A DNA stretch of 64,000 bases from an uncultured Bacteroidia bacterium (GTDB lineage Bacteria; Bacteroidota; Bacteroidia; NS11-12g; UBA9320): the NCBI GenBank assembly GCA_905478335.1, contig CAJQIC010000020.1, positions 1 through 64,000 on the forward strand. Reading direction: 5' to 3'. The notes under the pieces are model-generated. The model saw only the letters and a list, made by a program, of their open reading frames with translations, was not told where the DNA came from and did no database searches. The stretch's first letter is position 1, and every line of letters starts with the position of its first letter. Shown one piece after another: positions 1 to 64,000 of this stretch. The position numbers were made by a program, and so were the translations under genes.

Positions 1-74
1 AGGCTGCTGGAATGTACTTTGTTCGCATGACTGCGCACAACCAAGTATTTAATCAAAAAGTGATGGTGAAATAA
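1..74 (+). CDS. C-terminal end of a T9SS-secreted protein (partial)
   Basis: Only the last 23 codons are present; the gene begins before the window. The readable end, AAGMYFVRMTAHNQVFNQKV and then MVK, has the form of a type A T9SS sorting domain (aliphatic-Gly-x-Tyr-hydrophobic strand, then a final basic Lys-Val-x-Val strand). Such domains send proteins through the outer membrane and are then removed. Nothing can be said of the catalytic or binding part. An intrinsic terminator follows within 25 bases, so this is the end of a transcript. Confidence 0.7.
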   Translation, partial: AAGMYFVRMTAHNQVFNQKVMVK

Positions 75-93
75 TCCATCCTTCAACAAATAC

Positions 94-127
94 AAAAGGG
101 GTCGTTCTTAACGACCCCTTTTTTTAT
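94..127 (+). terminator. Intrinsic terminator
   Basis: A perfect 9-bp GC-rich stem (GGGGTCGTT at 98-106 with AACGACCCC at 110-118) closes on a 3-base loop. It is flanked by A residues on the left and a run of T on the right, so the stem can extend by AAAA/TTTT. It ends the upstream T9SS cargo transcript and separates it from the sigma factor operon. Confidence 0.92.
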
Positions 128-150
128 TTTTGAATAATTCTGAAAAAAAT

Positions 151-176
151 GCAACCTTTTTCTTTTTACGTGTCTA
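151..176 (+). promoter_or_regulatory. Candidate ECF-type promoter of the sigma operon
   Basis: GCAACC at 151-156 is followed, after a 16-base T-rich spacer, by TCTA at 173-176 (CGTGTCTA at 169-176). A -35/-10 pair of this sort is what an autoregulated ECF sigma factor would use. A similar GCAACC...TCTA pair lies upstream of the second ECF sigma gene at 49006-49033. No housekeeping TAnnTTTG box is visible close to this start. This is inference from position and similarity. Confidence 0.4.
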
Positions 177-198
177 TTCTATTAAATGAGCATTCATT

Positions 199-741
199 TT
201 GAGCAGTGATGAAGAACTTGTAAAGCAATGCATCAACAATAATAGAGAAGCTCAAAAGATGCTCTTTGAGAAGTACGCTTCAAAGATGATGGCCATTTGT
301 TTAAGATATACGTCGAGTCAGGAGGATGCGAAAGACATCCTTCAAGATGGTTTTGTTAAAGTGTTTACTCAACTTGAAAAGTTTGAGTTTAAAAGCACCT
401 TGCAAACTTGGATGTCTCGTGTATTTACAAATTTAGCTATCAATAAAGCGACGAGAGGAATTGCAAAGTATTCACATGTGGACATCGACGAGCAAGTTGG
501 ATTGGCATATGAGGATACTGATGAAGATTTAGGTAAATGGGGCGGACTCACACCTGCGCAAGTTATGAAGCACGTGAGAGCGCTACCAGAAATATACCGA
601 CTGGTATTGAACATGTATGCGGTTGATGGGTACTCTCATCAACAAATAGCAGAAAAGTTAGATATATCAGTAGGATCTTCAAAAAGCCGTTTATCTCGAG
701 CACGCGTAATCTTAAAAGAAAACATTAAAAAAGCTAAGTGA
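199..741 (+). CDS. ECF-family RNA polymerase sigma factor
   Basis: 180 residues, normal for an ECF sigma factor. Region 2 is visible around residues 25-85 (FEKYASKMMAICLRY, then DAKDILQDGFVKVF and the WMSRVFTNLAIN segment). Region 4 with its helix-turn-helix is around 125-175 (YAVDGYSHQQIAEKLDIS, then GSSKSRLSRAR). The start is TTG at 199; no ATG lies in frame nearby. The stop TGA overlaps the GTG start of the next gene, so the two are translationally coupled. The neighbour has the layout of a membrane anti-sigma factor and is probably its regulator. Related to the sigma factor at 49065, with the same region 2 and 4 motifs. Confidence 0.93.
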   Translation: MSSDEELVKQCINNNREAQKMLFEKYASKMMAICLRYTSSQEDAKDILQDGFVKVFTQLEKFEFKSTLQTWMSRVFTNLAINKATRGIAKYSHVDIDEQVGLAYEDTDEDLGKWGGLTPAQVMKHVRALPEIYRLVLNMYAVDGYSHQQIAEKLDISVGSSKSRLSRARVILKENIKKAK

Positions 742-2096
742 GCAATAAGAACGACATATTTGATGATTTGATCAAAAGCCAATTAGAAGGCTTTGATGCA
801 AATGTGTCTATGGCAGATTGGGACGCCATTGCGTCTAAATTGCCTGTCGCTAAGCGTAAAAAGGTTGCCGCCTATTGGTGGTTAACTGGTTTGGCAATTT
901 TGGTTGTTGGTGTTTTAACAACCGCACTTTGGATTAACTTTAGAAATAAGTCAAATGACCTATCTGAATTAGTTATTCTTGAAAAGGACCAAACCACACA
1001 AAAAGAATCTGTTGTTAAAAATAATTATATACCTACACCTAATGAAGCTCCGACTGATAAGACAGTGAATGAGCCAAACCAACCTGAGAATCTTAACACA
1101 GAGATTATTACAACTTCGACAGAAGTTGATTTAAAGACATCGGTTCAGAGTACGACTGGACCAGATAACTTACCTACTAATATTGTAGATATTAAGGCCG
1201 ATGAAGACCGCATTAAGGGCGCGGTAGATTCGGCCTTTTCTACTGAAATTGACAACAATTCGTCAAATGACGACATCGATCCAATAAAATCAACTGAGCC
1301 GGTTATTCTTGTATTAAGTGACTCTAACGACGCTGAAAATAAAACTGAACCAATCACAATCACACCTGCACCACCTATAAAGTGGGAGCTAGGTATTTCT
1401 TTTTCACCCAATTGGGCGAAAAAGCTTATTTCGCCTAACGGGGATCATGCTTGGAGGATTAATAAAGAGTATAACAACATTGTTAATACCATGGAAAGTG
1501 GTTCTATAAGCTATCAGTTTGAAGCACACGTGAACAGATACCTCAATGAACATGTGTATTTCAATGCCGGTATAAACTACAACCAGATAGTTGAGAAGGT
1601 TAATTATAACTATGAGGTTACAGAGTTTGCGACTGAGCGAGTTGGTTTTGATGAATTATTGTACACACCGATAGATCCAAGAATAGGACCAATCGAAGTG
1701 AATTATAGCGGTACGAATACGTATCACTATATTGAGTCACCAGTTCGCATAGGATTTATAAAAGCTATTCCAAGTTCGAAAATGAATTTCAGAGTAGAAA
1801 CTGGGTTGCGTTGCATGGTGCTTACAGACATGTCAGGTAAAAGAACGGATGTAACTCAAATTGAATCTTTGGTTGATCTTAAATCGTCTTTTTCGGAGTA
1901 TTCTCGACATAATTTGGGTGCTACGGCGAACGCTGGACTATATTGGAAAATAATGAAAGGGAAAGGCAGCTTTGGCCTAACAACGTATTACAATTATGCG
2001 TTAACCTCGATACGGAAACGTGACGAAGGAATAACAGAGAAACCCTATAACTTTGGAGTAAACTTTAATTTACAGCGAAAAATCTGGATTAAGTGA
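738..2096 (+). CDS. Probable dual-membrane anti-sigma factor with C-terminal outer-membrane barrel
   Basis: 452 residues with a GTG start overlapping the sigma stop. Residues 1-45 are cytosolic and contain a short D-x-L-x(5)-EG...W-x-x-I pattern (FDDLIKSQLEGFDANVSMAD, then WDAI) also found in the protein at 49600. One membrane segment lies at about 46-67. Residues 70-205 are a low-complexity Asp/Glu/Thr-rich linker, likely disordered in the periplasm. Residues 208-452 alternate in beta-strand fashion, like PorT-type outer-membrane barrels. This layout matches the dual membrane-spanning anti-sigma (Dma) proteins described in Bacteroides thetaiotaomicron; the assignment here is inference from architecture and operon order. 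The downstream gene starts within its stop codon. Confidence 0.72.
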   Translation: MSNKNDIFDDLIKSQLEGFDANVSMADWDAIASKLPVAKRKKVAAYWWLTGLAILVVGVLTTALWINFRNKSNDLSELVILEKDQTTQKESVVKNNYIPTPNEAPTDKTVNEPNQPENLNTEIITTSTEVDLKTSVQSTTGPDNLPTNIVDIKADEDRIKGAVDSAFSTEIDNNSSNDDIDPIKSTEPVILVLSDSNDAENKTEPITITPAPPIKWELGISFSPNWAKKLISPNGDHAWRINKEYNNIVNTMESGSISYQFEAHVNRYLNEHVYFNAGINYNQIVEKVNYNYEVTEFATERVGFDELLYTPIDPRIGPIEVNYSGTNTYHYIESPVRIGFIKAIPSSKMNFRVETGLRCMVLTDMSGKRTDVTQIESLVDLKSSFSEYSRHNLGATANAGLYWKIMKGKGSFGLTTYYNYALTSIRKRDEGITEKPYNFGVNFNLQRKIWIK

Positions 2097-4507
2097 GAAA
2101 GCTGATTTACATATCGATTCTTTTGACCTTAGGGTTCGCTTCTGCATTTGGACAGGGTTTATACCCTTTAGGTGAGGGAAATGAAGTCAACAAAGTGGAG
2201 TTAGTTGCTCAAGCTGACAATGGAGTATACATTTTTGATGTAACAAGTGCATCAACTTATAAATTGTATACGTGGAACGGGTTCAACTACAGCGATTTGG
2301 GAGTCATTCCAAACATCCCTAAACATGGAGATGCAAATAATGAAGATTTCAGAATTGTTGATGCGTTATACGACAATGATGTATTATACGTACTCGGACA
2401 TGATTTTGGAACGTCAAAATCAAATCTACCAACACGTGTAATAACTTGGGATGGTTTAGAATGGAAGGATATTACAACAAGTGATGTTAGTAGTGCTCTT
2501 AGTGTCGCTAAACTTATTAAGTATAACAATAAGGTTTCGATACTAGGCATTTTTACTTCTTCAGGTATCCTCTCTTTAAATTCAGGATCGTGGGAGCACG
2601 TTGGAGGTCAATTGGGAACGGATGCAAAGAATAATTATGTATTGGACGCAGCTGTTTACAGAGGACGCTTATATGCGAGTGGAGAATTTACTAGACCTCT
2701 ATCTGGACAGCAATATAATACCGCAGTATTTGAGAATAATGCGTGGAGACCTGTTGTTACACCACCTTTTATAGGAAAGAGCAAGCAATTTGCTTTATAC
2801 AATGGCGAATTAATGCTTTGTGGTGAGCCAAACGCGGAATTTGATTATTTAAAATCATTTGATGGTATTGGATGGACAAATATGTCGAACGGTTTAGAGC
2901 ATCTGAATGTTTTTGAATTTTGGGATTTGGCCGTTACAGACGAACAAATTTGTTTAACCGGACTGTTTGAGAATAGACAAACCGGAATACAGTTCAATTA
3001 TTTAATTAAGGATTCGGATGGATGGCACTTCGGAGAACAAACGAATAGTGACGACAAAATTCATTTGATATCGACCAATGACCGTATTTATGCATTTGGA
3101 CAATTTTCATACCCAGGTGTTAATGGAATTGGAGAGATAGGTTCAAACGCTGCAATGCTTTCTGGTAAGATTTATATGGACGAGAATGACAATTGCTTGC
3201 ATGAGGAGGACGAACTTGGTCTGCCAATGACTAAAGTTATATTAAACCCGGGCAATTTAGTTACGTTTACGGACGCCAAAGGCTTATATGAATTTCCTGT
3301 TGGTCCTGGGTCATATACAATTTCATTCGAGACAGGATTGAAAAACCGATTTGGATGTGGTCGACTTGCCAGCGTAACAGCTGGATCTCGTGTCAATTAT
3401 TTAGTACCTGAACTGAATGTCGTTGAAAAACCGAACATAGTTGATTTAGAGTTGTCATCACAATTCAGAAATGGCTGGAAATTGGTGAAAGGACAATACA
3501 ATGAGATGCAGCTCAATGCATTCAACAACGGATCGGAAACAATTGAAGGTGCTACCCTCCAGTTAAAAATGGACGATTGGTGGGAGAATGTTCAAATTAC
3601 GCCTACACCAACTTCAATAGTTGATGGTGAGTATACTTGGAATGTGTCGGAGCTTAAAAAAGGAGAACTATATACCATCACAATAAGCGGAACGATAAAA
3701 GCTGATCTTAGTTTGTATAACGATTTCTGTTTTACTGGTGATGTAGATTTCCCTCAAGTGGATGTGTCTAAGAACTCAAATAGAGATGCCGCGCAGCTTA
3801 CAACAGTTGATGAATTGGAACCGATATCCAAACAAGTTGATTGTGGTAGTTGGTACTCGAATGCAACAGAGAACATATCTTATCAGATTCGCTTTGAGAA
3901 TGAGTCAAATGAAACGATAAACAACGTTACTGTCCTTGATACGTTTGATTCTGACTTAATAACTGATTATGCTTGGGATTATACCAACATAGGTTCTTCT
4001 ACAAAACTTGATATCAAGATGGTAAAGGTACCTGGCAAGGAAAAATGGAGGCTGGTTTACACCTGGAACTCTAAGGATGCTGGTATTGCCCCTGCCGGTG
4101 ATATTGACCATAAAGATGTTGGTTATGCGTCGATTAAATTCAAATTACATGATTTAAGTAAGCAAAAAGGTATTGAATTGTGCAATAGAGCACAAGTTAC
4201 ACTTGATAATAGCGAGCCACTTTCTACGAATACGGTTTGTTCAAAAGCGACAACTTTAAACGTTCCTGGTATTGATTTGCCTTCTCAGGTATCTTTTTAC
4301 CCCAACCCAGCAGATCATTACATTGAAATGCACAATGGTTCTAGTGAAAGTAGAACTTTAGAGGTCCTCAATCAAACTGGACAGGTTGTGTATACAGATG
4401 AGTTCAAAGGTTTCGAGGAACGCCGTATAGATATATCTTCGCTTGCAGCAGGAGTCTACGTGTTGAACGTTGTTGGATTTGAGGCTCAAAAGCTAGTTAT
4501 TCAGTAG
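2093..4507 (+). CDS. T9SS-secreted beta-propeller and SdrD-B-like surface protein
   Basis: 804 residues, GTG start in a GTGA overlap with the gene before. A signal peptide ends near residue 20 (SAFGQG). Residues 25-350 contain Kelch-like repeats with NNKV, LYASGEF and ELMLCGE strands. Residues 355-420 resemble an SdrD B-type domain (GKIYMDENDNC, then DAKGLYEFPVGPGSY). Residues 560-700 resemble a DUF11-type adhesion repeat. The last 75 residues are a type A T9SS domain (FYPNPADHYIEM ... GQVVYTDEF ... LAAGVYVLNV). It is likely the cargo controlled by the sigma/anti-sigma pair upstream. Ligand unknown. It ends convergently with comF, overlapping by 7 bases. Confidence 0.85.
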   Translation: MRKLIYISILLTLGFASAFGQGLYPLGEGNEVNKVELVAQADNGVYIFDVTSASTYKLYTWNGFNYSDLGVIPNIPKHGDANNEDFRIVDALYDNDVLYVLGHDFGTSKSNLPTRVITWDGLEWKDITTSDVSSALSVAKLIKYNNKVSILGIFTSSGILSLNSGSWEHVGGQLGTDAKNNYVLDAAVYRGRLYASGEFTRPLSGQQYNTAVFENNAWRPVVTPPFIGKSKQFALYNGELMLCGEPNAEFDYLKSFDGIGWTNMSNGLEHLNVFEFWDLAVTDEQICLTGLFENRQTGIQFNYLIKDSDGWHFGEQTNSDDKIHLISTNDRIYAFGQFSYPGVNGIGEIGSNAAMLSGKIYMDENDNCLHEEDELGLPMTKVILNPGNLVTFTDAKGLYEFPVGPGSYTISFETGLKNRFGCGRLASVTAGSRVNYLVPELNVVEKPNIVDLELSSQFRNGWKLVKGQYNEMQLNAFNNGSETIEGATLQLKMDDWWENVQITPTPTSIVDGEYTWNVSELKKGELYTITISGTIKADLSLYNDFCFTGDVDFPQVDVSKNSNRDAAQLTTVDELEPISKQVDCGSWYSNATENISYQIRFENESNETINNVTVLDTFDSDLITDYAWDYTNIGSSTKLDIKMVKVPGKEKWRLVYTWNSKDAGIAPAGDIDHKDVGYASIKFKLHDLSKQKGIELCNRAQVTLDNSEPLSTNTVCSKATTLNVPGIDLPSQVSFYPNPADHYIEMHNGSSESRTLEVLNQTGQVVYTDEFKGFEERRIDISSLAAGVYVLNVVGFEAQKLVIQ

Positions 4508-5181
4508 TCTGCTATAGCAGCAGTAATCACACTAATTTTAATTCTTTTTATAGATTCCAATGCTTGAAGGCATCCTGATAAAGTGGCTCCAGTGGTAAAC
4601 ACATCATCTACAATGGCCACATGTTTACCAATCAATGTGATCTTGTCTTTGAGTATAAATGCACTTTGGGTGCTTTTCCAACGATTAAATCTGGATTTAT
4701 GTGTTTGCGTCTTCGAAGAATGTTTACGAAATAATATGTCAGTGATTAGCGGTTTGCTTAGATAGTTGGCAATGGATTTGCCAATTATTTGTGATTGGTT
4801 ATATCCCCTTGATTCTAATTTGGAGAAATGTAAGGGCACTGGAATGAGGAAGTCAATATCGCCAAATTTGTTCTGCCGTTTCATATGTTGTCCAATGTGA
4901 CACCCGATTTGTTTCCCTATTGATGTATCTCCACCATATTTTAATTGATGCATTATCCGCTGAATGCTATTGCCTTTTTTGAAATAATAAGGGGCAATGC
5001 CGTAAGTGATTGGGAATTGATGTCCAAGGGCTTTATGGATTGGGTTTAGCATCGGGTCGAAAAATGTCTTAGGTAGTCTTAAATCGCATAAAAAGCATCA
5101 TTTAGCCTTGTTGTTGGGTAGTGGTTCAGCGCATCTTATGCAGACTTTTGGATATATAAGACTCAGAAAATCTTGCAGCAT
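4501..5181 (-). pseudogene. comF: comF phosphoribosyltransferase-like gene interrupted by an in-frame TGA
   Basis: Read from ATG at 5181, one frame encodes a full ComF-type protein: MLQDFLSLIYPKVCIRCAEP, then TGA at codon 28 (5100-5098), then CFLCDLRLPKTFFDP and the rest to 4501. Both zinc-finger cysteine pairs (CIRC and CFLC) flank the stop. The PRPP motif VDDVFTTGAT and the LKYGGD segment are intact. No base is missing, so one substitution explains the break. Without readthrough, translation could begin only at the internal ATG 5052, giving 183 residues without the zinc finger. ComF proteins act in DNA uptake or nucleotide salvage. Alternatives are a sequencing error or a truncated but working protein. 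Confidence 0.8.
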
Positions 5182-5254
5182 GGTTCATTTATTCGATATG
5201 TTCTGGCGCACGCAAGCAATTTTATAGACCTTTGCACCAAACCGTTGGTTTATT

Positions 5255-6298
5255 ATGTTCGAAAATAAAGAAACAACAAATATTGATGAGCTAGGAGAGT
5301 TTCGACTCATCAAACACCTTACTGATGCCATTATGTTAGAAACAGATCAAACCCTTATAGGTGCTGGTGATGACGCTGCGTTGGTAAACCCAAAAGGAAA
5401 AATGGCTGTCGTATCTACTGACATGTTGGTTGAACAAGTGCACTTCGATATGATGTACACACCTTTAAAGCATCTTGGGTACAAGGCTGCTGTTGTTAAT
5501 TTCTCAGATATCTGTGCGATGAACGGTCATCCAAGCCAGCTCACAATGTCGATTGCCTTTAGCAGCAAATACACGCTAGAAGCGATTGAAGAGCTGTATG
5601 CAGGGATGTTGCTGGCGTGTAAAAAGTACAAAGTGGACTTAATCGGTGGAGATACTTCTACAATACCAAACGGACTTGTTATTAGTGGAACTGCCATCGG
5701 ATTTGTTGATGAAAAAGATGTGGTAAAAAGATCTGGAGCAAAGTCAGGAGACTTGCTTTGTGTGACAGGAGATTTAGGGGGCGCTTACATGGGTTTGCAG
5801 CTTTTGGAACGGGAAAAACGCGTCTTCTTGGAGCAAAAAGACATGCAACCTGATTTAAAGAGTCATGACTATATCGTTGGTCGACAATTAAAGCCTGAAG
5901 CGAGAATAGACGTTATTGATTTTCTTAAGAAAGCGGGCATTACACCTACGTCTATGATCGATATTTCAGACGGATTGTCTTCAGAGATTTTTCACCTAAG
6001 TGAAGCTTCACAAGTTGATTTCACGGTATACGAAGAAAAATTGCCTATTGATCAAGATACCTTCAATATGGCTGTTGAGTTTGGAATTGACGCAACCACT
6101 GCAGCACTCAATGGAGGAGAGGACTACGAGTTGCTATTTACGGTTAATCAAGAAGATTACGAAAAAATTAAAAATGATCCTGATATCACTGTCATTGGTC
6201 ATGCAAAAGACAAAGGGATGAAGAATGAATTGCACTCCAAGCAAGGCAATACATATGCATTGCAAGCACAAGGGTGGCAACATAAGAATGAACAATAA
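5255..6298 (+). CDS. thiL: Thiamine-monophosphate kinase
   Basis: 347 residues, usual length for ThiL, which phosphorylates thiamine monophosphate to the coenzyme thiamine diphosphate using ATP. Visible family motifs are GAGDDAALV near residue 37, the STDMLVEQVHFD segment, the metal site VDLIGGDTST near 130, and DISDGLSSE near 235. Glycine-rich GEDYELLF closes the C-terminal domain. A near-consensus box (GACCTTTG at 5227-5234) lies 20 bases before the ATG. It is divergent from comF; oxyR follows 56 bases later on the same strand. No other thiamine gene is present here. Confidence 0.94.
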   Translation: MFENKETTNIDELGEFRLIKHLTDAIMLETDQTLIGAGDDAALVNPKGKMAVVSTDMLVEQVHFDMMYTPLKHLGYKAAVVNFSDICAMNGHPSQLTMSIAFSSKYTLEAIEELYAGMLLACKKYKVDLIGGDTSTIPNGLVISGTAIGFVDEKDVVKRSGAKSGDLLCVTGDLGGAYMGLQLLEREKRVFLEQKDMQPDLKSHDYIVGRQLKPEARIDVIDFLKKAGITPTSMIDISDGLSSEIFHLSEASQVDFTVYEEKLPIDQDTFNMAVEFGIDATTAALNGGEDYELLFTVNQEDYEKIKNDPDITVIGHAKDKGMKNELHSKQGNTYALQAQGWQHKNEQ

Positions 6299-6317
6299 TT
6301 ATTTAATGTAGTATCAA

Positions 6318-6348
6318 TTGCATTTATAATGATTATTGCTGAAATTTG
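6318..6348 (+). promoter_or_regulatory. Candidate promoter of oxyR
   Basis: TTG at 6318-6320 and GAAATTTG at 6341-6348 (one mismatch to TAnnTTTG) are 20 bases apart, as in Bacteroidota promoters. The predicted start of transcription is within about 2 bases of the ATG at 6355, so the transcript would be almost leaderless. Confidence 0.45.
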
Positions 6349-6354
6349 TGCCTT

Positions 6355-7308
6355 ATGACACGAATTGCAAACCTCAGCCTAGTACAATTACAGTATCTAA
6401 CCGCGTTAGATGAACACAGACATTTTATTAAAGCGGCCCAATCGTGTTTTGTGACTCAACCAACGTTGAGTATGCAAATTAAAAAACTGGAGGAAGAGTT
6501 AGAAGTCAAGCTATTTGATCGTAGTAAACAACCAATTATTCCGACGGATGTTGGTGTTTTGGTTATCGAACAAGCCAAACAGGTTTTAAACGAAACCAAA
6601 AAAATAGAAAACATACTCTTGGAATACAAAGGCAAAGTTGCTGGAGATTTGAACGTTGGAATTATACCAACCATATCTCCCTATTTAATGCCACAACTCA
6701 TCAGTCAAATTTCTAAAAGATATCCTGAGGTAAGACTAAACGTTCGGGAATTAATGACAGAGGAGATAATTTCACTTTTACATAAGGATCACCTTGATGT
6801 GGGTATTGTTGCGACACCTTTGGAGATTGATGGAATGGTGGAAAAACCCATTTTCTATGAGCGTTTTTGCATCTACTTAAACCCAAATCATCAGGCGTAT
6901 AATATGGAAGAACTGGATGCAAAAATATTGCTTGAAGACAAGCTATGGCTGCTTTCAGAGGGTAATTGCTTTAGAGATCAAGCGGTCAATTTATGCGAAT
7001 TAAAACATACCGCCGCGCTTAAAAACTCATTCAATTATGAAAGCGGTTCCATTGAGACGCTTATCCGGATTGTAAACCTAGAAGGAGGAGCAACTGTAAT
7101 CCCAGAATGGTCGTCCTTAAACCTACAACCCGAAGAAAAAAAGAATATCAGACCAGTCAAAGGCAACAGCGTTAGGGAGGTCAGTTTGATATATTCTAGG
7201 AACTTTGCAAAGGCAAAACTCAGTGAAGCATTTTACTCCACTTTGCAATCATGTGTACCCGTACAATTGAAAAAAAATGCGGGAAATCCGATAGCGGCAG
7301 TTGTGTAA
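6355..7308 (+). CDS. oxyR: OxyR-type LysR peroxide-sensing regulator
   Basis: 317 residues from ATG 6355. An upstream in-frame TTG at 6346 lies inside the promoter box and was rejected. Residues 1-60 are a LysR winged helix-turn-helix (LVQLQYLTALDEHRHFIKAA, then TQPTLSMQIKKLEEEL). The effector domain holds GNCFRDQAVNLC, with Cys205 and Cys214 separated by eight residues exactly as the redox pair Cys199/Cys208 of Escherichia coli OxyR (GHCLRDQAMGFC). It should therefore sense hydrogen peroxide by disulfide formation and activate catalase or peroxiredoxin genes. None of these targets is in the window. Confidence 0.92.
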   Translation: MTRIANLSLVQLQYLTALDEHRHFIKAAQSCFVTQPTLSMQIKKLEEELEVKLFDRSKQPIIPTDVGVLVIEQAKQVLNETKKIENILLEYKGKVAGDLNVGIIPTISPYLMPQLISQISKRYPEVRLNVRELMTEEIISLLHKDHLDVGIVATPLEIDGMVEKPIFYERFCIYLNPNHQAYNMEELDAKILLEDKLWLLSEGNCFRDQAVNLCELKHTAALKNSFNYESGSIETLIRIVNLEGGATVIPEWSSLNLQPEEKKNIRPVKGNSVREVSLIYSRNFAKAKLSEAFYSTLQSCVPVQLKKNAGNPIAAVV

Positions 7309-7380
7309 ATTCTAATTCACATTTACTATATACTTCAAAATTAGCGGGTTATACGAAATAAAATCGTTTTCTTTGCAATA

Positions 7381-7947
7381 ATGAAAATTTTTAAAACCAT
7401 CGTCAACGCTGTTTTATTGTTTTGTTTGACGTTGATTGTTTCTTCTGGGTGTAGCGATTTTGATCGACTTACTCAATTCAGAACTACGTATTCGAATCGC
7501 GTAGTATTGGATACGATAAATACAAAAGGAACATCTAGTGAGGTTAAATCTGATACACTTATTGTTGATTTTATAAGTACAGTAAAAGACCATAGCGCAA
7601 CGGAAAACAGCATCGAGAGTGTAAAACTTATAACTATCGGTATGGAGATTGACAAAAACAAATCTCCTGATTATGCCAATTTCAACATAATTAAAGATTT
7701 AGAGGTTTACCTAACGGGTAAAGGAATGGATGAAATACTGATTGGGTCAACCGACAGTATTCCAACAAACGTCAAATATTTTGAAATTAAGGTAATACCT
7801 GTAGATGAGGATTTTGAAGATTTAGTAAAATCGGATCAGTTCACCTGTCGTATGAAGTTTACACCAAGAGAGCAGATTAAAGACTCATCTTACGTCATAA
7901 AAATTACACCAACTTATTTAGTTGATACCCGACGATTCGGAGTTTAA
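7381..7947 (+). CDS. Lipoprotein of unknown function
   Basis: 188 residues. The N-terminus is a lipoprotein signal peptide: a basic start (MKIFK), a hydrophobic core, and the lipobox VSSGC with the acceptor Cys near residue 24. The rest is predicted beta-rich, with no enzymatic motif I recognise. A box TTTCTTTG at 7368-7375 (one mismatch to TAnnTTTG) ends five bases before the ATG, suggesting its own nearly leaderless promoter. It ends convergently with sucB with a 4-base overlap. Function unassigned; likely envelope-attached. Confidence 0.75.
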
Positions 7948-9179
7948 AACCCCAACAAATTTTCAACTGGAGGAGTGCTTCCAAGCATCGTCTCAGGATT
8001 TTCTAAGTAGTTTTTAACCGTTACTAAAAACCCAACGGATTCCCTGCCGTCAATGATTCGATGGTCGTAACTCATGGCAAGGTACATCATAGGCCTGGCT
8101 ACAATTTCTCCGTTTTCAACAACTGGTCGAGTTATAATATTATGCATGCCCAATATGGCACTTTGCGGAGGGTTGATTATTGGTGTGCTCATCATACTGC
8201 CAAATACGCCACCATTTGATATGGTGAATGTACCACCAGTCATTTCGTCGATTCCTAATTTACCATCGCGTGCTTTTGTTGCCAGTCGCATCACTTCTGC
8301 CTCGATTTCATGCAATTGCATAGCCTCGGCATTTCTGATTACAGGCACCATCAAACCTTTAGGGCCTGAAACTGCAATAGATATGTCTACGAAATCATGG
8401 AAAACGACTTGGTTTCCATCGATATATGCATTAACCGCAGGATACTTTTGTAAAGCAAGTACAACCGCTCTGGTAAAGAAACTCATAAAGCCTAATCCAA
8501 CTCCATGCACTTCTTTAAATTGCTCTTTGTACTTCTTTCTGATGTCCATTATGGGTTTCATGTTAGCCTCGTTAAACGTGGTTAACATTGCGGTCTCGTT
8601 CTTGGCAGAAACCAGTCTTCTGGATACCGCTTTTCTCAAGTTCGACATTTTTTCGCGTCGCTCTTCTCGGCTACCATCAGACACTTGATATCCACCACCA
8701 TTGCCAGCATTGGCAAATAGGGCATCGGCTTTGGTTATGCGTCCACCACGGCCTGAGCCTTTAACTTGGCTTGAGGCTATACCTTTTTCACCTAATATCT
8801 TTCTTGCGGCTGGCGAAGGAGTGCCTGCGGCATAGTCTGACTTCGCATCTTGTTTGGGTTCTGCTTGTTTTACTTCAGCTTTAGGCTTTTCTTCATTAAC
8901 CGGTGCTGCTGTTTTCTCAGGCTCAGCAGACTCAGGCTTTTCGGCTGATGTGTCGATTGACGCCACTACAGCACCAACAGCAACATCCTCACCTTCCTCA
9001 ACCAATATTTTCAAAACACCTGCTTTTTCAGCGTTTAATTCTACGGTTGCTTTTTCGGATTCCAATTCAGCTACGGCTTCATCCATTTCAACATAATCAC
9101 CATCTTGCTTGAGCCATTGGCTGATGGTTACTTTTGTTACTGATTCTCCTACTGACGGTATTTTAAGCTCTAAAGCCAT
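7944..9179 (-). CDS. sucB: 2-oxoglutarate dehydrogenase E2 (dihydrolipoyl succinyltransferase)
   Basis: 411 residues with the order expected of E2: lipoyl domain 1-80 (lipoyl Lys within [11 protein letters not shown]), an Ala/Pro/Glu/Lys linker, the peripheral E3-binding domain around 120-155 ([16 protein letters not shown]), and the catalytic domain 185-411 with active-site [11 protein letters not shown] near the end. It transfers succinyl groups to CoA in the TCA cycle. The E1 gene is not adjacent; an E3 gene (lpdA) lies at 37486. A TAAATTTG box is found 19 bases upstream. The sequence most resembles the succinyl type, though branched-chain E2 enzymes share this layout. Confidence 0.93.
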
Positions 9180-9198
9180 ATTGATATGTTATTAACGG

Positions 9199-9206
9199 CA
9201 AATTTA
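9199..9206 (-). promoter_or_regulatory. Promoter -7 box of sucB
   Basis: Minus-strand TAAATTTG matches TAnnTTTG fully, giving a 5' leader of about 15 bases before the ATG at 9179. Confidence 0.55.
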
Positions 9207-9321
9207 TAAAACCAAAGCTAATAAAGACGTGTTGAACAGAAACTAAATGTTTCTATATCAGGACAGTCGATTGGGTATAGTTCAAGCGATTTATCCGTAA
9301 TATTGAAACCTATTATTTCAC

Positions 9322-10953
9322 ATGTCCAATCTCTCACAGTGCTTACATGCTTTTTTTACCGAATACCTGAATTATGGTGTTAAACATGTGGTACTCTGCC
9401 CTGGAAGTAGAAATTTTCCTATAATCCAAACAGTTATTGCTGCCAATAAGTTTGTTGAAATACATTCCGTCGTTGATGAACGCTCTGCGGGTTTTATTGC
9501 GCTTGGTTTGGCGCAGCAAACCAATACACCTGTTGTGGTGTGTTGCACTAGCGGTACAGCAAGTCTCAATCTGTATCCTGCCATCGCGGAGGCATATTAT
9601 AGCGAAACCTCAATTTTAGTATTGACGGCAGACCGACCAGCAGAAAGTGTAGATAATTGGGAGGGTCAATGCATTCGACAAGATCATGTTTTTGACAAAC
9701 ACGTCTTAGCTTCATTTACAACACCTGAAAGCTTATCGGACAAATCCATATTTAGACAGTGTGCCATTGACTCTATCAAAACCGCCATATCGGGCAATGG
9801 ACCAACACACGTTAACATGCCCTTTGCTGAACCGTTTTACAACAAATGGGAAGATGACGGATTTAGGGTAAACCCAATCCAGTTGGAAACGGTCAACAAA
9901 GTAGATGTCCCTGACGACTTAGTATCGGATATTGCACAAGCGTCGAAGATCCTGTGGTTAAACGGTGCGTCTCGAGAAAAAATAGATATCCAGTTCCCAG
10001 CTAATCTTCCAGTTTGGTCTGACGTGATTTCCAATGTAAAGCAGACTTCCAAACATTGGGAATCTTTAGTTAGCAATGGCTTGGACGTACCAAAACCGGA
10101 TTTGATTATCACAACAGGTAAGTATTTTGTCTCAAAGAAATTGAGAAGTTATTTGCGTACAGTAGTCAACTTAAAGCATTGGCATGTAAACGATGGAAGC
10201 TCAATCCCTGCGCCTTTTGGCACAAATCCGCATTCGATAAATTGTGATTTACAAACTGTCGTTGATTTGGTCGAAGCGCATTATACGCATACAGAGTATA
10301 AAGAAACGATTGACACATTGAATGATGCAGTCAAACAGCAAATAGTCAATTTGCACTGGGAAACGTTGACTGAAATGTCGGCCATCCGCGATTTATATCG
10401 GATGTTACCACCTAGGTCTGTTCTTCACATTTCAAACTCGATGCCGATAAGATATGTGGGCCTAATGGACAGACGGAGCGATCTGGTACACGCAGCAAAC
10501 AGAGGAACAAGTGGTATTGATGGATGCACCAGCACAGCTTTAGGTGCAGCTATTGCAACAGACGAAACGGTATTTCTGTTTACAGGTGATATTGCATTTT
10601 TGTATGACATAAATGCGTTCTGGCAAACCCAGATACCTCATAACCTCAGAATTGTCGTGTTTAACAATGAAGGGGGAGGGATTTTTGAATTGATAGATGG
10701 TCCAAATCAGCATCCAAGCAGTTTGGCATATCAAACAACGCCTCATAACCGCTCTATAAAAGAGTTGTCGGCGCATTTTGGTTTGGATTACCTACAGGTG
10801 AACGAGTCTACAAATGCAAGTGAGCGTTACAGTCAGTTTATTCTTTCAACGAAACCAACTATCTTAGAAGTTAAAACTGACAGAAAGAATAACAATGCAT
10901 TTCTTGGGGATTATAGAAATGCGATTACAAATACTATGAACAATGACAGATAA
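9322..10953 (+). CDS. menD: Menaquinone synthase MenD (SEPHCHC synthase)
   Basis: 543 residues, normal for this thiamine-diphosphate enzyme, which joins 2-oxoglutarate-derived succinic semialdehyde to isochorismate, the first committed step to menaquinone. Family motifs: CPGSRNFPI near residue 28, VDERSAGFIALGLA, CCTSGTASLNLYPA, TADRPAE, and SNSMPIRYVG with NRGTSGIDGC in the C-terminal cofactor domain. A near-consensus box TAATATTG lies at 9298-9305. Its last 11 bases overlap moaC, so it heads an operon with Moco genes. Other men genes are absent from the window. Confidence 0.95.
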   Translation: MSNLSQCLHAFFTEYLNYGVKHVVLCPGSRNFPIIQTVIAANKFVEIHSVVDERSAGFIALGLAQQTNTPVVVCCTSGTASLNLYPAIAEAYYSETSILVLTADRPAESVDNWEGQCIRQDHVFDKHVLASFTTPESLSDKSIFRQCAIDSIKTAISGNGPTHVNMPFAEPFYNKWEDDGFRVNPIQLETVNKVDVPDDLVSDIAQASKILWLNGASREKIDIQFPANLPVWSDVISNVKQTSKHWESLVSNGLDVPKPDLIITTGKYFVSKKLRSYLRTVVNLKHWHVNDGSSIPAPFGTNPHSINCDLQTVVDLVEAHYTHTEYKETIDTLNDAVKQQIVNLHWETLTEMSAIRDLYRMLPPRSVLHISNSMPIRYVGLMDRRSDLVHAANRGTSGIDGCTSTALGAAIATDETVFLFTGDIAFLYDINAFWQTQIPHNLRIVVFNNEGGGIFELIDGPNQHPSSLAYQTTPHNRSIKELSAHFGLDYLQVNESTNASERYSQFILSTKPTILEVKTDRKNNNAFLGDYRNAITNTMNNDR

Positions 10954-11425
10954 TAAATTCACTCATATAGATTCAGATGGAAACCCGTCTATGGTAGACG
11001 TTGGGTCTAAAGCGGTTAGCCAACGGATAGCGACAGCTCGATCTACTGTTCAGTTGCCGGAAGAAGTAATCTCTATGTTAGATAACAAAGAAATTGTGAC
11101 AAAGAAGGGACCGGTGTTTCAAACGGCAATTTTGGCTGGAATAATGGCCGCAAAAAAAACGTCCGATTTAATTCCGTTATGCCACCCGCTTCAATTGAAT
11201 AAATGTGAAGTAGACATAAAAGTAGTAAATGGAAATGTTGAAATACAGTGCGTAGTTGGTTGTCATGGCAAGACAGGAGTCGAGATGGAAGCACTCACAG
11301 GGGCCTCTGTTGCGGCACTTACCATATATGATATGTGTAAAGCATTTGGGCACAACATCAACATACTTGAAACGAAATTGGTACAGAAATCTGGAGGTAA
11401 AAACGATTTTGACAGCAGAAAATAA
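10943..11425 (+). CDS. moaC: Cyclic pyranopterin monophosphate synthase
   Basis: 160 residues. MoaC works after MoaA to convert the 8-oxo-dihydroGTP derivative to cyclic pyranopterin monophosphate, the first stable Moco precursor. The family motifs LIPLCHPLQL, GKTGVEMEALTGASVAALT and the closing KSGGK segment are all present. The ATG at 10943 lies inside menD, giving an 11-base overlap. The 3' end overlaps the likely TTG start of mobA by 17 bases, so menD, moaC, mobA and moeB form one tightly packed operon. Its partner moaA is 24 kb away on the other strand. Confidence 0.95.
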   Translation: MTDNKFTHIDSDGNPSMVDVGSKAVSQRIATARSTVQLPEEVISMLDNKEIVTKKGPVFQTAILAGIMAAKKTSDLIPLCHPLQLNKCEVDIKVVNGNVEIQCVVGCHGKTGVEMEALTGASVAALTIYDMCKAFGHNINILETKLVQKSGGKNDFDSRK

Positions 11426-12557
11426 ACATACCAAACACAACAAAATTGAACGTAGGGTTTCTGGGACCTACGGTGCTACTGAAATTGTATTTGTAGGCGC
11501 ACCATGTGGTAAAATACAGGATTTATCTCGATCCATAATCCAAGCGGTTTCCAAGAATTATGAAGTGTCTTATGTGGATGCTGACCATGGTTCATTCGAA
11601 AACCCGCAAAAAGCAGATTTTCTTGAACAGGGAGCCTCTATGTTTTTGTCAGATAAACAATCGTCTGTTCGAATTACAAAGTCACCCTTACTGAATTCCA
11701 TAGATGCTAAATTGGCGTTTAATGAATGTGATTTGGCCTTAGTGAATGGAAATCATTTTCAAGGAGAATTTCAAATCGTGATGCTGGATTCTGGTAAACT
11801 AAAGTCACTAGAAAAACGTGTGGATCAGTTGACCAATGTCATAGCCGTAATTAAGGTTGACGATATCGCGATGCCAGATTTTCTCATAGATGCACTTCCT
11901 ACAATTGAGGATCTTCCTATTATTTCGTATACCGATACTAATCGGATAGTCGAATTGGTATCTAACAAGTTAGCAGAGCGAAAGCCGAAATTGAACGCAC
12001 TGATTCTTGCTGGGGGTAAGAGTACTCGGATGGGTGAAGACAAAGCAACATTGACTTACGATAATCAAAGACAAGTTGATCGATTATTGGCTTTACTTCA
12101 ATCAAAAGTAGCGGATGTGTATGTAAGTTGTAGGCGAGAGCAAAACTTAGATGTTAAAGCCTCTAAAATTTATGATCGAATGGAAAATATGGGGCCGTTA
12201 GGAGCCATAACGACGGCTTTTAGAGAAAACCCCAATGCTGCGTGGCTCGTTGTTGCATGTGACCTACCAATGCTTGATTCAGCGGTTCTGGACCAACTCA
12301 TAGCCAGCAGGTCTCAGAAGCATACCGCAACAGCATTTTTGAATCATGAAACTGGTTTCGCCGAACCGTTGATCACCATATGGGAACCAAAGAGTTATAT
12401 GCGCATGCTACAGTTCGAAGCACTTGGTTTTACTTGTCCGCGGAAGGTGTTAATTAACTCCAACACCTTACTTCTTAAGCCTGAGAATCCAGAAAAATTA
12501 TTCAATGTGAATACACCGAAGGATTTCGAAGTTGCGACTAAAGCGCTCGAACAATGA
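11409..12557 (+). CDS. mobA: Molybdenum cofactor guanylyltransferase with MobB-like N-terminal domain
   Basis: About 382 residues from the TTG at 11409; no ATG is available in frame, and the frame stays open into moaC, so longer starts are possible but unlikely. Residues 195-382 are a MobA nucleotidyltransferase: LILAGGKSTRMGEDKATL, DRMENMGPLGAI and ACDLPML. MobA adds GMP to molybdopterin. Residues 20-180 look like a MobB-type domain (IVFVGAPCGKIQDLS, VSYVDADHGSFE, ALVNGNHFQG), but the P-loop position lacks the GxGKT lysine-threonine pair, so nucleotide binding there is doubtful. The stop overlaps the moeB ATG by four bases. Confidence 0.87.
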   Translation: MTAENKHTKHNKIERRVSGTYGATEIVFVGAPCGKIQDLSRSIIQAVSKNYEVSYVDADHGSFENPQKADFLEQGASMFLSDKQSSVRITKSPLLNSIDAKLAFNECDLALVNGNHFQGEFQIVMLDSGKLKSLEKRVDQLTNVIAVIKVDDIAMPDFLIDALPTIEDLPIISYTDTNRIVELVSNKLAERKPKLNALILAGGKSTRMGEDKATLTYDNQRQVDRLLALLQSKVADVYVSCRREQNLDVKASKIYDRMENMGPLGAITTAFRENPNAAWLVVACDLPMLDSAVLDQLIASRSQKHTATAFLNHETGFAEPLITIWEPKSYMRMLQFEALGFTCPRKVLINSNTLLLKPENPEKLFNVNTPKDFEVATKALEQ

Positions 12558-13555
12558 ACGACAGATACCAAAGACAGATTAGGTTAGCGAATTTTGGGCA
12601 AACAGGCCAAAAAGCCCTTCTCGAAACAAAGGTTTTGATTGTTGGCTGTGGGGGTTTGGGATGCCCTGTTGCTTTGTATTTGACTAGAGGTGGGGTGCGG
12701 CAAATTGGACTTGCCGATGGAGATAAAGTAGACCTTACCAATCTACACCGCCAGGTCTTGTATACCGAGTCAAGTGTTGGTGATCTTAAAGTACATGCGG
12801 CAAAAGAAGCGCTGTTAAATGGGGATGAAGAACTGGAAATTGATGTTTACCCTACGAGGCTTCAGAAGACAAATTATGAAGAGATTTTTGTTCAGTATGA
12901 TGTAATTGTCGACTGCACGGACAACTTTGAAGCAAGATATTTGATTAACGATGCCTGCGTAATACTGGGTAAACCTTTGGTTTATGGTGCGGCCAATGGC
13001 TGGGAAGGCCAAGTCGCCGTTTTTAATCTGAAGAACAGTGGAAACTTAAGGGACATATTTCCTGAAGTGCCCAATCAGGGTATAATTCAGAACTGTGAGG
13101 AGGCTGGTGTTTTGGGGGTAACCACTGGAATAATTGGCAATATGATGGCGATGGAGGTGATTAAAGTAGCCACCAACATTGGAACACCATTGGTCAATCA
13201 ATTTGTTCAATATGACGCTGAATCCAACCAATATCACAGCATAAAATACAAACCCAATACATCACGTCTAGAAATCAAGATTGAGGGGAATGCTCAAATA
13301 TCTTGGGGCGAATACTACAGAGATTACAATGAAGCCCTTTTAGTAGACGTCCGTTCATCAGAAGAACGTTCAATAGAGCCTGTTGAAAGCGTTCACATGC
13401 CGCTTAGTCGTGTATCGAATGAAGCGTCAACATTAGATTGGCGCAAACAAGTGGTTTTTTTCTGTGCCACAGGTAAACGGGCAACGGAAGCCGCTACAAT
13501 TACAAGAAATGAATTGGGCAAAGAATCCCTTGTGATAATTGGAAAGCTAGGCTAG
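12554..13555 (+). CDS. moeB: MoeB/ThiF-type adenylyltransferase with C-terminal rhodanese domain
   Basis: 333 residues. The E1-like domain (1-235) has the ATP loop GCGGLGCPVALYL, the DxxNLHRQ segment (DLTNLHRQVLY), and DCTDNFEARYLIND. The C-terminal 85 residues resemble a rhodanese domain with Cys in FFCATGKRA. It should activate the C-terminal glycine of MoaD (15350) as an acyl-adenylate and help load sulfur. The two CxxC zinc pairs of E. coli MoeB are missing; the first is replaced by NLRDIFPE. It could also serve a ThiS-like carrier. Last gene of the menD operon; convergent with the helicase at 13558. Confidence 0.87.
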   Translation: MNDRYQRQIRLANFGQTGQKALLETKVLIVGCGGLGCPVALYLTRGGVRQIGLADGDKVDLTNLHRQVLYTESSVGDLKVHAAKEALLNGDEELEIDVYPTRLQKTNYEEIFVQYDVIVDCTDNFEARYLINDACVILGKPLVYGAANGWEGQVAVFNLKNSGNLRDIFPEVPNQGIIQNCEEAGVLGVTTGIIGNMMAMEVIKVATNIGTPLVNQFVQYDAESNQYHSIKYKPNTSRLEIKIEGNAQISWGEYYRDYNEALLVDVRSSEERSIEPVESVHMPLSRVSNEASTLDWRKQVVFFCATGKRATEAATITRNELGKESLVIIGKLG

Positions 13556-13557
13556 GA

Positions 13558-14793
13558 TTACTTTTTCTTTTTGCGCTTCTTGGGCTTGCGTAACAATTCG
13601 TCGTCATTTATCAAACTCTTCCAGTCTGCATGCACGTCTCTCGAAAAGTCAATGGTCTCGGTGTATGTTTTTAAATCAATTTTTTGAACGGGAAGGGGAT
13701 CTCCTAGAAAAGATTCTATATCCTCTAAAAGTGTTTGTTCTTCTGAGCTGCAGAATGACAAGGCCGAGCCTTTTGCGGTTCCTCTACCGGTACGACCTAC
13801 TCTGTGAACGTAGTTTTCGGCGAGTTCTGGTAAGTCATAATTAATCACGATATCCACACCCGGGATGTCTATCCCGCGCGCACTAATATCCGTTGCGATT
13901 AACAATTTTACCTTGCCACTTTTAAAATCTCGCATAGTGGCGGTGCGTTCTTCATCGGATTTGTCACTATGAATTGTTTGGGCGTCTATGTCAACACGCT
14001 CCATGGCTTTTTTTACGCGTTCAGCCCGAACCTTGGTTCTCACAAAACACAACGTTTTACTATCGGCATAATCATTTATCACACGTTCTAAAAAGAACCT
14101 TTTGTCATCCATTTCGACATGCACTAACGAATGCGTGACGTTTTTGGAAACGGGGTTTTTAGGCGATATCTGAATCCGTATGGGGTTTTGAACTATGGAA
14201 TAGGCAAGTTTTTTGATACGGGGGTTAATGGTTGCCGAGAAAAACAGTGTTTGACGTTTCTTTGGGATAAAATGTAAGAGGTCTTTAATGTCTTTAATAA
14301 AACCCAGATCAAGCATATGGTCGGCTTCGTCCAAAACCAATATTCTTAATTCGTCGAGCTTTAAATACCCTTGACTACGCAAATCAAAGAGTCTTCCAGG
14401 AGTAGCCACAACCACATCAACTCCTTTAGTAAGCTTGTCTATCTGGTCGTCTTGGCTAACTCCACCGTGTATGCATAAAACCGAAATATCTAAGTCTGTT
14501 GTAAAGTCTAAGAATACCTGCGTAATCTGTTCCGCCAGTTCATGTGTTGGAGCCATGACAGCACAAATTACGCCGTCTTGCTGAGCCTTCTTAGGAATTT
14601 TCAGGATGTTCTGTAACACAGGAATAACAAAGGCAGCTGTTTTGCCCGTACCTGTTTGCGCTATCGCTAACACATCTTCCCTTCTCAGTATTGCCGGAAT
14701 AGATTTGAATTGTATATCTGTTGGGCGCTTAAAACCCTTTTCAAGTATGTTGTGCTTTAACTTGTCAGATATGCGATAATCCTCAAATTTCAT
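13558..14793 (-). CDS. DEAD-box ATP-dependent RNA helicase (RhlE-like)
   Basis: 411 residues, two RecA-like domains and a short basic tail of lysines (KPKKRKKKK). Motifs in order: Q motif (FKRPTDIQFKSIPAI), AQTGTGKTAAF, PTHELAEQ, GG and TPGRL, DEAD, SAT, then ARGIDIPGVD and HRVGRTGR. Motif Ia reads PTHELA where PTRELA is usual. It probably unwinds RNA duplexes in ribosome assembly or mRNA decay. A perfect TAACTTTG box ends exactly four bases before the ATG, predicting a leaderless mRNA. The gene is transcribed alone and ends convergently with moeB. Confidence 0.92.
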   Translation of the reverse strand: MKFEDYRISDKLKHNILEKGFKRPTDIQFKSIPAILRREDVLAIAQTGTGKTAAFVIPVLQNILKIPKKAQQDGVICAVMAPTHELAEQITQVFLDFTTDLDISVLCIHGGVSQDDQIDKLTKGVDVVVATPGRLFDLRSQGYLKLDELRILVLDEADHMLDLGFIKDIKDLLHFIPKKRQTLFFSATINPRIKKLAYSIVQNPIRIQISPKNPVSKNVTHSLVHVEMDDKRFFLERVINDYADSKTLCFVRTKVRAERVKKAMERVDIDAQTIHSDKSDEERTATMRDFKSGKVKLLIATDISARGIDIPGVDIVINYDLPELAENYVHRVGRTGRGTAKGSALSFCSSEEQTLLEDIESFLGDPLPVQKIDLKTYTETIDFSRDVHADWKSLINDDELLRKPKKRKKKK

Positions 14794-14797
14794 GATA

Positions 14798-14805
14798 CAA
14801 AGTTA
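14798..14805 (-). promoter_or_regulatory. Promoter -7 box of the DEAD-box helicase
   Basis: Minus-strand TAACTTTG fully matches TAnnTTTG. Four bases (TATC) separate it from the ATG at 14793, so transcription should begin at or next to the start codon. Confidence 0.6.
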
Positions 14806-14809
14806 CTCT

Positions 14810-15229
14810 TTACGGGTGAGCTGATACCCACACTTCTCCGTCTTCAAAAAATTCCTTCTTCCAAATGGGTACAGTTTCTTTTAAAGTGTCTATGGCAAAC
14901 TGACATGCGTCAAATGCTGCACTGCGGTGGGCGGCACCTACGGCAATAATTACGGGTATCTCACCAATGGCTAAAGTACCTACTCTGTGGTGAATGGTTA
15001 TTGTCAAAATCTCGAATTTTATAAGTGCTTGGTCAGCGATTTTTTCCATTTCCTTGATGGCCATTGATTCGTAACATTCGAAATGTAATTGATGAACGGC
15101 ATTGCCTTGTGTTGCGTTGCGCACAGTGCCAATAAAGATACATTCCGCTCCGTTGCTATTGCCTGATGCAAAGTCCCGACACGTCTGTATTTCCAATGGT
15201 TTGGTCGATAAATGAATGTTTTTTTTCAT
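14810..15229 (-). CDS. moaE: Molybdopterin synthase catalytic subunit
   Basis: 139 residues, normal for MoaE, which with MoaD inserts the dithiolene sulfurs into the pyranopterin. Motifs seen: FIGTVRN, LHFECYESMA, HHRVGTLAIGE, the conserved AAHRSAAFDACQFAID segment, and KKEFFEDGEVWV near the end with the catalytic lysine region. The gene lies 120 bases downstream of moaD on the same strand, with helicase gene following. The start is ATG at 15229. Confidence 0.95.
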   Translation of the reverse strand: MKKNIHLSTKPLEIQTCRDFASGNSNGAECIFIGTVRNATQGNAVHQLHFECYESMAIKEMEKIADQALIKFEILTITIHHRVGTLAIGEIPVIIAVGAAHRSAAFDACQFAIDTLKETVPIWKKEFFEDGEVWVSAHP

Positions 15230-15349
15230 TTTTTTTCTTTCACAAACAACAAAACGGAATTAGGTGCGTTAACTGTACTGATATAGATAAAAAGTGATAA
15301 CATTATTCTTGATTTATTTAGTACGTCAGTACTTCTCGGCACGATAAAA

Positions 15350-15586
15350 CTACCCTCCACTTACAGGTGGAATTATTGCCACAACATCTTGATTCTTTAG
15401 AACGTCTTCATCGTTCGCATATTCTTCATTCACAGCGAATGCTAACGCATTTAGTTTTTTTAATTCAGGGAATTGGCTGCAAATATTTTCTCGGAAAGAT
15501 TTAACAGACGGATCTGACGGCAAAGGAAAATCTAACTCTTGCTTTCCAACAATATCACGTGCGGCACCAAATATCAATACTTTCAT
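15350..15586 (-). CDS. moaD: Molybdopterin synthase sulfur carrier subunit
   Basis: 78 residues with the ubiquitin-like fold pattern of MoaD and the diagnostic C-terminal Gly-Gly (IPPVSGG). The terminal glycine is adenylated by MoeB and converted to a thiocarboxylate that MoaE consumes. Its ATG overlaps the tauE stop by one base (TAATG), which suggests translational coupling. moaE follows after 120 bases. Confidence 0.93.
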   Translation of the reverse strand: MKVLIFGAARDIVGKQELDFPLPSDPSVKSFRENICSQFPELKKLNALAFAVNEEYANDEDVLKNQDVVAIIPPVSGG

Positions 15587-16317
15587 TAAATCAACAACCT
15601 ATAAAATATTCGTAGAGAAGCAAAGATAACAAGTACCGCGGTAAGTCTTTTAACACGCAGTTGAGTTAAGATAGTAATATTTAGTCTTGACCCGATTAGT
15701 CCTCCAATCCCAACGGCCAATAAAAGCGGGCCAAGGATATGCCAATTAACCGTAATGGAACCAGCATAGGTTTGTCCAATTAGGCCAGCAACAGAGTTAA
15801 CCAGGATGAAGAAACTAGAAGTCGCAGCGATTACTCGCGGTCGATCCCACTTGATAAGATATAACAGCGGGGCTAGAAAGATACCGCCGCCTATACCAAC
15901 CAAGCCCGACACAAAACCAATGACACCGCCGATAAGTCCATTTAGAACTATGCTGGTGGATTGGGGTGTGCGTGTATTTTGAGGTTGTCTAAGCATTACT
16001 ATTCCAGCAATAAACAAGCAGCTTGCCAAAAGAATAAAGAAGGACTGATGTGGTAGTTCGATGCTTCCCCCTAAAAATGCAAAGGGGACACTCGTAATAA
16101 CAAAAGGAATCGTCTTCCTTAAACTGAACAGATTGTGTTTGACGAATAAAGCAGTGCCGCTCAATACAACGATAACGTTACAACACAAGGCTATAAAACG
16201 TAATTGAGGTGGAGGAAGATCTGAAAACGACAGGACGGCAATATATCCTGAGCCACCACCAAAGCCAACGGCAGCATACAATATGGCAATGAAGAAAAAA
16301 AGAATCGCGTTTCCCAT
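15586..16317 (-). CDS. TauE/SafE-family membrane transporter
   Basis: 243 residues, strongly hydrophobic, with about eight membrane segments in two halves and the family's glycine-rich AAVGFGGGSGYIAVL and GLVGIGGGIFLAPLLY motifs. Members export or import sulfite, sulfonates or other small anions. Its place between moaD and the small ORF at 16317 suggests a link to sulfur or oxyanion supply for Moco, but substrate cannot be read from sequence. The ATG overlaps the stop of the small membrane ORF. Confidence 0.87.
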   Translation of the reverse strand: MGNAILFFFIAILYAAVGFGGGSGYIAVLSFSDLPPPQLRFIALCCNVIVVLSGTALFVKHNLFSLRKTIPFVITSVPFAFLGGSIELPHQSFFILLASCLFIAGIVMLRQPQNTRTPQSTSIVLNGLIGGVIGFVSGLVGIGGGIFLAPLLYLIKWDRPRVIAATSSFFILVNSVAGLIGQTYAGSITVNWHILGPLLLAVGIGGLIGSRLNITILTQLRVKRLTAVLVIFASLRIFYRLLI

Positions 16318-16448
16318 TAATTGTCGCGTTTCTCGAAGGTTTCGTTTCGCTTCGATTTTACACGTTTAAAGATCAATATGACCACCACGATTGCGGCTAT
16401 TAGAAAAAAAAGTGATTCTATAAACAAAACGATACTGGTGAAGTTCAA
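16317..16448 (-). CDS. Small single-pass membrane protein (43 residues)
   Basis: Between the ybjQ stop and the tauE start, one frame encodes 43 residues: TTG start at 16448, just two bases after the ybjQ stop, and a TAA that shares its last T-A-A-T-G bases with the tauE start. The product has one strong membrane helix (residues 5-27, ending VVVILIF) followed by a basic tail (KRVKSKRN). The tight packing on both sides supports a real gene coupled to its neighbours. No family recognised. The non-ATG start and short length keep confidence moderate. Confidence 0.5.
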   Translation of the reverse strand: MNFTSIVLFIESLFFLIAAIVVVILIFKRVKSKRNETFEKRDN

Positions 16449-16449
16449 C

Positions 16450-16764
16450 TTATTTAAGCTTAACAGCGGTACCATATGCAAGAATCTCGGCTGTTCCTTG
16501 CATAATCATTGCTGTGGTGAGTCGAACGTTAACTATAGCATCCGCACCAAGCCTTTGGGCATCTTGAGTCATTCTTTGAATGGCTTGCTCTCTACTCTCA
16601 GCTTGAAGTTTTGTGTATTCGGCAATTTCACCGCCAACAATATTTTTTAGTCCTGCAAAAATATCTCGACCAATGTTTCGTGCGCGTACAGTGCTTCCTC
16701 TAGCAACACCTAGAATTTCTGCAATTTCTTTATTAGGGACGGTTTCCGTTGTTGTAAGTATCAT
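16450..16764 (-). CDS. YbjQ / UPF0145 family protein
   Basis: 104 residues matching the YbjQ (UPF0145) family of small proteins, sometimes called heavy-metal-binding domains. Seen are the opening MILTTTETVPNKEI, GVARGSTVRARNIGRDIFAG, and the conserved GADAIVNVRLTTAMIM stretch. The family forms pentamers and has no firmly known function. It heads a likely operon running into a small membrane ORF, tauE and moaD. ATG start at 16764. Confidence 0.9.
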   Translation of the reverse strand: MILTTTETVPNKEIAEILGVARGSTVRARNIGRDIFAGLKNIVGGEIAEYTKLQAESREQAIQRMTQDAQRLGADAIVNVRLTTAMIMQGTAEILAYGTAVKLK

Positions 16765-16806
16765 GATAGCAAATTACAACAATTTGGAGGTGAAGAACGA
16801 AACAGC

Positions 16807-17781
16807 TTATTTTTTTCGATTAATTACAAAATCCAAAAGGTCAACAAGCGATTGTTTGTTGTTGACGCCTTCCATATTGTGTAAAACGTCAAGTGCTTTT
16901 TGATGGTAATTGTTGAGGTGTGTCTTCGCATAGTCGATGCCTCCGTGGTCAATAACGAACTGGATTACTTTTTTAACACTGGCTTTATCCTTTTTGTCAG
17001 ATTTGATTATTCGAATAATCGATTTTTTAGTTGATTTGTCCGCTTCTTGTAATGCATGAATCAACGGTATAGTCATCTTTTTCTCTTTGATGTCTATTCC
17101 CGTGGGTTTGCCAATATCACTGTCTCCATAGTCGAAAAGGTCGTCTTTAATCTGAAAAGCGATTCCGGTATACAAACCAAACTCAGACATTTGATCTAAT
17201 ATTTTTTGATCTTGTACATTAGACGCGGCACCAATCGCACAACAACTGGCAATTAAAGAGGCGGTCTTTTTCGATATAATGTCGTAGTAAACCTCTTCAG
17301 TGATGTCAAGCTTCCGTGCTTTTTCCATTTGCAGTAACTCACCCTCACTCATCTCCTCAACGGCAGTAGACAGAATCTCTAACATGTCGTGGTCCTTCTT
17401 TTTTAGGGCAAGAAGTAACCCTTTAGACAAGAGATAATCACCAACCAATACGGCGATTTTATTTTTCCATAAGGCGTTAATAGAAAAGAAGCCTCGGCGC
17501 TTATCTGAATCGTCAACCACGTCGTCGTGCACTAAAGTGGCTGTATGTAACAATTCCACAAGCGACGCGCCTCGGTAAGTGCGTTCATTCACATCGCCAA
17601 AAAGTTTGGCACTGAGTAAGACAAACATGGGGCGCATTTGTTTCCCTTTACGCTTCACAATGTAGGTCATGATTGTATCGAGCAGCGCAACGCGACTCTT
17701 CATGTTTTTCCTGAAACGTTTTTCGAATTCAGCAAGTTCTGCTGAAATGGGATGTTGGATATCTTTAAGACTGTTCGCCAT
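16807..17781 (-). CDS. Polyprenyl diphosphate synthase (octaprenyl/heptaprenyl type)
   Basis: 324 residues from ATG 17781 (MANSLKDIQHP); an upstream in-frame ATG at 17835 would add 18 residues unlike the family. Both aspartate-rich motifs are present: DDVVDDSDKRRG near residue 85 and KDDLFDYGDS near 215. The GKQMRPMFVLL segment is the family's first conserved region. It elongates farnesyl diphosphate to a long-chain prenyl donor, most likely for the menaquinone side chain, in line with menD at 9322. Chain length cannot be read from the sequence. Confidence 0.9.
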   Translation of the reverse strand: MANSLKDIQHPISAELAEFEKRFRKNMKSRVALLDTIMTYIVKRKGKQMRPMFVLLSAKLFGDVNERTYRGASLVELLHTATLVHDDVVDDSDKRRGFFSINALWKNKIAVLVGDYLLSKGLLLALKKKDHDMLEILSTAVEEMSEGELLQMEKARKLDITEEVYYDIISKKTASLIASCCAIGAASNVQDQKILDQMSEFGLYTGIAFQIKDDLFDYGDSDIGKPTGIDIKEKKMTIPLIHALQEADKSTKKSIIRIIKSDKKDKASVKKVIQFVIDHGGIDYAKTHLNNYHQKALDVLHNMEGVNNKQSLVDLLDFVINRKK

Positions 17782-17837
17782 CAGAAAATAGGAGCTGCAA
17801 TATACTTGTAATTGATGTCTATGAACATGAAACAATA

Positions 17838-17867
17838 AAAAAAGGGCTTTGTTTAAAAGCCCTTTTG
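17838..17867 (-). terminator. Intrinsic terminator of the exbB-exbD operon
   Basis: The stem AAAGGGCTTT with AAAGCCCTTT at 17841-17866 closes over a short loop. On the minus strand it is followed by a run of seven T, so it ends the leftward operon that stops at 17885. Confidence 0.85.
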
Positions 17868-17884
17868 AAGATTATTTTAGTCGA

Positions 17885-18361
17885 TTATTCGATGACTTCA
17901 CCCTCTGATGCAGAGTAAAGAAGTTTAAGCGAATTGATCTTTCTTAGTTCTTGTTTGATGTCCTGAATTAATCCCATTTTCACCGAACGATCAGCTTTAA
18001 TTGCCGTTGTAAGGTAGTCACGGACACCTTCAGGATGCTCGTTCTTTTTAAGCGTGATATATGCCTGGACACCGTTAGCGCCTTCAACCATACCAAACTT
18101 ATCATCAAATTGAATTCTTGGTGCTGTACCACTCTTAGCCGTGTTTATTGGAGGGCCTACGAGTATATGGTTTACCCATGACTTCTTTTCGATTTTCTCT
18201 ACTTCAGAAACAACTGGTAACGATGTCTTCACCAAAACCGTAGGGTCACGCATCTTGGTAGCTACCATGAAGAAGAACAACAGCATAAATACGATATCTG
18301 GCAATGCAGAGGTATTTATTGCTGGTAATTCTTTGCCTTTATTTTTTTTAAATTTTGACAT
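17885..18361 (-). CDS. exbD: ExbD/TolR-family energy transducer, second copy
   Basis: 158 residues. One membrane helix near residues 12-35 carries the key aspartate in ALPDIVFMLLFFFMV; the periplasmic part follows. ExbD-like proteins couple proton flow through ExbB to TonB. It is the last gene of a four-gene operon (ExbB, a four-helix protein, two ExbD proteins). The C-terminus ends in an acidic tail. An intrinsic terminator follows directly. Confidence 0.9.
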   Translation of the reverse strand: MSKFKKNKGKELPAINTSALPDIVFMLLFFFMVATKMRDPTVLVKTSLPVVSEVEKIEKKSWVNHILVGPPINTAKSGTAPRIQFDDKFGMVEGANGVQAYITLKKNEHPEGVRDYLTTAIKADRSVKMGLIQDIKQELRKINSLKLLYSASEGEVIE

Positions 18362-18363
18362 AA

Positions 18364-18921
18364 CTAGTTGCTTGATGAGTATTCTACTGGTTCTGCTTCC
18401 GAAATCTTCATTGGATACTTCTTCTGCACCTCTAGCGCTTGGTCACTCTTTTTAGGTAAGTCTTTAAAAGACCTTCCGAACTTATTGAGTGCGTATTCAT
18501 CCCGTGCTTCAACATAGGCTCGAATCAACTCATTATATACTTCTACATAACGTTGCACTGATGTTCCTCTATCATTTTTAAGAGAAACAATCGCCGCTTG
18601 AGACGAATCAGCAAAGTTTGGCAAACGTCCTTCGTTTTGAATGTGACGCTTGGTCAACTCTGTAAGTTGATTAATACGAAGTGGCTTGCGCTCCACGAGT
18701 AATTGGTCTCCCGAATTAACAAGGACTTCAAGCACGTTTCTATCATTTTGCTCCACAACTGGTGGCGGAACGTTTGGATCAGGGAATGGCGGAAGTTGTA
18801 CCCGCAATCCTTTTTGTTGATCCATCGTTGTTGTAACCAAGAAGAAAACCAAAAGCAAGAAGGCGATGTCGGCCATTGAGCCGGCATTAATTTCAGGAAT
18901 CTTTCTACTTTTTCTTGCCAT
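18364..18921 (-). CDS. exbD: ExbD/TolR-family energy transducer, first copy
   Basis: 185 residues with an N-terminal membrane helix containing the proton-path aspartate (GSMADIAFLLLVFFLVTTTM), then a periplasmic domain of about 145 residues, longer than the second copy. Two ExbD paralogs in tandem are common in Bacteroidota and may form a heteromeric complex with the ExbB at 19377. The next gene starts three bases after its stop. Partner TonB is plausibly the one at 31511, though this is inference. Confidence 0.9.
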   Translation of the reverse strand: MARKSRKIPEINAGSMADIAFLLLVFFLVTTTMDQQKGLRVQLPPFPDPNVPPPVVEQNDRNVLEVLVNSGDQLLVERKPLRINQLTELTKRHIQNEGRLPNFADSSQAAIVSLKNDRGTSVQRYVEVYNELIRAYVEARDEYALNKFGRSFKDLPKKSDQALEVQKKYPMKISEAEPVEYSSSN

Positions 18922-18929
18922 TGTTATAC

Positions 18930-19367
18930 TTATTTATCAAACATTGTTTTAACCGAAGAAGCTACAGCTAATACGATTGTTAGTCCAATCATAATACCGG
19001 CAACCCAAACCCCCGCATGTGAAAATTGGAAATCTTTTAAGGTAACTCCGTCATCAATCATAGCTTGAGGAACAACGTCGCTAGCCATTGATTTGCCGAT
19101 TAAGAATAACACGGCTAAAACAACGATGCCAGCAATTGTCCATATCAATGCTTTTGGCTTTTGGATAATTCCTAAGAGTGACAACACAAGAGCGGCCAAT
19201 ACGGCAACACCTATGTAGATGTACGATTGCCATAAACCAAACGAAGCTGGTCCTTTTTGCAACACCTCATTATCACTAGGGATAGTATATGTTCTGTACA
19301 TAAATATAAGCAACAGCACCACAACGATACCGTAGTATATATATGTAATTAATCTTTTAGCGTTCAT
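18930..19367 (-). CDS. Four-helix membrane protein of the ExbB-ExbD operon
   Basis: 145 residues with four predicted membrane segments: about 8-25, 45-64, 73-92 and 118-138. No enzyme motif. It sits between exbB and exbD with gaps of 8 to 9 bases. Genes for similar proteins are found in this position in Bacteroidota, so it may be an accessory part of the proton channel complex. No characterised homolog known to me. Confidence 0.75.
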   Translation of the reverse strand: MNAKRLITYIYYGIVVVLLLIFMYRTYTIPSDNEVLQKGPASFGLWQSYIYIGVAVLAALVLSLLGIIQKPKALIWTIAGIVVLAVLFLIGKSMASDVVPQAMIDDGVTLKDFQFSHAGVWVAGIMIGLTIVLAVASSVKTMFDK

Positions 19368-19376
19368 AGGCTTTAA

Positions 19377-20258
19377 TTAGCTTGTTTTTACAATGTTGTT
19401 TTTGATCAACATATCAACCAAACGAATAGATGCATCCTCCATGTTGTTAACGATGGAATCAATTTTTGATACCAATAAGTTGTAAAAGATTTGCAGGATA
19501 ATCGCAACTATAAGACCTGCAACCGTTGTTAAAAGGGCTACTTTAATACCTTTTGCAACAATAGCTGGAGAAATATCACCTGCGTTTTGAATATCGTCAA
19601 AGGCTTTAATCATACCAATTACTGTACCCATGAAACCCAACATAGGGGCAAGTGCAATAAACAATGAGATCCAAACAAGACCTTTTTCAAGTTGACCCAT
19701 CTGAACTTCTCCATAAGATACAACTGATTTCTCAACGTGATCTAAGCCTTCATCGGCTCTGTCCAAACCTTGGTAAAAAATACTAGCAACTGGTCCAGGA
19801 GTGCTTCTTGCTACGTCTTTGGCAGACTCGATGCCGCCAGAAACCAAAGCGTCTTCCACTTTTTTGATGAACTTTTCAGAATTAGAGCTAACAGAGAATA
19901 ATGATAATAATCTTTCAATTACGATCGCTAAACCTAGAATTAGACATAATAAAGGGAGGGCCATAAATCCAGCACCACCTTCGATAAATTTATCACGGAT
20001 TACCGCGATTCCTTCACCTTTTTCAGATTTTTCGTCATCTGCTACAACTTCTTCACTAGCTTCAGCTACAGCCTCACCTTCTTCAGGAGCTGTTTCTTCT
20101 GTAACTATTTCTTCAGATGCTGCTTCTGTTGCCTCTGGTGCATCAGCGCTCTCAACTTCAGTTGTTTCAGGCTCTGTCGCTGTTTCCTGAGCATAAGCGG
20201 ATAGGTTCATTCCTACGAATAGCGCAAATGCTAAAATCAATACAATCGTTTTTTTCAT
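19377..20258 (-). CDS. exbB: MotA/TolQ/ExbB proton channel protein with signal peptide
   Basis: 293 residues from ATG 20258 (MKKTIVLILAFALF). A longer frame to 20297 is rejected because a TAnnTTTG box overlaps it at 20295. After the signal peptide (to AYAQ) come about 55 residues rich in Glu and Ala, then three membrane helices: about 86-105, 185-205 and 225-245, with the family segment LFIALAPMLGFMGTVIGMIK. It forms the proton channel with the ExbD proteins downstream. The extra acidic N-terminal region is not part of E. coli ExbB. Confidence 0.91.
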   Translation of the reverse strand: MKKTIVLILAFALFVGMNLSAYAQETATEPETTEVESADAPEATEAASEEIVTEETAPEEGEAVAEASEEVVADDEKSEKGEGIAVIRDKFIEGGAGFMALPLLCLILGLAIVIERLLSLFSVSSNSEKFIKKVEDALVSGGIESAKDVARSTPGPVASIFYQGLDRADEGLDHVEKSVVSYGEVQMGQLEKGLVWISLFIALAPMLGFMGTVIGMIKAFDDIQNAGDISPAIVAKGIKVALLTTVAGLIVAIILQIFYNLLVSKIDSIVNNMEDASIRLVDMLIKNNIVKTS

Positions 20259-20294
20259 TATTTCAGATCTTTTATAAGATATTGTGACTACTGG

Positions 20295-20302
20295 CAAAAA
20301 TA
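20295..20302 (-). promoter_or_regulatory. Promoter -7 box of the exbB operon
   Basis: Minus-strand TATTTTTG is a full match to TAnnTTTG. It places transcription start near 20290, about 32 bases before the ATG at 20258. Confidence 0.6.
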
Positions 20303-20406
20303 GAAAAACTTTGATATTAACCTTATCAATTAAAAATCAATTTATTTTTATCCTTTTTGCCACTAATACAATGGTAATGCTACGTTTTTATTGTCGATTT
20401 ATGCTT

Positions 20407-20414
20407 TATGTTTG
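20407..20414 (+). promoter_or_regulatory. Promoter -7 box of radA
   Basis: TATGTTTG fits TAnnTTTG fully, predicting a leader of about 27 bases before the radA ATG at 20446. A clear -33 element is not seen. Confidence 0.45.
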
Positions 20415-20445
20415 AGGAATAAACGGATTGAGTTGACAAACGGAA

Positions 20446-21816
20446 ATGGCTAAATCAAAAACGGTATTTTTTTGCCAAAACTGCGGGGCTTCATCGCCAA
20501 AGTGGATTGGGAACTGTCCTTCATGTAAACAATGGAATACCTATGTGGAGGAAGTTGTAGAAAAATCAAGTACCCAGAGCGTACCTGCTTGGGTAGACAA
20601 TCAAGAGGAAAAGGCTAAAAAGAGTAGCCCTAAACTTATTACGAGTTTACAATCTGGACCTGAACAGCGCATTGAAACCACAGATGCGGAATTGAATCGG
20701 GTTTTGGGAGGCGGAGTTGTTTTTGGGAGTCTTGTGTTGTTGGGAGGAGAGCCAGGTATCGGAAAGTCGACTTTAATGCTACAGGTGGCCTTGCAAAGCG
20801 ATCAGAAGGTGCTTTATGTCAGTGGAGAGGAAAGTGAAACACAACTCAAAATGAGGGCCGATCGCATTGGAATACGAAACGAGGCCTGTTATATTTTATC
20901 TGCTACTGAGATTCAAGAAATATTTAAGCAAGTCAAAAAACTCAAACCAGGAATTCTTATTGTTGATTCTGTTCAAACCCTATTTAGTCGGTCTATAGAG
21001 TCAACACCAGGAAGCATTTCTCAAATTCGGGAATGTACGGGCCAACTTTTAAGGTTTGCCAAAGAAACAAATACACCTGTGTTTTTGATAGGTCATATTA
21101 CCAAAGACGGTCAGATTGCTGGACCAAAGGTCTTAGAGCATATGGTGGATACCGTTTTACAGTTTGAAGGAGATCGCCATCACGTCTATAGAATACTTAG
21201 AGCTGTAAAGAATCGTTTTGGTTCAGCGTCAGAAATGGGCATATACGAAATGGCCGGAGAAGGATTACGTGAAGTCTCCAACCCGTCTGAAGTACTGATT
21301 TCAAATCGGGATCAATTGTTATCGGGTATATCAATAACTGCTGCGGTAGAAGGTGTTCGACCTTTAATGATCGAAACACAAGCCTTGGTAAGTACTGCGG
21401 TGTATGGAACACCGCAAAGAAACTCGAACGGATACGATTTAAGGCGGTTAAATATGCTGCTTGCCGTGTTGGAAAAACGATGCGGGTTTAAACTTGGCTC
21501 ACAAGATGTTTTCGTAAATATCGCTGGCGGGCTCAAACTAGACGACCCTGGCACAGACCTAGGAATTGCATCAGCGATACTGTCTTCGTACGAGAACATA
21601 CCATTGCCCACCTTAACAGCATTTGTTGGAGAGATTGGACTGTCTGGAGAAGTGCGCGCTTCGCGCAGGATGGATCAACGCATAGCGGAAGCCGAAAAAT
21701 TGGGCTTTGAAGAAATCATTGTCAGTGCCAATTCTGTGAAAGGCAATTCGGCAAAATCGATTAAAGTCATTGGCGTAAAGAACATAATGGAAGTCGCTGA
21801 GTATTTGTTTGGCTAA
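20446..21816 (+). CDS. radA: DNA repair protein RadA
   Basis: 456 residues, normal length. The zinc finger (FCQNCGASSPKWIGNCPSCK) is at residues 9-28. The RecA-like ATPase has Walker A GGEPGIGKSTL near residue 102, the RadA signature VKNRFGS near 251, and the C-terminal Lon-like domain from about 280 (GGLKLDDPGTDLGIA). RadA drives branch migration and helps process recombination intermediates. A TATGTTTG box lies upstream. It ends convergently with the dihydrofolate-reductase-like gene. Confidence 0.96.
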   Translation: MAKSKTVFFCQNCGASSPKWIGNCPSCKQWNTYVEEVVEKSSTQSVPAWVDNQEEKAKKSSPKLITSLQSGPEQRIETTDAELNRVLGGGVVFGSLVLLGGEPGIGKSTLMLQVALQSDQKVLYVSGEESETQLKMRADRIGIRNEACYILSATEIQEIFKQVKKLKPGILIVDSVQTLFSRSIESTPGSISQIRECTGQLLRFAKETNTPVFLIGHITKDGQIAGPKVLEHMVDTVLQFEGDRHHVYRILRAVKNRFGSASEMGIYEMAGEGLREVSNPSEVLISNRDQLLSGISITAAVEGVRPLMIETQALVSTAVYGTPQRNSNGYDLRRLNMLLAVLEKRCGFKLGSQDVFVNIAGGLKLDDPGTDLGIASAILSSYENIPLPTLTAFVGEIGLSGEVRASRRMDQRIAEAEKLGFEEIIVSANSVKGNSAKSIKVIGVKNIMEVAEYLFG

Positions 21817-21826
21817 GTCAGTAACA

Positions 21827-22354
21827 TTATTTCGTGTAGGTTAAATTGACCACACCACTTTCGAACGATTCTGTGCTTGAAAGTTTGAACATTGTTTCCT
21901 TACCTTCTTTAAAAAGCGGTCTCCCATTTCCTAAAACAACTGGGATAATACTTATGAGCATAGAGTCGATTAGACCTTTGTTTAAGAAGTTTGCAATTAG
22001 AACTCCACCTCCTACAATCCAAATGTCTTTCTTGGCGTGTTGTTTCATTTTTTGTACGTCGATGTCGCTAATGCTTGAAACAACTTCGGTACTGGGTGTT
22101 GAAATCTGTAGCCCTTTATTGCTTGAAATCACGTAACACGTATAGTCTGCATATGGCCAGTCAACGTCAAAACCGACGACGTCTTCGTATGTTTTTCGTC
22201 CCATGATTATCGTGTCTACTTCCGACATAAATGCCGAATAACCATAATCTACATCTTTTGGGTGATCAATGTTGTCTAACCAGTCAATACTGCCGTCTTC
22301 TCTTGCTATATAACCATCTATGCTGGTTGCAATAAATAATCTGAACTTACTCAT
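21827..22354 (-). CDS. RibD C-terminal / dihydrofolate reductase-like protein
   Basis: 175 residues from ATG 22354. The frame is open to a GTG at 22438, but the extra 28 residues do not look like the family. Motifs: FRLFIATSIDGYIA at the start, IIMGRKTYEDVVG, and WIVGGGVLIANFL. These match the RibD C-terminal/DHFR superfamily, which reduces pteridine-like substrates with NADPH. Substrate unknown. It follows the lipoprotein gene in the same direction and may be the last gene of the operon that starts at 25413. Confidence 0.82.
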   Translation of the reverse strand: MSKFRLFIATSIDGYIAREDGSIDWLDNIDHPKDVDYGYSAFMSEVDTIIMGRKTYEDVVGFDVDWPYADYTCYVISSNKGLQISTPSTEVVSSISDIDVQKMKQHAKKDIWIVGGGVLIANFLNKGLIDSMLISIIPVVLGNGRPLFKEGKETMFKLSSTESFESGVVNLTYTK

Positions 22355-22438
22355 CCTATGTGCTTCTTTCGTTTTTTGTAAAAAATACTCATAACTGTTA
22401 TTGGTTTGATTTGAGCTAGCGCAATTTTCATTTTCCAC

Positions 22439-22867
22439 TTATTCAAACGAGCCGCATCCTTTTAGCGTGAAGTTTTTATCTGTCAACGTAACGCTGGTCT
22501 CAAATGGTTGATCACCGTCATCAATGCATTGCTCATATGAAATGTTTAGGATCAGGGGTTTAGTGTCGTCGTGTAAAATATAACGGGTAGCCTTATTCGG
22601 ATTGGCACCAGGCAGCAACTCGGCAATGCCGAATAGCGTCCTTTCTCCGTAATCAAGGGTCAGACTGTATTCCAATCCACCTGATTTGTCTTCCATAAGA
22701 ATTACATGCCACCCAGGTTCGTTTCCGCCACCTTGGTATTGAGTGTCTTTAACAACAGTTGTCGCTTTATACTGGCTTTCTTGTGTTTGTGTTGTCGTCT
22801 GATTACTGCAAGACGAAATCAAGCCATACAGGATTAAAGTAATAAAGGTGAAGGGATAGTTTTTCAT
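22439..22867 (-). CDS. COG3650-like lipoprotein
   Basis: 142 residues. Lipoprotein signal with lipobox LISSC and Cys near residue 20. A conserved GNEPGWHV segment near residue 49 and the closing LKGCGSFE resemble the COG3650 group, small envelope proteins of unknown role. The gene starts three bases after the AlgJ-like stop, so it belongs to the same operon. Function not known. Confidence 0.7.
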   Translation of the reverse strand: MKNYPFTFITLILYGLISSCSNQTTTQTQESQYKATTVVKDTQYQGGGNEPGWHVILMEDKSGGLEYSLTLDYGERTLFGIAELLPGANPNKATRYILHDDTKPLILNISYEQCIDDGDQPFETSVTLTDKNFTLKGCGSFE

Positions 22868-22870
22868 GAA

Positions 22871-24004
22871 CTACGATTTAAAGTAAATGGTATAGGCAGC
22901 CTCAATAAATCCAAACCCAAAACGGTCTAAAGTGGCGTCGGTTTGAAGTATAATAATTTCGTTTTTGGATTCCATGGCCGCTTGAAGATTAAGATCTTCG
23001 ATCATTAATCCGGAGGTAAAGTTTTGCGGATAAACCTGCTTGAAATAGTACCAGAATTCTCCAGAGTCGCAGGCGATTGTACTCAACCCTATATCAAACA
23101 ATCCCCAATAATAACTGTCAGCAATCACTGCACTTTTTATCTGGTCGGTACTATTAATAATTTCGTGAGAAGGGTATGCCATACCTAAATGAGGCAGTCT
23201 GGTGTAAATATTAAGCCCATCTTCGACGTCTGCATCCGAGCCGGAAGTTATTTGAGTAGTAGAGTCAGGCATGGTGTAGGAAATGGTTGCTAGATTTTGG
23301 TTGTAGTGGCTATCCCAGTATCTCAAAATAGAATCAGTTGCGACTAACATCCCGTATTTACTCCAATGAATCCCAGTACGTGGAAACAACGGTGCTAAGG
23401 CATTTTCTTTTTCTTGCCTAAACCACGCGCTAAAATCTAGATAAGGAAGCTGTTTGGTATCGAAGCCAAGCTTAAATGCGTCATAATTGGTTCGGGCTTG
23501 TCTGTATTTTTGGTAATAATCAGGTATATATTCTGGAAAGTAACTTCCTTTTCCTGGGGCAAAAATCATAGTAAGATTTGTGCCTAAGGCGGCTAGTGTA
23601 TCTCGCACTTGTTTGAACATGGCGACCTTTTGATTCACGACAGAATCACCAAGAAAATCCATCCCAAGATGCGCTTCAATATATGGTGTTTCGTACAGGT
23701 AATTGTCTTTGCCAATAATGACATATTGAGCGTTTGCCTGACCAAACAAACTGTAGTCAATTTGATTTATCGTGCGTACCAATGGGCTTTGAAAGCCAAA
23801 AGAGTCGGTACAATATTTATCCGCGTTTTTTTGGTAGCTACCATCTAACCAAGATTGCAAGGTAATGGCCGGTTTTTTGTGCGGATTGTGTGCTCCTTTC
23901 AAAGAGTCGAAATGCCATAAATGAAAGTTCCGTTGCACCAAGGGCATGATAAACATAAGTCCAATTATGCCAATCAATAAACGATATGTGCGTGTCGAAC
24001 TCAA
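22871..24004 (-). CDS. AlgJ/AlgX-like SGNH-type O-acetyltransferase partner
   Basis: 377 residues. A membrane helix or signal anchor at 7-25 is followed by an SGNH-hydrolase-like region. Family points seen are the TGIHWSKYGMLVA segment (catalytic His region) near residue 215, and IADSYYWGLFD near 297, in the place of the GDS serine motif. Such proteins pass acetyl groups to an exopolysaccharide, working with the MBOAT protein encoded just upstream (overlap ATGA). Target glycan unknown. ATG start at 24004. Confidence 0.85.
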   Translation of the reverse strand: MSSTRTYRLLIGIIGLMFIMPLVQRNFHLWHFDSLKGAHNPHKKPAITLQSWLDGSYQKNADKYCTDSFGFQSPLVRTINQIDYSLFGQANAQYVIIGKDNYLYETPYIEAHLGMDFLGDSVVNQKVAMFKQVRDTLAALGTNLTMIFAPGKGSYFPEYIPDYYQKYRQARTNYDAFKLGFDTKQLPYLDFSAWFRQEKENALAPLFPRTGIHWSKYGMLVATDSILRYWDSHYNQNLATISYTMPDSTTQITSGSDADVEDGLNIYTRLPHLGMAYPSHEIINSTDQIKSAVIADSYYWGLFDIGLSTIACDSGEFWYYFKQVYPQNFTSGLMIEDLNLQAAMESKNEIIILQTDATLDRFGFGFIEAAYTIYFKS

Positions 24005-25413
24005 AATCGGAAGTAAATGAAAGGATTGTAAGAACCGGTTGACAAACTTGCCACACTCAAGCTAAATAAAACCACTGCCACGCCGAAATATGTAATCAAT
24101 GATCGTTTTGTGAACTCCTGCTTGTAAAAATGGTCTTGCCATTGTTTACCAAGTTTGGTCGCGCTGAGAAATCCAAAAAACAAGGCTACACCCAGAACAA
24201 ATAAGAGTTTGTTGTTGTAGCAGTAAATGGGTGTGATACCGTCAAAACTAAACAGCGCAGCGTAAAATGACAACGCTTCGGATGTTTGTTCAATTCTAAA
24301 AACCACCCATCCCAGCACAACAATTATAAACGTGATACACGTTCTTACAAGCGGGATTTTTTTAGATTTCGCCAACCCTGTGATACGTTCAATGATTAAA
24401 AATGCGCCATGATAGGCACCCCATAGAACGAAATTCCAACTGGCACCATGCCACAATCCCGATAACAGAAATACAATAAGCAAGTTTCGATAGGTTTTGC
24501 TTGTACCGACAAAGCTGCCCCCAAGTGGTTTGTACAGATAATCTCTCATAAACCGACCTAACGTAATGTGCCATTTACGCCAAAATTGAGTGATAGAAAT
24601 GCTGGTGTATGGGCTATTAAAATTCTCAGGAAATTTGAACCCAAGCATTTTACCCATCCCTATAGCCATATCCGAGTATCCTGCAAAATCAAAGTAGATT
24701 TGAAAAGTGTATAGAATGATGCCAAACCAGGCAATTGATGCAGTCCATTCGTTTGGTGGAAGGGCAAATATTTTGTCTGCTGTTATGGCTAAGGTATTGG
24801 CAACCAAAACTTTTTTTGACAGGCCAATACAAAAACGAATAAACCCCTCAACAACATTTTTGCTTGAATGAATTCGGGTTCTTATTTGATTGGCAATCTC
24901 GCCGAACCGAACGATCGGGCCCGCTATCAGCTGAGGAAACATCATTATGTACAACATGTAATCCGTCGCCGATTTTAGCGGTTTATTGTCGCCACGATAG
25001 ATGTCGATGGAATAGGTGAGGGTTTGAAAGGTATAAAATGATATTCCTATTGGCAATAGAATTTCAGGCAAAGGAATAGATCCAACCGAAAGGCTGGTCA
25101 GAACAACATTCGCATTGTCAACGAAAAAATTGGCGTATTTGAAGAACATCAAAAGGCCAACGTTTAGACATATCGACGTTGCAAGCCATTTCTTTTTATT
25201 CTTCTTTTCTGCTCGATGCAGTCTATTGACAACATGGTAGTCAATAATTGTTGAGAGAAGTAAGACGAAAACAAATTTAGGAGCTCCCCATGCGTAAAAA
25301 AAAATGCTACCTGCCAGTAGGCCATAGTTTTTAAACTTGTTTGGTAAAAGGAAGTAAACCAAAAAGAATAGCGGAAAGAAGTAGAAAAGAAAAGTTAATC
25401 CGCTGAATACCAT
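24001..25413 (-). CDS. MBOAT-family membrane O-acyltransferase (AlgI-like)
   Basis: 470 residues with about ten membrane segments. The family motif around the catalytic His is intact: LSGLWHGASWNFVLWGAYHG near residue 320. The TYSIDIYRG and QFWRKWHITLGRF segments are typical of AlgI/DltB-type proteins. It should move acetyl groups across the inner membrane to the AlgJ-like partner, whose start overlaps its stop. A near-consensus box (TACATTCG) lies about 35 bases upstream. Target polysaccharide unknown; no glycosyltransferase genes are nearby. Confidence 0.9.
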   Translation of the reverse strand: MVFSGLTFLFYFFPLFFLVYFLLPNKFKNYGLLAGSIFFYAWGAPKFVFVLLLSTIIDYHVVNRLHRAEKKNKKKWLATSICLNVGLLMFFKYANFFVDNANVVLTSLSVGSIPLPEILLPIGISFYTFQTLTYSIDIYRGDNKPLKSATDYMLYIMMFPQLIAGPIVRFGEIANQIRTRIHSSKNVVEGFIRFCIGLSKKVLVANTLAITADKIFALPPNEWTASIAWFGIILYTFQIYFDFAGYSDMAIGMGKMLGFKFPENFNSPYTSISITQFWRKWHITLGRFMRDYLYKPLGGSFVGTSKTYRNLLIVFLLSGLWHGASWNFVLWGAYHGAFLIIERITGLAKSKKIPLVRTCITFIIVVLGWVVFRIEQTSEALSFYAALFSFDGITPIYCYNNKLLFVLGVALFFGFLSATKLGKQWQDHFYKQEFTKRSLITYFGVAVVLFSLSVASLSTGSYNPFIYFRF

Positions 25414-25495
25414 TTACCTGACTTAACTAAGGTTGCACGAATGTAATATCTACAACAACATATTAAAAACCCAATGAGCGGTTAGAAAACACTTG

Positions 25496-26218
25496 CTATT
25501 TGGTGTTGGAGTTTCTCGAAACTATCTTCGAATCGCCAGATATCGCAACACCGTTCAAAAACTCCAGGTGGTTTAGTTTACCTTGAATAGGTTTTAACTG
25601 AGCCGTATTAACCAGGGTTTTATTGTCAATTCGTTGAAACTTGGTACTTAGAATAACATCTTCAAACTCCGCAATATTTCTTTTACTTTCTACTTTTTCA
25701 TTGTCTATAAAATAGATAGTAGAACCTGCTTCTGAAGCGATGATGTACGTGATATTTTTAATGGACGTAAATACCAATCCAGCTTTTGTGATCACAGGTA
25801 TTTTCGTAAACTTACTTTTCAAAATTCCATTGACCATTTGATATGCCGTAGTCATGTTGGTTTTGCTTTTAGCAACTTTTTTTACAGCCTGTTGTAGCTC
25901 TTCAATGTCGATGGGTTTGAAAAGACAGGTAATGCCAGAGTATGTAATGGCTTTAACCGAATATTCGTCATACGCCGTCACAAAAATGATTTCGAAATTG
26001 ATTTCATCTAAGGCTTGAAGTATCTGAAACGAATCACCTTCCTTCAGCGTAATATCCAGAAAGACCAAGTTGGGTTGTAAAGTTTCTATAGCCTCAACTG
26101 CCCCCTTGATGTCTTCAGCCATACCCACGATTTCGACTTCTGGGCAGAAAGTTTCAACCAGCGTCTTAATTACTTCACGGCTTTTTAGCTCGTCATCTAC
26201 AACAACTGATCTAAGCAT
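25496..26218 (-). CDS. LytTR-type response regulator with divergent DNA-binding domain
   Basis: 240 residues. The receiver domain (1-120) keeps the acidic pair VVVDDELKSRE, phospho-acceptor Asp55 in LVFLDITLKEGD, Thr in IIFVTAYDEY, and Lys in LFKPIDI. The C-terminal part aligns with LytTR domains, but where the regulator at 29293 has FFRVHKSSLIHL this one has FQRIDNKTLVNT, and the basic end of the domain is changed. DNA binding may be altered. The gene overlaps the end of the kinase gene by eight bases, so it is translated with it. Confidence 0.85.
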   Translation of the reverse strand: MLRSVVVDDELKSREVIKTLVETFCPEVEIVGMAEDIKGAVEAIETLQPNLVFLDITLKEGDSFQILQALDEINFEIIFVTAYDEYSVKAITYSGITCLFKPIDIEELQQAVKKVAKSKTNMTTAYQMVNGILKSKFTKIPVITKAGLVFTSIKNITYIIASEAGSTIYFIDNEKVESKRNIAEFEDVILSTKFQRIDNKTLVNTAQLKPIQGKLNHLEFLNGVAISGDSKIVSRNSNTK

Positions 26219-29200
26219 CTGGGTTTTTGAGTTTGGTAATTATCGGTAAAAAAATAGTGACACGGGTTCCGATTGCATTGCCTTCGTCGTCGTGCAAGTC
26301 TAATATGAAGAATTCAGGGGATTCGGTTAAGTCTCTTGTCAACACTTCGAGTCTTTCGCTTGTTACTTTAATACCCTGAGATTTATGCTTTTTGGTCCTG
26401 TTTTCATTCAACTCGGCGCTCATTTTTCGCCCGATTCCATTGTCTTCTATGGTACACCGCAATTGACCTCTGTGTTTGCTGAACTCAATACGCAATGCTC
26501 TTTTGCTAGTTTTAGGTAAGAGCCCATGGATAATTGCATTTTCTACGTACGGCTGAACAAGCATACTGGGAACATACAAGTGATCTGGATCAAGGGAATC
26601 TTCGATTTCGATTTTGTAATCCAATTCGTTTTCCATTCTAAGCTTTTCCAAATCCAAATAGGTATATAACCAATCATATTCTTCTTGTAGCGAGATATAT
26701 TTTACGCGCGAATTTTGAAGAATCATGCGCATAAGACTTGAAAATTTTGTCAAATAGTTATAGGCTTCTTTAGGCTCGTTTTTTAATACGAAGTATTGAA
26801 TAGAGTTTAGACTGTTAAAAATGAAATGCGGATTCATTTGGCTTCGCAGTGCTTTTAGCTCCAAATCAACCATTTTGTGTTTGTATGATGTCGCAATACT
26901 CCTTGTTCGAATCCAAATAATTAAACCAATTATGGCCATAACGAGCAAACCTAAGATAGACCGAAACCACCATGTTTGCCAATACGGAGGGGCAACGGTA
27001 ATTCTAACCAGTTTGTCTATAACGCTCCATTGCCCTAAATGGTTAGATGCGCGGACACGGAAGGTGTAAGATCCTGGAGACAAGTGCGTGTAAAAAGCTT
27101 CTCGTCTTGCGCCAGCATCAATCCAGTCGTCATCAAAACCGACCAACTTGTACTGATATCGGTTGTCTTTTGAATTGCTGTAGGATAACGCACTGAATCC
27201 AAAACTGATCAAGTTTTCGTCGTAAGATATTTTGATTTCGTTCTGATAGTTGATATCTGTTTTTAAGTCTACTTCCTTATCGGCAACTTTAAACGAGGTA
27301 AGGGCAATTCTTGGTGGGACGGAGCTCCGTTTAAGGTCTTTGGGTTTGAAATAGTTAAATCCTTTTTGGCCTCCAAAGTACATGGTCTGGTCACTGGCTT
27401 TGAAATAAGCCCCTTCGTTAAACTCCAAGTCTTGCAGGTAATGACTCAAATTGTACGACGTGAATTTGGTTGTTTTCCATTTGTATTCGATCAAGCCGTT
27501 GTTCGAACTCAACCAATAGGTATCATCATTTTCTTTAAGTATGCCATAAATCACGTCATTTGGTAAGCCGTCTTCACTAGTGATTGATGTGAAGGTAAGG
27601 TTGCGTCTATCAAAAATGTTTAATCCACCACTGTACGTTCCAATTAAAAAGGAATCAGAATTCATTGCTTCAATACACATCATGGAATTTGAAGAAGGAC
27701 TAGTTGAATCCTTGTCATCATGCTGAAAAACCAATTCGGATTTTCTGTTCTTTTTATTGAAAATGTGTAGCCCGGATCTAAAAGTGACCAGAATGAGTTC
27801 TTCCCTTTTTTTGTCTTCAACGATTTGATATATCTGATTATTGGTAAGATACCCTGTTTGGTAGACCGTATATTTCAGGCTGTCTCTGTCGTAACTGGCC
27901 AGCCCCCATCTTGTGCCTAACCACAATCTGCCGTCACTATCTTCCATGATGTGACTGATTGTGTTCACATTGATTTCTGGACGTTGAGGAGGGTGGTGTT
28001 TAAATTGTTTTGTTTGTCGGTTGTAAGAAAAAAGGCCTTCCTTTCTTGTGCCTATCCAAAGCGTGTTTTGTTTGTCTTCATAAAACGATCGTATCGATTT
28101 AGTTTCGATGTCTCCATCTTTAACTAGTGGGATAATTTCTAATTCTTCTGTCGAAGGGTTAAACTTAGCAATTCCACCACCTAAGGTGCCAATCCAAATG
28201 GCACTATCTCGCGTTTCATAAATGGAGTACAGGTTATTGTTCGTAGGTTTTCCGTTTATCTCAAACTGATTAAATAAGTTAAAAAGCTTTAGACTTGGAT
28301 CAAACTTGCTGACACCAACACGACCACCAAACCACAAAGCGCCGTCTCTGTCTTGAAAACCTACGTTAATTTCATCGCCAATGATGCTTCTGTAGTTGTA
28401 TGGATTGTGGTGGTAGGTAACATACTTGTCGCCGGTGAATTTTAACAAGCCGGCCCCATCTGTGCCGATCCATAAGTTCCCCACTCCATCGTGCATAACA
28501 AACGTGGTAAAATTGGCACCGCGAATTCTTGGAGAAGGGATTGGAACCACTTGGTCTGTCTTCGTATCCCAAATTTGTAATCCTTGCCCGTTGGTCACAA
28601 TATAAAGCTTGCTGCCATGGTGTAATATGTCGTTTACAGATTGATTCTTGAATGCATCAAGAGATCGAAAAGTTTTAAACTTCTCTTGTGAGTACAATAC
28701 AATACCTTGTAATGTCCCAACCCAGATTCCCAAACCATTAGCTTCAAGGGAAAAAGACCGAACATAATTACTAGGCAAAATACTGTTGTCTTCCGTGTAA
28801 TTAACCCATGTTTGGTTTGAGTGATTATGAATGGCCATACCACCGCCGTCGGTGCCAATAATCAGGTTTTGATTACCATCTTCTTCAATACAATTTATTT
28901 GGTATTGGTTGGCGGTGCCAGTATTGTCTTTGAATACATAATGTTTGAACTGGTTGGTCTTTTTGTCAAAGCGATCAAGGTGTCCAGCAAACGTGCCAAC
29001 CCAAATAAAACCCTTTTTGTCTTCATAGATTGACGTGATGTGATTTGAAGCTAATGACGTAGAGTCATTAATTTCATGCTTAAATATTTTTAAACTATAC
29101 CCGTCGTATCTATGCAAGCCTTCAGCTGTGGCAAACCACATAAAGCCATCACTGCCTTGCAGAATGCCAGTTATTGTACTTTGAGCGAGTCCGTCAACAC

Positions 29201-29291
29201 GGCCAATATTCTCAAAATGTATGATGTCTTTTTGTGCTTGAACACCAATACTTAATAAGATTAAAAGACAAATCGAGAAGAGTCTTTGCAT
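26211..29291 (-). CDS. Propeller-type LytS-like sensor histidine kinase
   Basis: 1026 residues. Signal peptide 1-19 (ending GVQAQ), then about 650 residues of two-component regulator propeller repeats (for example GFMWFATAEGLHRYDGYSL, GFIWVGTFAGHL), a Y_Y_Y domain around 690-765 with PGSYTFRVRASN, a membrane helix near 772-792, and the kinase. The phospho-acceptor is His822 in SQMNPHFIFNSLNSIQ; the ATP site has QPYVENAIIHG and DNGIGRKMS near 950. The propeller lies outside the inner membrane and should bind a periplasmic ligand. It pairs with LytTR regulators on either side. Confidence 0.93.
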   Translation of the reverse strand: MQRLFSICLLILLSIGVQAQKDIIHFENIGRVDGLAQSTITGILQGSDGFMWFATAEGLHRYDGYSLKIFKHEINDSTSLASNHITSIYEDKKGFIWVGTFAGHLDRFDKKTNQFKHYVFKDNTGTANQYQINCIEEDGNQNLIIGTDGGGMAIHNHSNQTWVNYTEDNSILPSNYVRSFSLEANGLGIWVGTLQGIVLYSQEKFKTFRSLDAFKNQSVNDILHHGSKLYIVTNGQGLQIWDTKTDQVVPIPSPRIRGANFTTFVMHDGVGNLWIGTDGAGLLKFTGDKYVTYHHNPYNYRSIIGDEINVGFQDRDGALWFGGRVGVSKFDPSLKLFNLFNQFEINGKPTNNNLYSIYETRDSAIWIGTLGGGIAKFNPSTEELEIIPLVKDGDIETKSIRSFYEDKQNTLWIGTRKEGLFSYNRQTKQFKHHPPQRPEINVNTISHIMEDSDGRLWLGTRWGLASYDRDSLKYTVYQTGYLTNNQIYQIVEDKKREELILVTFRSGLHIFNKKNRKSELVFQHDDKDSTSPSSNSMMCIEAMNSDSFLIGTYSGGLNIFDRRNLTFTSITSEDGLPNDVIYGILKENDDTYWLSSNNGLIEYKWKTTKFTSYNLSHYLQDLEFNEGAYFKASDQTMYFGGQKGFNYFKPKDLKRSSVPPRIALTSFKVADKEVDLKTDINYQNEIKISYDENLISFGFSALSYSNSKDNRYQYKLVGFDDDWIDAGARREAFYTHLSPGSYTFRVRASNHLGQWSVIDKLVRITVAPPYWQTWWFRSILGLLVMAIIGLIIWIRTRSIATSYKHKMVDLELKALRSQMNPHFIFNSLNSIQYFVLKNEPKEAYNYLTKFSSLMRMILQNSRVKYISLQEEYDWLYTYLDLEKLRMENELDYKIEIEDSLDPDHLYVPSMLVQPYVENAIIHGLLPKTSKRALRIEFSKHRGQLRCTIEDNGIGRKMSAELNENRTKKHKSQGIKVTSERLEVLTRDLTESPEFFILDLHDDEGNAIGTRVTIFLPIITKLKNPDA

Positions 29292-29292
29292 G

Positions 29293-30039
29293 TTACAATT
29301 TACTCAATGCAGCTAAAAAGTTTTCTTTACGTCGTTTTGATACATCGACAGAATCGCCATTAGACATCACCACATAGCCACCTTCTCCGCGGACGTATTT
29401 TTTCATTTCGTGTAAATGAATGAGGGATGATTTGTGGACCCTAAAAAAATCATACTCCGACAATAGGTCTTCGTATTCTTTTAAATTTTTTGATGTGGTA
29501 ATGCGTTCCCCGGTTTTCAAAAAGAAGTATGTATACGCACCATCGCCTCTTAAATAGACAATGTTGTCAATTTTTATGAATAACAGTCCGTCTGAACTGG
29601 AAATAGCAATTTGTTGGTTGCTTTTGTTGGTCTTCATGTTGTTAACAAAGACTTCAAAGTTCTTATTGACTTTGTCTTTATCTCGTTTGTCTCTTGCCCG
29701 TTCAATGGCCTCTTTGAGTAAGTCTATGTCTATCGGTTTTAACAAGTAATCTATAGCCGTGGTGCGAAATGCTTTGGAAGCATATTGCTCATGTGCCGTA
29801 GTGAAAACTACTTCGAAATCTATTTTGTCAAAAGCGTCAAATAACTCAAACCCATCTCTTCTCGGCATTTCAATGTCTAGAAAAACAATATCGGGCTTGT
29901 TTTTAGCGATTGCCTTCACTCCGGATGTAACGGAATCAGCCATTGCCACTACCGAAACGCCTTCAATTAAGTTATGTAACATGGCTTCAAGGCCTTCTCG
30001 GCTTTTAAGTTCGTCGTCGATAATAATTGCGGTGAGCAT
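29293..30039 (-). CDS. LytTR-family response regulator
   Basis: 248 residues. Receiver domain with Asp55 (IVFLDIEMPRRDGFELFDA), Thr-Ala-His near 83 and KPIDIDLLKEA. The LytTR DNA-binding domain is at about 140-248 and is canonical: YLRGDGAYTYFFL, FFRVHKSSLIHLHEMKKY and the final SVDVSKRRKENF. It is probably the main transcription factor of this locus, phosphorylated by the kinase at 26211, whose ATG follows its stop by one base. Targets unknown; a dyad at 30668 is a candidate site. Confidence 0.93.
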   Translation of the reverse strand: MLTAIIIDDELKSREGLEAMLHNLIEGVSVVAMADSVTSGVKAIAKNKPDIVFLDIEMPRRDGFELFDAFDKIDFEVVFTTAHEQYASKAFRTTAIDYLLKPIDIDLLKEAIERARDKRDKDKVNKNFEVFVNNMKTNKSNQQIAISSSDGLLFIKIDNIVYLRGDGAYTYFFLKTGERITTSKNLKEYEDLLSEYDFFRVHKSSLIHLHEMKKYVRGEGGYVVMSNGDSVDVSKRRKENFLAALSKL

Positions 30040-30049
30040 AGGCGTATAA

Positions 30050-30640
30050 TTAGAGGGTTTGTATGGTTAAATGAAAGAATGCGTTTTTATGCCAATCTAG
30101 GGTATAATTTATCAAGCCAGAATCTTGAAGTAATTCAAGGCGGTTCATGGCTAAGTCTATTTTAGCTTTCGATTTACTATGAATAGGAGCGTCCGATTTA
30201 AGGTCTATCATACATGTGCAGGACTCTTCTTCAGTCGATACCGAAACTTTAAATGACTTGGCCTTTGATTCCAAAAACAGTAGCCATGCGTTTTCAAGGA
30301 AAGGCTGGAATACAAAAGTGGGAACGGAGGTTTCTGCGTTAGTTCCACTTTGTTTTATTGTCGGGAATTTCCGATTAGGGAATCGGATTTGTTCTAAGGC
30401 ACCATAAACTTTGAGAAAGGTCAGCGTTTCTTCTACACTGGCAAACTGCTCATTACTTTGTTTTAAAGCTAGTTTGTAGACACGGTTGAACAACTGCAAC
30501 GTTTCAAAAGCCGATTTGTGCGCCTTTAGAATGACATCGGACTGAATTCCATTGATTATATTTAATAGAAAGTGCGACCCAACAAACGCTTTAAATGAAT
30601 TAAGTAAACTATTGGCTATATGTGGGTTGTCGTTCGGCAT
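30050..30640 (-). CDS. LytS-like kinase relic (probable pseudokinase)
   Basis: 196 residues, no membrane segment. The N-terminus retains the His box form: GSHFLLNIINGIQ (His23) matches NPHFIFNSLNSIQ of the kinase at 26211. The N-box region reads VFQPFLENAWLLFLESKAKS, keeping QP..EN. But the DxGxG ATP-binding motif is gone; its place reads LKSDAPIHSK. The protein may receive phosphate or dimerise with the real kinase but should not bind ATP normally. First gene of the operon (30640 to 25496), 10 bases before the regulator. No family function known. Confidence 0.78.
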   Translation of the reverse strand: MPNDNPHIANSLLNSFKAFVGSHFLLNIINGIQSDVILKAHKSAFETLQLFNRVYKLALKQSNEQFASVEETLTFLKVYGALEQIRFPNRKFPTIKQSGTNAETSVPTFVFQPFLENAWLLFLESKAKSFKVSVSTEEESCTCMIDLKSDAPIHSKSKAKIDLAMNRLELLQDSGLINYTLDWHKNAFFHLTIQTL

Positions 30641-30667
30641 AAAAATGCAATTTCAGTAATTCAATTC

Positions 30668-30709
30668 AGTGTACCAAACCTTGAAGCAAAAGTCAAGATT
30701 TGGTACACT
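30668..30709. repeat. 17-bp inverted repeat upstream of the LytTR locus
   Basis: The left arm at 30668-30684 (AGTGTACCAAACCTTGA) and the right arm at 30693-30709 (TCAAGATTTGGTACACT) pair except for one base, around an 8-base centre. It lies 28 bases before the pseudokinase start and has no T-run, so it is more like an operator than a terminator. The 11-mer TGGTACACTTT in its right flank recurs, on the minus strand, at the start codon of the next gene (31366-31376). Confidence 0.7.
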
Positions 30710-30762
30710 TTGGTAGTGAATGATTGGATAGTTTGGTTTGATATGTCTTGAAAGCGTATTGG

Positions 30763-31377
30763 TTATTGAACCAATAACTTCTTGGAGTCGGAGTTACCCA
30801 CTCCACTTATGTTGACAATATATATGCCTGATTTTAGGCTGTCTATTTTTACCCGTTTTGAGTCAGTTTCTGTATTAAAGGCAACTTGGCCCGACATGGA
30901 GTAAACTGTTATTTGAGTATGACCAGATAAGTTGTGCTCCACAAATATGCTTTGCTCATCGGCTGTTGCAGGGTTGGGGTAAACACGTGATGTCATTGCA
31001 AACGGTTCAGCCTCAAAAGAGCCATCTATTTCTTCTTCTGGCTCGTCATGAACAATCTGAAGATCAATTGATTTTTCTTGTATATCAATGGCTGTTTGTG
31101 ACGGGAAATTACAAGAGAATGTCTTGTTTTTTTGGGTCAAGGCGATACTGCTGTTGTCGCCTTTGTCGTCATCGCCATCTTCATCAAAGTCATCAAATAC
31201 AAGTGTGTCGTCGGATTGGATATCAAGGTTTACTTTAATTTTTACGGTATCGGTTCTGGTAACCGTCGATTGATCTGTTTTTTTGTCTTTATCTTTTTCA
31301 TGAGCAAAAGCATTGTGCTGAAAGCCCAGAAGCACAACCCCGATAACCATTAGATATTTACAAATAAAGTGTACCAT
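30763..31377 (-). CDS. Small T9SS-secreted protein with acidic linker
   Basis: 204 residues from ATG 31377 (MVHFICKYLMVIGVV). The frame is open to 31479, but the extra 34 residues would precede a clear signal peptide (ending NAFAHE), and a near-consensus box (TATCTTTA at 31390-31397) sits 13 bases upstream. After the signal comes a Lys/Asp-rich stretch (EKDKDKKTDQ), an acidic FDDFDEDGDDDKGD segment, then a type A T9SS domain (RVYPNPATADEQ ... GQVAFN ... LKSGIYIVNI). No further domain recognised. Possibly a surface-exposed, metal-binding-like protein; function unknown. Confidence 0.75.
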   Translation of the reverse strand: MVHFICKYLMVIGVVLLGFQHNAFAHEKDKDKKTDQSTVTRTDTVKIKVNLDIQSDDTLVFDDFDEDGDDDKGDNSSIALTQKNKTFSCNFPSQTAIDIQEKSIDLQIVHDEPEEEIDGSFEAEPFAMTSRVYPNPATADEQSIFVEHNLSGHTQITVYSMSGQVAFNTETDSKRVKIDSLKSGIYIVNISGVGNSDSKKLLVQ

Positions 31378-31456
31378 AAAATTCTTTTGTAAAGATAAAA
31401 AACGATGTGGTGATTTTTGGTCTGAGTTAACGAACGGCATAACTCCTTTTACAAAC

Positions 31457-31486
31457 GGAAAAAGTGCCCCGAAAGGCACTTCTTCT
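31457..31486 (-). terminator. Intrinsic terminator of tonB
   Basis: AAGTGCC (31462-31468) pairs with GGCACTT (31475-31481) over a 6-base loop. On the minus strand a T5 run follows the stem. It lies 25 bases after the tonB stop and ends the leftward tonB transcript. Confidence 0.7.
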
Positions 31487-31510
31487 CAAGTATAAATCAA
31501 CATTAAACAT

Positions 31511-32182
31511 TTAAAACAATCTGAATCGGATTGGCTGGATGAAGTACGTTTTCACAGGCTTACCACCTTTCATCCCGGGCGTCCAAGTAGGCATTCCTTT
31601 AATCACCCGCTTTGACTCTTCGCCAGCACTTGGGAATAGTTCATTCCCAATAATTTTAATATCCGTTATTTTTCCATTTTCGTCCACAATGAACATCACC
31701 TTTACGGTGCCTTGTTTTTCAAACTCTTCACAGTCATCAGGATATCTCAAGTTATCGCGTAAATACCGATTTAATGCTTCCATGCCTCCTGGAAAGGCAG
31801 GTTTAACATCAACGCCCATAACAACTTTTGATGTGGTAGGTGTGATTGGCGCAACTGGGGGAGTAGTTACCGGAATTGCAGCAGGGATAGCCGGTTCGAC
31901 TGTGGTTGGCGTTATGATGTCATGTTTTACTAATTTGAGTTTAGCGTTAACAGTGAATGGCTGTGTTTTTTTTGGTCGTGGCTTTTGTTTTATCAGTTTC
32001 GGTTTAGGAAACTTAACACTAACCACTTGCACCCCGTAAACGTCTTCGTCTGGCGTTATCTCAACAATATCACCTACTACGTAATCGGTTTTATACGTGA
32101 AGGCAAAAAGAGTAAGTCCACATGAAATGGCTATACCAATGAAAAAATTTCTGTAACGGTGCTTGTTGAATCCAGCTTTCAT
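31511..32182 (-). CDS. tonB: TonB-family energy transducer
   Basis: 223 residues. Inner-membrane anchor at residues 9-28, a Pro/Lys-rich periplasmic linker (PKPKLIKQKPRPKK), then a TonB C-terminal domain from about 125 (PAFPGGMEALNRYLRDNLRY, KVMFIVDENGKITDIKIIG, PTWTPGMKGGKPVKTYFIQP). It would use energy from ExbB/ExbD to open outer-membrane receptors. Its partners are not adjacent; exbB/exbD are 12 kb away on the same strand. A perfect palindrome TGTTTAAACA lies at 32191-32200, just upstream. Confidence 0.9.
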   Translation of the reverse strand: MKAGFNKHRYRNFFIGIAISCGLTLFAFTYKTDYVVGDIVEITPDEDVYGVQVVSVKFPKPKLIKQKPRPKKTQPFTVNAKLKLVKHDIITPTTVEPAIPAAIPVTTPPVAPITPTTSKVVMGVDVKPAFPGGMEALNRYLRDNLRYPDDCEEFEKQGTVKVMFIVDENGKITDIKIIGNELFPSAGEESKRVIKGMPTWTPGMKGGKPVKTYFIQPIRFRLF

Positions 32183-32343
32183 AATAATGTTGTTTAAACA
32201 TCTATACGTAAAGATGGCTCGAGGTAAGTGGTTGTTCCTAATTAGTTTTTAGGAACGGAAGGAGAGAAGTGAGGAACGGAGCGTTTTAATTAAAAATTAA
32301 AAATGAAAAGTTGAAAATGAATAATGCTGCTTGGCACATTCAC

Positions 32344-33429
32344 TTATTCTTGGAACAAGTCATTTAAGAAAGCTTCCCAAACGATTCGATCTTGTTTCGG
32401 AAATAGTTCTTTGACCGTATTGAAGGACATATATATGTGGCCATTATCTTCAGAATACCCATATTGCTCTATAGTGAAGTCGAAAATAAAATCTCTTCCT
32501 TTAACCCATATGACATAGTCGTATCTGTCAAAAAATGACGCTCCGACTAACAAAACAGTATCGACAACAGTTCCATATTCGTCCATAAGAGAAGTTATTA
32601 ACTCTCCAGCTAGCTCATTCTCGGGGTCGATGTATGGTTCACCGAGGTTTCTATCTTTAAAAAGACATTCATTAATCGGATAGTTAGTTTCTTGATTTGT
32701 AGCTATCCGGCTCATAATGACCGATGCTACGTGTCGATTAAATGACGCCATTACTTTGGTTTTGTTTTTGAAATCTACATTGTCCGGGATAAATCTAGTA
32801 TTTACCTGAATCGATCGTTGAGCTAGTTCAAATGGCAAAGCACTCGAGTCGATTGAATAGTAACGTGATGTGAACAGTCTGAAATCGCCAAACTGACTGT
32901 TTTGAGCAATCACAGCTGTAATAAACGAGATGTCATTTGGGCTCAGAACTGATGGTAAATCGCTCATTTTCAATAGAAACAAGTAGTTTAAGCCAAGTTG
33001 AATGCCAGAGGTCTGTAGCATATATAGTGGACCGATTCCAAAAGGCGAATATGAAATTTGACCATCAGCCACATTGATCTGTGGTTTGTATGAAATGCGA
33101 AATCCTTTAAAATCTTCTTCAGGATTCATTTCTATGTTAATGACAGAATCTATTACGTTATAGGGATCGTCAGGATAATTACCATCTGATATTTGAACAA
33201 CTTTTTGATAGCTAAAATACGCACGGATTTCTTTTTGAGTTAAAGTGCGACTAAAGGAGTCGTTGGCAAATACAGGAATTTTTTGTGCCATAGCTGCCTC
33301 AAAAAGTTTAACATTAATTTCATTAATCCTCTTTTGCAGAAATGAATCAACTGCTCCGTCGGTAACAGTTATCTGCGCCGAGATAAGAAAATAAAGAGAA
33401 GATAGAAGCAGGCAAAGAAGTACTTTCAT
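32344..33429 (-). CDS. Exported protein of unknown function
   Basis: 361 residues from ATG 33429 (MKVLLCLLLSSLYFLISAQ, a signal peptide). The frame reaches 33504 inside moeA, but a TATATTTG box at 33444-33451 sits 15 bases before the shorter start. The mature part has no motif I recognise. The only feature is a mix of Asn, Tyr and Phe-rich strands. It has no T9SS domain, so a periplasmic or outer-membrane location is likely. It follows moeA but has its own promoter. Confidence 0.75.
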   Translation of the reverse strand: MKVLLCLLLSSLYFLISAQITVTDGAVDSFLQKRINEINVKLFEAAMAQKIPVFANDSFSRTLTQKEIRAYFSYQKVVQISDGNYPDDPYNVIDSVINIEMNPEEDFKGFRISYKPQINVADGQISYSPFGIGPLYMLQTSGIQLGLNYLFLLKMSDLPSVLSPNDISFITAVIAQNSQFGDFRLFTSRYYSIDSSALPFELAQRSIQVNTRFIPDNVDFKNKTKVMASFNRHVASVIMSRIATNQETNYPINECLFKDRNLGEPYIDPENELAGELITSLMDEYGTVVDTVLLVGASFFDRYDYVIWVKGRDFIFDFTIEQYGYSEDNGHIYMSFNTVKELFPKQDRIVWEAFLNDLFQE

Positions 33430-33443
33430 GCAAACAAATAAAG

Positions 33444-33451
33444 CAAATATA
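33444..33451 (-). promoter_or_regulatory. Promoter -7 box for the exported protein at 32344
   Basis: Minus-strand TATATTTG fits TAnnTTTG fully. It lies between the moeA stop and the ATG at 33429, and supports that start. Confidence 0.55.
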
Positions 33452-33466
33452 TCGGTGTGCTTTTTG

Positions 33467-34648
33467 TTAAAACCACCAAATAGGATGAACACTACCTTCT
33501 TCAAAGTGTGTTTGATTGGCGGGCAATTCCATAAGCGCGTTCGCCAACGTTAAATTAGCTAAGTCTCCAGAGCCATTTCCTTTTACCGGTTGTGCAACTA
33601 ACTTTCCATGATTGTTCTCAACTAGAACTTGCAAAAAGTAGGTGAGGTTCGGTTTAAAAGACACCTCTTCTGCTAAAAAAGCATAGTGCTGACGCGGATC
33701 TTGGTGTAACGATTTTTTGAGCCAAGGCTCAAAAAATCGTTTAGCGCAGGTAAAGGTTGAAACTGGGTTTCCAGGAAACGCAAAAACAGAGGTACTTTCT
33801 GTAATCCCAAACCAAAAGGGTTTTCCGGGGCGTTGTTCAACTTTGTGAAAATGTTTGACTACTCCTAAGTCAGCTAAAACTTCCGGTAAGAAATCAAACT
33901 TGCCTTTGCTCACTGCGCCACTCATTAGTATGACGTCTTTATCTTTTAATAGCACCCCAATTTTACACGTTATCGCGCTTTTGTCATCCGCCAAATGAAC
34001 CAATTCTGGTTCAATTCCATGCTGTTGGACTAATGCTTTTAAGGTGTGTACGTTACTTTTCCTAATTTGATGTGACAGCGGTGTCTCATTGACGTTGACC
34101 AATTCGTCTCCGGTACTAACAATGGCAACCTTGGGGTTAGTATATACCGGCACTGTTTGTTTTCCGACTGTTGCCAGCACGCCAATTTCTGTTGGTGTAA
34201 TTAGCGAATTTTTAGATATCAGAATGTCTCCCTTTTTTCGATCGGAACCTTGTTTGTGTACATTCTGACCCTGACGTACATCGTCGATTGATATTGTTGC
34301 GATGCCATTTACAATCGAGAGGTCTTCATAACGAATAACAGAATCTGCATGTCTTGACAGCATTGCACCTGTCATGATTTCAATTGCACAACCTCTTTGA
34401 TTCTCCAAAGCTTTGGCACCAGCAGGCTGAGTTCCCACTATTTTAAATTCTCGTTGCCCCTTTTGGTAATCGTGATATTGGATGCAAATGCCGTCCATAG
34501 CAACACGATTGAATGGAGGGAAGTCACGGTCCGCAACCACCTCTTCGGCGCAAATTCTGTTTAGAGCCGTGTGTAAACCTACAACTTCGATTGTCGGTTT
34601 AAATAACCTTCCATTTATTATATCTGAAGCTTCGTTAACTGATATCAT
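33467..34648 (-). CDS. moeA: Molybdopterin molybdenumtransferase
   Basis: 393 residues, normal for MoeA, which inserts molybdate into adenylated molybdopterin. Motifs: VADRDFPPFNRVAMDGI in domain III, GDELVNVNE, SGAVSKGKFDFLPE near 245, and FAFPGNPVSTF in the C-terminal half. Its start codon shares one base with the moaA stop. It is second in a leftward operon of a conserved small protein, moaA and moeA. Confidence 0.95.
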   Translation of the reverse strand: MISVNEASDIINGRLFKPTIEVVGLHTALNRICAEEVVADRDFPPFNRVAMDGICIQYHDYQKGQREFKIVGTQPAGAKALENQRGCAIEIMTGAMLSRHADSVIRYEDLSIVNGIATISIDDVRQGQNVHKQGSDRKKGDILISKNSLITPTEIGVLATVGKQTVPVYTNPKVAIVSTGDELVNVNETPLSHQIRKSNVHTLKALVQQHGIEPELVHLADDKSAITCKIGVLLKDKDVILMSGAVSKGKFDFLPEVLADLGVVKHFHKVEQRPGKPFWFGITESTSVFAFPGNPVSTFTCAKRFFEPWLKKSLHQDPRQHYAFLAEEVSFKPNLTYFLQVLVENNHGKLVAQPVKGNGSGDLANLTLANALMELPANQTHFEEGSVHPIWWF

Positions 34649-35631
34649 TACCCACCAATTGTTGCCATGCTTTCAGAAATAGTCGAGAACCGTGACCGTT
34701 CAGCAGCAATTCCATCCACTGGTTTGTTTGCTACCGCATGTTTTATGGCTTGGGTTATTTCCTCATCGGAACTTCCATCGCGCAAAAGACCTCTTAGATC
34801 AAGGTCATTTTTTCCATACAAACAAGTTTTCATTTGGCCTGTAGGTGTTACCCTCAAACGATTGCAACTTCCACAAAACGTTCTGGAATAGGACGCGATA
34901 ATGCCAACATCACCCTTCCATCCTTCGACGGTGTAATTTTGACTAGTCGAGCCGTGTTCAAATGGTTTTGACGTAAGGTTTGGGAGTGATGTTTTCAGCT
35001 TTTCTAAAATGTCGTGATGCGTCATGAACTGGGTCTTCATTTCATTCAGACCGTTAAAAGGCATTTCTTCTAAAAAACGTACTTGTATGTTGCGATGTTC
35101 AGCAAGTTGAGCCATAGGCACGATGTCGGCCTCGTTAGAACCCTTGGTTACCACCATGTTGATTTTTATGCGAACATCGCTCTGATAAAACGCATTCATT
35201 GACGCTAAAACATTGTCGAGCTGATCTCTTTTTGTGATGTCAATAAACTTCTGCCTATCCAAGGTATCCAAACTTATATTTACGCTTTTCAGGCCTGCGT
35301 TAACCAATCTTTCAACATGAGACAAAGTTGTGGTGGCGTTTGTTGTTAGATAAAAGCCATCCATAATTTGCTGTGCTTTAATTTCTTCTAAAAATTCCAA
35401 TATACCCTTCCTAACCAGAGGCTCACCTCCAGTAATCCTAAGTTTAGATACGTCAAGTGATTTGAAAACTTTTAGCAATCGAAGCATTTCTTCGTAAGAC
35501 AACAAATCATCTCTTGAGACGAAGTCAATACCCGACTGAGGCATGCAATATGTGCAACGTAAGTTACATCGGTCAGTGATGGCCAACCGAACATAATTTA
35601 TGGTTCTACCATGTGAATCTATCAAAGCCAT
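34648..35631 (-). CDS. moaA: GTP 3',8-cyclase (MoaA)
   Basis: 327 residues. The radical-SAM 4Fe-4S cluster motif CNLRCTYCMP is near residue 22-31, the second cluster cysteines are in FCGSCNRLR, with the third cysteine in MKTCLYG. The C-terminus ends in Gly-Gly (MATIGG), a MoaA hallmark important for catalysis. It forms the first pathway intermediate from GTP, which MoaC then converts. It begins directly after the stop of the small gene at 35632 and overlaps moeA by one base. Confidence 0.95.
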   Translation of the reverse strand: MALIDSHGRTINYVRLAITDRCNLRCTYCMPQSGIDFVSRDDLLSYEEMLRLLKVFKSLDVSKLRITGGEPLVRKGILEFLEEIKAQQIMDGFYLTTNATTTLSHVERLVNAGLKSVNISLDTLDRQKFIDITKRDQLDNVLASMNAFYQSDVRIKINMVVTKGSNEADIVPMAQLAEHRNIQVRFLEEMPFNGLNEMKTQFMTHHDILEKLKTSLPNLTSKPFEHGSTSQNYTVEGWKGDVGIIASYSRTFCGSCNRLRVTPTGQMKTCLYGKNDLDLRGLLRDGSSDEEITQAIKHAVANKPVDGIAAERSRFSTISESMATIGG

Positions 35632-35991
35632 TTAACAAACAGTATTTGGGTTTTGAAACATGTCCGACTCATCTTCACCAGTTCTAACAGTCAAGCATTG
35701 GAAATCTTTTTCTATTAAAATTGAAGGCTTGACATCATCAGAAGAGGTAATGCCTACTTGATCAGAATTTGCCCAAGTGTTCGCAAGATTGTCATTTATT
35801 GAAATCCGAATTTGACTTCCCTGTAGATTTGCCTTAACTGCTGTCGGTTCCGTGTGAGATTCAAGCAAATAACTAAAAACCGAATCATTAAAATGAGTGT
35901 TTTCAAGCACAGCGTTCCCGGCCCCTATTTTCGCAACATCTGTCTGACTTAATCGCAGTCTTATACTATCTCCTTTTATCCGAATTTTCAT
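35632..35991 (-). CDS. Conserved small protein found beside moaA (DUF7009-like)
   Basis: 119 residues from ATG 35991 (MKIRIKGDSIRLRLSQTD). An in-frame start at 36003 would overlap the promoter box at 36001 and was rejected. The protein has the recurring form of a Bacteroidota family often beside moaA or moeA: IRIKGDSIRLRLSQ at the start, then SDQVGI and a C-terminal EKDFQCLTVRTGEDESDMFQ with a final NPNTVC. Its role in Moco synthesis is inferred only from position. First gene of the moaA-moeA operon. Confidence 0.78.
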   Translation of the reverse strand: MKIRIKGDSIRLRLSQTDVAKIGAGNAVLENTHFNDSVFSYLLESHTEPTAVKANLQGSQIRISINDNLANTWANSDQVGITSSDDVKPSILIEKDFQCLTVRTGEDESDMFQNPNTVC

Positions 35992-36000
35992 ATGAAGAAT

Positions 36001-36008
36001 CAAAGATA
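36001..36008 (-). promoter_or_regulatory. Promoter -7 box of the moaA operon
   Basis: Minus-strand TATCTTTG is a full match to TAnnTTTG, ten bases before the ATG at 35991. It predicts a leader of about five bases. Confidence 0.55.
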
Positions 36009-36060
36009 GAACAATTCATAGTGAAAGGCGTCGTCTGTAATCATGTGACAAATAAAATCG

Positions 36061-36068
36061 TACTTTTG
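36061..36068 (+). promoter_or_regulatory. Promoter -7 box for the PKD T9SS protein at 36089
   Basis: TACTTTTG fits TAnnTTTG, about 20 bases before the ATG. It shares the short divergent region with the moaA promoter on the other strand. Confidence 0.5.
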
Positions 36069-36088
36069 GTGTACCGAAAGTCAAGCAA

Positions 36089-36925
36089 ATGAAAAAAGTA
36101 GCCACAGTAATTATATGTTTTTTATTTAGTTCCCAAGTGTTTGCACAAGACACGCTTCAAGCCAAATTTAGTGTTGTTGATGTGTGCGATGGTGTGGAAG
36201 CCGTATTTACGAATACGAGCAAGGTTCCTGTTAAATTTGGAGGAGCGAACTATTTCTGGTTTTTTGGGGATGGGACAACGTCAACAGATCAATTTCCAAA
36301 ACACACTTTTACAAAAACGAAACCAGGTGAAGAAGAGCGATTTGAAGTAAAATTAGTCATCCAGTCAAAATCAATACCCTCAGAAAAGGATAGTACTTCT
36401 TCATTCATAACGATATATCCAAACCCTGATGCCAGTTTTACTTGGGATGTAGACAATAAGGGGAATACACAGGATGTAATTATCGCTTCACAAGCGACCA
36501 CGGACGCAACCAATTTTTACCAATGGAATTTAGCGGGGGTTGTCAAGAGTAACGACATTACACCTAAGTTTCTTTATGCGGAAGTCCAGCCTTATTTAGA
36601 TGGCAAAAATTACGATTTCACCTTGTTGGTTCGCACCGTAGATATGTGTGAATCAACATACAAAACCACTTTTAATTATAATCCTTTGTCTGTTGAAGAG
36701 GTGACGCATGAACCTCAATTACTTTACCCAAACCCTATACAGAATGGGATGGTCAATTTTTCGAAAATGGTGTCTAAGGTTGAAATCCGCAATTACGCTG
36801 GACAAGTGATTTTTGTTCATGAAGGGTTTACTAACCAAGTAAAATTTGATGGAATCGCAGGATTGTATTCGGTGACTGCAAACTATAACGGCACCTTGTT
36901 GTCACAGAAATTGGTAGTTGAGTAA
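36089..36925 (+). CDS. T9SS-secreted PKD-domain protein
   Basis: 278 residues. Signal peptide ends near residue 19 (SSQVFAQD). One PKD-like domain spans about 25-110 (FWFFGDGTTSTDQFPKHTF is the motif segment), then an Ig-like region. The last 70 residues form a type A T9SS domain (LLYPNPIQNGMVNFSKM ... GQVIFVHE ... IAGLYSVTANY). No enzyme motif; probably a small surface adhesion or matrix protein. gldH follows after 62 bases. Confidence 0.85.
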   Translation: MKKVATVIICFLFSSQVFAQDTLQAKFSVVDVCDGVEAVFTNTSKVPVKFGGANYFWFFGDGTTSTDQFPKHTFTKTKPGEEERFEVKLVIQSKSIPSEKDSTSSFITIYPNPDASFTWDVDNKGNTQDVIIASQATTDATNFYQWNLAGVVKSNDITPKFLYAEVQPYLDGKNYDFTLLVRTVDMCESTYKTTFNYNPLSVEEVTHEPQLLYPNPIQNGMVNFSKMVSKVEIRNYAGQVIFVHEGFTNQVKFDGIAGLYSVTANYNGTLLSQKLVVE

Positions 36926-36964
36926 GTTTTTTTTTGATTGCTATTACGGCGCTGCGGAATAAAT

Positions 36965-36972
36965 TAACTTTG
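36965..36972 (+). promoter_or_regulatory. Promoter -7 box of gldH
   Basis: TAACTTTG matches TAnnTTTG fully. It predicts transcription from about 36977, 11 bases before the ATG at 36988, and so supports the shorter gldH start. Confidence 0.55.
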
Positions 36973-36987
36973 ACCCCTCAGAATAGG

Positions 36988-37482
36988 ATGGGTAGTACAG
37001 TGAATTTTCAAAACTCTTATCTAATAGTATTTGCGGCACTCGTATTAAGCTTAGGTGCATGCGATAAATCTACATGTTATAACGAGTCTTCGGCTCTTGA
37101 GGGGGCTGTATGGGAAGAAACAGACACCTTGATGGCTTCATTTCAGGTAACCGATAGCCAGCATTATCACAACATATTCGTCTTAGCCAGATTTAATTCG
37201 TTGTATCCGTACAGCAATATTTATTTTAAAGTTATGCTTACCGGACCTAAGGGAATGAAGATGACGGAAATAAAGAGTTTTGATATTACCGATAAATCAG
37301 GAAAATGGTTAGGTGGGGGATTTGGTGATTTGCATAGCTACGAACTCCCTATTTTCATGGATTTAGCACTAAAACAATTTGGTAAGTATAAGGTTAAAGT
37401 AGTTCCATACATGCGGAAAGAATCGCTTGAAGGGATACACAATCACGGAATAAAAGTAAGTAAAGGCAAAGAAATATTTTAG
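36988..37482 (+). CDS. gldH: Gliding motility lipoprotein GldH
   Basis: 164 residues from ATG 36988. A frame opening at 36934 lies upstream of the promoter box. Lipobox LSLGAC near residue 25 makes it a lipoprotein. The body resembles GldH: LARFNSLYPYSNIYFKVML, GKWLGGGFGDLHSYE, and the end SLEGIHNHGIKV. GldH is needed for gliding in Flavobacterium johnsoniae and tied to the T9SS/gliding machinery. lpdA begins three bases after its stop, an unusual pairing with a metabolic gene. Confidence 0.85.
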   Translation: MGSTVNFQNSYLIVFAALVLSLGACDKSTCYNESSALEGAVWEETDTLMASFQVTDSQHYHNIFVLARFNSLYPYSNIYFKVMLTGPKGMKMTEIKSFDITDKSGKWLGGGFGDLHSYELPIFMDLALKQFGKYKVKVVPYMRKESLEGIHNHGIKVSKGKEIF

Positions 37483-37485
37483 AAG

Positions 37486-38877
37486 ATGAAATACGATGTA
37501 ATCATAATTGGATCCGGCCCTGGAGGCTACGTATGTGCAATTCGTTGTGCGCAGTTGGGCATGAAGACTGCAATCGTTGAAAAGTATAGTACTCTAGGTG
37601 GAACCTGTTTGAATGTTGGATGTATTCCTTCAAAAGCGTTGTTAGACAGTTCTCATCAATATCACGATGCAGTACATAAGTTTGAGGCACACGGGATAAA
37701 TGTTGGCACGCCGAAAATTGATTTCGCCAAAATGATCGGACGCAAACAAGGTGTAGTCGATCAAATGACCAAAGGCGTTGATTTCTTAATGAAGAAGAAT
37801 AAAATCGACGTGTTTACAGGAAAGGGTAGTTTCGAAAGTGCGACCAAGGTAAAAGTTTCTGGCGACGAAGAAACGATTCTCGAAGGGTCAAATATCATAA
37901 TCGCGACAGGAAGCAAACCAGCTTCTTTGCCCGGAATGGAAATCGACAAAAAGCGTATAATTTCATCTACCGAAGCCCTAAGTTTAAAAGAAATTCCTAA
38001 ACATTTGATCGTTATTGGTGGTGGGGTTATTGGTATGGAATTGGGCTCTGTGTACAAGCGATTAGGCGCAGAAGTGTCTGTTGTTGAATATGCACCAAGT
38101 ATTATCCCCACAATGGATGCCGGTTTGGGTAAAGAATTGGCACGGGTAATGAAAAAGGAAAAAATGAAATTTCACCTTGGTCATAAAGTAACTTCGGTAA
38201 CAAGCAAAGGAAAGGTTGTGACTGTTAAAGCCGAAGGGAAAAAAGGTGAAGTGGTGCTAGAAGGAGACTACTGTCTGGTTTCTGTTGGTAGACGACCATA
38301 TACAGATGGACTGGGCCTTGATAAAGCTGGTGTTAAGATGGATGACCGCGGTCGTGTGGAGGTCAACGAACACTTACAAACAAACGTTTCCAATATTTAT
38401 GCTATTGGAGATGTGGTTAAAGGAGCAATGCTTGCACATAAAGCTGAGGAAGAAGGTGTTTTGGTTGCCGAACAACTTGCAGGTGAAAAACCGCATATCG
38501 ACTATAATTTGATTCCAGGTGTTGTCTATACATGGCCAGAAGTGGCTTCTGTTGGTAAAACAGAAGAAGAGCTAAAAGCGGCAGGAATTGAGTACAAAGC
38601 AGGTCAATTTCCATTTAGAGCAAACGGACGAGCCGTTGCAGGTATGGATTTGGACGGTTTTGTTAAAATATTGGCAGATGCCGAGACAGATGAGGTGTTG
38701 GGCGCACATATGATTGGGGCTAGGGCCGCAGATATGATTGCTGAAGTTGCAGTAGCGATGGAGTTTAGAGCTAGTGCCGAAGATATCGCTAGAACGTGCC
38801 ACGCACATCCTACAACGTCCGAAGTAACTAAGGAAGCTGCACTTGCAGCGACAGACAATAGAGCAATTCATTCTTAA
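37486..38877 (+). CDS. lpdA: Dihydrolipoyl dehydrogenase (E3)
   Basis: 463 residues, normal for E3. FAD loop GSGPGGYVCAIRCAQLG, redox disulfide GGTCLNVGCIPSKALL near residue 37-52, NAD loop VIGGGVIGMELGSVYKRLG near 180, and active-site HAHPTTSEVTKEAA near the C-terminus. It reoxidises lipoamide in 2-oxo acid dehydrogenase complexes, including the one using SucB at 7944. It follows gldH after three bases and is followed by the WG-repeat gene after three, so the three are probably co-transcribed. Confidence 0.96.
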   Translation: MKYDVIIIGSGPGGYVCAIRCAQLGMKTAIVEKYSTLGGTCLNVGCIPSKALLDSSHQYHDAVHKFEAHGINVGTPKIDFAKMIGRKQGVVDQMTKGVDFLMKKNKIDVFTGKGSFESATKVKVSGDEETILEGSNIIIATGSKPASLPGMEIDKKRIISSTEALSLKEIPKHLIVIGGGVIGMELGSVYKRLGAEVSVVEYAPSIIPTMDAGLGKELARVMKKEKMKFHLGHKVTSVTSKGKVVTVKAEGKKGEVVLEGDYCLVSVGRRPYTDGLGLDKAGVKMDDRGRVEVNEHLQTNVSNIYAIGDVVKGAMLAHKAEEEGVLVAEQLAGEKPHIDYNLIPGVVYTWPEVASVGKTEEELKAAGIEYKAGQFPFRANGRAVAGMDLDGFVKILADAETDEVLGAHMIGARAADMIAEVAVAMEFRASAEDIARTCHAHPTTSEVTKEAALAATDNRAIHS

Positions 38878-38880
38878 ACA

Positions 38881-39507
38881 ATGCGGTTAAGGCTACAGAC
38901 AATCACACTGAGTTTACTTTTGGTGTCTTGTCATTTTGCCTTTGGCCAAAGTAGTTTTAAACGTGCTGGAGATTATTATGCACTACAGGTTGGAAACGAA
39001 CTTGTCACCTCCTATATATTTACAGAAGTGTCTGAATTTTATGAAGGCAAAGCCTGGGTTAATAAAGGCAACCTGTATGGATACATTGACACATTAGGCC
39101 GGTCGGTAACAGATTTTGTATACGCTGACGTTGATCGTTTTGTAGATGGGTTTGCGGCAGTGAGTCGAGACACGCAAGACGGAGACTACGGATTTGTAAA
39201 TCATGTTGGTCAAGAAATTTGTACGCTAAAATATAGTCGTGTAAAATCATTTGAGAACGGTTTTGCCGCGGTTCAATCAGATTCGAATTGGACATTAATT
39301 GATACCTCTGGTTCTGAAATGATGATACCTGTCTTTGATTATCCACCAAAGGTGGTTTCTGAACGATTTGTTATTGTTGTGAAAGCGTCTAAATGGGGCG
39401 TGATTGATTCGGAGAATAGCGAGCAATATCCGTTCATTTACGATTTGATTACTGCAGATGGACTTGCATATCTGGCGAATAAAAAAGTGTACTTAGGTTT
39501 GTTATAG
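38881..39507 (+). CDS. WG-repeat exported protein
   Basis: 208 residues. Signal peptide 1-23 (ending HFAFGQS). Three or more WG-type repeats follow: KGNLYGYIDTLGR, DGDYGFVNHVGQEI, SNWTLIDTSG and SKWGVIDSENS. Such repeats form beta-sheets in secreted or envelope proteins of unknown role. No T9SS domain, so it probably stays in the periplasm. Likely the last gene of the gldH-lpdA unit, since kynU has its own promoter 20 bases later. Confidence 0.8.
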   Translation: MRLRLQTITLSLLLVSCHFAFGQSSFKRAGDYYALQVGNELVTSYIFTEVSEFYEGKAWVNKGNLYGYIDTLGRSVTDFVYADVDRFVDGFAAVSRDTQDGDYGFVNHVGQEICTLKYSRVKSFENGFAAVQSDSNWTLIDTSGSEMMIPVFDYPPKVVSERFVIVVKASKWGVIDSENSEQYPFIYDLITADGLAYLANKKVYLGLL

Positions 39508-39525
39508 TCCATTGAGTGCATTGGT

Positions 39526-39533
39526 TACCTTTG
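39526..39533 (+). promoter_or_regulatory. Promoter -7 box of kynU
   Basis: TACCTTTG fully matches TAnnTTTG. Four C bases separate it from the ATG at 39538, so the mRNA should begin at or next to the start codon. A TTTG at 39498-39501 could serve as the -33 element. Confidence 0.6.
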
Positions 39534-39537
39534 CCCC

Positions 39538-40797
39538 ATGCAATTTGAAAACAGCAAAGAATTTGCCCAAGAAATGGATCGAAATGATTCTTTGGCACAA
39601 TTCAGGTCTCAATTTTTTATTCCACAACACAACGGTGCAGATTCTGTTTATCTAACAGGAAATAGTTTAGGTCTTCAGCCTAAAAGTGTGATTGACAAAC
39701 TAAAACAGGAGCTCGACGATTGGGCTCAATATGGCGTAGAAGGACATTTTGATGGTAAAAACCCATGGTTTCATTATCACAAATTTTTCTCAGAATCTAC
39801 GGCAAAAGTTGTAGGGGCTTCTCCAAAGGAAGTAGTGGTTATGAATAATCTAACGGTGAACCTTCATTTAATGATGGTGTCGTTTTACAGACCCACTGCA
39901 TCGCGATATAAAATCATTATGGAAGGCGGGGCATTTCCGTCTGATCAATATGCTATGGAGTCTCAAGCCAAGTTTCATGGCTTTGCCTATGAGGATGCTG
40001 TCATTGAAGTTAATCCCAGACCAGGGGAATACGCCTTAAGAACGGAGGATATTTTAGAAGTAATAGAAGAGCATGGCGATAGTGTAGCCTTGGTTATGTT
40101 TAGTGGTGTTCAATATTACACAGGTCAAGCTTTTGACATGGAAAAAATTACTAAGAAAGCACACGAAGTTGGCGCTTTTGCTGGATTTGATCTTGCTCAT
40201 GCTGCTGGTAACTTAGACCTTCAATTGCATGACTGGGACGTCGATTTTGCGGTTTGGTGCTCTTACAAGTATTTAAACAGTGGTCCTGGTGGTGTTTCGG
40301 GCGTTTTTGTTCACGACAAACATGCCAACAATCCTGACTTACCGCGCTTTGCCGGTTGGTGGGGTCATGAAGAGGCCGAGCGGTTTCTTATGAAAAAAGG
40401 TTTTATTCCTGAATACGGCGCTGCCGGATGGCAACTCAGTAATGCACCGGTAATGTCTATGGCCGTACACCGTGCATCTCTCGATATTTTTGACCAAGTA
40501 TCGATGAAACAACTCAATGAAAAGTCGGAACCTTTAAACCGGTATTTGCAATTTGTTGTAGAAGATGCTGCAAAGAGCAATGATCGCTTAAGCTTCGAGG
40601 TCATTACCCCAGAAGAACGAGGTTGCCAACTATCTGTATTAACAGGAGAGAATGGAAAAGACCTCTTTGATCACCTCACAAAACAAGGCGTGATTGCGGA
40701 TTGGAGAGAGCCCAACGTCATTCGTATGGCACCGGTTCCGTTATACAATTCGTATATGGATATCTATCGTTTTGGTCAGATTCTAAAAAGCTATTAA
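39538..40797 (+). CDS. kynU: Kynureninase
   Basis: 419 residues, normal for KynU, which splits kynurenine to anthranilate and alanine using PLP. Family motifs: YLTGNSLGLQPK near residue 39, VVMNNLTVNLHLM, GFDLAHAAGNLDL, and the PLP-lysine region WCSYKYLNSGPGG near residue 240. It may serve NAD synthesis or tryptophan breakdown. No other kyn genes in the window. An inverted repeat follows the stop within ten bases. Confidence 0.95.
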   Translation: MQFENSKEFAQEMDRNDSLAQFRSQFFIPQHNGADSVYLTGNSLGLQPKSVIDKLKQELDDWAQYGVEGHFDGKNPWFHYHKFFSESTAKVVGASPKEVVVMNNLTVNLHLMMVSFYRPTASRYKIIMEGGAFPSDQYAMESQAKFHGFAYEDAVIEVNPRPGEYALRTEDILEVIEEHGDSVALVMFSGVQYYTGQAFDMEKITKKAHEVGAFAGFDLAHAAGNLDLQLHDWDVDFAVWCSYKYLNSGPGGVSGVFVHDKHANNPDLPRFAGWWGHEEAERFLMKKGFIPEYGAAGWQLSNAPVMSMAVHRASLDIFDQVSMKQLNEKSEPLNRYLQFVVEDAAKSNDRLSFEVITPEERGCQLSVLTGENGKDLFDHLTKQGVIADWREPNVIRMAPVPLYNSYMDIYRFGQILKSY

Positions 40798-40799
40798 TC

Positions 40800-40970
40800 T
40801 AAAAACCCGGCTCACGCCGGGTTCTTGGAACTAAAATTACTAACCATGCTTATCTAATTGATAAGGCGTTATGATGATTGCATACGTGTATCACGCTGAA
40901 ATCAAACTGTTATATCATGTGGGCTAATGGAAAAATCGTTTCCTCAGACGCACATAGTTAATAAAGTAGT
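40800..40970 (-). ncRNA. Candidate small RNA (about 170 nt)
   Basis: A full TAnnTTTG box on the minus strand at 40975-40982 (TACCTTTG) and a minus-strand terminator at 40801-40823 enclose about 170 bases with no open frame of useful length. Inside lies the perfect hairpin CTTATC/GATAAG (in plus-strand GCTTATCTAATTGATAAGG). Nothing here matches a family I can name. The alternative is a terminator serving only kynU and a chance promoter match. Confidence 0.35.
40801..40823 (-). terminator. Intrinsic terminator, T-run on the minus strand
   Basis: AACCCGGC (40804-40811) pairs with GCCGGGTT (40816-40823) over a TCAC loop. On the minus strand the stem is followed by T residues (five including the stem); on the plus strand, the tail is CTTGG. 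It may still end kynU transcription from the other side. Confidence 0.65.
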
Positions 40971-40974
40971 ATTG

Positions 40975-40982
40975 CAAAGGTA
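40975..40982 (-). promoter_or_regulatory. Promoter -7 box of the candidate small RNA
   Basis: Minus-strand TACCTTTG is a full TAnnTTTG match and is identical to the kynU box. It predicts leftward transcription from about 40970 into the kynU-mfd interval. Confidence 0.45.
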
Positions 40983-41036
40983 GGTAATCTATTGTCATGA
41001 AACAATAGCATTCGTGGATTTGTTGTATAGTTACAT

Positions 41037-44000
41037 TTATAGGAGATTCCGAAGACAGGCCACAAAGTCTTTTATCTGATTCATGTTTTGCTCTGTAACG
41101 AGTAAAAGTTGGTTTCCTTTTTGTTTTAAACTGAACAAGTTATGGTGCGTATTCACCTGGCTCATAATTTTGCCAAACAAGTCAGAACTGTAGTAGTGCG
41201 TATTGTTCTCGTCAGGGAAGTATCCCAGAAGTTTGCCGTTTTTAATTCTGATTTTGTGCCACCCTAAACGCATCCCAAGATGCTTTAAACGTACGCTATA
41301 AAGCAAGGCTTTTACAGGCATGGGCAAGTCTCCAAAACGATCTTTTAAATTATCGCGGAATTTAATGAGGTCCGTATCTGTATCAATTTTTGATAACTCT
41401 GTGTACAGACTTAAACGCTCCGAGATATTGCTAACGTAATGGTCCGGAATCATAATGTCAAGGTCAGTATCTACCTGACAATCTGTACTGGTTTCGGATG
41501 GTTTCTTATCGTCTTCAAAGAGTGACTTAAACTCGTCGTTTCTTAATTCTTGTACGGCCTCGTCTAAAATCTTGTGGTACATATCAAAACCAATTTCCGA
41601 AATGAAACCACTTTGCTCTCCACCCAATAAATTTCCAGCACCTCGAATGTCTAAGTCGCGCATGGCCACATTGAATCCACTGCCTAAGTCAGAAAACTCT
41701 TCGATGGCTTGTAATCTGCGTCTGGCATCGTCGGTTAAAGTATGCAGGGGAGGTGTAATAAGATGGCAAAATGCTTTTTTGTTGCTTCGTCCTACTCGTC
41801 CACGCATTTGGTGTAGATCGCTTAAGCCAAAGTAGTGGGCATTATTGACAAGAATGGTATTGGCATTGGGTATATCTAACCCACTCTCGATAATCGTCGT
41901 CGCAACGAGTACATCGTATTCTCCTTCGATAAACCGCAACATCACGTTTTCTAACTCATCACCAGCCATTTGACCATGACCAACAACTACACGCGCATTT
42001 GGTGATACAGAACGTATCATCGTTGCAATGTCTTGAATATCTCGAACCCGATTATGTACGACAAAGACCTGTCCACCGCGCTCTATTTCGTAATTAACAG
42101 CTTGCTCAAATATCTCTGTACCAAAGGTGTGTAGTTGGGTTTTTATCGGTTGACGGTTTGGAGGAGGCGTGTTAATGACGCTCAAATCCCGGGCCCCCAT
42201 CAAACTAAAATGTAAGGTTCTTGGTATTGGAGTAGCCGTCAGTGTTAACGTGTCTATGTTCGCTCTCAGCGACTTGATTTTTTCTTTTGCAGAAACGCCA
42301 AACTTTTGTTCTTCATCAATAATTAAAAGTCCAATGTCTTTGAACTTTATTTTGTCGCTTAGCAGTTTATGCGTACCAATAATGATATCCGTTTTGCCTT
42401 CAGCCAGTTTCTTTATGGATTCAGTTTGTTGTTTCTGGGTACGAAACCGGTTAACATAATCCACCTGGCAAGGAAAGCCATCCATACGTTCTTTGAACGT
42501 GTGATAATGTTGTTGCGCAAGAATGGTTGTGGGCACCAAAATGGCTACTTGCTTGCTATCGCATACCGCCTTAAAAGCCGCACGAATGGCAATTTCAGTT
42601 TTACCAAAGCCCACATCTCCACACACAAGTCTGTCCATCGGGTGCGGAGACTCCATGTCTTTCTTCACATCTTCGGTAGCCTTGCTTTGATCAGGAGTGT
42701 CTTCATATAAGAAACTCGCTTCAAGCTCAATTTGTAAGTAATTGTCTGGGGCAAATTGAAATCCAGGTTGAGCCTTTCTTTTGGCGTACAATTTAATCAG
42801 GTCACGAGCGATGTCTTTAACCCGTTTCTTGGTTTTACTTTTTAGCTTTACCCAAGTGTCCGAACCTAGTTTGTTTATTTTAGGTGTATGGCCTTCTTTT
42901 CCTGTATACCGACTTATTTTATGTAACGCACCGATGTTAACATAGAGCAGATCGTTGTTTTTGTACGATATTCTCACAGATTCCTGCAAACGGCCACCCA
43001 TTTCAATTTTTTGCAATCCCTCAAATTTTCCAACACCATGATCAATGTGAACGATGAAGTCTCCTGGTTTTAGATTGCTTAATTCTCGAAGTGTTAGCGC
43101 CTGTGTTTTGCTGTATTTGTGTTTGTTTTTAAACTGATAATGGCGGCCAAATATTTCATGTTCGGTGTATATAGCAAGGTGGTGTTCTTTGTCTATAAAC
43201 CCATTAGACAAACCAAGATATACCGGGTTGAATTTTATAGAGGCTCCAATGTCGTGAAAGATGGTTTCGAGTCGCTCAATTTGCTTGCCAGTTTCCGAAA
43301 AAATATGTTGACCGATGCCTAAACGTGCATTGTCTTGAAGGTGATCGATGAGAAGAGAGAAGTTTTTACCAAATGTTTTTTGTGGACTCTGTTCGAAACT
43401 TAAACGTTCAATATTTCTGAAATGGGGAATTTGGCCGAATTCAACACCACTCCTTTTTGTCAATTGTTTTTTGAAGAAGTCATCTGTGTCAAATAGGTCT
43501 TCTATTTCCTCCGTTACGTGGGATTTTAATGTGGCAAAACACGTGTTTAGCTGGTCGCCGAAAAAGATTGCATCGTTATTGAAATACTCAAATATGCTAA
43601 TACGCTCACCAGCAATTTCGTCGTCTTGTATATTCGGCACAATCGAAGAAAATTTAAGATCGGCTGTCGACAATTGCGTTATCGCATCAAATTGTCGAAT
43701 CGATTCAACCATTCTCCCATCTAACTCAACGCGAATCGGCAGCTCGTGCGAATAACTGAATATATCAATAATTCCGCCTCGCATGGAATATTGACCCGGC
43801 TCGTAAACAAAATCCTCTCTTTTAAAGCCATAGGTGTTGAGCATTTCCATCATGAAATCAAAGTCTAATATCTCACCGACATTAATTTCAAATTGGTTTT
43901 TATCCAGGTTGTCTTGTCCGATAACTTTTTCGGCAATTGCTTCAATTGATGAGACTAACACCGTGGGCTTGTCAAGTTTTTTAAGTTGTAGCAAAATCTC

Positions 44001-44318
44001 CGAACGTTCTTGAATGGCGTTATTGGACGGCGTTTCAGGTTGAAACGATTTGCTAAACGAACTAGGTAAATACATGGCAACCGATTTGCCTAGAATGTTG
44101 TGGATGTCTTGAAAGACATACCGTGCGTCTTCAGGGTTGGAAGCAATATAAACGATTGGGCGTTTAAGCTCAATAAAGGCAGCAGAAACTAAGAAGGACT
44201 TAAACGATCCCGCTATACCGGAAATATGTGCATGGGACTTTGGTTGTTCCAGCCAATTTAAGACAGTCTTAACCTTATCGGTTTCGACATAATGGGCTAA
44301 TATTTCGCGGGTATTCAA
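41037..44318 (-). CDS. mfd: Transcription-repair coupling factor Mfd
   Basis: 1093 residues, close to the family's usual length. Domains in order: a UvrB-like N-terminal region (GSFKSFLVSAAFIEL), RNA-polymerase-interacting domain around 410-480 (GDFIVHIDHGVGKFEGLQKI), helicase core with GDVGFGKTEIAIRAA, DEEQKFG, TATPIPRTLH, and a C-terminal domain. Mfd removes stalled RNA polymerase and recruits UvrA. The only start near the TATTTTTG box at 44337 is TTG at 44318. No ATG is in frame. Confidence 0.96.
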   Translation of the reverse strand: MNTREILAHYVETDKVKTVLNWLEQPKSHAHISGIAGSFKSFLVSAAFIELKRPIVYIASNPEDARYVFQDIHNILGKSVAMYLPSSFSKSFQPETPSNNAIQERSEILLQLKKLDKPTVLVSSIEAIAEKVIGQDNLDKNQFEINVGEILDFDFMMEMLNTYGFKREDFVYEPGQYSMRGGIIDIFSYSHELPIRVELDGRMVESIRQFDAITQLSTADLKFSSIVPNIQDDEIAGERISIFEYFNNDAIFFGDQLNTCFATLKSHVTEEIEDLFDTDDFFKKQLTKRSGVEFGQIPHFRNIERLSFEQSPQKTFGKNFSLLIDHLQDNARLGIGQHIFSETGKQIERLETIFHDIGASIKFNPVYLGLSNGFIDKEHHLAIYTEHEIFGRHYQFKNKHKYSKTQALTLRELSNLKPGDFIVHIDHGVGKFEGLQKIEMGGRLQESVRISYKNNDLLYVNIGALHKISRYTGKEGHTPKINKLGSDTWVKLKSKTKKRVKDIARDLIKLYAKRKAQPGFQFAPDNYLQIELEASFLYEDTPDQSKATEDVKKDMESPHPMDRLVCGDVGFGKTEIAIRAAFKAVCDSKQVAILVPTTILAQQHYHTFKERMDGFPCQVDYVNRFRTQKQQTESIKKLAEGKTDIIIGTHKLLSDKIKFKDIGLLIIDEEQKFGVSAKEKIKSLRANIDTLTLTATPIPRTLHFSLMGARDLSVINTPPPNRQPIKTQLHTFGTEIFEQAVNYEIERGGQVFVVHNRVRDIQDIATMIRSVSPNARVVVGHGQMAGDELENVMLRFIEGEYDVLVATTIIESGLDIPNANTILVNNAHYFGLSDLHQMRGRVGRSNKKAFCHLITPPLHTLTDDARRRLQAIEEFSDLGSGFNVAMRDLDIRGAGNLLGGEQSGFISEIGFDMYHKILDEAVQELRNDEFKSLFEDDKKPSETSTDCQVDTDLDIMIPDHYVSNISERLSLYTELSKIDTDTDLIKFRDNLKDRFGDLPMPVKALLYSVRLKHLGMRLGWHKIRIKNGKLLGYFPDENNTHYYSSDLFGKIMSQVNTHHNLFSLKQKGNQLLLVTEQNMNQIKDFVACLRNLL

Positions 44319-44336
44319 TGAATGTATTTAGGGGTG

Positions 44337-44344
44337 CAAAAATA
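44337..44344 (-). promoter_or_regulatory. Promoter -7 box of mfd
   Basis: Minus-strand TATTTTTG fully matches TAnnTTTG, about 19 bases before the TTG start of mfd. It lies in the 40-base gap between mfd and the upstream caspase-like gene. Confidence 0.55.
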
Positions 44345-44358
44345 TGTTTTGCCTACCA

Positions 44359-47300
44359 CTATTGCATTGAAGGGGCACTTTTTGGTTCAAATCCTTTTAT
44401 GGCTTTTGCAGGTTTATGAAGGAAAATGAAATCTCCATCGTCGTCATGGTCTCCAAACCCTCCGTATTTAGGTGTCGTTGGCATTCTGTTATCGGTTAAC
44501 GAACTCATTAAACGTAGATTGTCGATGAAGTCATCAAAGGTTAATACGTTCCCCTTTTTTGCTCCTTTAGAGCTCAAAGTTTCTATAAACTTCATTGCGA
44601 ATTTGCTTTCATCCGGCACATATTCTAAACTCCCACTTGTAATAAAAAGTCGAGACTTTATTTTCAGCTTGTCCTCAATAAATTTATCGGTGCTGTCTCT
44701 AATGTAAAGCATGTCTGATTCTGAATAGTCTCTCACCTCAGTTTTGTTAAATGCCGATCCTCCAAAACATACATCAAATACGAGCATGATGTGGTTACAG
44801 GAATATGTCTCATTGAAGTAATCGCGGATATCTGTAAACTTTAAATAGCTACGTAAACTTCCATCTAACTCTGAGTTTTTGGCTACTATGAACCCCCCCT
44901 TGCCAGGCTTATAATGACCATGACCCGCAAAAAAGACGAGTAGTTGATCTTTAGGCGCGTAGGATATTTTTTCTGTGTAGTGGGCTATTACGTCGTCCAT
45001 TTCTTCAACTGTCAGATCTACTTTGATGTCGACCTTAAACCCATACAATTCCGTTAACAGATTGCCAATCTTCTCGACGTCTTTTAACGGATTTGCGAGG
45101 TCAGACCACTCATTGTATTCGCTAGTTGCAAATAGTAAAGCATAATTGGTTTGAGATGTATTTATGTCATTTGGGTCAACTAGTTTTTCGCTCGACTTAT
45201 TAATTATGAAGGAGTCCATGGCAACATTACCTTTTCCGTCTTTGGCTTGAATAACCAATTTTGTCCACGTGTTTGTGAAATTTTGGTCTAGATTAAACTT
45301 GCCATTTTGAGTAAATGCCACACTAACCCCATTTACCAGTATTTCTGAAATACCACTTTCGTCTAGTGCTTGCCCGCCGACATTTTTAGAAATCGTCACG
45401 ATTTTTGTCTTGCCGCCGCGCTTACCATCAGAGTTTATGACGTTAGGGATATAGATCATAGGTGGTGTGGTGTCGGTAGTGTTGGCAGATGCATTTACAA
45501 ATGTCAATGGGAAATCTACCCCGGAAGAGTAACTTTTTAAATCAAACTGAAGATTGCCAGAAGACATATTCCCGTACATATATCCTTCTAAGCTTTTAGA
45601 GGTCACATAGGCCAGTGATGCAGTTGTGTCTTTATGGAAACTACTTTGCCAAGATGTTGCAGCATTTCCAGAAAAGCCTTCTGTCAAATATGACGTGAAC
45701 AAACTCATGTCTTGTTTGGGCATCTCAACACGACCATCTGAGACTAAAAATCCGATACTTTCGGCCAAAAATTCGTGTTTATTTTCACGCTGGTTTGCAG
45801 CGTATTGATCTATCAAACTAGAATTTACAGCATCAATCAATAAAAGTTTTTTAGACGCCGACATAGAAGACAGCCAAGATAAAATCTGTTCATTGTCGAT
45901 GGTGTCAGAACCTACGATAAGTTTGTCGTCTGTGGTGTATCCGGTATAATATAGTATAAAACAGTCTCCAGGTTTTGAGTGGATGATAACATCCTTGAAA
46001 GCTGAATGTACCGAATCCTTGATGTCTTTGTTTAAGACATACACATGGGATTGGTCAAATATTCTCTTTGCGCGTTCTCCAACAACATCTGCCATCAATT
46101 GAGCGTCGTTACGCGCATTGGTGTATCCGTTGGGGTTGCTACCATTTGTTCCAATACTTATAAAATAGAGGTCGTTGCTGCGCTGATTACTCTGAATTTT
46201 TCGTCGTGCAGCCAGCTTCATTTTATTAAACATATCCTGCATCACATCATTGTCTAGCCAGTCATTCAAATTACTGATCATCTCAAGATCGTTCATTTCT
46301 AGTTCTGGATCATTAATATGTTTTAAGTTGATGTTCCAACTTGTCGTATAGCGAGCTAACGAAGTCACATAATCCTTGTGCATATAATAATTATAAGCGC
46401 TCCATCTATGGTAATTCCTTAACAGGCCATATCGAACAAACGTGCCTCTGCTTTCAAACGCTATTGCAGAATCAAAGGCTATTCCTGCCTGTAGATAATC
46501 TTCTTGTTTTTCGAGACCCTGACCTCTGACAAAATGTTCGTTTCCGGTGGCCTTATATTTATAGTGCTTGTTCCATTGATTTGTTAGGTGAGTTTTTTCG
46601 CGCTCGACTTGTTCTACTTCCCAACCGTTTTCTATAAAGAAATCGAAATCCGGAATGATACCTTCGTCAAATACTGAAGTTGCACCTGCATTTTCAAGCG
46701 CTTTTATATAGTACTTTCTGGCTTTTGTGTACTTCCTAAGCAACGTAAGCGAATGGCCATAATTCATAGCGTACGTGGCATCGTTACTATCCAACATATA
46801 GGCTTTTTTTGTATGCTCTTCGGAAGCCTTAAAACGTCCTAGTTTAATTAAAGTCCAACCGTACATACCATGACCGGAGGCATATTCAGACATGTTGTCC
46901 TTCACGAATGCAAATTCGGGTAGGGCTTTCATCAAATCTTCCGATGTCAGGTACATCAAACCCAATTGCCAATGAATATTATAGTCTTTAGGAACTTCTT
47001 TAAGTAAAGCACGATACACTTTTTCAGATTCAGCATACTGTTGTTTGGTCTGGAAAATCCAAGCCCGAATCAATTCAAAATCACGGTATTCTTGTCTGAA
47101 ATTGTATGTAGTCGTTAAGGAGGACCATTGGTCAACTAATTGTATAGCACTGTCTAGGTGACCTTGATTGATTACGGAATAGATGTTTGTCTGAATCTCT
47201 GAGAAATCAAAGTCGGCCACTTTTAAATACCGACCATAATTGGTCTCCCAAGCCTCCCAGTCTGCATCGGTTATCACATCTTTATAAAGACCGGAAAGCA

Positions 47301-48426
47301 AATTCCCTTCGTCTTCGTTTGTGGGTGTGTGGTTAATCACCCAAGTTGCATAGGCCTCATCTATACGGAATTTGCGACCCATATATCTATGTGGGTATTC
47401 TATTACGTATCTAAAAAATGCCTTTACATCAGTCGTTTTTGTTACCAACATGGCTTCCCACATATTTAGACCCGCAAAAGCACCTGAATCTATTTTTTCG
47501 TTCATGTCACTTTCTTCAGGATCATACAATGATTTGGCTGTATTGACAATAATGTCGCGCATCATTTCAATCAACGCGTCTTCACTGGTTTCTGAAGAGA
47601 TTTGTTGCGCAACCTTGTAGCTGTATAGTGGTAAATTTTTGTCACTTAAAAAAGGAATATGAAAGCGCGTTAGCTGTTGGATCAAACCATCATAGGCGTC
47701 AGGATTGGCACCAACTTCCATATAATTGAGATCGCCTATTTGAGGCTTAAAACCACTTGCCTTCCCATCATCACTCATGACCATATACCACTGTGATCGT
47801 CCTTGATCTACCGACACAACGGTGGTTTCGCCTAAAGCTTCAACATACCGTTCAGGGTCATTGGCATCGTATATGGCTACAAACCATCCGGATTGGTCTA
47901 TTCTTATGGAGTCGCGCATGCCTAAATCCATAGTAAACCAAGTGGTATCTCCCGAAGTTCTATCTATGGAAGAAACCGGGTATCGGGAATATTCCCTTTC
48001 TGTATTCCAACCTTCGAAGCCATAAAAACTTTGATACTTTCTTGCTGAATCTTCAAAGAACGATACTTGTTGTATGGCAGACTGCGCTTCTTCAATGTGC
48101 CCACCTCTTTGGTAGTTTAACGCCGCCAGAAAAAAGTACTGTGACGCTGCGCCATAGTACGTTTCAGACACAAAAAATCTGGCATAAAGTTCAAATACTT
48201 CGCCGATAAACTTCCTGTCTTGACCCTCTTCGAGTTCTTTCTCTTCCATTACAGCGCCTAACAAGAGTGAGAAAACGTCATCATACTTACCTTTCTCTAT
48301 TAGCTTGAGGGCTTTGTCGTATGACTTCTTGGCTTTTTTAGAATTTTGCGCACTGCTTTGGCTTGCCGTACTTATAAAAATGAGTGCGACAATAGCATAT
48401 GTAAATAACTGCTTCAGTAGAACCAT
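44359..48426 (-). CDS. TPR protein with tandem caspase-like domains
   Basis: 1355 residues from ATG 48426 (MVLLKQLFTYAIVALIFIST, signal peptide). A longer frame to 48528 lies upstream of the promoter at 48444. Residues 25-740 are mostly TPR-like helices. Caspase domain 1 (about 753-880) lacks its catalytic pair: YYTGYTTDDKL (Tyr830 in place of His) and LLLIDAVNSSLID (Val867 in place of Cys). An Ig-like region follows. Domain 2 (about 1090-1340) is intact: FFAGHGHYKPG (His1169) and FDVCFGGSAF (Cys1220). It is probably a periplasmic caspase-family protease whose first domain is regulatory. Substrate unknown; no T9SS domain. Confidence 0.87.
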   Translation of the reverse strand: MVLLKQLFTYAIVALIFISTASQSSAQNSKKAKKSYDKALKLIEKGKYDDVFSLLLGAVMEEKELEEGQDRKFIGEVFELYARFFVSETYYGAASQYFFLAALNYQRGGHIEEAQSAIQQVSFFEDSARKYQSFYGFEGWNTEREYSRYPVSSIDRTSGDTTWFTMDLGMRDSIRIDQSGWFVAIYDANDPERYVEALGETTVVSVDQGRSQWYMVMSDDGKASGFKPQIGDLNYMEVGANPDAYDGLIQQLTRFHIPFLSDKNLPLYSYKVAQQISSETSEDALIEMMRDIIVNTAKSLYDPEESDMNEKIDSGAFAGLNMWEAMLVTKTTDVKAFFRYVIEYPHRYMGRKFRIDEAYATWVINHTPTNEDEGNLLSGLYKDVITDADWEAWETNYGRYLKVADFDFSEIQTNIYSVINQGHLDSAIQLVDQWSSLTTTYNFRQEYRDFELIRAWIFQTKQQYAESEKVYRALLKEVPKDYNIHWQLGLMYLTSEDLMKALPEFAFVKDNMSEYASGHGMYGWTLIKLGRFKASEEHTKKAYMLDSNDATYAMNYGHSLTLLRKYTKARKYYIKALENAGATSVFDEGIIPDFDFFIENGWEVEQVEREKTHLTNQWNKHYKYKATGNEHFVRGQGLEKQEDYLQAGIAFDSAIAFESRGTFVRYGLLRNYHRWSAYNYYMHKDYVTSLARYTTSWNINLKHINDPELEMNDLEMISNLNDWLDNDVMQDMFNKMKLAARRKIQSNQRSNDLYFISIGTNGSNPNGYTNARNDAQLMADVVGERAKRIFDQSHVYVLNKDIKDSVHSAFKDVIIHSKPGDCFILYYTGYTTDDKLIVGSDTIDNEQILSWLSSMSASKKLLLIDAVNSSLIDQYAANQRENKHEFLAESIGFLVSDGRVEMPKQDMSLFTSYLTEGFSGNAATSWQSSFHKDTTASLAYVTSKSLEGYMYGNMSSGNLQFDLKSYSSGVDFPLTFVNASANTTDTTPPMIYIPNVINSDGKRGGKTKIVTISKNVGGQALDESGISEILVNGVSVAFTQNGKFNLDQNFTNTWTKLVIQAKDGKGNVAMDSFIINKSSEKLVDPNDINTSQTNYALLFATSEYNEWSDLANPLKDVEKIGNLLTELYGFKVDIKVDLTVEEMDDVIAHYTEKISYAPKDQLLVFFAGHGHYKPGKGGFIVAKNSELDGSLRSYLKFTDIRDYFNETYSCNHIMLVFDVCFGGSAFNKTEVRDYSESDMLYIRDSTDKFIEDKLKIKSRLFITSGSLEYVPDESKFAMKFIETLSSKGAKKGNVLTFDDFIDNLRLMSSLTDNRMPTTPKYGGFGDHDDDGDFIFLHKPAKAIKGFEPKSAPSMQ

Positions 48427-48443
48427 ATCTAAAGATCTTAAGC

Positions 48444-48451
48444 CAAATTTA
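48444..48451 (-). promoter_or_regulatory. Promoter -7 box of the caspase-like gene
   Basis: Minus-strand TAAATTTG fully matches TAnnTTTG. It predicts transcription from about 48439, 13 bases before the ATG at 48426, so the first 34 codons of the longer frame would not be transcribed. Confidence 0.6.
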
Positions 48452-48514
48452 TTAAATATATATGGAACTGAGCGGATTGGTAAATGATAGTGGTCATAAT
48501 ACAAGTGTGCTGAG

Positions 48515-48522
48515 TATTTTTG
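48515..48522 (+). promoter_or_regulatory. Promoter -7 box of the YbjN gene
   Basis: TATTTTTG fully matches TAnnTTTG. Four bases (CTGC) separate it from the ATG at 48527, the same spacing as at kynU and the helicase, predicting leaderless mRNA. Confidence 0.55.
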
Positions 48523-48526
48523 CTGC

Positions 48527-48997
48527 ATGGATTTAAAACCGTTTTATGAAATTGCAGAAGACGCAATTAAAACGTTGGGTGTAGACCCTGAGACAACACG
48601 ATGCGAAGACCCAGGACAGTGGATTATTACAAGAGAACCAATTGAAATATTCATTGACATTTGGCAACCCCAAGAAGCAAATCAATGGGAGTATTTTAAG
48701 GAAGATGAGCCAACTGCAATATTTCAAGTAGTGGCGCCCGTATGTTATTTGCCCGATAGTGAGGCTGATAAAGCCAAATTTATGGAAGAAGTGTTGTACA
48801 TTAACCACCATATGTTTTATGGTAGCTTCACCGTTAACATGGAGGAGTCAATGGCGGCTATTGGATTTAAAAGATTGCTAGAAGGCGCTAATCGAGTAGA
48901 GATGATTGAACCTATAGAAAGCATCGGATTTTATGCAGAAAATTTGTCGAACTATCTTTCAAAAAAATACAATCTGAAAAAAATCGAAAAAAATTAA
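48527..48997 (+). CDS. YbjN-family protein
   Basis: 156 residues of mixed alpha/beta form. It resembles the YbjN / type III secretion chaperone-like fold: a helical N-terminus, WIITREPIEIFIDIWQP, FQVVAPVCYLP, LYINHHMFYGSFTVNM and a C-terminal helix. Such proteins are small cytoplasmic regulators or chaperones of unclear role. It is divergent from the caspase-like gene and sits 67 bases before the sigma factor gene. Function unknown. Confidence 0.75.
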   Translation: MDLKPFYEIAEDAIKTLGVDPETTRCEDPGQWIITREPIEIFIDIWQPQEANQWEYFKEDEPTAIFQVVAPVCYLPDSEADKAKFMEEVLYINHHMFYGSFTVNMEESMAAIGFKRLLEGANRVEMIEPIESIGFYAENLSNYLSKKYNLKKIEKN

Positions 48998-49005
48998 GGG
49001 TTAAG

Positions 49006-49033
49006 GCAACCAAACGCGGAAACTTCTCATCTA
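49006..49033 (+). promoter_or_regulatory. Candidate ECF-type promoter of the second sigma operon
   Basis: GCAACC at 49006-49011 and TCTA at 49030-49033 are 18 bases apart, close to the 16-base spacing of GCAACC...TCTA before the first sigma gene (151-176). No TAnnTTTG box is visible before this gene. Autoregulation is inference. Confidence 0.33.
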
Positions 49034-49064
49034 AGAAGAAAAGCGAGAAGAATGATGTCTTTAG

Positions 49065-49607
49065 ATGACAGCGGACAAACGAGATACAGAATGGAAATTG
49101 GTAAAGCAATCTTTGCAAGGAGACCATTCTGCTTTCGAGCTGTTGTATAAGTCATTATCACCCAAAATGTACGCCGTAAGTTTAAGATACACGCACCAAG
49201 ATCAAGACGCACAAGATGTGTTGCAAGAGGCGTTTATCCGGATTTACAAGAATTTAAAACAATTTAAATTCAACGGCTCGTTTGAAGGTTGGTGCAGAAG
49301 GATTGTTACAAATACAGCTATAGAAGCATTACGTAAAAAAGGTAGAATGAAGGAAAATTCTACAGAGGTGCTTCCAGATTTGCCTGTAGATCCTAAAAGT
49401 TTTGAAAAGTTAAAATATGATGACTTGATGAAACTTGTTCGTGCACTTCCAGATGGATATCGCAGTGTGTTCAACCTGTATGTGATTGATGGATTTAGTC
49501 ATAGAGAAATTGGCGAAATGCTAGGCGTTACAGAAAGCACAAGTAAAACTCAGCTGTATAAAGCCAGATTGGCTTTGCAGAAAAAAGTACTAGAAACGAT
49601 TGAGTAA
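49065..49607 (+). CDS. ECF-family RNA polymerase sigma factor (second locus)
   Basis: 180 residues from ATG 49065. Region 2: LLYKSLSPKMYAVSLRYTHQ, then DAQDVLQEAFIRIYKNL and WCRRIVTNTAIEALRKK. Region 4: RALPDGYRSVFNLYVID, GFSHREIGEMLGV, then STSKTQLYKARLAL. It is a paralog of the protein at 199. Its last eight bases overlap the next gene, the probable anti-sigma factor. The upstream region has a candidate autoregulatory element (49006). The likely regulated cargo is the giant protein at 50975. Confidence 0.94.
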   Translation: MTADKRDTEWKLVKQSLQGDHSAFELLYKSLSPKMYAVSLRYTHQDQDAQDVLQEAFIRIYKNLKQFKFNGSFEGWCRRIVTNTAIEALRKKGRMKENSTEVLPDLPVDPKSFEKLKYDDLMKLVRALPDGYRSVFNLYVIDGFSHREIGEMLGVTESTSKTQLYKARLALQKKVLETIE

Positions 49608-50892
49608 AGAAAAGAACATATCGGAATTTGATTCGCTATTCAAACAGACGTTTGAGGGCGCCAGTTCGAGTGTGCCCCCTGGTGTTTGGGAAGGTGTTTC
49701 TGCTGCTACAACAGGAGTTGCAGGTGCTTCCAGTGCATCCTTATTGTCGAAACTGTTCGGTATTAAGGGCGCAGCCATTTTAGGATCTGTAGCCGTAATT
49801 GTTACTTCTACTGTTTTACTGACAAAGCAGTCAGATTCTCAACCTGAAGTAGAAACGGCAAGTAATCAAACGGAAATAGTTGTTGATGCGCAAACGGATA
49901 AGAACGAATCGCCGGATGTAGTTTTACCAACTGATAAGTTGCCTAACAATGAAACGGCAAGTAACGTGTCTGTTGATTCAAAAGAAAAAAACAACAGCCA
50001 AACGCCAAACAATTCAGTTGCGCTTGAAGTTTCATCGAACGACGTCATACAACCCGATTATTCTGATAATGATGTGGCAGGGACGAGTGTAAATAATCCA
50101 AGTAATAGTGAGCCAACAAAATCTGCAAGCACACTGACATTGTCAGCATCTTCTGAAACCATATGTCAAGGTCAAAAAGTGGACGTTTCTTTACTTGGGG
50201 CCAATGCGCTGAAAGATGTTAATTGGACTGTAGATGGCAAACCAGTGGTTTCCAATAGAAAGTACATGAGCTTTTTGTTTGAAAAAGCTGGAGTACATTC
50301 AATTCAACTGAACGCTACTAATTCTGCTGGAGATAAGTTAAGTGCTAACCAAAATATACAAGTTATTGAGGCAGATGCTTCATTTAAGGTAAGTCAAAAA
50401 GATGGCAAGATGTATTTAACTTCATTGAAGCCAGTAAAGTCGAACCAATGGTACGTGAACCAGGTGTTGGTGAAAGAAAATCAAATTTCAACTTCATATC
50501 AAGCAGAAACGAAAACAAACGTAATCGTTCATGTCGCTACAAACTTGAATGGTTGCAGTGATACTGCACGACAGGAAGTGGATAGAGTGCCAAATTGTGC
50601 TGGTGATTTGAAGGTGCCAAATATATTCACACCGTATTATCAGGATGGTATTAACGATGACTTTGTCATCGACATGCCACAAGTTGAAGGATATAGATTA
50701 ACCGTATACAACCTAAAAGACGGGAAGGTCGTCTTTGATACAGAAAACCAGGTACAAAACTGGAATGGTAAGTACGACAACGAAGGGGCAATGGTTCCAG
50801 TTGGTTACTACATCTACCGATTGGTATATAGTTGTAACGGGAAAACCACCACAAAACAGGACAGAATAATGGTTTCAGATGCAAAAAATTAA
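49600..50892 (+). CDS. Inner-membrane anti-sigma-like protein with T9SS type B domain
   Basis: 430 residues from TTG at 49600, overlapping the sigma gene. Residues 1-50 include FDSLFKQTFEGASSSVPPGV then W, matching the cytosolic region of the protein at 738 (FDDLIKSQLEG...W). One membrane helix is at about 57-75 with no cleavage site. Residues 76-170 are a Ser/Thr/Asn/Asp-rich linker. A PKD-like domain is at about 178-250, and residues 333-430 form a gliding-associated (type B) T9SS domain: VPNIFTPYYQDGINDDFVID ... YRLTVYNLKDG ... NWNGKYDNEG ... VGYYIYRLVYSCNGKTTTKQ. So an N-terminal inner-membrane anchor and a T9SS signal occur on one protein. Role as anti-sigma is inferred from operon order. 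Confidence 0.78.
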   Translation: MSKEKNISEFDSLFKQTFEGASSSVPPGVWEGVSAATTGVAGASSASLLSKLFGIKGAAILGSVAVIVTSTVLLTKQSDSQPEVETASNQTEIVVDAQTDKNESPDVVLPTDKLPNNETASNVSVDSKEKNNSQTPNNSVALEVSSNDVIQPDYSDNDVAGTSVNNPSNSEPTKSASTLTLSASSETICQGQKVDVSLLGANALKDVNWTVDGKPVVSNRKYMSFLFEKAGVHSIQLNATNSAGDKLSANQNIQVIEADASFKVSQKDGKMYLTSLKPVKSNQWYVNQVLVKENQISTSYQAETKTNVIVHVATNLNGCSDTARQEVDRVPNCAGDLKVPNIFTPYYQDGINDDFVIDMPQVEGYRLTVYNLKDGKVVFDTENQVQNWNGKYDNEGAMVPVGYYIYRLVYSCNGKTTTKQDRIMVSDAKN

Positions 50893-50974
50893 TTTGAAAA
50901 ACCCAATAAATAACGATAATATAGCAAGCTTGAATTTGTCGGGCTTGCTTATACATAACCCGATATTGAATTTT

Positions 50975-53900
50975 ATGAAAATGACAAAGAACAGAACTAA
51001 GTTTTTGATGTATTTGTTTTTCCCGATGCTATTGCTTTTGGGACAAGTAAATGCAGCTGACGCTCAATGTAAACCAAGCTATACGGCTGGTAATGAGTGT
51101 GAAAATGTGGCCATTAACTTTAAAGCTAATGCACCAGGATTCTCTACCTACGATTGGGAGTACAAAGAAAAAGTTTCTGGAACTGTGATAGGGAGCTCGG
51201 CTGATCGAGATCCTTCTTTCCCGTTTCCAAAGGCTGGTACTTACGTAATCACCCTGAAAGCTTCAGGTGTTGCAGGTAATTGTACAGAATCTTTTGAGAT
51301 TGTTATTAAGCCAAGTCCAAAGGCAATTCCATTTCTAATTACACCTAATCGACAGTGTTTTAAAGGGAATCAATTCTGTCTAATTGATAGCAGTACGCCT
51401 GCACCAGGTAGCCAGATTGTACGTAGAACGATATTGTTCTCGGATGGTCAGCGTTACGACAAGGTTAATCCAACATTTGGAGACACCATCTGCCATACAA
51501 TCATCGACCCTAAAGGTGGTTGGTTTAACATGAAGATGGAGCTTGAAGATAAAAACGGTTGTGTTACAGAAGCATACTTTAATGATTTTATTCAAGTATT
51601 CCCTAGGTTAAATGTTCGATTGAGTAGTAACTCGCCAACTAAGTGTGACTCTACGAAAGCAACCATTACCAACCTAACATACAACGACTGGAAAAACAAC
51701 AATGAGACGACTATCGGGTTGAAAGACATCGCTCAGTTTGTTTTTGATTTCGGTGGTGGTGATCCTAAAGTGGTCATTGGTGACTCAGTTACCAATACCA
51801 AATATTGGACTGGTGAAGCATTTGATGGAATTACAGAACACTGGTACCGAACACATGGTACTTTCAATGCGACACTTTCTGTGACGTCACGTTTTGGCTG
51901 TTCTGAGACGTTTACGTATAAAGGTGCTGCAACCAACATTAAATTAAGACCTCAAATTATTGCGGATAAAGATTCGGCTTGTACGAGCGACCCTGAAACT
52001 TGTTTCAGTGTTTCTACAGGCCCAATACCTGGAGCACAGTTCTTATGGACGTTTGGTGACCCTCCATCGGGTAACTTAAACTTCGATGATAAAACTTGGA
52101 CTCCTTGTCACTCATACGGTGGTGGTCCTTGGATGATTTCATTACGAATCGTTTCGGGCCCATGTGATATCATGATCTTTGATACAATCACTAAAGTGGG
52201 TCCATCATCAACTATTGAAGTTCCATTTGTACGTGTTCTTGAAAAAGAGAAGTACCAATGTGAAATCAGAGATAGTGTTCATTTTGTAAACAACTCTAGT
52301 TTTTACCATGATGATCCAAATTATTGGGATGAAGATTCATTCTTCTATTTCTATCCAAAATCTTTCAGAATTGTTAAGCATAGAGTTACTGGCGTAGATA
52401 GTATCTATACCTATAGTAATGTGAAAACAAACACAGATACGTTTAAGGCAAAATATGCTGTAAGCGAGATTTTGTATCAAGATGGAGCTAAGATTTACTT
52501 TGATACTGACCTAGACTCATTTGTTGTTGTTATAGGGAATTCAAGCGGAGGTAATGACACGACTAAATTCGGTCGAGATATGGGCGGTTTGTATTCAAAG
52601 CGTCGATATGTATTTAACTTCAATGAGGATACACGAGCAGGTGATCAAACTGCAATTCCTGTAGATCCTGCAATTCGAAGAAAAGACCACGTTTACCGTT
52701 TATGGACATTGGGAGACAATTTTGCGCCCCCATGTACTACCGACACAAAGGCAAATAAAAACGTTAACCTAAACTGTAATTTTACCTTAGACTCGTTACC
52801 CGTTCACTGGTATACGCCTTGGGATGATATTTATAGATACAGGAATAACGGACAGTTTTATACCAACCCCGCACCTAGAACATTGTTTAGCCGACATGCG
52901 CGACAATGTTACCAAGTACAGGTTTACCCTGCTGATACCGCAAGAGTACCTCAAGAGGTTGTTTTATTTGTGCCTAAAGACACAACAAAAACATTCTACA
53001 TCCCTTACACGGATTCAATGGGTGTTGCAAGAACAGACACTATTGAAATTTTGGGATGGAAGAAGTATCCAGAATTTCAACAAAGAAATAATTACCGCCT
53101 AAAAATATGGAAGCCTGAGGCTGTCTATACAGGTGAGGTAATCAGCACGGTAATATGGGAAGACCATGATTACTATATTCCAGCGGGTGTTACTATTCGA
53201 CTGAAAAACCTTCAAAACGGAATGGTTACTACAGTAACTGGTCCTAAGGTTCATACCATCGAAAAAGACTACCAGTTTGAAGTTGATGAAGGGGATTCGA
53301 TTGTATCACTTCCAGAAATGATTATCAATCCTGAGCGGGTTGTTATTGCTGGAGCAAGTAATATTTTAATTGACACCGTTATCAATGGTGTAGAAACTAC
53401 AGTTCAACGCTCTGTTGTATTGGTTGATTCTGTATACCACAGAAACTATTTCTATAACAATACGGCATCTTGTAACTCAGTTACATTATTCCATAAAGAC
53501 ACTGTTCACCCATTTAAGTGTGAAAGTTCAAACAATATTTCATTGGCACTTATCCCACCAAGTGCAAGAGGCTTGCGATGGGAGTCAGGTATTCCTTGTC
53601 CATTAGATGGGAATAAGTTGAATTATTACCTTACGTTCAATATGGACGAAACGAAGCCTGGTTGTACACAACAATGGTTTGAAGTGAATTATGATTCACT
53701 TACTGGTCCTGATAACTGGATTAATTACAAAAGTGGTGGAATATTAGCACCACCGCCTCCAGGGTTACCGATTCCATTCGTCTTACCGTATGATATCATT
53801 GGTCAGTGGGGAACTCAATTTGTAAAAGGATATTCTTCTGGAGAGATAGGAAGTGATCCAAGCAAACGTCCAAATGGTTCATTTACCATTGGTTTGGTCG

Positions 53901-56695
53901 TTGCTAACGGACCACCTGCAACAGATAAAGACGGAAATCCAATCGCACCAGAGTGTACTGACACAGCATGGTATAGCGACATGTTCCGTTACCAATACTT
54001 AGATGCTCAGTTCGACATCTTATTACCTCAGAATGATCCATTGGCACTATGTGCTGGAGGAACTGCATATTTCAGAATGTTAAACCCTATTCAAGACAGT
54101 ATTGCTGCATTGAGATGGAACTGGGGTTACCCTGATCGTTTATCAGGATACTACGAAGAATTCCAATACTTCCAAGAATACAAAGGTCCTGTTAATGGAC
54201 GTAATGATGAAGGAACTACTTGGAATCAAGGTAAAGACGTTTGGTTGTATAACTATGTAGTGCGTCACAACCTAGATGAATTATTAGGTGACGAAACAAT
54301 CGACACGCTTGTAACAAGAATTTACCGCGATTGGGACTACGAAGTGAATACGTATCAAGCTGACAAGATTCTTGTAGATATTTTGAAGCAGTTGAATCTT
54401 GACATTAGAGATATACCTGACGAAGATTTTGCATTGATGTTAGGAGATGGAACAGTAGGTTGTATCGATACAACTGGAATTAGTGAGTACTTTATCATTG
54501 GTAAAAAAGGTATTGACGAAAACGTAGTTTTCCATGATCAATACAAGTACCAGTATACAAACGACGGAAAAACGGATTCTGTAATTATTGAAGAGGTATT
54601 TCACTTTAGAGATTCTTCGATTCAAGGTTTCGACACACTTGTTGCACCTTACGATCTAGTTGCTACAGATACGGTTTATAAGCGTGGAGCAGTTATACCT
54701 GATGTATATAAATTTACGTACCGTCATCCAGAGGTTCGCTTGAATTTCTGTGATCCAACCAAGAAAGATACTTTCTGGGTGAATTCTAACGGACCAATGG
54801 TTCCAGGGATATTCCTGAACAACCGAGTGGGATGTGAGAAGAGTGGTGCGAGACTGCTGAATGTTGGTTACCTCAATAAATTTGAGTTGTTAAACCAAGC
54901 GGTTTGTAAAAATCAAGTACACGAATTATACGACAGTATTCGATACTGGCAATATGGGGATGACGCATTCCCGAATGATTACCCTATCGATCCACGTAAG
55001 TTCTGGGAAGATCCAGTACGATACGCTAATGGAAAATTAGAGATTAAATCAATTGATTGGAATTACGGCGATGGTGTTGATGACTTCAACAGATCGATTA
55101 CATTCTTCAACCAATATGATAGTGCTGGCGAATATGTTGTTGCTATTGCTACTAGAGATTCAATTGGATGTACAGATACGGCTTTTGTAACAGCGTTTGT
55201 GACTGGGGCACTTGCCAATTTCGAAACCAACCAAGCGGTAGGCGGAGATCCATGTGATGGAATCATTAACTTCTTTGATTCATCAGTGGTATTTGATCCA
55301 TGTCGAGGAAGAGATACTTGTCCAAATGGTGTTTATGAGCCATGTGACAGTGTAGTATGGTATGAGTGGGACTTTGGTGACGGTTCAACAAGAAGTGTAC
55401 TGAAAAACCCATCACACGATTACACGTCTAGTGGATGGTTTACAATCAAATTGAAAATTTACACCTTGTTGGGTTGTGAAGATTCAGTAGAGAAGCAAAT
55501 ATTCATTGAAGGACCTCAACCAAGGTTTGAGTTTGACGGAGGCAGCGTCTGGGGTGAAGATTCCATAATAATATGTGTGGGAGATTCCGTCCATCTGGCC
55601 AATACGAGTATTGATCCAATGTACAATCCAAATTGGGTGTTGTCATGGGGTGATTCGTTGAATTCAACTTCTTCAACAACTGACCCGAATAAGATATTAT
55701 CTCACCAATACAATGATTCAGGTGTATACTATCTATTGATGTACATGGAAGACACGATTGAAGGATCAGCGAACAGATGTTTCCGCGTATTCCCAGATAC
55801 AAGTACCAAGGATGGTAAAATACCTCGTAGAATAAAGGTAATTGTTAAACCAGTTGCTCCAGCTAAATTGGAAATTGCACCAGATACAGTTTGTCCTTTC
55901 CAAGAGGTTGTATTTACAAGTAACTCAGATACTATCTATAAGTATTACCAATGGTCATTTGGTGATGGCGATACTGCCACGCGAAACGATCCAGTAAATG
56001 TGGTTAGCCATAGCTATAAAGCTCCTGGTCGATACACAGTTGAGTTAATACCAAATTACGATCTCCCACCTGGTGATTTCGGACCACGTTGTCAAGATGT
56101 TGATACCGGTTATGTAACTGTTATTAAGCCAACAGCTGATTTCGATATAATCGATGTTGACAAACCTGATTTCTGTTTCACCAACACGTCAACCGGAGCG
56201 AAAACGTACGAGTGGCAAATTGAAACAGAGGTACGTGATACGGCATACGAATACACAAGTGACCTCAGCGAGCAAGTTTGCTACAATTGGGGCGAAACAG
56301 TTGGAACGTTTGCCATCTGTTTAATCGCGACAAATGAAGCAGGATGTAAAGACACAATTTGTAAAACGATAGAGAACGACTTCTTTATTAAGTTTATCCC
56401 TTACAACGTATTTACTCCAGATGAAGAAGATGCGTTGAACAACGAATTTGTTGTTGATATAGAAGGATACGAAGAATACCGTATCGACATCTACAACAGA
56501 TGGGGTGAGCTTGTCTTTAAAACTGAGTCTGTGAATAATGCACCAATCATTAATTGGGATGGTACAATCATGAACAAAGGAACAAAGTGTCCTGCAGGAA
56601 CATACTTCTATGTAATCAACTACAAGTTGAAAAACCGACCTGAGAATGGTGAAGTAGGTGAACCAGTAAGCGGTACCGTTACCTTAATACGATAG
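50975..56695 (+). CDS. Giant PKD-repeat T9SS type B surface protein
   Basis: 1906 residues from ATG 50975 (MKMTKNRTKFLMYLFFPML, signal peptide ending about AADAQC). A frame opening at 50879 overlaps the previous gene and adds 32 residues before the signal; it was rejected. The body carries several PKD-type domains (WDFGDGSTRSV, WSFGDGDTATRN, WNYGDGVDDFN), Cys-rich segments and Asp/Thr-rich repeats. The last 105 residues are a type B T9SS domain (IPYNVFTPDEEDALNNEFVV ... YRIDIYNRWGELVF ... NWDGTIMNKG ... AGTYFYVINY). Likely an adhesin for gliding or attachment. An intrinsic terminator follows. Confidence 0.88.
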   Translation: MKMTKNRTKFLMYLFFPMLLLLGQVNAADAQCKPSYTAGNECENVAINFKANAPGFSTYDWEYKEKVSGTVIGSSADRDPSFPFPKAGTYVITLKASGVAGNCTESFEIVIKPSPKAIPFLITPNRQCFKGNQFCLIDSSTPAPGSQIVRRTILFSDGQRYDKVNPTFGDTICHTIIDPKGGWFNMKMELEDKNGCVTEAYFNDFIQVFPRLNVRLSSNSPTKCDSTKATITNLTYNDWKNNNETTIGLKDIAQFVFDFGGGDPKVVIGDSVTNTKYWTGEAFDGITEHWYRTHGTFNATLSVTSRFGCSETFTYKGAATNIKLRPQIIADKDSACTSDPETCFSVSTGPIPGAQFLWTFGDPPSGNLNFDDKTWTPCHSYGGGPWMISLRIVSGPCDIMIFDTITKVGPSSTIEVPFVRVLEKEKYQCEIRDSVHFVNNSSFYHDDPNYWDEDSFFYFYPKSFRIVKHRVTGVDSIYTYSNVKTNTDTFKAKYAVSEILYQDGAKIYFDTDLDSFVVVIGNSSGGNDTTKFGRDMGGLYSKRRYVFNFNEDTRAGDQTAIPVDPAIRRKDHVYRLWTLGDNFAPPCTTDTKANKNVNLNCNFTLDSLPVHWYTPWDDIYRYRNNGQFYTNPAPRTLFSRHARQCYQVQVYPADTARVPQEVVLFVPKDTTKTFYIPYTDSMGVARTDTIEILGWKKYPEFQQRNNYRLKIWKPEAVYTGEVISTVIWEDHDYYIPAGVTIRLKNLQNGMVTTVTGPKVHTIEKDYQFEVDEGDSIVSLPEMIINPERVVIAGASNILIDTVINGVETTVQRSVVLVDSVYHRNYFYNNTASCNSVTLFHKDTVHPFKCESSNNISLALIPPSARGLRWESGIPCPLDGNKLNYYLTFNMDETKPGCTQQWFEVNYDSLTGPDNWINYKSGGILAPPPPGLPIPFVLPYDIIGQWGTQFVKGYSSGEIGSDPSKRPNGSFTIGLVVANGPPATDKDGNPIAPECTDTAWYSDMFRYQYLDAQFDILLPQNDPLALCAGGTAYFRMLNPIQDSIAALRWNWGYPDRLSGYYEEFQYFQEYKGPVNGRNDEGTTWNQGKDVWLYNYVVRHNLDELLGDETIDTLVTRIYRDWDYEVNTYQADKILVDILKQLNLDIRDIPDEDFALMLGDGTVGCIDTTGISEYFIIGKKGIDENVVFHDQYKYQYTNDGKTDSVIIEEVFHFRDSSIQGFDTLVAPYDLVATDTVYKRGAVIPDVYKFTYRHPEVRLNFCDPTKKDTFWVNSNGPMVPGIFLNNRVGCEKSGARLLNVGYLNKFELLNQAVCKNQVHELYDSIRYWQYGDDAFPNDYPIDPRKFWEDPVRYANGKLEIKSIDWNYGDGVDDFNRSITFFNQYDSAGEYVVAIATRDSIGCTDTAFVTAFVTGALANFETNQAVGGDPCDGIINFFDSSVVFDPCRGRDTCPNGVYEPCDSVVWYEWDFGDGSTRSVLKNPSHDYTSSGWFTIKLKIYTLLGCEDSVEKQIFIEGPQPRFEFDGGSVWGEDSIIICVGDSVHLANTSIDPMYNPNWVLSWGDSLNSTSSTTDPNKILSHQYNDSGVYYLLMYMEDTIEGSANRCFRVFPDTSTKDGKIPRRIKVIVKPVAPAKLEIAPDTVCPFQEVVFTSNSDTIYKYYQWSFGDGDTATRNDPVNVVSHSYKAPGRYTVELIPNYDLPPGDFGPRCQDVDTGYVTVIKPTADFDIIDVDKPDFCFTNTSTGAKTYEWQIETEVRDTAYEYTSDLSEQVCYNWGETVGTFAICLIATNEAGCKDTICKTIENDFFIKFIPYNVFTPDEEDALNNEFVVDIEGYEEYRIDIYNRWGELVFKTESVNNAPIINWDGTIMNKGTKCPAGTYFYVINYKLKNRPENGEVGEPVSGTVTLIR

Positions 56696-56716
56696 TTACT
56701 CTAATTGAATATATCC

Positions 56717-56749
56717 AGCCCCAACATCCAATGTTGGGGCTTTTTTTTT
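56717..56749 (+). terminator. Intrinsic terminator of the second sigma operon
   Basis: A perfect 11-bp stem, AGCCCCAACAT (56717-56727) with ATGTTGGGGCT (56731-56741), loop CCA, followed by nine T residues. It isolates the operon from the metH leader that follows. Confidence 0.95.
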
Positions 56750-56765
56750 GATAATTATAAATCAC

Positions 56766-56773
56766 TATTTTTG
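56766..56773 (+). promoter_or_regulatory. Promoter -7 box of the metH leader
   Basis: TATTTTTG fully matches TAnnTTTG. Transcription should begin near 56778, the exact first bases of the riboswitch P1 stem, which supports both calls. Confidence 0.65.
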
Positions 56774-56778
56774 CTCGC

Positions 56779-56877
56779 GTTATCAAGAAAGGCGGAGGGA
56801 ATAGGTCCTATGAAGTCTTGGCAACCTGTTTGTAAACAAGGTGCTACATCCTAGCCGATTTATATCGGAAAAGATAC
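56779..56877 (+). promoter_or_regulatory. SAM-I (S-box) riboswitch aptamer
   Basis: The conserved core of SAM-I is all present in order: TTATCAAGAAAGGCGGAGGG, then the GGTCCTATGAAG kink-turn region, GGCAACC, the P3 hairpin with CCTGTTTG and CAAGG, GGTGCTACATCC, and the P4 hairpin CCGATTTATATCGG, ending AAAAGATA. P1 is short (TATC with GATA at 56873-56876). It binds S-adenosylmethionine and should lower metH expression when SAM is abundant. No terminator lies between aptamer and metH, so control is likely at translation. Confidence 0.93.
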
Positions 56878-56890
56878 CATTCACAAAACG

Positions 56891-56924
56891 GTTTCTTGAT
56901 ACAAAACAGTTATGAGCAAGAAAC
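56891..56924 (+). promoter_or_regulatory. Translational expression platform over the metH start
   Basis: GTTTCTTG (56891-56898) pairs perfectly with CAAGAAAC (56917-56924), which puts the metH ATG (56912-56914) in an 18-base loop. TTTCTTGATA (56892-56901) is also perfectly complementary to TATCAAGAAA (56781-56790) at the aptamer's 5' edge. The two pairings exclude each other, so the aptamer's state could decide whether the ATG is sequestered. Confidence 0.6.
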
Positions 56925-59560
56925 AAGATGTAATCTTACGGTTAAGTGGGTTAGAGCCCTTAAACGTCACTAACAATATCAACTTTCTGAACGTAGGCGA
57001 AAGGACTAATGTAACCGGTTCGAAAAAGTTTGCACGCCTGATTTTAAACAATCAGTATGATGAAGCGCTTTCGGTTGCGCGGCAGCAAGTTGAAAACGGA
57101 GCCCAAGTTATCGACATTAACATGGACGACGGTATGTTGGACGGCAAAGAGGCGATGGTGAAGTTTCTGAATCTTATTGCTGCTGAACCAGACATTTCGA
57201 GAGTGCCTGTAATGCTCGATTCATCGAAGTGGGAAATATTAGAAGCCGGGCTAAAATGTTTACAAGGGAAGGGTATCGTCAATTCAATAAGCTTAAAAGA
57301 CGGTAAAGCGGAATTTGTTCGTCGGGCAAAAATTATAAAACGGTTTGGGGCTGCAGCGGTGGTCATGGCATTTGACGAAACGGGTCAGGCAGATACCTAC
57401 GAAAGACGTATCGAAATTTGCAAAAAGAGCTATGACATTCTTGTTGAGGAAGTCGCTTTCCCTCCAGAAGACATCATTTTTGATCCCAATATTTTGGCCA
57501 TTGCCACAGGTATTGAAGAACATAATAACTATGCGGTTGACTTTATCAAAGCTACGGAATGGATTAAAACAAATTTGCCACACGCTCTTGTTAGCGGTGG
57601 AGTAAGTAATATTTCTTTTTCTTTTCGAGGCAACAATGCGGTGCGTGAGGCGATGCATGCGGCATTCCTATACCATGCCATCAAAGTGGGTATGGACATG
57701 GGCATTGTTAATGCAGGCATGATTGAAGTGTATGACGAGATACAACCAGACTTGCTGGAGCGGGTAGAAGACGTACTTTTTAACAGACGAGATGATGCTA
57801 CAGAGCGATTGGTTGACTTTGCTGAAACCGTAAAGCAGAAGGGCAAGGTTATTGTCAAAGATGATTCATGGAGACAAACAGATGTCGCCGAGCGTTTAAA
57901 ACACGCGTTGGTTAAAGGTATAACCGATTACATTGATGAAGATACCGAAGAAGCACGTCAGCTATTTGATGCACCATTAAGTGTAATTGAAGGGCCATTA
58001 ATGGACGGAATGAATGTCGTAGGAGATTTATTTGGTTCTGGTAAGATGTTTCTTCCTCAAGTGGTTAAAAGTGCGCGTGTTATGAAAAAGTCTGTGGCTT
58101 ATCTATTGCCTTATCTGGAGAAAGAAAAGGCAGCAGGCAGCACACGTGGTAAAATATTATTGGCCACAGTAAAAGGAGACGTCCACGACATCGGGAAGAA
58201 TATTGTCGGTGTGGTATTGGCTTGTAACAATTATGAAATCATTGATTTAGGTGTGATGGTACCGCTAGACAAGATTTTGCAAACCGCTGCCGAGAAAGAT
58301 GTGGATGTGATAGGGTTAAGTGGTTTAATCACGCCGAGTTTGGACGAAATGGTTGATGTGGCTGAAGAAATGCAAAGGCGAAACTTGAAAACACCATTAC
58401 TCATTGGTGGCGCTACAACGTCACGAATACATACCGCGGTGAAAATTGCACCCATGTATTCAAATGCCGTCATTCATGTGCTTGATGCGTCCAAGAGTGT
58501 GCCTGTCGTAGGTTCTCTTTTGTCGAAGGATGCTGAAACTACTTTAGCGGGTTACAAAGCGGAATATGCTAAGTTGGCTGATGAGCACCAAAAAAGAAAA
58601 TCCGCCAAAACAATTCTAACGTACGACCAGGTTGTTCAAAACCGATTACAAATAAATTGGGATGAAGAGCACATTGCAGCGCCAAACAATACCTCAATAA
58701 AAAATTGGTCACCATCCATTGAAACACTCATTCCTTTTATCGATTGGACGCCGTTTTTTAGGGCATGGGAGTTAGCCGGCAAATACCCGAATATCTTAGA
58801 AGATGCTGTAGTTGGGGTTGAAGCAAAGAAATTGTTTGCAGATGGGCAGAAGATGTTACAATCTATCGTTAAAAATCAATCACTTCAAGCAAAAGGGGTT
58901 TCTGGGATATTTAATGCAGAATCGAATGGTGAGACCGTTTTGGTAACCGACGAAAAAGGAAAGACATATCCTTTTGATTTCATTAGACAACAACGAAAAA
59001 TGGGAGCGGGAATCCCAAATCTTAGTCTTGCAGATTTTGTTGCGCCAGCGGGCTACAATGACCACATGGGTTGTTTTGCTGTTACGGTTCATGGTGCGGT
59101 AGATATAGCCAAGGAGTATGAAGCAGACCACGATGATTATCATGCTATTTTGGTCAAAGTCTTGGCTGATAGATTGGTTGAGGCTTTCGCAGAATATTTA
59201 CATCGAGAAATACGTGTAAACGAATGGGGGTATGCACAGAACGAATCACTGAGCAACGAATTACTCATACGTGAAAAATATCAGGGGATTAGACCAGCCC
59301 CTGGATACCCGGCTTGTCCAGATCATACCGAAAAACAAAAAATATGGGATATCCTGGATGTAAATAAGAACATTGGGGCCAGCTTGACAGAAACGTATGC
59401 CATGCATCCGGCTTCATCTGTTTCTGGGGTTTATTTTGCCAATCCCAAAAGTAAATATTTTGCTGTCGGTCAGATCGGCCAAGATCAGTTGCAAAGTTTA
59501 GCGGAAAGGAAGAACCTAACCGTTGATGAGATGCGAAAGTGGCTTCGTCCTAATTTGTAA
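56912..59560 (+). CDS. metH: Methionine synthase, folate/cobalamin/activation domains (split MetH)
   Basis: 882 residues, shorter than E. coli MetH because the N-terminal homocysteine-binding domain is absent and must be a separate gene. Domains: pterin-binding from residue 1 ([15 protein letters not shown]), cobalamin-binding around 340-560 with the His ligand in [15 protein letters not shown] and [12 protein letters not shown], and an activation domain ([31 protein letters not shown]). It transfers the methyl group of methyl-tetrahydrofolate to homocysteine via cobalamin. A SAM-I riboswitch controls it. Confidence 0.95.
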
Positions 59561-59638
59561 TTTTTTTTCTTTGTTTGGAATGTGTTTGGATTTAGAAATG
59601 TCTAAACAGGTAATTCAAAGTAAAAACCTAAGTAAATT

Positions 59639-61129
59639 ATGAGATTATTGAAGTTACGAGTCGTTGCTTTTGCTGCTATTTCTTTGTGTAGCGTGAACCT
59701 TTTTGGCCAATCTTTCGATGGCTATGCGTTATATAACCTTCAAAATAACAAAACAACATACATGATAGATAAGGATGGCAACATTGCACATTCTTGGGAT
59801 TGTAATGTCAACTGTAATTATGCAGTTGCGCTAACAGATGAGGGTAACCTCCTGCGCGGCGGTGTATATGGAAGCAACAAGCTAAATGGAGCTGCCATAG
59901 GTGGCATGATTCAAGAGTACGATAAAGACGCAAACATAGTATGGGAATTTGTCTACTCCGACGACAGTCATGTATCTCACCACGATTTTTGCTTAATGCC
60001 TAATGGCAATGTCTTGCTCACAGCGTGGGAAGTAAAAACAGCTGCAGAACTTACCGGTGCGGGTTATAGTGGTAATGCAACTGGATGGCCAACACATATT
60101 GTCGAAGTGGAACAGGATGGTTCTGGAGGTAAAATTGTGTGGGAGTGGCATATATGGGATCATCTTATCCAAGATTTTGATAAAGACAAAGACAACTTTG
60201 GTGTTATTGCAGATCATCCTGAACTTATGGATATTAATGCGGTGTCCGTAAGCCGCAGAGGTGGTGATTGGTTTCATGTAAATGGTCTCGATTACAATGC
60301 GGACTTAGACCAAATCGTTTTTTCTTCTCGATACGCAAGTGAAATATTTATTATAGATCATAGTACGACAACCGCAGAAGCGGCATCTCATTCAGGAGGT
60401 AACTCAGGTAAAGGAGGAGATTTTTTATATCGTTGGGGAAATCCTGCTAACTACGGGTCATCGGATAATCAGCAAATACCTGGGCCAGTACACGACCCGA
60501 GATGGATTAAAGATGGGCGACCAAATGCAGGGTATATTCAATTTTTTAATAATCAAGGAGCTGGTTCACAATCGTCATCAGTTGATGCCATAAACCCTAT
60601 GCGTAATGGATATAACTATAGTTGGGACGGAACAAAAAATGAACCAAGTGAAAAGGATTGGAGACACGTATGTGCCGATTATGCTGATGGACAATCTGCA
60701 AGTGATAGAATGACCAATGGAAATGTTTTTGTCGCACTTTCTCGCGAATACATGTACGAGGCTGATTCTACTGGGAACGTCATTTGGCAATACAATGCAA
60801 GTCCAGCCAAAGCATTTAGATATGAATGTGCGCATCCAGCGGTTTGGGCATTGCTCGGGTCCGAAGGCTGTGGTACGGCGTCATTAACTAATGTACAAAT
60901 GAAGACATTTACGGTCTATCCTAATCCTTCATCTGGAATCTACAATATCAGTGGCCTAGAAGATGAAACAGGGTATTCTATGTATCTTACAGATAATCTA
61001 GGTCGTCGTATTCAAATGGATATTTCGGACGCCGTATTAGATTTGTCTGGTTTTGCCAAAGGACAATATTTCATTGTGGTTAATCTTAATGACGGTCAAA
61101 CGTTCGCTAAAAAGGTAATTTTGAATTAA
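59639..61129 (+). CDS. Arylsulfotransferase (ASST)-like T9SS-secreted protein
   Basis: 496 residues. Signal peptide ends around residue 22 (VNLFGQS). The body resembles the arylsulfotransferase family's beta-propeller: ALYNLQNNKTTYMIDKDGN, then VWEFVYSDDSHVSHHDFCLM, PNGNVLLTAWE, and IVWEWHIWDHLIQDF. A type A T9SS domain closes it (VYPNPSSGIYNISG ... GRRIQMD ... FAKGQYFIVV). In other bacteria the family transfers sulfate groups between phenols; whether this member is active cannot be told. First gene of a possible operon with the CotH-like gene, seven bases on. Confidence 0.82.
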   Translation: MRLLKLRVVAFAAISLCSVNLFGQSFDGYALYNLQNNKTTYMIDKDGNIAHSWDCNVNCNYAVALTDEGNLLRGGVYGSNKLNGAAIGGMIQEYDKDANIVWEFVYSDDSHVSHHDFCLMPNGNVLLTAWEVKTAAELTGAGYSGNATGWPTHIVEVEQDGSGGKIVWEWHIWDHLIQDFDKDKDNFGVIADHPELMDINAVSVSRRGGDWFHVNGLDYNADLDQIVFSSRYASEIFIIDHSTTTAEAASHSGGNSGKGGDFLYRWGNPANYGSSDNQQIPGPVHDPRWIKDGRPNAGYIQFFNNQGAGSQSSSVDAINPMRNGYNYSWDGTKNEPSEKDWRHVCADYADGQSASDRMTNGNVFVALSREYMYEADSTGNVIWQYNASPAKAFRYECAHPAVWALLGSEGCGTASLTNVQMKTFTVYPNPSSGIYNISGLEDETGYSMYLTDNLGRRIQMDISDAVLDLSGFAKGQYFIVVNLNDGQTFAKKVILN

Positions 61130-61136
61130 GGGTTCA

Positions 61137-63374
61137 ATGAAATTCTTAGTTTTTGTATTCATAATTATTACATCGTTGGGTCATGTTGTCCATGCCCAGA
61201 GTGATTTTTATGACATATCTGAAACAAGAAATGTGCGAATCTATTTTCAGCAAAAGAATTGGGATGCCTTGCTTGATAGTTTCTATGTTCAAGGAGATGA
61301 AGAGCGCATACTGGCTTCTGTAGTTCTTGATGGGACCAGATTTGATAGTGTTGGTGTTAGGTATAAAGGATTCAGTTCTGTAAGCACCGAGCGCAAGAAA
61401 AACCCCTTCAACATAAAGTTAGATTACGTTAAAAATCAATCGTATCAAGGGTATGAAAAGATAAAGCTAAGTAATGTTATTCAAGACCCCTCGTTTGTCA
61501 GAGAAGCACTGTCGTATGAGATAGCAAGAAATTATATGGTGGCTTCCAAAGCGAACTTCGCCAACGTCTATATCAATGACACGTTTTGGGGGGTATACAC
61601 AAATGTTGAGGCGGTTAACAAGCAATTTTTAGCTGACCGGTTTTCGTCTAAGGAAAATACCTTATTCAAGGGTAATCCAGATGATTTAGACCTCAATGGA
61701 GAAAACAGCAACTTGAATAATTTATATGGGTTAGATTCAACAAAGTATGAACACCTATATGATTTAAAATCAGATGCGGGTTGGGGTGATTTAATGACCC
61801 TCATGTCAGTGTTAAATGATTCAGTGGAGTTGTTGGATAACGTCCTGAACATAGATCAGGCACTCTGGATGCATGCCTTTAACTACACCTTTGTAAACTT
61901 TGATAGTTACATAGGCTATGCTCAAAATTACTATTTGTATCAAAACAACAATGGCCAGTTTTACCCTATACTATGGGACCTAAATCAATCTTTTGGTAGC
62001 TTTAGGCTAACCGACGCATCAACCTATTTTAGAGGATTTTCGGTTACTGAAGCCCAATCTGTTGATCCCTTAACCCATCTGAATAGTTTCTCTGTTCATC
62101 CAAGGCCCCTTATTCGCCAGGTGCTATCAAATGATACATTTAAAAGAATGTATTTGGCACATATTCGTACGATGATGGAAGAATATGTTTCGAATGATTT
62201 GTACTACGAGCGTGCAAAGACAATCCAACAACTAATTCAAAGTGATGTCTTCTCAGACGTTAATAAATTTTATACGAACGCCGATTTTACCGACAACCTT
62301 GATGTTACGGTTAAAGACTTAGTAGACTATCCAGGGATTAAGGATCTTATGCTCGGAAGGCAGGAGTATCTGCAATCTTACCCTGGAATTTGGGGTTATC
62401 CTATGCTAGATAACGAATCTGTAAAAGAGGCTAACGACAGCACTGATGTTACAGTTGAGGTAGATGTTGGCAATCGGGTTTGGCTCTATTACAGAGCTAC
62501 GGATAATGCAAAATTTGAAAAGGTTCGGATGTTTGACGATGGCCTGCACAATGACGAAAGTAACAACGACAATGTGTATGGAATTCGGGTGTCAAACACA
62601 GATCTAAGGGATTATTATTTCTACGCCGAAAATGATTCGGCGGGCGCATTTTTGCCAAAAAGAGCAGCGCACGAGTACTTTTCAGTTTCTTCTGGAATGG
62701 ACTTAGTGATTAACGAGATTTGTGCTAGCAATGGATCGATAATTTCAGATGAACATGGTGATTTTGATGACTGGGTTGAGCTTTACAACAATAGCGGGGT
62801 GAGCATCGATCTACGTAACTACTACCTGTCTGACGACATTGCTAATCTTGCCAAATGGCAATTACCCGGTGTTGGTATTGATCCGTCGGGCTATACGCTT
62901 TTTTGGTTAGACAACGAATCAGAAGAAGGGGATATGCATGCGAATTTTAAACTGTCAGCATCAGGCGAATCCCTATATCTCTCAACCAAATCAGGTGAAA
63001 TTGTTGATGCGGTATCGTTTGGGCCTCAAACTACCGATATAACGTATGGTCGAATACTGAACGGAATGGGTGATTTTACCTTAAACACACCGACACCAAG
63101 AGAACACAATAGAGCAACCAGCGACGAACAAAATACGCTGAGCTATGTGCTTTACCCTAATCCATCAGACAATGTCGTACGCCTGTTGTTTAATCAAAAA
63201 ACTTCAGGGCAAATAGATATCTTCAACCTTAATGGAAGTCGCGTGAATGATCAGGTTGATTTGTCTAACGCCTGGTCTTGTAAATACGATGTTTCCGAAA
63301 TGGTTAAGGGAATATATTTCTTAAAGGTTAGCACAGAAAATTCAGTCCTAACCAAAAAATTCATAATTAAATAA
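61137..63374 (+). CDS. CotH-kinase-family T9SS protein with lamin-tail domain
   Basis: 745 residues. Signal peptide ends near residue 20 (HVVHAQS). Residues 25-430 match the CotH kinase fold: VGVRYKGFSS, NPFNIKLDYV, SNVIQDPSFVREALSYEIAR, GVYTNVEAVNKQFL, and the metal-binding LWDLNQSFGSF. Residues 515-640 form a lamin-tail domain (LVINEICASNGSI, DWVELYNNSGVSIDLRNYYL). The last 70 residues are a type A T9SS domain (YVLYPNPSDNVVRLLF ... VKGIYFLKV). CotH-type kinases phosphorylate secreted proteins in Bacillus spores. Here a surface kinase is possible but not shown. Confidence 0.86.
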   Translation: MKFLVFVFIIITSLGHVVHAQSDFYDISETRNVRIYFQQKNWDALLDSFYVQGDEERILASVVLDGTRFDSVGVRYKGFSSVSTERKKNPFNIKLDYVKNQSYQGYEKIKLSNVIQDPSFVREALSYEIARNYMVASKANFANVYINDTFWGVYTNVEAVNKQFLADRFSSKENTLFKGNPDDLDLNGENSNLNNLYGLDSTKYEHLYDLKSDAGWGDLMTLMSVLNDSVELLDNVLNIDQALWMHAFNYTFVNFDSYIGYAQNYYLYQNNNGQFYPILWDLNQSFGSFRLTDASTYFRGFSVTEAQSVDPLTHLNSFSVHPRPLIRQVLSNDTFKRMYLAHIRTMMEEYVSNDLYYERAKTIQQLIQSDVFSDVNKFYTNADFTDNLDVTVKDLVDYPGIKDLMLGRQEYLQSYPGIWGYPMLDNESVKEANDSTDVTVEVDVGNRVWLYYRATDNAKFEKVRMFDDGLHNDESNNDNVYGIRVSNTDLRDYYFYAENDSAGAFLPKRAAHEYFSVSSGMDLVINEICASNGSIISDEHGDFDDWVELYNNSGVSIDLRNYYLSDDIANLAKWQLPGVGIDPSGYTLFWLDNESEEGDMHANFKLSASGESLYLSTKSGEIVDAVSFGPQTTDITYGRILNGMGDFTLNTPTPREHNRATSDEQNTLSYVLYPNPSDNVVRLLFNQKTSGQIDIFNLNGSRVNDQVDLSNAWSCKYDVSEMVKGIYFLKVSTENSVLTKKFIIK

Positions 63375-63379
63375 ACGAT

Positions 63380-64000
63380 ATGATCAAAACGATAAGTTTC
63401 CTCGCATTCCTTGTTATTCATTCATTGGTGATTTCTCAAACCATTACGAACTATACAACGGCAGATGGACTGCCAGATAATGACGTAACTTGTTTGGTTC
63501 ATGATGGAAATGGAGCGATGTGGTTTGGCACGCAAAAAGGGGTGGCAAAGTTTGATGGGATTAACTGGGTCACCTACAATACCCAGTCTGATTCAGTGTT
63601 GCCACAAGATGGAATAACAGCAATCGCCATAGCAAGTAACAATGACGTTTGGATTGGAACCGATGCAGGGGCAGCGATATATGATGGCAGTGAGTGGAAG
63701 GCATATACCACAGATGACGGACTTGGAAGTAATCGAATAACCCATATCGCAGAAATGTCTAACGGAGATATTTGGTTTGCAGATTTTAATGGCGCTACGA
63801 AATACGACGGAACCTCATTTACAGCTTATGGTAGCGCAGATGGACTGCCTTTTGGTGGAGTGGTTAAAGTTGCGGAAGACAAAAATGGAGACGTGCTGAT
63901 GTGCACCGGTTTGGGCGGTTTAGTCACTTTTGATGGAACACAATTTGCGGCCTACTCTGTTGCTGAAGGTTTGGTGAGTAAAAACACGACATCTATAGCC
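63380..64000 (+). CDS. Propeller-repeat protein, N-terminal part (cut by window edge)
   Basis: The gene starts at ATG 63380, five bases after the previous stop, and runs off the window (207 codons seen). Signal peptide: MIKTISFLAFLVIHSLVIS, ending near Q. Four or more two-component-regulator-type propeller repeats follow: GAMWFGTQKGVAKFDG, DVWIGTDAGAAIYDG, DIWFADFNGATKYDG, and GDVLMCTGLGGLVTFDG. The same repeats form the sensor of the kinase at 26211, so the unseen part may be a kinase. A T9SS cargo end is equally possible given its two neighbours. Confidence 0.75.
   Translation, partial: MIKTISFLAFLVIHSLVISQTITNYTTADGLPDNDVTCLVHDGNGAMWFGTQKGVAKFDGINWVTYNTQSDSVLPQDGITAIAIASNNDVWIGTDAGAAIYDGSEWKAYTTDDGLGSNRITHIAEMSNGDIWFADFNGATKYDGTSFTAYGSADGLPFGGVVKVAEDKNGDVLMCTGLGGLVTFDGTQFAAYSVAEGLVSKNTTSIA

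Follow-up and report, generated by a model that had tools for sequence, protein, structure and literature searches.

An anti-sigma-like membrane protein ending in a probably export-incompetent type B domain, encoded beside a giant type B cargo in Bacteroidia

The window, a stretch of 64,000 nucleotides from an uncultured Bacteroidia bacterium, encodes an anti-sigma-like membrane protein of 430 residues that ends in a CHU_C domain, resembling the type B C-terminal domain (CTD) of type IX secretion system (T9SS) cargo. The gene follows an ECF sigma factor gene and precedes the gene for a giant cargo protein with a type B CTD of its own. The anti-sigma version of the domain keeps most of the type B core and has lost a single Arg-Trp hairpin. 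Judging from these sequence features, it is probably an export-incompetent mimic that is docked at, or competes for, the type B export machinery, and not a substrate threaded through it.

Gene order in the window and in relatives

The anti-sigma gene (49600..50892, + strand, as are all features given below with two dots) is an open reading frame with a TTG start. Its first 8 nt (49600-49607) overlap the end of the gene for a 180-residue ECF sigma factor (49065..49607; Pfam Sigma70_r2 E 3.3e-16, Sigma70_r4_2 E 7.7e-15). Relatives of the anti-sigma begin at the identical alignment column, some of them with ATG, and this common start column ruled out a frame artefact or a wrong start. In an alignment of orthologues, the sigma factor showed identities of 37-89%, and it is homologous to the sigma factor of a barrel-type pair at 199. 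The cargo gene (50975..56695, most likely starting at the ATG at 50975) encodes 1906 residues with a signal peptide-like N-terminus and PKD repeats (Pfam PKD_4 E 3.4e-30, CHU_C E 8.2e-17). Both the overlap with the sigma gene and the type B cargo downstream had been part of the original prediction for this locus and were confirmed.

Upstream of the sigma gene lies a gene for 156 residues (48527..48997) that is weakly YbjN-like (Pfam YbjN E 0.036 only); such a gene lies 5' of the sigma gene in the majority of loci from the family and its order. The neighborhood contains further genes. On the - strand, and thus divergent from the cluster, 44359-48528 encodes a 1389-residue protein with TPR repeats and caspase-like (Peptidase_C14) domains, which is kept beside the cluster in the closest relatives. 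The next gene after the cargo (56912-59560) encodes a cobalamin-dependent methionine synthase (MetH), is found in the same place in the family, and matches its model only from about position 325. It is followed at 59639-61129 by an arylsulfotransferase-like protein with a type A T9SS CTD.

A first search, of 58 relatives, recovered full-length homologues from the family as well as its order, and the gene order could be read in 40 loci: weakly YbjN-like gene, sigma factor, CHU_C anti-sigma, giant CHU_C cargo. A class-wide search and additional loci widened this set. Altogether, a sigma gene followed by a helix-bearing CHU_C protein was found in 78 loci, or 75 once three duplicates were dropped. 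These loci span at least 12 families of the class (counted by our family labels f1, f2, f6, f11, f12, f17, f24, f34, f38, f55, f57 and f60), and the layout is present in UBA6063 and UBA10340 metagenome genomes and in one Crocinitomicaceae genome. With 75 non-redundant loci sharing the layout, a one-off fusion is ruled out. Among 118 genomes sampled across the phylum, no second full-length match was seen at E 1e-20, so the layout is widespread in part of the class without being general.

In 73 of the 75 loci, the sigma gene and the anti-sigma gene either overlap or lie at most 20 nt apart. Rows of sigma, anti-sigma and type B cargo genes, which the original prediction had suggested seeking in other genomes, were also recovered: a further CHU_C gene lies within the next two genes in 59 of the 75 loci, while the remaining 16 have no adjacent CHU_C gene, in some cases because the contig ends. 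The prediction had added that no report of this T9SS variant was known, and we likewise found none of the sigma, CHU_C anti-sigma and type B cargo layout in the open literature searched.

Protein parts and kinship with Dma anti-sigma factors

Pfam searches, hydropathy and an AlphaFold2 model (28 homologues as input) bore out the predicted arrangement of an N-terminal segment, a membrane helix, a linker, a PKD-like part and a type B CTD. The model contains a helix at residues 7-18, mostly disorder from about residue 34 to 169, and three confident beta-sandwiches between residues 180 and 425. Residues 1-50 (49600..49749), which include the helix at 7-18, an invariant P26 and a PPxVW motif, form the presumed cytosolic anti-sigma segment, as supported by hhalign comparison with Dma-type anti-sigmas. 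The membrane helix (about residues 54-75; 49759..49824) coincides with the hydropathy maximum (57-75, mean 2.01) and lies inside the hhalign match; the model confidence for it is low. The following tether (residues 77-178; 49828..50133) is rich in P, E, S, N and T and disordered, according to composition (P, E, S, K, Q, N, T, D and G make up 76% of residues 77-176) and a pLDDT that is mostly below 50 over residues 83-169.

The folded part of the protein begins with a beta-rich PKD domain of high pLDDT (residues 179-246; 50134..50337; Pfam PF00801 E 9.7e-6). A second Ig/PKD-like beta-sandwich (about residues 258-330; 50371..50589; pLDDT 89-96) was matched by Foldseek to tandem domains of the Aureispira grappling hook protein; a sequence search of solved structures with the anti-sigma profile gave matches limited to FlgD and C5a peptidase Ig-like domains. 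The CHU_C domain occupies residues 338-420 (50611..50859). Assignment of this region to the type B family, as originally proposed, is supported by Pfam (PF13585 E 8.8e-13, over the cut-off), and the NCBI type B model TIGR04131 also matches the 430-residue protein, at E 2.7e-5 and 24.2 bits, under its curated cut-off of 35. CHU_C was found in all 28 homologues of the anti-sigma alignment, which rules out a chance or low-complexity match. Together with the gene order in 75 non-redundant loci, this places the domain and its setting beyond chance.

No cleavable Sec signal peptide was found in the anti-sigma: the first hydrophobic helix begins near residue 54-57, and the best hydropathy window (57-75) sits too deep for a signal peptide that is cleaved. 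In most relatives, the hydropathy maximum begins at residue 40-81, in agreement with a single transmembrane helix behind the anti-sigma segment. The charge rule gave no clear signal for topology, an excess of K/R on the N side of the helix being seen in only 30 of the 75 loci.

We compared the 28-homologue alignment with 43 candidate anti-sigmas encoded at other sigma loci, 13 of them with a barrel match to Pfam OMP_b-brl_2, and obtained an hhalign match to these Dma-type anti-sigmas (probability 96.7, E 3.4e-10) that covers residues 7-76 and is confined to the N-terminus and helix. An outer-membrane barrel was looked for in the 28 homologues and no OMP match was detected. The domain thus stands where Dma proteins have their barrel, as had been predicted. 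Dma2 consists of an anti-sigma domain, a transmembrane helix, a disordered tether and a barrel, and its effect requires its sigma factor (PMC13088901). Like the Dma family of Bacteroides, which goes with ECF21-type sigma factors (PMC13088901), the proteins described here have an adjacent ECF sigma gene, a homologous N-terminal segment and transmembrane helix, and a long disordered tether. Unlike that family, they end in CHU_C, often behind Ig/PKD domains, and belong to loci linked to a giant type B cargo. By sigma adjacency and hhalign homology, the N-terminal segment at 49600 is of the Dma type; lacking the barrel, the whole protein is not classed as a Dma, although it may act like one with a different outer end.

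The window also contains a barrel-type cluster for comparison (199..4507). It consists of a paralogous ECF sigma gene (199..741), a Dma-like barrel anti-sigma gene (738..2096), whose proposed nature proved real (OMP_b-brl_2 E 2.4e-9), and a gene for a type A CTD cargo (2093..4507; Por_Secre_tail E 1.6e-10). The three genes overlap in a row, so that barrel with type A and CHU_C with type B occur side by side in one genome.

In the barrel-type anti-sigma at 738, about 148 residues separate the helix from the barrel match. The distance between transmembrane helix and CHU_C in the 75 loci is 123-300 residues and never less than 123. Several families have dropped the PKD part and retain helix, tether and CHU_C; in the shortest forms, the tethers are rich in P, E, S, K and N and about 127-146 residues long. 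Since both are long enough, the tethers of the two types could serve equal reach, presumably to the outer membrane. In all loci the CHU_C domain lies within 5-33 residues of the C-terminus.

In a tree of 144 sigma factors, in which several nodes are weakly supported, partners of CHU_C and non-CHU_C types interleave (10 changes), and the sensor end therefore seems to have been swapped more than once. In a survey, class I anti-sigma domains adjoined just 6% of the ECF sigma factors of Bacteroidetes, and other classes were suggested (PMC7406223). Our data indicate that the Dma scaffold can bear envelope sensors other than a barrel.

The hairpin of the CHU_C domain

Exported type B domains carry a hairpin with the sequence NRWGE. 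At this site (residues 371-376; 50710..50727), the anti-sigma of the window reads NLKDGK. Residues at each position were counted in an alignment of C-termini from 76 anti-sigma proteins and 58 cargos, bearing in mind that the rows are related and do not represent independent events. The hairpin R is present in 58 of 58 cargos versus 12 of 76 anti-sigmas, and the W in 52 of 58 versus none of 76, with an aromatic Y at the W site in at least two anti-sigmas (loci L191 and L214). The last-strand Gly drops from 58 of 58 to 35 of 76. In contrast, the core residues D, N, W, G, G and Y are kept in 72-75 of the 76 anti-sigmas; the core W is found in 75, a G in 74 and the Y in 74, and each of these three is present in all 58 cargos.

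A hairpin W occurs in 18 of the 20 other CHU_C domains of the window's genome and, with few exceptions, in the other CHU_C proteins of the collected loci. Two proteins that are not known anti-sigmas also have a hairpin without Arg-Trp, namely L180 12900-16241 (DRTGK) and L215 3296-3868 (SRNGE, at a contig edge). The profile that detected the domains recovered the cargos too, and was thus not biased against the hairpin. In a CHU_C tree, the anti-sigma domains, all without W, fall mainly into one clade, with a second clade and the stray L150 (8 changes versus a mean of 63 after shuffling). Hairpin loss is seen in separate CHU_C branches, and also in several branches of the sigma tree.

In the AlphaFold model of the anti-sigma, the hairpin site forms the turn that joins strands 364-371 and 377-381, and it is also a turn in the model of the cargo CTD. 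In F. johnsoniae, five conserved motifs were described in the last 100 residues of type B CTDs, each of them needed for secretion of an SprB CTD fusion (PMC12618676). From motif order and secondary structure, we infer that the hairpin is one of these five. With the hairpin erased, and since SprB CTDs mutated in a single motif were not secreted, the anti-sigma CHU_C looks non-exportable. Most of the surface is kept and one exposed element is lost, which is best explained by a mimic that docks without being exported itself. The residues behind specific recognition of type B signals await mapping (PMC12618676), and the erased hairpin marks residues that are probably important for this recognition in general.

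Comparison with the type B proteins SprB and PG1035 (PMC9143113, PMC12618676) gives a mixed picture. The anti-sigma at 49600 shares with them a CHU_C domain at the very C-terminus that has most of the core motifs. By the same comparison of sequences, it is unlike type B cargo in that it has no cleavable signal peptide, has an anchoring helix after the first 50 or so residues, lacks the Arg-Trp hairpin and rarely has a carrier gene next to it.

The original prediction had the domain threaded into the translocon in the manner of a substrate. In that case, a working type B signal would sit in SprA with the N-terminus still in the inner membrane, and the stalled protein would report on export. Retention of the CHU_C fold and of several core motifs, a tether that could span to the outer membrane, and the finding that T9SS substrates pile up on the translocon once energy input is removed (PMC10994853) would agree with such a state. 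However, Arg-Trp is missing in all 76 copies, the last-strand Gly is altered in about half, each conserved type B CTD motif is needed for secretion (PMC12618676), and a substrate anchored in the membrane should block the translocon. The threading proposal is weakened by these results, and we regard it as distinctly improbable.

The missing hairpin could also mean that an export role was simply lost and that the protein has a plain Ig-like ectodomain, whose ligand is external or in the envelope and which is unconnected with the T9SS. The match to TIGR04131 under its cut-off and the extra PKD domains, common among binding proteins, would fit. But the core motifs outside the hairpin are near-invariant and not drifting, the linkage to type B cargo is kept across many families, and CHU_C keeps its place at the C-terminus in all loci, which makes a plain ectodomain improbable.

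Possible sensing of type B export

The CHU_C domain of the cargo (residues 1808-1890 of 1906; 56396..56644; local profile E 1.2e-26) has an intact NRWGE hairpin at 56495-56509, located with the help of the cargo CTD model. A sequence search of the Protein Data Bank with this CTD had Aureispira GhpA as its only match (E 9.6e-7), and the model matched T9SS CTD structures weakly (8glk, E 0.014). GhpA is also a close fold match to the ectodomain of the anti-sigma, but unlike the latter it is a huge surface protein and not a regulator.

In keeping with the T9SS context assumed originally, the same genome encodes SprA and six PorP/SprF proteins over the cut-off, and three of the six are encoded beside CHU_C genes. 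PorP/SprF-like carriers receive type B domains from the translocon, and the domains then remain bound to them (PMC9143113, PMC12635249), and T9SS substrates bind carrier loops within the SprA pore (PMC10994853). No PorP/SprF gene was found near the cargo in the window's locus, where MetH follows. A conserved carrier gene 3' of the cargo was ruled out among the relatives as well, the neighbors there being MetH, TyrRS, MnmE, a nucleotidyltransferase and others. A single relative, L190, has a PorP/SprF gene (8535-9542) directly after the sigma, CHU_C anti-sigma and CHU_C cargo genes. The missing carrier neighbor is not decisive, because three orphan substrates are known in F. johnsoniae (PMC12618676); by analogy, the cargo would use an orphan carrier if the anti-sigma domain is a docking mimic.

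Likeness between the CHU_C domains of anti-sigma and cargo was 0.370 within loci versus 0.359 between loci, a difference reached by 1.3% of 5000 permutations and confounded by relatedness, and co-evolving identity of the two was set aside. As cognate pairs are hardly more alike than others, a common partner of the two domains is not evident. These figures also bear on a model in which the CHU_C and Ig domains bind the CTD or the PKD repeats of the cargo in the periplasm, so that the sigma factor tracks cargo build-up without translocon contact. Such a model would explain why sigma, anti-sigma and CHU_C cargo are linked in 59 of the 75 loci and why the ectodomain is built from the same kinds of domains as the cargo. 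It is less compatible with the 16 loci without an adjacent CHU_C gene, with a long tether that purely periplasmic contact would not need, and with the limited likeness of cognate pairs, though binding need not require likeness. We consider periplasmic cargo sensing unlikely.

For the docking mimic, we tentatively propose the following sensor scheme, at somewhat below an even chance for the scheme as a whole. The N-terminal segment of about 50 residues would retain the sigma factor on the cytoplasmic side of the inner membrane, and the tether would let CHU_C reach the outer membrane. There, CHU_C would dock on a site that handles type B domains, either a PorP/SprF-type carrier or the SprA translocon. 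With the hairpin gone, the domain would probably not be exported and could instead report whether the site is free or occupied by cargo. A change in docking, through cargo competition, proteolysis or force, would release the sigma factor, which would turn on its own operon including the cargo gene. Candidate signals are a free carrier, a blocked carrier or cargo build-up.

That CHU_C senses the T9SS at all is something we infer from several lines of evidence. The Dma homology of the N-terminus and the known layout of Dma2 (PMC13088901) argue for the scheme, as do the gene order, the minimum distance between helix and CHU_C, the frequent cargo CHU_C gene nearby, and a PKD part that is dispensable where CHU_C is not. 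The selective hairpin loss with a preserved core, the secretion defect of SprB CTD mutants, and the presence of SprA and PorP/SprF point in the same direction. Counted against it are the absence of a carrier gene from the locus, the unalike cognate CHU_C pairs, the loci without an adjacent CHU_C gene, and the N-side K/R excess in a minority of loci.

Regulated cleavage is common among anti-sigma factors. Proteolysis might therefore free the whole ectodomain, which would then be exported or degraded, with CHU_C serving to dispose of the fragment after sigma release. The C-terminal position of CHU_C would suit export of such a fragment, but the hairpin loss argues against export, and we rate this course of events as very improbable.

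PorA, which acts indirectly, is the one CTD-linked regulator that we found described. Like the protein reported here, PorA of the PorXY-SigP system in Porphyromonas gingivalis (PMC7712824) is a CTD-bearing protein tied to an ECF sigma factor and the T9SS. However, it is a separate surface protein with a signal peptide, upstream of PorXY, whereas the CTD-like domain here is fused to the anti-sigma, and the cluster bears a cargo gene and not T9SS components.

How the production of very large type IX substrates is coupled to export capacity is barely known in Bacteroidota. Here, a signal-like domain is fused to an anti-sigma and has stayed beside a type B cargo in many families, so that direct coupling can be tested. 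It is possible, if rather doubtful, that these proteins represent a class of anti-sigma factors that sense through an export-dead copy of a secretion signal, docking on a type IX carrier or translocon and telling the sigma factor whether the site for the giant protein is free. The CHU_C domain of the anti-sigma may in this way let the cell read its secretion status directly.
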